Positions 1 through 24,687 of a stretch of 24,687 bases of DNA are shown here, in pieces. Each line of letters starts with the position of its first letter. The stretch's first letter is position 1. The stretch comes from a virus: positions 1 through 24,687 of the IMG/VR virus record IMGVR_UViG_3300025418_000439. The stretch is one strand, 5' to 3'. The notes beneath the pieces were generated by a model. The model saw nothing but the letters and a program-made list of their open reading frames with translations, was not told where the DNA came from and ran no database searches. The translations under genes and the position numbers were made by a program.

Positions 1-135
1 AAAGCCATAGCCTGCATTGTTTTTTGGACCAGTCCATACTTGGCATCCATTAGGTAATGTTTCTTGTTTACGGTAAAATAGTTCTAGATTTATATATCGA
101 TCTACTATTAAATTAACCAATAGTTTTCGTCCCAT
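1..135 (-). CDS. HNH homing endonuclease, N-terminal part (runs off window)
   Basis: A reading frame runs from an ATG at 135 leftward off the window edge without a stop, giving 45 residues. It contains the stretch NGCQVWTGPKNNAGYGF, which matches the N-terminal 'GC-x-W-TG-x(4-5)-GYG' signature of phage HNH_3-type endonucleases. These cut DNA and usually spread as free-standing mobile genes between phage genes. An AGGAA ribosome binding site lies about 8 bases before the ATG, and an exact TATAAATA octamer lies 27 bases upstream. The catalytic HNH residues would lie beyond the window, so activity cannot be judged. It is divergent from the acetyltransferase-like gene at 219. The family call rests on one short motif but that motif is distinctive. 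Confidence 0.72.
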   Translation of the reverse strand, partial: MGRKLLVNLIVDRYINLELFYRKQETLPNGCQVWTGPKNNAGYGF

Positions 136-162
136 TGCTGATTCCTTTAATTTGTGTTATTA

Positions 163-170
163 TATTTATA
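163..170 (-). promoter_or_regulatory. T4-late-like promoter octamer TATAAATA before the HNH gene
   Basis: The minus strand reads TATAAATA exactly, the consensus of T4-type late promoters recognised by gp55. It ends 27 bases before the HNH start. It overlaps an inverted repeat, TGTTAT (155-160) and ATAACA (168-173), with a 7-base loop. Function is inferred from the match, its position and recurrence of the motif elsewhere in the window. In AT-rich DNA an octamer can arise by chance. Confidence 0.45.
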
Positions 171-187
171 ACAAATATTAAAGTCAG

Positions 188-195
188 CATAAATA
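188..195 (+). promoter_or_regulatory. Promoter-like octamer CATAAATA before the GNAT-GroES operon
   Basis: CATAAATA differs from the T4 late consensus at one base and ends 23 bases before the ATG at 219. The same octamer sits 24 bases before the portal gene, so it marks the head of both transcription units in the window. The rest of spacer 136-218 holds no convincing sigma-70 -35/-10 pair. Confidence 0.42.
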
Positions 196-218
196 AAAGT
201 ATATAGGAATTGAATTGA

Positions 219-740
219 ATGGGCAAGTATACACATACCAAACAGGATGCATGGCAATGGCTTCAAGCCACACCACAGGATGTGCCTGACATTGTCAAGT
301 TAGTAGACACTAACTACAGTCAAGAAATTGAAGATGTTATCTTTATTAAGAATCCTACACGTCTACACTATCATCTACATCGTGCCATATTGGATCAACA
401 GTATGGTCTCAACACACAAAACATCAGCATTGCTCGAGATCGGAAGACACAGAAGCTTCTAGCTTGGGCATGGATTGAACGTGGCAAATACACAGTCTAT
501 TCCGATGAAGAAATGGCAGTGGCTGAATTTGCACACGTGGACTTGACCCTAAGTGTAAGAACACGCATGACGTTGATAGCACAGACATTGGAAATTTGGA
601 TCTGTTGGTGTGAACTACATGGCATACCTGTGCTGTGTTCAACCAGCATACGTGACAATCAACAAGGCTTTATGAGATTGCATGATCAATTTGGGTTTGT
701 GGTTCGCGGCAGTTTTGCATACAGAAAAATAGGAGATTAA
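219..740 (+). CDS. GNAT-like acetyltransferase of phage type
   Basis: 173 residues. The C-terminal part, roughly residues 100-170, looks like a GNAT fold of phage type: a helix rich in R/L/W (SVRTRMTLIAQTLEIW), a strand (PVLCSTSIRDN), then FMRLHDQFGFVVRGSFAYRK, which resembles the usual GNAT ending where a residue ladder 'F-x-LH-x-x-GF-x-x-G' forms the last helix and strands. The canonical acetyl-CoA loop Q/R-x-x-G-x-G/A is not clearly present, so catalysis is uncertain. GNAT enzymes move an acetyl group from acetyl-CoA to an amine; the substrate is unknown. The ribosome binding site AGGAA lies 9 bases before the start. The stop is one base before the GroES-like ATG, so the two are probably one operon. 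Confidence 0.5.
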   Translation: MGKYTHTKQDAWQWLQATPQDVPDIVKLVDTNYSQEIEDVIFIKNPTRLHYHLHRAILDQQYGLNTQNISIARDRKTQKLLAWAWIERGKYTVYSDEEMAVAEFAHVDLTLSVRTRMTLIAQTLEIWICWCELHGIPVLCSTSIRDNQQGFMRLHDQFGFVVRGSFAYRKIGD

Positions 741-741
741 T

Positions 742-987
742 ATGCGAGCAATTGGAAAGAACATTATAGTATCAAAACAACAACCAGAATCAACCACAGC
801 AGGTGGCATTATCTTTACAGATAATTCACGTGCTACTCTAGCACAGGTTATTGCTGTAGGTGATGAAGTTACCAGTGTTGCAGTGGGCGATCAACTGATC
901 ATTAATTGGTCACAGGCCAATCCAGTCAAACTGTCAGACGAGACCAATTACATTGTGTCTATTGATCAAGTGTTTGCGGTGGTTTAA
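742..987 (+). CDS. GroES-like co-chaperonin (Cpn10)
   Basis: 81 residues covering the Cpn10 fold: an N-terminal strand MRAIGKNIIV, a mobile loop with TTAGGIIF (residues 18-25, matching the GroES loop tip GGIVL that binds GroEL), then ATLAQVIAVGDEV and VAVGDQLIINW, ending in a C-terminal strand SIDQVFAVV. It is shorter than bacterial GroES (97 residues). The missing part corresponds to the roof hairpin between the strand ending VIAVG and the strand starting VGD, which T4 gp31 also lacks. Such proteins cap host GroEL during folding of phage proteins, classically the capsid protein; the client here is inferred, not seen. The start has an AGGAG site 6 bases upstream inside the end of the preceding gene. 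Confidence is high for the fold and moderate for the role. Confidence 0.88.
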   Translation: MRAIGKNIIVSKQQPESTTAGGIIFTDNSRATLAQVIAVGDEVTSVAVGDQLIINWSQANPVKLSDETNYIVSIDQVFAVV

Positions 988-988
988 T

Positions 989-1144
989 ATGGACTTCCAA
1001 GACATAAGATTGACCTTTGATCCAGACTATCCAGATAAAATAGAAATTGAAATGCTAGAGGATGGTGTTGGTGTTGAAGGTGGCCAATTTGACCTTGGCC
1101 AATTTATTCAAGTAATCAAACAGTTTTACACAGAAAACTATTAA
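989..1144 (+). CDS. Small acidic phage protein, unknown function
   Basis: 51 residues, starting MDFQDIRLTFD. The ATG at 989 is preferred over an upstream ATG at 953, because the latter overlaps the GroES-like gene out of frame, whereas 989 starts one base after its stop. The protein is acidic, with a pattern EGGQFDLGQFIQVIKQFY near the C-terminus that I recall from small conserved proteins of aquatic phages; no function is known to me. There is no strong ribosome binding site of its own, so translation is probably coupled to the upstream gene. Its TAA stop shares the palindrome TTAA with the stop of the opposite-strand gene at 1141. Confidence 0.7.
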   Translation: MDFQDIRLTFDPDYPDKIEIEMLEDGVGVEGGQFDLGQFIQVIKQFYTENY

Positions 1145-1314
1145 TCTGGATTATAGTCTTCAGGTCTTAGACTATATTTGATATCCAAACATAGTTGTTC
1201 AATACGTGATATGCGTTGGTCAATAGCTGTTATCTTGTCTTCCAATTTTTGAAATTGATAGACATTATCACGTATGTGATCTTCTAAGCGATATAGTTCA
1301 GCTACCTTACTCAC
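1141..1314 (-). CDS. Small coiled-coil protein, 57 residues
   Basis: The GTG start overlaps the last codons of the Dps-like gene (GTGAGTAA) in another frame. The product runs from (M)SKVAELYRLEDHIRD to RPEDYNPD and then TAA. Hydrophobic residues recur every three to four positions from about residue 7 to 45 (L, I, V, F, L, I, I, I, I, L), with many E, K, D, Q and R between them, so a single amphipathic helix or coiled coil is expected. It fills the whole gap between the Dps-like gene and the convergent plus-strand operon. There is no ribosome binding site; expression would depend on coupling. The family is not recognised. The absence of stops over 57 codons plus the helix pattern support a real gene but do not prove it. 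Confidence 0.55.
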   Translation of the reverse strand: MSKVAELYRLEDHIRDNVYQFQKLEDKITAIDQRISRIEQLCLDIKYSLRPEDYNPD

Positions 1315-1777
1315 GACGTGGATGTCTTCCTGGAATGTCCAATGTTGCTTCTAACTTCCAACAAAATGCCGCAATGTGTTGAATATGGTCAGCGGCCATA
1401 TTAGATACATCTGGATAACGCATAGCTTGTCCAGCATCATCCATAGCGTGATAACATTCAATTAGTGCATACAGGTCATCTAAAACATTGTGTAAGAGAT
1501 CATCTGCATCCATTTGAGGCATGTCATCTGTGATGTCACTGGTCATTAGGACCATACCTAAAGTTTCTGGAATACGCCCAACGCCACAGGCCTGTATTTC
1601 TTCGCCTAGAGTATCAATATTATCTTGCAAATATTTGTAAATGTGCTTTAACAATTTGTGATCATTGTAAAAATTGCGACCACGTATGTTCATGTGTGCG
1701 GCATGTGCTTTATAGTAAGCTACAAAGTTTGTAGCAAACACACGTTCTAATACAGCATATAATTCATCTAATTCCAT
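1307..1777 (-). CDS. Dps-like ferritin (DNA starvation protein family)
   Basis: 156 residues, close to the usual Dps length. The first half matches Dps: YYKAHAAHMNIRGRNFYNDH followed by KLLKHIYKYLQDNIDTLGEEIQACG. Residues H28, H40, D55 and E59 have exactly the spacing (12, 27 and 31 from the first His) of the E. coli Dps ferroxidase ligands H51, H63, D78 and E82. The usual Trp after the first ligand His is Met, and the position of E. coli D67 is Lys. Dps proteins form 12-subunit shells that oxidise and store iron with peroxide and often bind DNA. No Lys-rich N-terminal tail is present, so DNA binding is doubtful. The ribosome binding site AAGGAA lies 5 bases before the ATG. The gene follows the last virion gene by 12 bases, so it is probably expressed late. 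Confidence 0.8.
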   Translation of the reverse strand: MELDELYAVLERVFATNFVAYYKAHAAHMNIRGRNFYNDHKLLKHIYKYLQDNIDTLGEEIQACGVGRIPETLGMVLMTSDITDDMPQMDADDLLHNVLDDLYALIECYHAMDDAGQAMRYPDVSNMAADHIQHIAAFCWKLEATLDIPGRHPRRE

Positions 1778-1789
1778 TTCAGTTCCTTA

Positions 1790-2659
1790 TCATTGTTTCT
1801 TTTTTGGTGTAAACATTTTCTCAAAATCATTTTGAAAATTTCTAACCTGTTCTGGTGACATACCTGGCATTGAGTTTTGTTGTATTACTCTTGCTTGTTC
1901 GTATGGATCACTTGGTAGTTGTTGATGTGAAGTTAATCCACTATACAATGCTGCCGCTGGTGCTAAGAAATTACCACCTCTAAGACCCATTCTTTGTATA
2001 GCTGGAGTATAACGTTCAGCCAATTGATTAATACGTTGAATAAAATTAGTAGCTTGACCTGCTGCAGGACCACCTGTAGCAGCAGCTTGAGCGGCCTGTT
2101 GAACTGCTTGTGCATTATATGGACTTACAGTTTTACTTAAAATCTGTTGTGTTGAAGTCATCGGTTGTGGAGCTGGACCTTGTGGAGTCATGTTTGGTGA
2201 CTTTAACGTTGCTGCCATTTGTTGTGGCGTCATGTTATCGGCTGTATATTGAGCAACACCCATTTCGTTAGCCATTGGAGCAACAGGACCTTGTGGTGCA
2301 TTACCTGTTGGTGCTACTGGTGCAGGTTGACCTTTAAAACGATCCATTAGGCTTGTGCCAACCTTATAAGCGGCTGCACCACCAAGTCCAATATCAACTA
2401 CTGGATTATGTAAAGCATGCAATACAGGACCAGCAACTGTTTGTGCAGCGGCAGCACCTTTTTCAGCAATACTTGGTCCTAGTTCAGGATTTGCAGATGT
2501 TGCACTTGGAGTAGGCATACCACCAGCAATATGATCAACTTCTTTGTCAGCATAATCGTCGTTAGCACGAGCACGAACTTGATCTTCGGTTACTGTTTCT
2601 GGAACGTTATCATAGGTATGACTTGATCCATCAGTAAAATTTACTGTATATGATGCCAT
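1790..2659 (-). CDS. Probable minor virion/ejection protein
   Basis: 289 residues from the ATG at 2659. That start is preferred over a TTG two codons upstream because it overlaps the preceding stop as TAATG and has an AAGGAG site about 9 bases upstream. The N-terminus MASYTVNFTDGSSHTYDNVP resembles a short beta domain seen at the start of phage internal proteins. A long Pro/Gln/Ala-rich middle follows, with a weakly hydrophobic stretch VVDIGLGGAAAYKVG, and the end is helical and charged. No catalytic motif is visible. It is the last of four such proteins in a row, which suggests a role in genome ejection or tail completion, by position only. Confidence 0.65.
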   Translation of the reverse strand: MASYTVNFTDGSSHTYDNVPETVTEDQVRARANDDYADKEVDHIAGGMPTPSATSANPELGPSIAEKGAAAAQTVAGPVLHALHNPVVDIGLGGAAAYKVGTSLMDRFKGQPAPVAPTGNAPQGPVAPMANEMGVAQYTADNMTPQQMAATLKSPNMTPQGPAPQPMTSTQQILSKTVSPYNAQAVQQAAQAAATGGPAAGQATNFIQRINQLAERYTPAIQRMGLRGGNFLAPAAALYSGLTSHQQLPSDPYEQARVIQQNSMPGMSPEQVRNFQNDFEKMFTPKKKQ

Positions 2660-5097
2660 TACCAACTACTCCTTGTATTTTTCTTTTCTTCTATGATACG
2701 TCCCAAAACTTCTTTAGTTCTTGGCGTTACCTTTTTGTTAAAATCTTTTAAACCACTATCTTCATATTGAGTTTTTAAACCAACTAATTGTTCAGCCATT
2801 AAGTCTTGATATTTTTTAACTACACCAACTAATTGTTTTGGACTATTTGCTGCATCAATTTCGCGACGTATTTCTTCACGATCACCCAATGCTGAACCTC
2901 CGGCTCCACTAACTGCTTTAGCAACTTCATTACCAACAATGGTTTTAAGGGCATTAAAATTAGTAATTTCGGGAGCACCGATTGCATAACGATATTCATT
3001 AGTTACTTGATTTGCTAATCGGAAATTATTATTATCTAATGCACGTGCAGCTTCATTTAATGTATCTAAATGTCCAACAGAAACATTTAAATTACGAACA
3101 GTATCACCCTGTCTGCCAGTGGTAAATGCTTGACGAGTTTTCTTAGCTGTTTCCCATTTACTTTCATCATATTCAGGATTGATTTGACGCACACGTGCCA
3201 TAACAGCTTGGTTGTATGGACCTTGTTGGCCACCAGCTGTAGCAGGTTTACTTTGATAATTAGCAATGGCCTGTGCTTGGCTTTCGATATTGTTTCTAAC
3301 CCCTGATGGAGCTGTAGGCTCTTCTTTGGCAGGAGGAGCACCAATGCGTTCCCAATGATTTGGATCAGTTTGTGGAATTGGTTGATACCAACCCTTTTGA
3401 TACAATTCTTGACGACCAGCTTTGGTCAATTTTGCCGCATCAATATCACGTGCATTATCTGCTTCATGCATACTTGTGCCTGGTTTGGCAATTGGATTAC
3501 CTTGTGCAGTAACACCTGGACGACCAGCGGCAACCGATTCATCCCACATGTCTTGTTGTTGTTGTGTTGGACGATATCCACTGATAACATGAATACTTGG
3601 ATCAGCAAATTCACCTTGTCCTGAAACTGTTTGCCCAGGTGCTTTTTGGTTAATCTGTGCTTGTCCCGGTGCACCTGGTTCACCTTGACGTGCTTCTTCA
3701 TATGGACTGACAATGCCATGTTCACGTGCATTGTAGTCATAGCCCACAATACTTCTAAACGCATGATTACCCAAATCTTGAATCTGTTGTTCTGTATAAA
3801 GTGTGCCGCCAGCTTTGTTATTATCTTTGCGTGCAGCAGTTTCAACTTGTTTCTTGCTGGCCATACCAGCTTCAATAATACTGTCTTTTTGTCCTAATGG
3901 TGTTAGACCCAATGGAGCATTTGGCAATATGGTTTTGGCAGTATTGTCATAGTAAACTGGTTCAATACGTCCTGGAACTGTGCTCATAGTAATCACGTGA
4001 CCATCACGTGTCTTATACATAGTCTTACCAGTTTCTGTGCCTTTGGCATAACCAGCTGACGCTAGGGCCAACTGATCTGGTGTTAATTCTTGACCAGATT
4101 TGGTATCAACACCATAACTAGCAACACCATCAGCACGTAAACGCACAATAGCTTGTGTGCCATCTGGCATGGTAATACGTTGTGTAGTTGCACCAGCGCC
4201 TAATTTGGCCTGTTCTTGTTGTGCCAATTGGCTTAGACCCAAACGATGATATAGATAGGCTTTTAGGTAACTGCCTTCTGGTTCATTCTTTTGCATGATA
4301 CGTGCAATACCTTTGGTATCATTGTTATCAACCAAACGATTAGCTTCATTGGTAGCTGCATTTTTGTTAGCAGTATCGTTGTAGTATTCCAACATTTTCT
4401 TGTTGGCCATTTGTTTGACATGCGCTGGAGGACCACCTTCTTCTGGAGTTCTTGGATCATTAGCAATCAATTGAATCTTACGTGGATCATCTTGCCAATT
4501 AACTAAATTTTGTTCATGTAGTTGTGGTGTATTAACGGATGTTGGTAATTGATTTACAGCTTGTTCAGTTGGAGTTTGTCCAACATCGCTAGACACATTA
4601 CCAGCAATTAAAGGTTGTTGTGGCGCAACTGGTTGTGCCAACTGTGGTGCAGGTGTCTGTGCTAACTGTGCCTGACCAGTAGGAGGCAATGCAGTTGGCA
4701 TAGGTGGTTGAATCTGTGCTTGACCTGGAGGTGGAACCATTTGTGTTTGATTCATTGTTGGCATCAACTGTGCCTGACCTGGAGGTGGAACCATAGCAGG
4801 TGCCTGTGAAGGCATAACGGGTTGACCTGGGGGTTGACTTAAAATTTGGTTAGCCGCAGGTGTTGGTGTTATAGCAGGAGGAGCAACAGGAGCAGTAGGT
4901 GCAGAAGCCTGTGGTTGTGCTTCTACCGGAGCCTGTGGAATCGCTGGAGCACTAGGAATTGTAGTAGTCTGTGATTGTGTGTTAGCATTTAAACCAATTC
5001 TATTAAAGTCTTGATTCATTCGATTTTGAAAATAACCATTTAACGCATCCGTAGATGAATTTGAACTATCTCCAAATAATTGTCCAATTAAACTCAT
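2659..5097 (-). CDS. Virion protein with M15-type peptidoglycan peptidase domain
   Basis: 812 residues. Residues 40-190 are a Pro/Gln linker with repeated PPPGQAQ/PTGQAQ units. Residues about 500-585 look like an M15 (VanY/DacB-type) zinc D,D-peptidase: SGYRP at 506-510, the metal motif S-x-H-x(6)-D as S542-M-H544 and D551, and D578-P-N-H581-W-E, where H581 would be the third zinc ligand and D578 replaces the usual catalytic Glu. The C-terminal 200 residues contain RQGDTVRNLNVSVGHLDTLNE and a conserved helical pattern (FNALKTIVGNEV, SPKQLVGVVKKYQDLM) that I recall from many phage internal virion proteins. Likely role: carried in the particle and used to open peptidoglycan during DNA entry. 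The ribosome binding site AAGGAT is 7 bases before the ATG. The next gene overlaps its stop as TAATG. Confidence 0.78.
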   Translation of the reverse strand: MSLIGQLFGDSSNSSTDALNGYFQNRMNQDFNRIGLNANTQSQTTTIPSAPAIPQAPVEAQPQASAPTAPVAPPAITPTPAANQILSQPPGQPVMPSQAPAMVPPPGQAQLMPTMNQTQMVPPPGQAQIQPPMPTALPPTGQAQLAQTPAPQLAQPVAPQQPLIAGNVSSDVGQTPTEQAVNQLPTSVNTPQLHEQNLVNWQDDPRKIQLIANDPRTPEEGGPPAHVKQMANKKMLEYYNDTANKNAATNEANRLVDNNDTKGIARIMQKNEPEGSYLKAYLYHRLGLSQLAQQEQAKLGAGATTQRITMPDGTQAIVRLRADGVASYGVDTKSGQELTPDQLALASAGYAKGTETGKTMYKTRDGHVITMSTVPGRIEPVYYDNTAKTILPNAPLGLTPLGQKDSIIEAGMASKKQVETAARKDNNKAGGTLYTEQQIQDLGNHAFRSIVGYDYNAREHGIVSPYEEARQGEPGAPGQAQINQKAPGQTVSGQGEFADPSIHVISGYRPTQQQQDMWDESVAAGRPGVTAQGNPIAKPGTSMHEADNARDIDAAKLTKAGRQELYQKGWYQPIPQTDPNHWERIGAPPAKEEPTAPSGVRNNIESQAQAIANYQSKPATAGGQQGPYNQAVMARVRQINPEYDESKWETAKKTRQAFTTGRQGDTVRNLNVSVGHLDTLNEAARALDNNNFRLANQVTNEYRYAIGAPEITNFNALKTIVGNEVAKAVSGAGGSALGDREEIRREIDAANSPKQLVGVVKKYQDLMAEQLVGLKTQYEDSGLKDFNKKVTPRTKEVLGRIIEEKKNTRSSW

Positions 5098-5106
5098 GTT
5101 GGATCC

Positions 5107-5829
5107 TTATAAACTAAAGCCAAGTTGATTCTGGGCTGTAGTAGTTGTCTGAGCTTGTGTGCCGCTAAAGTTAGGTAAGTAAGCACCTTGTGGTGTTCCA
5201 AACAATACGCTGGCATATTGATTGTATAACTGTTGTGGAGTAAGAGCAGCAGTAATTTGATTTTGTGCGGCTGTTTGTGCACCTGTAAGACCTTGTTGTC
5301 CTAGACCAGCTAATTGACTACCAGCTGATGCTTGTTGTTGTGCAATGTTATTCAATACTTGCGCTGCCGCTTGTTGTTGTGCTGCCTGTGTTGATGCCGC
5401 TGTTTGTTGTGCTGCCAATGCTTGGCGTGATGAACCTAATTGTCCGGCACCACCAAACTGTGCGCCCTGTTGTGCAATGTTTTGAGCATACTGTGCTTCA
5501 GCTGGCATTAGAGCCGCTTGCATTTCAGCTTGTTGATATTGTGGACTAGCAATATTTTGTAATGCATTGATACCTGAAGTATAAGCACTTTCACCACCAG
5601 AACCCAAAACGTTTTGTGCTTGGTTAGCTGTGCCAGCAAGGTTTTGTGCGGCATTAGTTATGCCAGGTGCTTCTTGATTATATAAATTGGTAGCACCTTG
5701 AACTGCTGTAGCATAGCTAGGAGCAATCTGACTGGTAAATAGGCCAGTCTGTGCTGCAATCATAGCATTTTGCTGTGGTGATAATGTTGGTATTGTTGTG
5801 GAACTTCCGCCGCCTTTTCCGCCGCTCAT
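5107..5829 (-). CDS. Internal virion/DNA ejection-type protein
   Basis: 240 residues beginning MSGGKGGGSSTTIPTLSPQQ. The short Gly/Ser/Thr head followed by a long Ala/Gln-rich helical body (residues about 60-210) is the pattern of small podovirus ejection proteins comparable to P22 gp7 or T7 gp14. I see a general resemblance only, with no catalytic motif. The motif GAGQLGSSRQALAAQQTA at roughly residues 125-145 occurs, in my memory, in this family. The start has GGAGAA about 6 bases upstream. The stop is 9 bases before the ATG of the peptidase gene. Likely located inside the capsid or tail and released at infection. Confidence 0.65.
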   Translation of the reverse strand: MSGGKGGGSSTTIPTLSPQQNAMIAAQTGLFTSQIAPSYATAVQGATNLYNQEAPGITNAAQNLAGTANQAQNVLGSGGESAYTSGINALQNIASPQYQQAEMQAALMPAEAQYAQNIAQQGAQFGGAGQLGSSRQALAAQQTAASTQAAQQQAAAQVLNNIAQQQASAGSQLAGLGQQGLTGAQTAAQNQITAALTPQQLYNQYASVLFGTPQGAYLPNFSGTQAQTTTTAQNQLGFSL

Positions 5830-5852
5830 AGTGTTTCTCCGAATTTATTCAT
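5826..5852 (-). other. Possible 8-codon leader ORF before the ejection gene at 5829
   Basis: The minus strand has ATG then seven codons (MNKFGETL) and TGA. The TGA overlaps the ATG at 5829 as ATGA. A TAAATA core (5859-5864) lies 6 bases upstream of this mini-ORF. Its own start has no ribosome binding site, and the GGAG within it serves the next gene. It could couple translation, but chance is a fair explanation. Confidence 0.2.
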
Positions 5853-5873
5853 ATAGTGTATTTAACCCTTGTG

Positions 5874-8800
5874 TTAGGTTGGTGCTAAAGCATTTGCTGC
5901 TGCTAAGGTTTGGTTAGCTACATCTTGTGGGCTAACACTAGTTAATTGTCCTGCAGGTGTTGTAGATGTATTGGTGCCTGTTGTTGCTAGAGGCACAGTT
6001 GGATATGGCACATAATTTTGTGTTAGACCATATTGAACACCTTGACCTCGACCTGTGGCCATTTGTTGTTGTGTGTTTGGACCATAGATCTGAGCAAATC
6101 CTGGCACAGCGGGTGCAGGTGTCGTCATTTGCACTTGATTATTGTAAACATCACGTGCTAGGAAAGCACCAGGTTGATATGTTGGTGTAGCTGTGCCCTG
6201 TGCGGCCGCTTGTGTAAATTCACTAGGATATGATATAGCCGCTGGTGAAATTAACTGTCCTAGGTTAACAGCATTCGGGTTACCAAATGGAGTAGCAGGG
6301 GCATTAACAGCGTTAGTATTATAATTAGCAAGATCGGCCATATTTTGTGCATAACCATGTTGACCCCAATAGTATTGATCTATGCCGGGTTGACCGCCTG
6401 TTTGATAAAAAGGTGTTGGTTCAATAAATCCTGGATTAACTCCTGGATTGACCAATCCCGCACCATTGTAGGTTGGGATTGGGAAAAACTGTTGTTGATA
6501 ATTTGGTGCTGAAGGTAATTTGGCTGTGGCCACTTTGGCTATCAAATAACCTGCTGCAATGGCCATAGCAATATCACTAGCTGACCATCCGCTGGTATCG
6601 ACAGGAGTGCCATCTGATAAAGTATATGGGGCTTTTGGTGGAGTAATGCCAGTGCCACTAGGTGTTCCACCAGCAGGACCTGTTGTGGGTGTAGGCGTAG
6701 TTGTTTGTCCAGGTATATTTGGAACTGGAGTATTGGCACCTGGTGTTGGAGTTATAGTTGTAGCTGTTCCGCCTGTGCCGGGCGCTGTGCCTGGTGATAT
6801 ACCAGTGCCACCAGCTGTTCCACCTGCTGTGCCACCTGCGGACGAACCCGCAACTGCACCGCCTACAACACCGGCACCTGTAGCTACAGTAGTTGGACTA
6901 ACTGGTCCTGAGGTTGTAGTTTGCCCAGTAGTGCCATCGGTAGTGCTGGTAGTGCCATTTGGACTAGTAGTTGTTGTAGTGCCATCTGATGCAGTAGTTG
7001 TTGAAGCACCGTTTGGAGCATTGGTTGTTGTGGTTCCAGTATTTGGGTTGGTGGTTGTTACTGTATTTGGTTCTGTTGGGCTGACAGGCTGAACTGGTGC
7101 AGTAGTAGCACCACCACCACCGCCACCTCCACCGCCTGCGGCTGCTGCAACGGTGCCTCCAACTGCGGCTGTTCCTGCTAGGACTTGTCCAACAGTTAAT
7201 CCACCAGTGCCCGGAGTTTGGCTAACAACATCGCCAGTAGCACTATTGCTGGTCACTGTAGATCCATCTGCCATAGTTTCTGTTACTGTGCCATCTGCGT
7301 TTGAAACAGAATTTACTACTGTTTCTGAAGGATTTGCTGGAGCAGGTGGAGGTGCTGTGCCTCCAGTTGTTGGAATTGGTTCTGGTGTTGTTTGTAATTG
7401 AACAGTAACACCAGTCTGCATATTACCATCAATACTAATTGGCTGACCACTAGCAATAGCTTCATTGTATTGATCTAATGGAACTGTTTGTCCACCATTC
7501 ATAACAACATATTGTCCAGCACTTGGATCATTGGTTGGATTAAAATTAGAATCTAATAATGTATTTGGTTCAGCATCACTAACAACACCAGTTGATGTTA
7601 AATTATATGGTGCAGGTAAATTTGCAGGTGCCACTGGACCTGTGGTAGAAATTGGTTGTGTAGATGTTGCACCACTAGCATCTGTTGTTGTTACTGTTCC
7701 ATCTGTGGGGTTAGTTACTATAGTTGAATTGGTTAATGGATCTGTAGTTGTTACAGTTCCTGCGGGATCAACTGTGGCATTAACACCACTAGAAGTTGAA
7801 ATGGTTGTTGAACCATCTGGTGCAGTAGTAATATCAGCAGGAGGAACTGGGTCAGTGCTAGGAGTTATAGTTCCATTGGCAATGCCAGTTTGTGCTTCAG
7901 TAACTGCAGGAGTTAGTGCATCACTTAGGGCTTGTATACCATAAGCTGTTGCATATGATAGTGCAGCACCTTGTAGAATTTGTCCTGGTGTTTCACCTTT
8001 GACAGCACCGGCTGTTGCATTAGCCACAGCGGCTCCCAGTGGTCCAGCAACTATACTACCAGCAATAGTTGCTAGGGTTCCCCAACCACCTGGAATAATT
8101 TTACCAACTGCTTTGTCAAGACTAGCAAATAAATCACCAATACCTCCCAATGGATTACCATTTGGATTTTGATAATTTTGTATCACTGATGCTGGAGTGG
8201 CCGCATTAAAACCACCCATTGTTATTGGATTATAATTTTGATTTAAATTGGTATTGACCAATCCAGTCCAAGCAGGAGCATTTGTTATATTGGTTAATAC
8301 ATTATTGCCTCTAGCTACTTCAGAATTAGTAAATGCTTGATTAGCTGTTAACTGTGCTTGTTCAGCCGCTTGCTGTTTTGCGGCCGAAGCAGTTTGTGCC
8401 GCTTGATAAGCCGCAACTGCTTGTGCATTTTGTTGAGCCTGTGCCTGTGCTTGTGCTTGTGCCGCTTGTTGTGCCTGTTGTTGTTGTGTAACATAGGCCT
8501 GATTAGCGGCTAACTGTGCTTGTTCTGGTGCTTGCTGTGCGGCTTCAATTGCAGGAGCTGCGGCTTGTGCTGCCGCTACTTGCTGTGCTTGTTGTGCAGC
8601 AAATTGTTGTGCCTGTGCTTGTGCGGCCTGTTCTTGTTGTTGCAGTTGTGTAGTTAATGTTTGATTGGCAGCTAGTTGTGCTTGTATTGGCGCTTGCTGT
8701 TGTTGTGCTGAAGCAGTTTGTGCCGCTTGATAGGCAGCAACTGCCTGTGCCTGTTGTTGTCCCTGTGCTTGTGCGGCCTGATAAGCTGTTTGATTAGCTG

Positions 8801-9530
8801 TGGCCTGTTGTTGTGCCATTTGAATACTAGCAGGTGATGCATAGTTTGGCACAGTTGGATCAACACTTTGATATTTTACAACAGAAGTTTGTCCAGTAGA
8901 TGGATCAACGTTTGTTACTGAAGTATATGGTAAACTTGATATATAGGCCTGTTGTTTGGCAGTAGCAAGATCCGTTGTGGTAGCGTTTTGTGTTTGTGTA
9001 AACTGTTGTTGTGATAATGGTGCTACAGGACCAGTTGCACCCGTAGCAGGTTTTAAATCTTGGCCAACAGGAGTATAGTTGTTGCCTGAATTTGTTGAGT
9101 TAATTTGATACCATTGTGCTGGAGCACCTGTAGTAGGATCAGCAGGAATAGCCACATACTGTGTGCCATTGGGACTGGTCACTGTGCCATTAGATGTGGT
9201 AGGATCTGGCAATTTAAATGCGGCCTGTGCAGCAGTTGTTTGTTGTATCTTTTGTGTTTGTTGTTGCGCTACCTGTAGAGTCTGTGGACTAACATAATTA
9301 GGCATTGATGGATTAATGGTCTGAAATTGAGTGCCAGTAATTCCATACTGTTGTGCCACTGTGGGATCTAATGTAGATGTTGGTGTATAATTGGCTGAAA
9401 CTGATTGTTGAACAAAGTTGTTTATAACAGCCGCTGTTTGACCGGCTGCAATAGCACTTTTAACCGTGGCCTGCTGTGCTGGTGTTAGATAGTTATAATT
9501 AGGAATCTGTGAAGTAGTTAAGGTGGCCAT
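5874..9530 (-). CDS. Giant repeat-rich internal virion (ejection) protein
   Basis: 1218 residues from the ATG at 9530 (MATLTTSQIPNYNYLTPAQQ). The frame is open upstream to 9611, but that start would overlap the chaperone gene by 65 bases. The first half is a Gln/Ala-rich helical region with a 54-codon tandem repeat. The middle has a hydrophobic, Gly/Ala-rich stretch (coded around 8006-8085) that could cross a membrane, then Thr/Asn/Asp/Gly repeats of adhesin style (SPNGTTSTTDGTTGQ) and a nine-Gly run. Another possible membrane helix (SDIAMAIAAGYLIAKVATAKL) is coded at about 6517-6580. The size, helical repeats and potential membrane segments fit the large ejection proteins of podoviruses (analogues of P22 gp16/gp20 or T7 gp16), but no lytic motif is visible. 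There is no ribosome binding site; see the 14-base motif at 9528-9541. Confidence 0.68.
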   Translation of the reverse strand: MATLTTSQIPNYNYLTPAQQATVKSAIAAGQTAAVINNFVQQSVSANYTPTSTLDPTVAQQYGITGTQFQTINPSMPNYVSPQTLQVAQQQTQKIQQTTAAQAAFKLPDPTTSNGTVTSPNGTQYVAIPADPTTGAPAQWYQINSTNSGNNYTPVGQDLKPATGATGPVAPLSQQQFTQTQNATTTDLATAKQQAYISSLPYTSVTNVDPSTGQTSVVKYQSVDPTVPNYASPASIQMAQQQATANQTAYQAAQAQGQQQAQAVAAYQAAQTASAQQQQAPIQAQLAANQTLTTQLQQQEQAAQAQAQQFAAQQAQQVAAAQAAAPAIEAAQQAPEQAQLAANQAYVTQQQQAQQAAQAQAQAQAQQNAQAVAAYQAAQTASAAKQQAAEQAQLTANQAFTNSEVARGNNVLTNITNAPAWTGLVNTNLNQNYNPITMGGFNAATPASVIQNYQNPNGNPLGGIGDLFASLDKAVGKIIPGGWGTLATIAGSIVAGPLGAAVANATAGAVKGETPGQILQGAALSYATAYGIQALSDALTPAVTEAQTGIANGTITPSTDPVPPADITTAPDGSTTISTSSGVNATVDPAGTVTTTDPLTNSTIVTNPTDGTVTTTDASGATSTQPISTTGPVAPANLPAPYNLTSTGVVSDAEPNTLLDSNFNPTNDPSAGQYVVMNGGQTVPLDQYNEAIASGQPISIDGNMQTGVTVQLQTTPEPIPTTGGTAPPPAPANPSETVVNSVSNADGTVTETMADGSTVTSNSATGDVVSQTPGTGGLTVGQVLAGTAAVGGTVAAAAGGGGGGGGGATTAPVQPVSPTEPNTVTTTNPNTGTTTTNAPNGASTTTASDGTTTTTSPNGTTSTTDGTTGQTTTSGPVSPTTVATGAGVVGGAVAGSSAGGTAGGTAGGTGISPGTAPGTGGTATTITPTPGANTPVPNIPGQTTTPTPTTGPAGGTPSGTGITPPKAPYTLSDGTPVDTSGWSASDIAMAIAAGYLIAKVATAKLPSAPNYQQQFFPIPTYNGAGLVNPGVNPGFIEPTPFYQTGGQPGIDQYYWGQHGYAQNMADLANYNTNAVNAPATPFGNPNAVNLGQLISPAAISYPSEFTQAAAQGTATPTYQPGAFLARDVYNNQVQMTTPAPAVPGFAQIYGPNTQQQMATGRGQGVQYGLTQNYVPYPTVPLATTGTNTSTTPAGQLTSVSPQDVANQTLAAANALAPT
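8337..8792 (-). repeat. 54-codon tandem repeat in the ejection protein
   Basis: The coded anchor ANQ recurs at 8337, 8499, 8661 and 8790 on the plus strand, with spacings of 162, 162 and 129 bases. Units carry variants of AVAAYQAAQTASA and EQAQLAANQ. The exact 54-codon period with frame kept suggests duplication inside the gene followed by divergence, and an 11-codon loss in the N-terminal-most unit. Confidence 0.8.
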
Positions 9531-9541
9531 AGTAGTATTTA
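9531..9541 (-). promoter_or_regulatory. TAAATACTACT motif immediately before the ejection gene start
   Basis: The 16-base spacer between the chaperone stop and the ATG at 9530 ends in TAAATACTACT. The sequence including the ATG is identical over 14 bases to that at 18719-18732. No ribosome binding site is present. If TAAATA is a T4-late-type core ending at -6, transcription would begin on the A of the ATG. This is inference from geometry. Confidence 0.35.
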
Positions 9542-9546
9542 CCGGA

Positions 9547-9978
9547 TTATAACCATGTAGGTTTTGTAGGCCACTCAATTGTCGCAGGGAATCCTGACTG
9601 CTGTGGCACATCTAATAATGCTTGTCTATATGCGATCAATTGATTCTGTTGATCAGCAGTTAGTGTAGAATACCAAACAGGATTTACACGATCAATTTGA
9701 GATAATAGATCATTACGAATATTTCTAGTTTGACTAATAATTGTTGTAGAATCTATTAACCATTGTTTTGAAGTATAATCCCAGTTGGCCAAAGGATGAG
9801 GTTTATCATCTTTTTGTATTGCTGTTTTTGTTGCTATATCAATATAATGTTTATCACCATCATAATATCCTTCTACATAATGTTCAGTAGGTAAATTTGC
9901 CGCAATGGAATCATTATCGGATATTGACAATGTTTGAATTATTTGCCCGGTAGCAGGATCGTATTTGGTATATATCAT
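9547..9978 (-). CDS. Tail (fibre) assembly chaperone, APC-type
   Basis: 143 residues from the ATG at 9978 (MIYTKYDPATGQIIQTLSIS). This start overlaps the fibre stop as ATGA. A longer frame from 10002 would extend 28 bases into the fibre gene. The C-terminal 60 residues have the pattern RNDLLSQIDRVNPVWYSTLTAD..YRQALLDVPQQSGFPATIEWPTKP, which is the hallmark of the phage tail assembly chaperone family (Phage_tail_APC): R-x-x-R-D-x-LL, then YR-x-AL-x-D-x-P, ending WP-x-x-P. Such proteins help fibres fold or attach and normally sit directly after a fibre gene, as here. No strong ribosome binding site is seen, so coupling is likely. Confidence 0.75.
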   Translation of the reverse strand: MIYTKYDPATGQIIQTLSISDNDSIAANLPTEHYVEGYYDGDKHYIDIATKTAIQKDDKPHPLANWDYTSKQWLIDSTTIISQTRNIRNDLLSQIDRVNPVWYSTLTADQQNQLIAYRQALLDVPQQSGFPATIEWPTKPTWL

Positions 9979-11408
9979 CTTAATAAATTGTTTACTTGGC
10001 ATAGGCCATTTAAAAGATTAAGCGAACCACTGGTCAAAGATGGAAGAGCATAACCAAATTGTAAGAAATAGCTATAGGTAGTTCCTGGAGTAACTCCGGC
10101 TGAAGTTGGTAAAACATCAGGCACAGTTAAATTAACAAATCCATACCATGTTTGACTAGTGCCACCACCTTGATTTTGTTGTATAGGTAAACTGTAAGCA
10201 GAATAGATTTGATCGTATTGATAAGTTACTCCATTAAACCAATATCTAACCACTGTTGCTGATAACAATGGTTGTTGTGCTCCTGATCCACTTGCTGTGA
10301 CTGTATAATTTGCCTGTGCATTTACAATAACGTTTTGAAAAGTAACACCATAAGGAGTAGAAAAGTTAGGTGTTACATTAGCAGCCATTTGTGGATAATA
10401 GTATGGTCCACCGCCCACAGTCAAACTAAAACTAGGTTGATATGTTGTTGATGTAACAATAGTCGATGTTACGCTGTTAGGTTGCATAACCAATCTAGGA
10501 ACTGTATTGGCATTAAATGCACCTGATGTAATAAGACCCGTTACTTGTAAATTACCTCCAATACTGACATTTGATCCAATAGTTGCAAATCCACCAATAA
10601 CAGCATTGTTACCAACTTTTAAATTGGTTCCAATAGTGGTATTGCCACCCATATAAGCATTACCAGTGTTACCATCAAACCAAAAACCTCTTCCTGAATT
10701 AACTTCTAGGGTTGCACCTGTGCTGACAATAGTATTAGCTACTAACACATTGCCTGCGATTTTATCTGCGGTAATAGTGCCTGTAGCAATTTGTTGTGCT
10801 GTAATAGTATTAGCTTGAATATTGTTGGCAGTAATAGTATTGGCCGCAATTTGCACATTGGTAATTGTGGCTGTGGCTATTTGCACATTGGTCACTGCTT
10901 GTGATTGAATACTATTTGTTGTTACTAAATTATTTGAAATAGTTGCCAACACAATAGGCACATTGTCTGGCACTGGTTGATAGTATTGGTTAGGTGCTGT
11001 GGGAGACACTTGAAAGCTGATAGTATTGCCACCACTGGTAGTATACCATAGGCCTTTGGTAGTGCCAAAGCCACCTACAACCTGTGTCCATTGATAGTCT
11101 GTGGGGTTGGAACTTTCTGTATTGGTTGATGAATTGTAGATGCCATAGTAATTGGCCATGGTGCTGTTGCTGGTAAAGCCAGATGATCCAGTAGCCGAGT
11201 TAGCATACTTGACATCCATATAACCATTTACATAGCCAATAATACCAACATTACTAAAAATAGCATTGTTGCTACTGACCTGAACAACGTTACCAAGGTT
11301 TACATTGCTGGATGCATTGACCGTGCCAACACTTGCTAACAAATAGTTGATACTTTGTATAACATTGACTGGTGGTGTAGAAGTAGTTAATCCAAAATTT
11401 GTAGCCAT
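9975..11408 (-). CDS. Tail fibre / tail tip protein
   Basis: 477 residues. An N-terminal domain of about 170 residues is followed by short-period repeats ITANNIQANTITAQQIATGTITADKIA (here split by nature into units of about eight residues), typical of trimeric shaft segments in tail-tip and fibre proteins. A second repeat set with hexapeptide-like GGNTTIGTNLKVGNNAVIGG units suggests a left-handed or trimeric beta-helix. The C-terminal 180 residues are a separate beta-rich domain, possibly the receptor-binding end. It starts by a TAATG overlap with the nozzle gene and is followed by its likely chaperone. No enzyme motif is visible. Confidence 0.7.
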   Translation of the reverse strand: MATNFGLTTSTPPVNVIQSINYLLASVGTVNASSNVNLGNVVQVSSNNAIFSNVGIIGYVNGYMDVKYANSATGSSGFTSNSTMANYYGIYNSSTNTESSNPTDYQWTQVVGGFGTTKGLWYTTSGGNTISFQVSPTAPNQYYQPVPDNVPIVLATISNNLVTTNSIQSQAVTNVQIATATITNVQIAANTITANNIQANTITAQQIATGTITADKIAGNVLVANTIVSTGATLEVNSGRGFWFDGNTGNAYMGGNTTIGTNLKVGNNAVIGGFATIGSNVSIGGNLQVTGLITSGAFNANTVPRLVMQPNSVTSTIVTSTTYQPSFSLTVGGGPYYYPQMAANVTPNFSTPYGVTFQNVIVNAQANYTVTASGSGAQQPLLSATVVRYWFNGVTYQYDQIYSAYSLPIQQNQGGGTSQTWYGFVNLTVPDVLPTSAGVTPGTTYSYFLQFGYALPSLTSGSLNLLNGLCQVNNLLR

Positions 11409-13042
11409 TATCTTGTGTCTTGAACCTTGGTTATTTGCCAGTTAAGGGCTGAACATTGCCAAGTGTCTACACTACTGTTGCCAGATAATTTAACGCTGGT
11501 AATACGTTTTTCATTTTGGTTGATCTGTGCCCATGGATTATCTGTTTGTATTGCAACATTAACACTTGGTTTATAAACGCTAGTGCTACCAACGCTGTCA
11601 CTACCACCCACGGTAACAGTGATATTGCCAGTGCCATATGCTTCTGGATACACGCGATGCACTTGGATACTGGCTGAATAGTCTTGACCAAATGAAATGT
11701 TGTCACGTTCAAATTGGCTAGCAATATTACCAGTAACAAAACTGGTTCCTGTGTCTTTTTCAATTAACTGCACATTGCCTGCACCTGAACTGTAGACCAC
11801 ACAACGATTGGCTAGGTTAGGTGTAGTGCCTGACCAAGTTGGGCTTTCACAGGCCGCAGTAGCTTGAGCCACTTGACGTGGAGGATTCCAACAGTCTAGA
11901 TCATAACGATAACTTAGCATTTGGTTACAGAATCCAGTAGATGATAAATCTGGATAGTAAATTTCAATTTGATACTTTTTACTGTTATGAACCATAAAGA
12001 TTTGGTTAGTGTAATTGGGATTCAAATTTGAGTAGAAATAGTTTTTAATACGTTGGTCACCAATAGGTGTAAAGTTTTGACCATTGAATGCCCAAATGTC
12101 TCTTGCGTCTACACCATAGGCTGTGTTGTCAACAATAGCAAAACAGTTTTCGTTGATTAGACCACGACCATCTGTGACTTTGGTAAATGCAAACACAGGA
12201 GCGGAAGTAGATGTATATGAAATAGGACTCATTAACACACAGTCCCAATAACTGAATATGTAAAAATTACCGTTGAGTGTAAAGCCATCAACTAAGGCGC
12301 CACGAACTGCAATTTCTAGTTGGTTAGCTACGTTGGTCAGTGTAGGTGCCCATGTGGTTGGTCCTGAATTAAGACCAAAGTTTTGACTCCACAATAGTGT
12401 AGTTGGTAGGCTTTGAACTGTGCCACCGCCTGGAACCACGTTAGCATTTACGTTGCCAGTTAGGTTACCGGCAACCAATAGAGATCCTACGTTTGGACTG
12501 TTGTAGACACGCAGGAATCCGGCAGTTACACTTGAATACAAGGGAACAATATTGCCACTGCCGTTAAATCCAACTTCATAGTTCCAAACATAGTTGTCAG
12601 GAGCATTGTCATATAAACGTATCTGTCCCCAACCACTGGCGCCTGGATAAAAATACATAGGTGGATTGATTTGATCATTTAGAAATACCACTTGACCATT
12701 CCAGCTGGCTGTGATCACTGTGTTGGCATTGTAACCTGAAAACGTGCCTACTGAAGGAGTAATGTTAGTAATACCAGCTGAGTCGATAGCATACCATTGA
12801 CCACCCTCTGTTGCTACAATAAACCAAAATACATCATTGTATCCAAACCCTGATGTAACAAAAATTGCTGTTCCCGGCACTTGGCTAAGAATGTATTGCT
12901 CACCTAATACTGAATTTATTGCACGAACATTGGTTTCAACGTTGTAGCCTGCATTGTATTCATTGGCACTCAAGGCGCTTGAAGGCACGTCGGGTGTAAA
13001 CGACATTTTTGTAAAAGGTGTTTTTACCATCTGAACAGCCAT
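11408..13042 (-). CDS. Tail nozzle protein (beta-propeller type, P22 gp10/SU10 nozzle-like)
   Basis: 544 residues, rich in beta-strand patterns and aromatic residues, without signal or membrane segments. Repeated blade-like units are visible: DVFWFIVATEGGQWYAID, GQVVFLNDQINPPMYF, DNTAYGVDARDIWAFNGQ. The last one, followed by a short loop and IKNYFYSNLN, is the typical 'D-x-I-W-x-F-x-G' step I associate with podovirus tail nozzle or stopper proteins. Its position downstream of the adaptor and before the ejection proteins agrees with P22 and SU10 gene order. It would close the tail channel until infection. The ribosome binding site AAGGA lies 8 bases before the ATG. Confidence 0.68.
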   Translation of the reverse strand: MAVQMVKTPFTKMSFTPDVPSSALSANEYNAGYNVETNVRAINSVLGEQYILSQVPGTAIFVTSGFGYNDVFWFIVATEGGQWYAIDSAGITNITPSVGTFSGYNANTVITASWNGQVVFLNDQINPPMYFYPGASGWGQIRLYDNAPDNYVWNYEVGFNGSGNIVPLYSSVTAGFLRVYNSPNVGSLLVAGNLTGNVNANVVPGGGTVQSLPTTLLWSQNFGLNSGPTTWAPTLTNVANQLEIAVRGALVDGFTLNGNFYIFSYWDCVLMSPISYTSTSAPVFAFTKVTDGRGLINENCFAIVDNTAYGVDARDIWAFNGQNFTPIGDQRIKNYFYSNLNPNYTNQIFMVHNSKKYQIEIYYPDLSSTGFCNQMLSYRYDLDCWNPPRQVAQATAACESPTWSGTTPNLANRCVVYSSGAGNVQLIEKDTGTSFVTGNIASQFERDNISFGQDYSASIQVHRVYPEAYGTGNITVTVGGSDSVGSTSVYKPSVNVAIQTDNPWAQINQNEKRITSVKLSGNSSVDTWQCSALNWQITKVQDTR

Positions 13043-13045
13043 AAT

Positions 13046-13345
13046 TTATCCTTGTGAAATATTGCCGGTTATGTTTGGGTTTTCCCATAACCATGTAGAA
13101 GTATTTAATGTGTATTCTGGTCCTGGTTTTGGTGCATAAAATACATCATTGTCTGCGTCATAGGTAAAACCAAAACCAGCGTAATTGGCTCTTAGAGCTG
13201 TGCCACCATTTCTATGAACATTGCCATAGGTATTGTAACTTGTTTGTATCCATTCATTTGGATTAGATAGAGTATTGATAAAATCTTGTTCAGCACGTAT
13301 TACCTGTTGAACTTTTCCATTAACGACTTGTGCAAAATGACTCAT
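13046..13345 (-). CDS. Conserved 99-residue virion-associated protein of aquatic phages
   Basis: 99 residues beginning MSHFAQVVNGKVQQVIRAEQDFI, followed by EWIQTSYNTYGNVHRNGG, LRANYAGFGFTYDADNDVFYAPKP and a WLWENP end. I recognise this pattern from small proteins that occur near fibre genes in cyanophages and other aquatic phages; the function is not known to me. It has two aromatic-rich beta segments and no cysteine, signal peptide or membrane helix. The ribosome binding site AAGGAA lies 5 bases before the ATG. It sits between the glycine-rich adhesin-like gene and the nozzle gene, which favours a structural or fibre-attachment role, by context only. Confidence 0.75.
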   Translation of the reverse strand: MSHFAQVVNGKVQQVIRAEQDFINTLSNPNEWIQTSYNTYGNVHRNGGTALRANYAGFGFTYDADNDVFYAPKPGPEYTLNTSTWLWENPNITGNISQG

Positions 13346-13354
13346 TTCTGTTCC

Positions 13355-14212
13355 TTAAGCTGTGTAACTACCTGAGGTAGTAAATGTCATTACAGTATTT
13401 CCAAGACCATCTGTTGTGACTGTTGGTGAACCTGTTGTGTATCCTGTGTAGCTGGCTGTGGGCACAGAAATAATAACAACACCAGATCCACCAGCACCTG
13501 ATTGAACAGAACTAGATCCAGAGCCGTTACGTGCTCCACCGCCACCGCCACCAGTATTGGCAGTTCCGTCAGTTCCATTTGTTCCACTATAGCCACCGGC
13601 ACCGCCGCCACCAAGACCGCCTGATCCACCTGGATTTGAGTCCGATCCACCGCCACCGCCACCTGCATAATAAGTTGATGTTCCAGTAATACTACTTGCT
13701 AGACCAATACCACCGTTACCTGGTGTTTGTTGATCAGCGGCATTGCCACCTGCGGCTCCTGCGCCACCACCACCTGCACCAGATCCACCATAGGGAGGAC
13801 CAGCTGGCACATTACCACCTGCATTACCTTGGCCACTTGTGCCTGCGGCACCAGAACCACCTGAGCCTCCACCAAAACTACCACCACCAGAACCACCAGA
13901 ACTTGGTGCTTGGTTTGTAAATGCTCCGCCTCCACCACCACCTATGGCTGTATTACCAAATGCAGTAGAATTAAATCCTTGAAAACCTGTGGTATATGTT
14001 CCAATGGCTGCAGGAGCGCCACCGCCAATAACAAATGAATAATTTGTGCCAGGTGTTAAGGTCTGTGTGCCAGATAATAGACCACCAGCACCACCACCAC
14101 CACCGCCCTGGCTACCGCCTGAACCACCACCAGCTACTATTAAATAACTGGCTGAATATGGAGCAGCGGCACTTTCAGCAAGATACCAACTTTGACGTTG
14201 TGCGCCAAACAT
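13355..14212 (-). CDS. Glycine-rich adhesin-like tail protein
   Basis: 285 residues. After MFGAQRQSWYLAESAAAPYS comes SYLIVAGGGSGGSQGGGGGG, the entry sequence of the widespread phage glycine-rich domain. Many Gly-rich segments follow (for example GGSGAGGGGAGAAGG), broken by variable loops such as FTNQAPSSGG, YYAGGGGGGSDSNPG and ARNGSGSSSVQS. The domain closes with GSGVVIISVPTA and a short beta end. Packed polyglycine-II helices with receptor-binding loops are known from gp38-type adhesins of T2/S16-like phages, and a similar architecture is plausible here. The gene overlaps the stop of the long fibre as TAATG, with AAAGGA about 8 bases upstream. It could be a tip protein of that fibre. Confidence 0.72.
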   Translation of the reverse strand: MFGAQRQSWYLAESAAAPYSASYLIVAGGGSGGSQGGGGGGAGGLLSGTQTLTPGTNYSFVIGGGAPAAIGTYTTGFQGFNSTAFGNTAIGGGGGGAFTNQAPSSGGSGGGSFGGGSGGSGAAGTSGQGNAGGNVPAGPPYGGSGAGGGGAGAAGGNAADQQTPGNGGIGLASSITGTSTYYAGGGGGGSDSNPGGSGGLGGGGAGGYSGTNGTDGTANTGGGGGGARNGSGSSSVQSGAGGSGVVIISVPTASYTGYTTGSPTVTTDGLGNTVMTFTTSGSYTA

Positions 14213-17200
14213 TAGACGTATCCTTTTACCAAACTACCATAGTAGTTGGTTCCATCAAAATAGAAGTTAATGATATCAATTGCACCAGCACTTGTGCTGA
14301 GTGTAGAACTACCACCTGCCCATTTAACACCTGACCATGACTGTGTTCTACCGCCAGTGCCATCCTGTGTTATGACCAAAGTCAGACTTGAACCAGCTGG
14401 CATATTACTAAATGATCCTGTTAGGTTACTGGTCAATGTCAAGGTATAGGTAGGAGCTTGTGATACATCAAATGCGATTGATCCACCTGTTGAACCTAAA
14501 GCTAACACCTTGTCACGATAGTTAACCAATTGGCCATTACCAGCAAGTTTAATATTGCTGGTAAATGATACGTTACCGCTGACGTTTAAGTTACCATTGG
14601 TTTGAATTTGTGTAGTAGAATCTTCATTTAATAGGGCATAAGCAGTGGTAGGACCTGAACTTGTTCCAACTGTGCCTGCCCAACCATTAGTAGTATGCAG
14701 ACCAATTGCTTGGTTAACAGTTAAATTAGCGGATAATGATGTTATACTACCAGCATACAAACGAGCCTGTTGAATGTTACCTTGATATTGTGCGCCGTTG
14801 CTAGATGAAAAACTAATACTGGTAAATGCACCAGTTCCATAAGTAACGTTAGCATTACCACCACTAGGTGTTACCAATATGCTGTTAAGTGTTCCAATTA
14901 CTGACTGTAGTGTTCCGTTGCCCACAACAGATGCAGTAGAACTTTGTGCTACTACTTGGCTACCAGTTTGTGTTCCATTCCAAATTTTACCCTGTGGATT
15001 TACTTCTAATAGAACAGTAGCACCACGAATACGATCTGACGTAGTCATTACGTTGGCTGTGGCAGGCATTACACCAAAATAGGTCAATGTGCCTGAAGTG
15101 GTTCTGTTGTTAGTAGTTTGATAGCTTGACTGCAAACTTACGTTAGCTGAAGTCACTTGAGCCACCACAAGACTTGAAGCATTAACAGGGCTAACTGGAG
15201 CAATAGGTGCCTGCAGAATACTGTTGGTATAAACAGGTGCATTTTGTAAGTAGTTGCTGAAATAGTTACCAATTACACTTGTGCTTGGAGTGCTTAATGG
15301 ATAAGCATTGGCAAATACACGTTGATTGATACCATCATATAAAACGTTGCCGCCCAGGTTACCTGAAAAGCCTGAAGCAGTTGGTAAGTTTGCAATTTGA
15401 CTAGCTGTTAGACCAGTTAATTGGCTACCATTACCTAAGAAATAATATCCAGAATTTGCAACAATATTGCCAGCAACTGAATAAGTGCTATAGACTGCGC
15501 CGTTGGCCCAAAATACGCCATTAGAAGTTGTGTATGATTGTGCTGTTACTACGTTGGCTCCATTGATGTTACCACCAAAATTACTACCAACTGTCCAGTT
15601 TAAATTAATATTACCGGTAGCAGCATAAAAACCTAAATCAGTATACTCAAACCACATGCCTCTAGGATTAGATATGCTGACGTTTCCACCAATAGCACCA
15701 ACAATAAATTCAGAGCCATTGTTTTCAATTATTGTTGTGCTAGAAGTATTGTAATTACCTATAACAACTTGGCTATTGGTTGGGGCACTATTACCAATGT
15801 TTAATTGAGTGGTTCCACTTAGGTAACCCTGTGCTTGCACGTTACTATAAGTTGCTCCACCAAAGGTAGCATTAGCATAAGTTTCAAATGCACCAAGATT
15901 GGCGTTTAGTGTATTAATGCTTGTGGCCAATGTAGAAGCATTGGCATTACTATAAATTTCATATGCACCAACGTTGGCATTCAATGTCTGTAGGTTAAGT
16001 GTAATAGTTCCAACGTTGGCATTGCTATAAATCTCAAATGCACCTATGTTGGCATTGATAGTATTAATCTGTGATTGTAGGCTTGCAGTATTGCTGTTAA
16101 TATTACTAAACATATTAACACCATTAGCCCAGAATATACCTGAGGTAGTGATTAAATTACCTGTTGTGGTTGTTCCAGTAGTATTTGTATTGCCACTGGT
16201 AGTTAGATTGGTAATTGTAGCATTATTGCCATTCAAGTTACCAGTAACCGTTAAATTACCAAAAGTTTGATTATTGACAGGATTTATAATGCCTGTTAAA
16301 AAACTACCTTGAGCTATGTTGGCACTGACTACGCCAACTTTGGTTACATAACCTGTTGAAGGTGCATAGTTTTGTAAGACGCCCGGAGTAGACGAACTTA
16401 GATATAGGATATCACCGGCTTTGTATGAAACCATTAATACATTGGCAACCAAACCAGAACTTACAACATAACCTATAGAATTAGCAGGAATTGATTGATT
16501 AGCAACACCAGCAACCTGTGCAGATGCCAATGTATTACCTTGTGCCAATGCAATATTAGGTGTGCTTCCATTTAGGCCTGTTATATAAACAGGAGCACCT
16601 TGAACAATAGTTGATCCAGTATTGTTGTAGGCTTTAAATTGTGTTTCTTGTCCAACATTGACTTCATTGTTGGATACACTATTGTAGTATGATACACTAT
16701 CTTGTATGCTGTCATACCACATTAGACCCTTAGCATAGCTAGGATTGTTTGGAGTAGACAATGTTATAAATTGACTAATGTTTACATTAGCTGCTTCAAT
16801 ATTGCCATTGTAATTTGGCAAGTAAGCGGCTACGTTGGCATTGCCATAGTTATTAGTTCCAAATGTTAGGTTAGCATAAGTTTCAAATGCGCCAACGTTA
16901 GCATCTAAGGTATTAAGGTGTGTATAAATTGCACCTACATTGGCATTACTATAAGTTTCAAATGCGCCAATGTTAGCTTGAATAGTTGTAATAGTTGGAT
17001 CATGTGGCAAATACGTTGCTACGTTAGAATTACCATAACTGCTGGTTCCAAAGGTAGCATTAGCATAAGTTTCAAATGCACCTAGGTTAGCTTCAATGGT
17101 TGTAATTGTTGGATCATGTGGCAAATATGCAGCAACGTTGGCGTTACCATAGCTACTGGTTATGCTACCAACAAAATAGGCCAATACTTTGGTATTAGAT

Positions 17201-17337
17201 GTTGTTGGGTCTAATGCAAAATTAACGTTACCATTATTATCTAATATGGTTAATAATTGTTGTGCTGAGTTTAATACGGTTGTTGTAGTAGTTAGACCGT
17301 ATAAACCTGTTGTGTTTGTTACTGCGACGTTAGCCAT
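14212..17337 (-). CDS. Long repetitive tail fibre protein
   Basis: 1041 residues. The N-terminal quarter and the middle carry six copies of A-N-x-G-A-F/Y-E-x-Y-A/S-N (for example ANLGAFETYANATFG), alternating with YGNANVAAYLP units; this looks like a trimeric shaft. Between them is a beta domain (KAYNNTGSTIVQGAPVYITG to GDILYLSSSTPG) that I recall from aquatic phage fibres and that resembles capsid-decoration-type domains. The last 105 residues (FDVSQAPTYTLTLTSNLTG, ITQDGTGGRTQSWSGVKWAGG, INFYFDGTNYYG) form a C-terminal domain common in phage tail proteins. No S74 autocleavage motif is seen. The ribosome binding site AAGGA is 9-10 bases before the ATG. Confidence 0.78.
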   Translation of the reverse strand: MANVAVTNTTGLYGLTTTTTVLNSAQQLLTILDNNGNVNFALDPTTSNTKVLAYFVGSITSSYGNANVAAYLPHDPTITTIEANLGAFETYANATFGTSSYGNSNVATYLPHDPTITTIQANIGAFETYSNANVGAIYTHLNTLDANVGAFETYANLTFGTNNYGNANVAAYLPNYNGNIEAANVNISQFITLSTPNNPSYAKGLMWYDSIQDSVSYYNSVSNNEVNVGQETQFKAYNNTGSTIVQGAPVYITGLNGSTPNIALAQGNTLASAQVAGVANQSIPANSIGYVVSSGLVANVLMVSYKAGDILYLSSSTPGVLQNYAPSTGYVTKVGVVSANIAQGSFLTGIINPVNNQTFGNLTVTGNLNGNNATITNLTTSGNTNTTGTTTTGNLITTSGIFWANGVNMFSNINSNTASLQSQINTINANIGAFEIYSNANVGTITLNLQTLNANVGAYEIYSNANASTLATSINTLNANLGAFETYANATFGGATYSNVQAQGYLSGTTQLNIGNSAPTNSQVVIGNYNTSSTTIIENNGSEFIVGAIGGNVSISNPRGMWFEYTDLGFYAATGNINLNWTVGSNFGGNINGANVVTAQSYTTSNGVFWANGAVYSTYSVAGNIVANSGYYFLGNGSQLTGLTASQIANLPTASGFSGNLGGNVLYDGINQRVFANAYPLSTPSTSVIGNYFSNYLQNAPVYTNSILQAPIAPVSPVNASSLVVAQVTSANVSLQSSYQTTNNRTTSGTLTYFGVMPATANVMTTSDRIRGATVLLEVNPQGKIWNGTQTGSQVVAQSSTASVVGNGTLQSVIGTLNSILVTPSGGNANVTYGTGAFTSISFSSSNGAQYQGNIQQARLYAGSITSLSANLTVNQAIGLHTTNGWAGTVGTSSGPTTAYALLNEDSTTQIQTNGNLNVSGNVSFTSNIKLAGNGQLVNYRDKVLALGSTGGSIAFDVSQAPTYTLTLTSNLTGSFSNMPAGSSLTLVITQDGTGGRTQSWSGVKWAGGSSTLSTSAGAIDIINFYFDGTNYYGSLVKGYV
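16876..17180 (-). repeat. In-frame direct repeats in the fibre gene
   Basis: On the plus strand the anchor ATAAGTTTCAAATGC starts at 16876, 16951 and 17065 (spacings 75 and 114 bases). GGATCATGTGGCAAAT starts at 16997 and 17111 (spacing 114, or 38 codons). Related but diverged copies occur near 15880-16040. All spacings are multiples of three. Confidence 0.75.
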
Positions 17338-17349
17338 TATTGTGTGTCC

Positions 17350-18087
17350 TTATCGTGTGCCAAAGCGTTGATCTTTGCGTGGTTGGAATACTGACCACAA
17401 CTTGTTATGGCCACCTGACCATTTGCCTTTGTTGTTTTGATCTTCGACAGTATCGTAAGCAAGATTAAATTTGGCTAACCATTTATCAGCGTCTTCAGCC
17501 ATTTTACGCTTGTAGTAATAGTTGTGCAGAGTGCCATAGATATAGCCTTCTGGAAATGATTGTAGGACCACGTTGTTTAGAACTTCAGTAACACCATCTG
17601 TTTCTAAACTAAACAACAAGGGCCAAGTTTGGAAGTAATACATGTTGACTTGAACGCCAGCACCCAACTGTGGTATAAATTCATAGTATTGTCCAACTTC
17701 ACTGAACTTGCCACGATACACTTCTGGAATGTTAATTGGGTTTAGATAAATGTTTTGAATAAGACTCTGTGTGATCATGTCGCGATCACCAATGCGGTCA
17801 TAGACAATCCATGGACCAGGACCATTAGCACCTTGACTAGCACCACCTGTTCCTTGATTAAAGAATAGGATAGGACGATTCATGTCAGCTGGAATTGGAA
17901 CTTGACCATATTGGTTAGCAACTCCAATTGTAGTCCAAGGATTAGTTCTTAAAGCAGGCAATTCAATGTTACGCAACATTAACTCTGTTAGATAGATACA
18001 TTGCTGTATCTCTTGATCATTTGAACTACCTGTAAAATCTTCTATGTATTGGACTAACGCATTAGCGTCTGGTATCATTGTTGACAT
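17350..18087 (-). CDS. Head-tail adaptor (SU10-adaptor/P22 gp4-like)
   Basis: 245 residues. It begins MSTMIPDANALVQYIEDFTG with helices that would face the portal. A beta-rich middle contains VPIPADMNRPILFF and FIPQLGAGVQVNMYYFQTWP. The end is a long helix with GYIYGTLHNYYYKRKMAEDADKWLAKFNLAYDTVED (residues about 181-216, quoted by its parts: an 'L-x-x-Y-Y' step then 'D-x-x-K-W' and 'F-x-x-A'), which is the typical end of podovirus adaptor proteins that sit under the portal. This family joins the capsid portal to the nozzle. The ribosome binding site AAGG lies about 9 bases before the ATG. The stop is 12 bases before the fibre ATG. Confidence 0.72.
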   Translation of the reverse strand: MSTMIPDANALVQYIEDFTGSSNDQEIQQCIYLTELMLRNIELPALRTNPWTTIGVANQYGQVPIPADMNRPILFFNQGTGGASQGANGPGPWIVYDRIGDRDMITQSLIQNIYLNPINIPEVYRGKFSEVGQYYEFIPQLGAGVQVNMYYFQTWPLLFSLETDGVTEVLNNVVLQSFPEGYIYGTLHNYYYKRKMAEDADKWLAKFNLAYDTVEDQNNKGKWSGGHNKLWSVFQPRKDQRFGTR

Positions 18088-18097
18088 TGTTCTGGCC

Positions 18098-18721
18098 TTA
18101 AGGTTTTGGTGCTACGTAATTGGCACCACTAAAAAATTTAGTTTGATCTACACGTGCTGGATAAGGCACGTCGATCGGAATTGGCAATTTACCGCCTGGA
18201 TAACAAACAAAATCGTTGTATTCTTGTTCAACAACACGGTAAAACTGTGCCTTGAGTGTGCGATCTCTTTTAATAGTATGCCAACTCATGCCGCCAAAGT
18301 AATCATTGCTGATATTGATAGCAATAACATCTGGAATTTCTATCCATTTATATCCCAATTTGCCATCTGGCATAATAGGTGCTAGAGGATCCATATATCC
18401 TGCTTCTGCACGCTTGCGATATTCCTGGCATTGTTCGCGGATATATTCCACGTTCATTTGTTCACGCTTGATATAGAACTTGCCGTCTTGGCGACCAGTG
18501 GTCACTTTGATATTTCGGCTACCGTTCCAACCTTCACGCTTCCAATCACCTTTCAGTTCATTGTATAGTTTGTCATTTTTTAACAAACGATCAGCAATAC
18601 CATTGTCTGCTGTAGCTAGTCCACCAGAATCTTGACGGAATGCACGTTCATCGTGCTCAGGATCTGGACCTTCCAAGAAGGATTTATCATGATAAGAATC
18701 AAATTCATTGTTATTAATCAT
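18098..18721 (-). CDS. Unknown head/neck-region virion protein
   Basis: 207 residues, MINNNEFDSYHDKSFLEG at the start. The first 60 residues are polar and probably flexible. The rest is mixed alpha/beta with an aromatic-rich block LGYKWIEIPDVIAINISNDYFGG and a Pro-rich end LPIPIDVPYPARVDQ. I do not recognise a named family and see no enzyme motif. Its position between the capsid and adaptor genes suggests a head completion, decoration or portal-associated protein. There is no ribosome binding site; the start is preceded by TAAATACTACT, whose TAA is the stop of the endonuclease-like gene. The stop is 10 bases before the adaptor start. Confidence 0.7.
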   Translation of the reverse strand: MINNNEFDSYHDKSFLEGPDPEHDERAFRQDSGGLATADNGIADRLLKNDKLYNELKGDWKREGWNGSRNIKVTTGRQDGKFYIKREQMNVEYIREQCQEYRKRAEAGYMDPLAPIMPDGKLGYKWIEIPDVIAINISNDYFGGMSWHTIKRDRTLKAQFYRVVEQEYNDFVCYPGGKLPIPIDVPYPARVDQTKFFSGANYVAPKP

Positions 18722-18732
18722 AGTAGTATTTA
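18722..18732 (-). promoter_or_regulatory. TAAATACTACT motif immediately before the head/neck gene
   Basis: Identical to the sequence before the ejection gene at 9530, including the ATG (14 bases). Its first three bases are the stop codon of the endonuclease-like gene. Both genes with this motif lack any ribosome binding site. It could be a core of a T4-late-like promoter giving a leaderless message, or a translation signal. Confidence 0.35.
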
Positions 18733-19155
18733 GCGTTGAGCTTTAGAGGCCAGATAAGCCTGTCGTCTTGATTCGCTCCACGGTTTTCCTTTATTGGCTA
18801 AACTTTTCTTTAAACAAGTTTCATTAGATTGTTTTCTACCAGTGGCACGAATTCGCATGGCCTCTATTTGTTCTGGAGGTCGTTTTTTGCCTTTCCAATA
18901 ATTTGTTTTTCCTTTTGCGGCATCAGAACAATTTTTTGAATTAAGAACAATATCAACATTCTCTGGACTATACGGACCGGTGTCACCTTTTCGTGCCATA
19001 CAGTATTGTCCTAATTTACGACCTCGTTGATTCCACTTTCCTGAGTCATTCCACATTTTCCACCAAGTCTCAAATGTAAATAACCATTCAATTTTTCTTT
19101 TCCTTGCGGCACACAACTGTTGTGTATAACGTGCCTTAACCAATTTCATATCCAT
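18730..19155 (-). CDS. Homing-endonuclease-like protein with NUMOD3 repeats
   Basis: 141 residues from the ATG at 19155, chosen over a TTG at 19161 because GGAG lies 7 bases before the ATG but only 2 bases before the TTG. Residues 24-70 have the pattern W-L-x-TFE-x-W-x-x-MW-x-DSG-x-W and GQYCMARKGDTGPYSPENVDIVL, which I recall from free-standing endonuclease-like phage genes. Residues 88-138 hold about three NUMOD3-type DNA-binding units (GKKRPPEQIEAM, GRKQSNETCLKKSLANKG, GKPWSESRRQAY). A catalytic HNH or GIY-YIG triad is not visible, so it may cut by an unrecognised domain or only bind DNA. It sits alone between the capsid gene and the head/neck gene with its own promoter-like octamer, consistent with later insertion. 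Confidence 0.68.
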   Translation of the reverse strand: MDMKLVKARYTQQLCAARKRKIEWLFTFETWWKMWNDSGKWNQRGRKLGQYCMARKGDTGPYSPENVDIVLNSKNCSDAAKGKTNYWKGKKRPPEQIEAMRIRATGRKQSNETCLKKSLANKGKPWSESRRQAYLASKAQR

Positions 19156-19167
19156 TAACAATCTCCA

Positions 19168-19197
19168 AAATAAAAGCGACCGAAGTCGCTTTTATTT
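19168..19197 (-). terminator. Strong UUCG-loop terminator after the capsid gene
   Basis: A perfect 13-base-pair stem (AAATAAAAGCGAC at 19168-19180 with GTCGCTTTTATTT at 19185-19197) closes a CGAA loop, which is UUCG on the minus-strand RNA with the C-G closing pair of very stable tetraloops. On the minus strand the 3' arm reads GTCGCTTTTATTTT, giving the U-rich tail. It lies 22 bases after the capsid stop. It probably ends most capsid-gene transcripts and raises capsid over downstream products. Confidence 0.88.
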
Positions 19198-19200
19198 ATA
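19193..19200 (-). promoter_or_regulatory. T4-late-like octamer TATAAATA before the endonuclease-like gene
   Basis: Exact match to the T4 late consensus on the minus strand, 37 bases upstream of the ATG at 19155. Five of its eight bases belong to the 5' arm of the terminator stem, so initiation and termination signals overlap. A transcript starting about six bases downstream would begin inside the stem and could not form the full hairpin. Confidence 0.48.
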
Positions 19201-19219
19201 CTACTGGGTTGCCACCTAT

Positions 19220-20584
19220 TTAAAAGGAGGTATTGTCCCAAGCATTGAGACGAACTACGTTTGCAGCAGCACGTGTTCCGCCAACGATAGTAGAAGCACC
19301 ACCATTGCCTGAACCGAAGCTTACTGATTGACCAGTTGCAGAGATGTCATGTAAAACACCAACACCTGCTGGGTTACGAACAATCAATGTTCCCTCAAGG
19401 ATGAACTGATCTAAGCTAGCGTCAGCATTTGAGAAAACTTCATTGTTAGGACCTAGGTCACGTAATGAACCCCACTGAAGAACTTCTTCATTCAAGAAGT
19501 AGATCTGGTTACCGGAACCAACTTGGTCCATAATCCAAGAATCAAAAATCTCGTATGTATAGTTGAAGTCACCTTCGTATGTAGCGATTGTGTCACCACG
19601 CTCTGAGTTAACACGGTTGATGCTACGTGATGTAGGCATTGTGTCGCTCAAGTGTGTGCGTAGGCTTGTTGGGCAAACGATTGTGCGAATCTTCGCATTG
19701 AAACGTTGCTCAGCTGTAGTTACTAATTGCTTGTATAAGCTAGGAGCAAACTGTTGTAGTGTGCCTGTGTAGCTGTAGAAGCTAGAACCTAAACCTTCAC
19801 CTGTGTTTGTTAATGAACCTGAACTTAAAGATCCACCAACTACCCATGTGTTAGCTGTAGATTGTGTTGTAACGTCGCTTGACTCATTGTTGTATACTGT
19901 GTAGTATGTGCTTCCTGTAGCTGGGTTAAAGCTGTGTGTGCCAGCAAATGAGTTCAAACTACCCATACGACGACCTAATGCAGAGCTGTATGTAGTTGCA
20001 TTGATTGTGTAACCAGCAACACCATAAGCTGAACCAACTGTTACGTTAGCACTTGTGTTGTTTGGGTTAGCATCGCCTGTAGGATATGTGAATACTGTTG
20101 CAGGAATACCTACACCAGCAGCAATACCAGATTGACCAGAATATTTTGTTCCGATTTGGTCAGCACGAACGATCTGTGCTTCAACGTCGAACATCAATTC
20201 GATCAATTGCTTGACTTCTTGGTATGCCTGTGGATCACCACCAGACTGTTCAACAGCACGTGCTGTGCCAGTTGAGCCAACTACTGTGCTGAAAATCTGA
20301 GTATAGTTACCCAAGTTAGCACGGTTTTGTTGTTCTACTTGTGCAGAACTTACTGAAGCACCTTCTTGTTGTGCTTGAGTTTGTGGTAAGCGATAAACGT
20401 CGTTTGTCCATAATGGTAATGTGCTAACAACTTTACGCTTTTTAGCCATACACATATTTAAAACTGGGGTATCATCCTTAACACGGTTTGATACATCTAA
20501 ATCTAAATCTTTAACAACGATATCGGTTTGATAGAGGCCTGTGCCGTTACCGATAGCTGTGGTTGAATTGTAACCTGTAGACAT
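19220..20584 (-). CDS. Major capsid protein, SU10 type (HK97 fold, DUF5309)
   Basis: 454 residues. The N-terminal half matches the SU10-type capsid family: an early DIVVKDLDLDVSNRVKDDTPVL segment, then LPLWTNDVYRLPQTQAQQEG, RANLGNYTQIFSTVVGSTGTA, and a helix QEVKQLIELMFDVEAQIVRA. These correspond to the N-arm, the 'W-x-x-D' and 'EG' step, the 'R-x-N-x-TQI' step and the spine helix of the HK97 fold. The C-terminal half has KIRTIVCPTSLRTHLS, FNYTYEIFDSWIMDQVG and a beta end. It forms the shell around the scaffold. The ribosome binding site AAGGAGA is the strongest in the window, fitting high expression. It follows the scaffold gene by 27 bases. Confidence 0.88.
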   Translation of the reverse strand: MSTGYNSTTAIGNGTGLYQTDIVVKDLDLDVSNRVKDDTPVLNMCMAKKRKVVSTLPLWTNDVYRLPQTQAQQEGASVSSAQVEQQNRANLGNYTQIFSTVVGSTGTARAVEQSGGDPQAYQEVKQLIELMFDVEAQIVRADQIGTKYSGQSGIAAGVGIPATVFTYPTGDANPNNTSANVTVGSAYGVAGYTINATTYSSALGRRMGSLNSFAGTHSFNPATGSTYYTVYNNESSDVTTQSTANTWVVGGSLSSGSLTNTGEGLGSSFYSYTGTLQQFAPSLYKQLVTTAEQRFNAKIRTIVCPTSLRTHLSDTMPTSRSINRVNSERGDTIATYEGDFNYTYEIFDSWIMDQVGSGNQIYFLNEEVLQWGSLRDLGPNNEVFSNADASLDQFILEGTLIVRNPAGVGVLHDISATGQSVSFGSGNGGASTIVGGTRAAANVVRLNAWDNTSF

Positions 20585-20611
20585 TTGTTTCTCCTTTGTT
20601 ATGTCTTTTCT

Positions 20612-21799
20612 TTATCTACGTGCTCGCATAGCATTCATCTTTGCTAACAATAGATTATCTGCGGCCTTACGGTCGCCAGCTTTGGCTTTTTCTTGAAGTT
20701 GCGACAATTCATCCTTGGCATTTGATTGGATTTTGGTTGAGCCTTGACGTGTAGTTAAAGCAGCAATTGAGCTACCTGCACTCTTAGTCTTAGGTCTATC
20801 ACGATACTTTAATCCATCACGCAACAGACTGAGTATATGCTCATCTGCTGAGATTAGATCCAAGTTTCTGATACCTGGCACTAACTGCCCTTCGGCACCC
20901 GACCATCCTTTTGCAATTTTCTCACGAACTTCATTATAAATCGCAGAGTTTTTTAACTCTTTGTCTTGGAATGCCTTGCGGTTATTCTCAAGTGTTTCAG
21001 CTACCTGTTGGCGACGTATATCATAGAACTGATCAACGTTTGGTTTTAGTTGATTGATAACTTGCCCTTGTTGTGCAATATATCGTTCGTTCTGTTGTAT
21101 ACTAGCTTCAATACGAGCCCGTTGTGCAGGATCGTTTGTAGTTGCTAACTGTTGCTGAAACGTGGTTTGGTAACCTTGCGTTTTTATAATTTCATCGTAG
21201 GCCTTTTGCAACTGAGGCTTAACGGTAAATTCCATTGCCAATAAAAGACCTTCTTGCTCAGCTCGTTTGTTCTGTAGATATTCATCGAACTCAGCTTTTT
21301 CAATCTTTAATTGTCTTGCATCTTCACTAATCGCAGCACCTTGGCCTAAAATAGCAGCAGCTTTCTTAGCATCAATTTCAATTTCTTTGCCATTGCGTTT
21401 GAACTTAAACTTAGCGTTTGGATGTTCTTCTGCAAATTCTAAGAAATCAATAACATCTTGCTGAGACGAATCAGTTTGGCTTACAGGATCATCCTGGGCT
21501 TCTACTTCATCACTTGCTACTTCACTACCTTCTTCTTCTGGCGCTACAACTTCTGGCTCTACTAAATCGGAATCATTGTCTGTTAAGATTTCTGACCCTT
21601 CTGGTGCCACAGGAGCTTCTTCGGTTGCCACCTCAGTTGACCCTGCTTCAGCGGATTCGGTATTTCTCATTTGGTTACGCAAAGTCATTTCTTTCATTGC
21701 GGCCATCTTTTGAGCAATAGCATCCAAACCACTACTGACATTTTCGACCGGGACCGTCTCGGGAGTGAGATTAGGACGATCGGATACAATGTTTTCCAT
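20612..21799 (-). CDS. Capsid scaffold protein
   Basis: 395 residues. Residues about 50-130 are very acidic (many E and D, such as EVVAPEEEGSEVASDEVEAQ). The centre is long helical and Gln/Glu/Arg-rich (QQLATTNDPAQRARIEASIQ, QNERYIAQQGQVINQL), and the C-terminus is basic and helical (ELSQLQEKAKAGDRKAADNL, MNAMRARR). This layout, placed between portal and capsid genes, is that of podovirus scaffolds such as P22 gp8: the basic C-terminal helices bind the coat protein and the rest is released on packaging. No protease motif is present. The ribosome binding site AAGGAA lies 5 bases before the ATG. Confidence 0.75.
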   Translation of the reverse strand: MENIVSDRPNLTPETVPVENVSSGLDAIAQKMAAMKEMTLRNQMRNTESAEAGSTEVATEEAPVAPEGSEILTDNDSDLVEPEVVAPEEEGSEVASDEVEAQDDPVSQTDSSQQDVIDFLEFAEEHPNAKFKFKRNGKEIEIDAKKAAAILGQGAAISEDARQLKIEKAEFDEYLQNKRAEQEGLLLAMEFTVKPQLQKAYDEIIKTQGYQTTFQQQLATTNDPAQRARIEASIQQNERYIAQQGQVINQLKPNVDQFYDIRRQQVAETLENNRKAFQDKELKNSAIYNEVREKIAKGWSGAEGQLVPGIRNLDLISADEHILSLLRDGLKYRDRPKTKSAGSSIAALTTRQGSTKIQSNAKDELSQLQEKAKAGDRKAADNLLLAKMNAMRARR

Positions 21800-21816
21800 T
21801 GCTGTTCCTTTTCAAG

Positions 21817-22173
21817 TTATAAGTTGGGCTCTTCGACCTTGGATTCGGTCTGCTGAGTTACCACTTTGTTCCTCATATATTTAGCCTTTTTCAAGACCTG
21901 TATGAATCCGTCGATACCTGAGAGTTGATTGGTAAGTGCAATTCTCAAGTTATTATCATCTGCGGTATGCCCTTTGATATCTGTTAGGGCATCCATTATC
22001 TCTAACTGGAACTGTCTTACAAATAAAACAAACTCTCGGTTGGATAAAATATTTTCTGCATTTGATCCTATGGCTTTGACACGGTCCAATTGACCGGGTG
22101 TCATCTTTTTAAGATCATTCAAATTAGCTGCCATCTTATTAGAGAAGGCATCTACTACATCCTGTTCAATCAT
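21817..22173 (-). CDS. Small helical head-module protein, unknown
   Basis: 118 residues, starting MIEQDVVDAFSNKMAANLND, almost entirely predicted helix by residue pattern, with a charged tail TQQTESKVEEPNL. No family is recognised. It sits between portal and scaffold, 25 bases after the portal stop and 17 bases before the scaffold start, inside the same transcription unit. The position suggests a role in portal or procapsid assembly, but nothing in the sequence proves it. The ribosome binding site AGGA lies about 7 bases before the ATG. Confidence 0.72.
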   Translation of the reverse strand: MIEQDVVDAFSNKMAANLNDLKKMTPGQLDRVKAIGSNAENILSNREFVLFVRQFQLEIMDALTDIKGHTADDNNLRIALTNQLSGIDGFIQVLKKAKYMRNKVVTQQTESKVEEPNL

Positions 22174-22198
22174 TTCAATTCCTATTCAATAGTGTTAT

Positions 22199-24541
22199 TT
22201 ACTCCCCGTAGGCACGAGCTTTATGTTCTTTGATTAGAGCATATCCTTCTAACTGTTTGCTTGCGGTATTACCAGCTACGTCTGCTTGGATTTCTTGTGA
22301 ACGTGTTAAATCCAATTGTGCGCTAGGTGATTTACCTGCCATGTTGGCCTGTATTTCTTGAGCACGAGCACTATCCAACTGTGCACCAGCAATCTTCTTC
22401 TGATCATCTGGGCTTGGTTGTGCAGTTTTCTTAGCTTCTTGTGCTTGTTTAACCATTTCCATAACTTCTTGTTGAGTTGGCAAATAGGTATCAGCATCTT
22501 TAATGCCCAACACATACAGCATGTCTTCATAAGGCTTGCGCATTTTCTTAAATGCAGCAGGTGTCAGTGCACCAGTTTGAACGCCAGCTGTGATTTCGCC
22601 AGTCAATTGTGTTTGTGCTTGTTTGACAATTTGTAAACGTTGCAGTGAATTTTCTTCTGATTTCATCCCAAGGGCAAGGTCAACGTGAATAGTCTTACGT
22701 TCATTGAAGTTCATGTCATCAAATGATTGATAGTCAATGAATTCAGCCTTTTTCTCTGGGTGGTATTCTTGTGCAAGTTTCTTAACGCCATAATCATCAC
22801 CATAAGCAACTAGGGTGCGCCATACTAACCAAATAGCATCTTTGAGACCTTCAGCACAGTTCTTGACTGTATTATCTTGAATAATTTGATTTGGTGAAAG
22901 AGCTAGGTTTAACTTAGCTCCTGAATTACCTGGGTCCATTACCTCTGGGTTAAACACGTCTTGTGGCGACGTCATACCAACCATGGCCATTGAATCCTGT
23001 TGCATGCGTGCCATGGTGTTGTCCAAGAATGTTGGATTACCCTGTGGTATTGGCATTGCATAGATGTCAGTCTGTGGATTGAATTTTGAATCCAGGATAA
23101 AGATAGCGGCTTCGCCATCTTGTATTTCTTCAAAGTCTACGCGATCTGGTTTAACACCAATACGTGGAGTAGACTGTAGTAAGCCAGTTAACAATTCTGC
23201 ACGATAGCCAGAAGTCATGTATTCCTGCATGGGCACTACTGATTCAGCAATGGCCATACCGTAGAAGTTTTGTGCCAATGGTTTTGGACACATGTTGGCC
23301 ACAGGAATAAACTCTACTTCACGTGCTGAAATAACATACTGTCCAGAATAGATCAATTCGATTAATTCTAATTCACCATCGCCATCGATGTCATAACGGT
23401 TCCAAACAGTCAAGACAGTAACTTGCCGCGCTTCTGGTTCTTGGGCCGAGTAACCCTGTGCCGGAAGTCCATTAATAGGAACACTATCTCTAGCGTGTAG
23501 CGCAAGATTGTTAAGCAAACTACCAGCTTGATAAGATCCCACATTTGAATATTCAGCATATACTTTAAATTCCTCTAGGTCAATATCTGGATACAGTTCT
23601 GTGGCTTCTTGGATTGACATTGGCTTGTAGAATCCACAGAATGGTTGTTCTTGAATATCAATAACAGTGGGATCACACATCCAATAGTGTTGTGCGATTG
23701 GACGGAATTTGATGTTTAGAGTATAACCAGTTAGTTTGTATTCAGCTTCATAAATTGTGTTGCGTGCAATTGATTCATTAAGTGCATCTTGGCCATCACG
23801 TAGTTCTACGTTATCTGGCTGTTCTTGTGTCATTTCATCAAAGTTGCCATCAGCACCCAATAATGCATTTTTAATACGTGTGTTTAGTTCTTCTTCAGCT
23901 TGTTCATGGCTTAGACCATTTACATAGTCGCCAGTTTCTTTGGCCACTTGCTGTAGGTCAACGTGTTTCTTACGACGGCTACGACGACGTGCATCTAAGC
24001 CAGCTTCACGAGCCTGTTGCTCAAATGCTGCTAGTTGATCTAGTGTGCCAGTTGTGGTCACATAGCGTGTGAAACTTTCACGCATTGGAGAGATCAGCAT
24101 TTCGCCATTCTTGTGCAGGCAAGCATCCATAACCCAATGTTGTAGAATAGTGTGTGGATCATTGTTTTGATTGATCAACTTGTGAACCATTTCTGTAGCC
24201 TGACGGGCAGCTGCTTCGTCACCTTCATTGTCAGCAACGAACTCAAAGTTGATCTCACCGTTTTGTGCAATACCTTTGGTAATTACTGATGTAGCATAGT
24301 CCACCACAGGTTTAACCACTGGGTGAATATAGTCTAGGCCGTTGACGGGATCTGTTGAGTTAGTTACTGCTAGGTTTAGGTAATGGTAGTCTGAGATACG
24401 ATTGATATTATTTTTTGTAGCAAGCAAACGTAAATTTGCGGCACACTTCTGATCCAATAAGGATTTCATTTTAACAAAACGTGCCATCATTCCTGAGTGG
24501 CCATTTAGGTTTGATATAACTACATTTTTTAAATCTAACAT
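22199..24541 (-). CDS. Portal protein, P22-like podovirus type
   Basis: 780 residues, similar in length to P22 gp1 (725). Recognisable parts are the early clip/stem-forming region with FEFVADNEGDEAAARQATEM and HWVMDACLHKNGEMLISPM, then VLTVWNRYDIDGDGELELIE, where portals of this family carry a 'D-x-DGDG' strand, followed by VEFIPVANMCPKPLAQNFYG and IAESVVPMQEYMTSGYRAEL, the conserved 'P-x-P-x-x-F-x-G-x-S/A-x-A-D/E' step. The C-terminal 60 residues hold two copies of a 20-residue helix unit (AQLDSARAQEIQANMAG and AQLDLTRSQEIQADVAG), fitting a barrel or coiled coil. It forms the dodecameric DNA gate. The ribosome binding site AGGA is about 9 bases before the ATG, and a CATAAATA octamer lies upstream. 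Confidence 0.83.
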   Translation of the reverse strand: MLDLKNVVISNLNGHSGMMARFVKMKSLLDQKCAANLRLLATKNNINRISDYHYLNLAVTNSTDPVNGLDYIHPVVKPVVDYATSVITKGIAQNGEINFEFVADNEGDEAAARQATEMVHKLINQNNDPHTILQHWVMDACLHKNGEMLISPMRESFTRYVTTTGTLDQLAAFEQQAREAGLDARRRSRRKKHVDLQQVAKETGDYVNGLSHEQAEEELNTRIKNALLGADGNFDEMTQEQPDNVELRDGQDALNESIARNTIYEAEYKLTGYTLNIKFRPIAQHYWMCDPTVIDIQEQPFCGFYKPMSIQEATELYPDIDLEEFKVYAEYSNVGSYQAGSLLNNLALHARDSVPINGLPAQGYSAQEPEARQVTVLTVWNRYDIDGDGELELIELIYSGQYVISAREVEFIPVANMCPKPLAQNFYGMAIAESVVPMQEYMTSGYRAELLTGLLQSTPRIGVKPDRVDFEEIQDGEAAIFILDSKFNPQTDIYAMPIPQGNPTFLDNTMARMQQDSMAMVGMTSPQDVFNPEVMDPGNSGAKLNLALSPNQIIQDNTVKNCAEGLKDAIWLVWRTLVAYGDDYGVKKLAQEYHPEKKAEFIDYQSFDDMNFNERKTIHVDLALGMKSEENSLQRLQIVKQAQTQLTGEITAGVQTGALTPAAFKKMRKPYEDMLYVLGIKDADTYLPTQQEVMEMVKQAQEAKKTAQPSPDDQKKIAGAQLDSARAQEIQANMAGKSPSAQLDLTRSQEIQADVAGNTASKQLEGYALIKEHKARAYGE

Positions 24542-24565
24542 AAGGGTTATCCTGATTTATTGTAT

Positions 24566-24573
24566 TATTTATG
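24566..24573 (-). promoter_or_regulatory. Promoter-like octamer CATAAATA before the portal gene
   Basis: The minus strand reads CATAAATA, one base from TATAAATA, 24 bases before the portal ATG and two bases after the stop of the upstream gene. It is the same octamer as that before the GNAT-GroES operon. It may start the long structural transcript. Confidence 0.42.
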
Positions 24574-24575
24574 CC

Positions 24576-24687
24576 CTAGTCCGGGCCACCCTCTGCAGAC
24601 CACGATCTCTTCCAAGGTGGCAAGTCCGCACGGTTCTTTTTATTGGCCTGTAGCACACGCATGTTGTGTTTAGCAGCTTCAAATCTA
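24576..24687 (-). CDS. C-terminal end of an upstream gene, possibly terminase large subunit
   Basis: A reading frame enters from the right edge and gives 36 residues, RFEAAKHNMRVLQANKKNRA followed by DLPPWKRSWSAEGGPD, then TAG. The end is basic and Trp/Pro-rich. In podoviruses of this arrangement the gene before the portal is usually the large terminase subunit, whose C-terminus is often basic, but no diagnostic motif is within the window, so that identity is positional. The stop lies 34 bases before the portal start. Confidence 0.5.
   Translation of the reverse strand, partial: RFEAAKHNMRVLQANKKNRADLPPWKRSWSAEGGPD

Follow-up and report, generated by a model that had tools for sequence, protein, structure and literature searches.

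The gene at positions 1307-1777 of the window, a virus record of 24,687 bases analysed at its full length, encodes a Dps-type ferritin, and in the phage group represented by the window it is a core gene that always closes the virion operon. Dps proteins were already known from phages; this constant position within a group is new. As the best explanation, which we consider probably, though far from certainly, correct, we propose that the protein is a late, tail-less mini-ferritin whose protection is based on chemistry, namely the oxidation of Fe(II).

The virion operon of the window runs in the order portal (SU10 type), scaffold-like protein, major capsid protein (MCP, SU10 type), tail/fibre-like genes, gp240, a VanY-domain protein, gp291 and Dps. 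The initial annotation had placed the gene at the end of this operon, and this holds: Dps is the final gene of the minus-strand portal-MCP-tail block, three convergent plus-strand genes (a 63-aa ORF, a GroES-like gene and a gene for a 173-aa protein) follow, and relatives are arranged alike. The features concerned are:

22199-24541, minus strand: SU10-type portal protein (Pfam PF23899, 4e-46)
19220-20584, minus strand: SU10-type major capsid protein (Pfam PF17236, 1.7e-30)
5107-5829, minus strand: gp240, a conserved Ala/Gln-rich protein used as anchor for 80 related loci
2659-5097, minus strand: virion peptidoglycan hydrolase of 812 aa (Pfam VanY, 9.7e-6), probably an ejection or tail protein
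1790-2665, minus strand: gp291, a variable protein in the hydrolase-Dps interval, without a Pfam match, its place occupied in the relatives displayed
1307-1777, minus strand: Dps-type mini-ferritin ORF, 156 aa (Pfam, PHROG and PDB matches, AF2 model)
1601-1696, minus strand: ferroxidase-ligand segment, codons H28 to E59 (H28, H40, D55, E59; K44 at the Asp/Glu67 place), from the gap-free alignment with E. coli Dps
1310-1339, minus strand: short Arg/His C-terminal tail, codons 147-156 (DIPGRHPRRE), found in near relatives only and absent or acidic in distant ones
742-987, plus strand: phage GroES-like co-chaperonin (Pfam Cpn10, 1e-10; PHROG 3188), a conserved neighbour

A GroEL to go with the GroES-like gene was not noticed, and the 173-aa protein (219-740, plus strand), which has no convincing family match, adjoins GroES group-wide. 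The place of the VanY protein is taken in relatives by endolysin, lytic tail protein or tape-measure-type domains, as in a domain-swapping virion hydrolase. Structure prediction of gp240, in which a likeness to ejection proteins was sought, reached a pLDDT of 38 and was uninformative, and the PHROG scans gave no match for this protein. In a promoter and terminator scan, sites were no commoner than in shuffled sequences.

The Dps ORF is intact and starts with an ATG preceded by AAGGAA, the preceding gene ending 12 nt before it. Its product matches the Pfam Ferritin family PF00210 at 1.1e-7 (32.3 bits, above the cut-off of 24.5), as do 14/14 relatives. It also matches PHROG 3636, labelled 'DNA binding protein', at 3.8e-21, and the NCBIfam Dps equivalog at 2.7e-8, which is under that model's own cut-off. 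The PDB sequence matches listed for the protein were all Dps or Dps-based constructs, and the top solved structure for a profile of 14 relatives was HP-NAP (3.5e-20). The AlphaFold (AF2) monomer model is a four-helix bundle with a pLDDT of 86 and helices at residues 3-32, 37-63, 73-79, 91-118 and 122-146, the short third of which corresponds to the BC helix of Dps. Foldseek searches with this model returned many Dps chains, with TM-scores mostly between 0.8 and 0.9. The original reading as a Dps-like ferritin is thus borne out, and where a better profile match to an unrelated helical family had been envisaged as its refutation, the profile, PDB and fold matches led to Dps. By homology, the protein would form a dodecamer. 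HP-NAP of Helicobacter pylori and the Dps of Listeria innocua share its fold and the four ligands and likewise have no long DNA-binding tail; they differ in that the window protein is only about 20-25% identical to them, carries a non-acidic residue at position 67 and is encoded in a phage virion operon.

H28, H40, D55 and E59 of the window protein align without gaps with H51, H63, D78 and E82 of E. coli Dps (sequence from the K-12 genome record, numbering with Met as 1), in agreement with the ligand spacing first noted. The spacing H-x11-H-x14-D-x3-E arose in 0.24% of shuffles of the window protein. Pooling of all relative sets gave 73 distinct Dps sequences, with a median identity to the window protein of 39% and a minimum of 31%, and the four residues are invariant in 73/73. 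Ten columns are invariant altogether (L10, H28, N30, F36, H40, L43, Y47, D55, E59 and W140), and the probability that all four ligands would fall among them by chance is about 9e-6. The same four ligands are also present in the Dps of SU10, Aeromonas LAh_8 and cyanophage S-EIVl. The claim of a complete ferroxidase set, however, cannot be upheld, since Asp/Glu67 is the fifth ligand of the canonical Dps centre (PMC6675082) and E. coli D67 is replaced by Lys44 in the window protein. The equivalent position is non-acidic in 68/73 relatives (Q, K, G, N or R, with Lys, Gln or Gly in most of the relatives) and acidic in 5/73, and W52 is gone in 70/73. With these changes to the fifth ligand and W52 in most relatives, activity could be altered. 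Activity nevertheless remains plausible, judging from known proteins: Nostoc Dps4 has Asn at position 67 and yet oxidises Fe(II) with O2 (PMC6675082), and Gln occupies this position in 5lbh, a bacterial Dps of solved structure. Since atypical Dps without an acidic residue at position 67 are thus known, its absence bears on the subtype. Nostoc Dps4, which shares the non-acidic position 67, has a His-type centre with His78, whereas the phage family keeps Asp at that place (Asp55, 73/73). Neither the preferred oxidant nor mineral storage can be taken for granted for the window protein. Two further candidate changes were dropped: H25 (K48 in E. coli), at first taken as peculiar to the clade, since His occurs there in bacterial Dps too, and the loss of E64 (K41 in the window), since that position is variable among the aligned bacterial Dps.

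To avoid circularity, gp240 instead of Dps served as the search anchor for related loci. Among the 80 gp240 loci, which contain repeated and near-identical contigs, a Dps ORF was present in 75/75 of those that extend far enough downstream (about 4 kb or more), although these 75 are not independent events. In each, Dps lies on the same strand, 2.7-5.5 kb downstream of gp240, and closes the virion operon, following the hydrolase gene; in the remaining 5/80 loci the contigs end too soon. Barring contig ends and unmatched small genes, the gene order of the window is kept in the 18 loci retrieved with Dps itself as the query, and TerL lies upstream of the portal gene in relatives. In a separate set based on MCP, every contig of at least 33 kb contained a ferritin match. 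A true absence of Dps from some MCP relatives was considered and rejected, as the two such contigs that were read over their whole length stop before the Dps region. The dN/dS values of Dps against close relatives (0.07-0.11) indicate that the gene is under purifying selection, and distances for Dps and MCP correlate (Mantel r 0.43, p 0.001, n 15); together they fit an old, mostly vertically inherited gene. Its presence at a fixed place in 75/75 loci makes Dps a core late gene of the group, 'late' being our reading of its operon position. Alignments of Dps and MCP were compared with 84,980 bacterial and archaeal genomes for host or origin and had no relatives there. Several of the related contigs presumably come from lake sampling sites, and we call the group a lake group on that assumption.

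The description of a phage Dps as unusual does not hold as it stands. Phage records matching E. coli Dps numbered 125 and those matching SU10_067 151, including a few short unannotated records that resemble host DNA, and published descriptions of Dps exist for phages of Lactobacillus and of Bacteroides (PMC6669764, PMC8008677). For the Dps carried by Lactobacillus plantarum phages and by gut phages of Bacteroides, a gain in oxidative-stress tolerance was proposed (Kyrkou 2019; Benler 2021), and in the Lactobacillus phages the gene lies near DNA-metabolism genes, unlike that of the window. What does look uncommon is the place in the virion operon: in SU10, Aeromonas LAh_8, Streptomyces Mildred21 and Campylobacter CP20, Dps is surrounded by genes for replication or nucleotide metabolism, and in cyanophage S-EIVl its neighbour is sulfate adenylyltransferase, a contrast that is clear, if not exhaustive, among these five cultured phages. 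SU10_067, from the kuravirus Escherichia phage SU10, keeps the four ligands like the window protein, and the capsid and portal families of SU10 are related to those of the window. It differs in its location in an early nucleotide-metabolism region, its N-terminal extension and its retained D67. SU10_067 (L217:6270-6833) has counterparts in about a hundred coliphage records, often labelled DNA-binding, integrase or hypothetical protein. Several Dps-fold matches in a viral structure library are proteins of uncultured phages that bear the name 'prohead protease'; going by this name, they are possible Dps-protease fusions. The literature searched yielded nothing specific on Dps of freshwater phages or on Dps in phage particles.

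The suggestion that the protein lacks a Lys-rich tail also stood up. The window Dps begins at helix A, no Lys-rich flexible N-terminal tail occurs in it or in any of the group members compared, and most of the 73 relatives have no basic C-terminal tail: in most the chain finishes with helix D, and in several it has an acidic tail. The subclade of the window ends in a short, conserved Arg-rich tail of the GRHxxRGRR type, which could replace a Lys-rich N-terminal tail in a Dps that binds DNA and thereby compacts or shields the phage genome. This reading, to which the 'DNA binding protein' label of PHROG 3636 would lend itself, seems improbable to us, as the tail is absent or acidic in most relatives, the window protein has a pI of about 4.9 and a net charge of -13, and the label is an annotation rather than the outcome of a test. 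With most relatives tail-less or acidic, the group as a whole does not conserve tail-mediated DNA binding, although some DNA binding by the Arg-rich tail of the window's subclade is possible. For this branch, whose members share no conserved DNA-binding tail, the label probably misleads. PHROG 3636 matches 14/14 tested group members (best E 6.7e-27) and is known from the sources as a family without a role; the synteny and active-site pattern seen here are not described in them.

A ferritin-like cage could also store iron, and hypotheses on phages and iron exist in the literature, so that the protein might serve as a nutrient or anti-host device that deprives the host or competing phages of iron, instead of detoxifying it. 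We regard this as highly improbable. The acidic residue at position 67 of E. coli Dps is counted in the nucleation site (PMC6150300), and its loss suggests weaker mineral storage; moreover, no other iron-related genes were recognised near Dps in the Pfam and PHROG searches.

The position of the gene lends itself to a further reading, in which Dps is itself a virion protein: packaged into the particle, it would exit together with the DNA, as the ejection proteins of SU10 do, and shield the entering DNA or bind host iron at once. Dps is the last virion-operon gene in 75/75 loci, straight after the hydrolase/gp291 block, and the gene two before it has exchangeable peptidoglycan-hydrolase domains; the structural block of SU10 ends with the ejection proteins gp20-24, of which gp20 is a transglycosylase. 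The Dps-fold matches named 'prohead protease' in uncultured phages point in the same direction, by name only. Against these stand the SU10 homologue, which is encoded apart from the virion genes and goes unmentioned in the main text of the paper on the virion, and the geometry of the particle: a Dps 12-mer should exceed the width of the tail channel, and ejection would need to proceed as monomers. We therefore rate a packaged Dps as possible but rather unlikely, and the broader claim that a catalytic mini-ferritin is an obligatory part of the particle throughout this short-tailed phage group, packaged and perhaps also ejected, as unlikely.

We favour a late mini-ferritin that acts by Fe(II) oxidation. 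The family and fold, the four invariant ligands at a median identity of 39%, their retention in SU10, Aeromonas LAh_8 and S-EIVl, the presence in 75/75 loci and the dN/dS of 0.07-0.11 count for it, and the start at helix A, the tail-less or acidic relatives and HP-NAP as the best structure argue against a conserved tail-based DNA role; Lys, Gln or Gly at position 67 in most relatives and the loss of W52 (70/73) speak against it. The 12-mer, the ferroxidase activity, the late timing and the protective role, as we infer them, would be connected in the following hypothetical multistep mechanism, in which (i) Dps is made late, together with the virion proteins; (ii) its subunits assemble into a hollow 12-mer, as homology predicts; (iii) centres form at the dimer interfaces, with H28 and H40 from one subunit and D55 and E59 from its partner; (iv) these centres oxidise Fe(II) with peroxide or oxygen; and (v) with the Fenton reagents removed, virion proteins and replicated phage genomes are spared damage in the run-up to packaging and lysis and while these take place. 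The main action of the protein would then be chemical and not the coating of DNA.

Discussion of phage Dps has so far treated it as an occasional accessory, of help to the host in tolerating oxidative stress. In the present group of short-tailed phages, widespread and uncultivated, it belongs to the core genes, with ligands that stay invariant down to 31% identity, and so constant a place at the virion-operon end, unusual among phages, hints that the control of iron or peroxide matters late in infection. Two questions thereby become testable, namely whether late iron or peroxide chemistry is essential and whether Dps is in the particle. If it were packaged, incoming or packaged DNA would carry its own iron and peroxide defence.

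Two further observations concern the structural genes upstream. A homing-endonuclease-like insertion, judged as such by its sequence and patchy occurrence, lies by the MCP gene (18730-19161, minus strand) and is found in some relatives only. The very large, low-complexity tail/fibre-like genes at 5874-9611 and 14212-17337 (minus strand) differ strongly in length among relatives.
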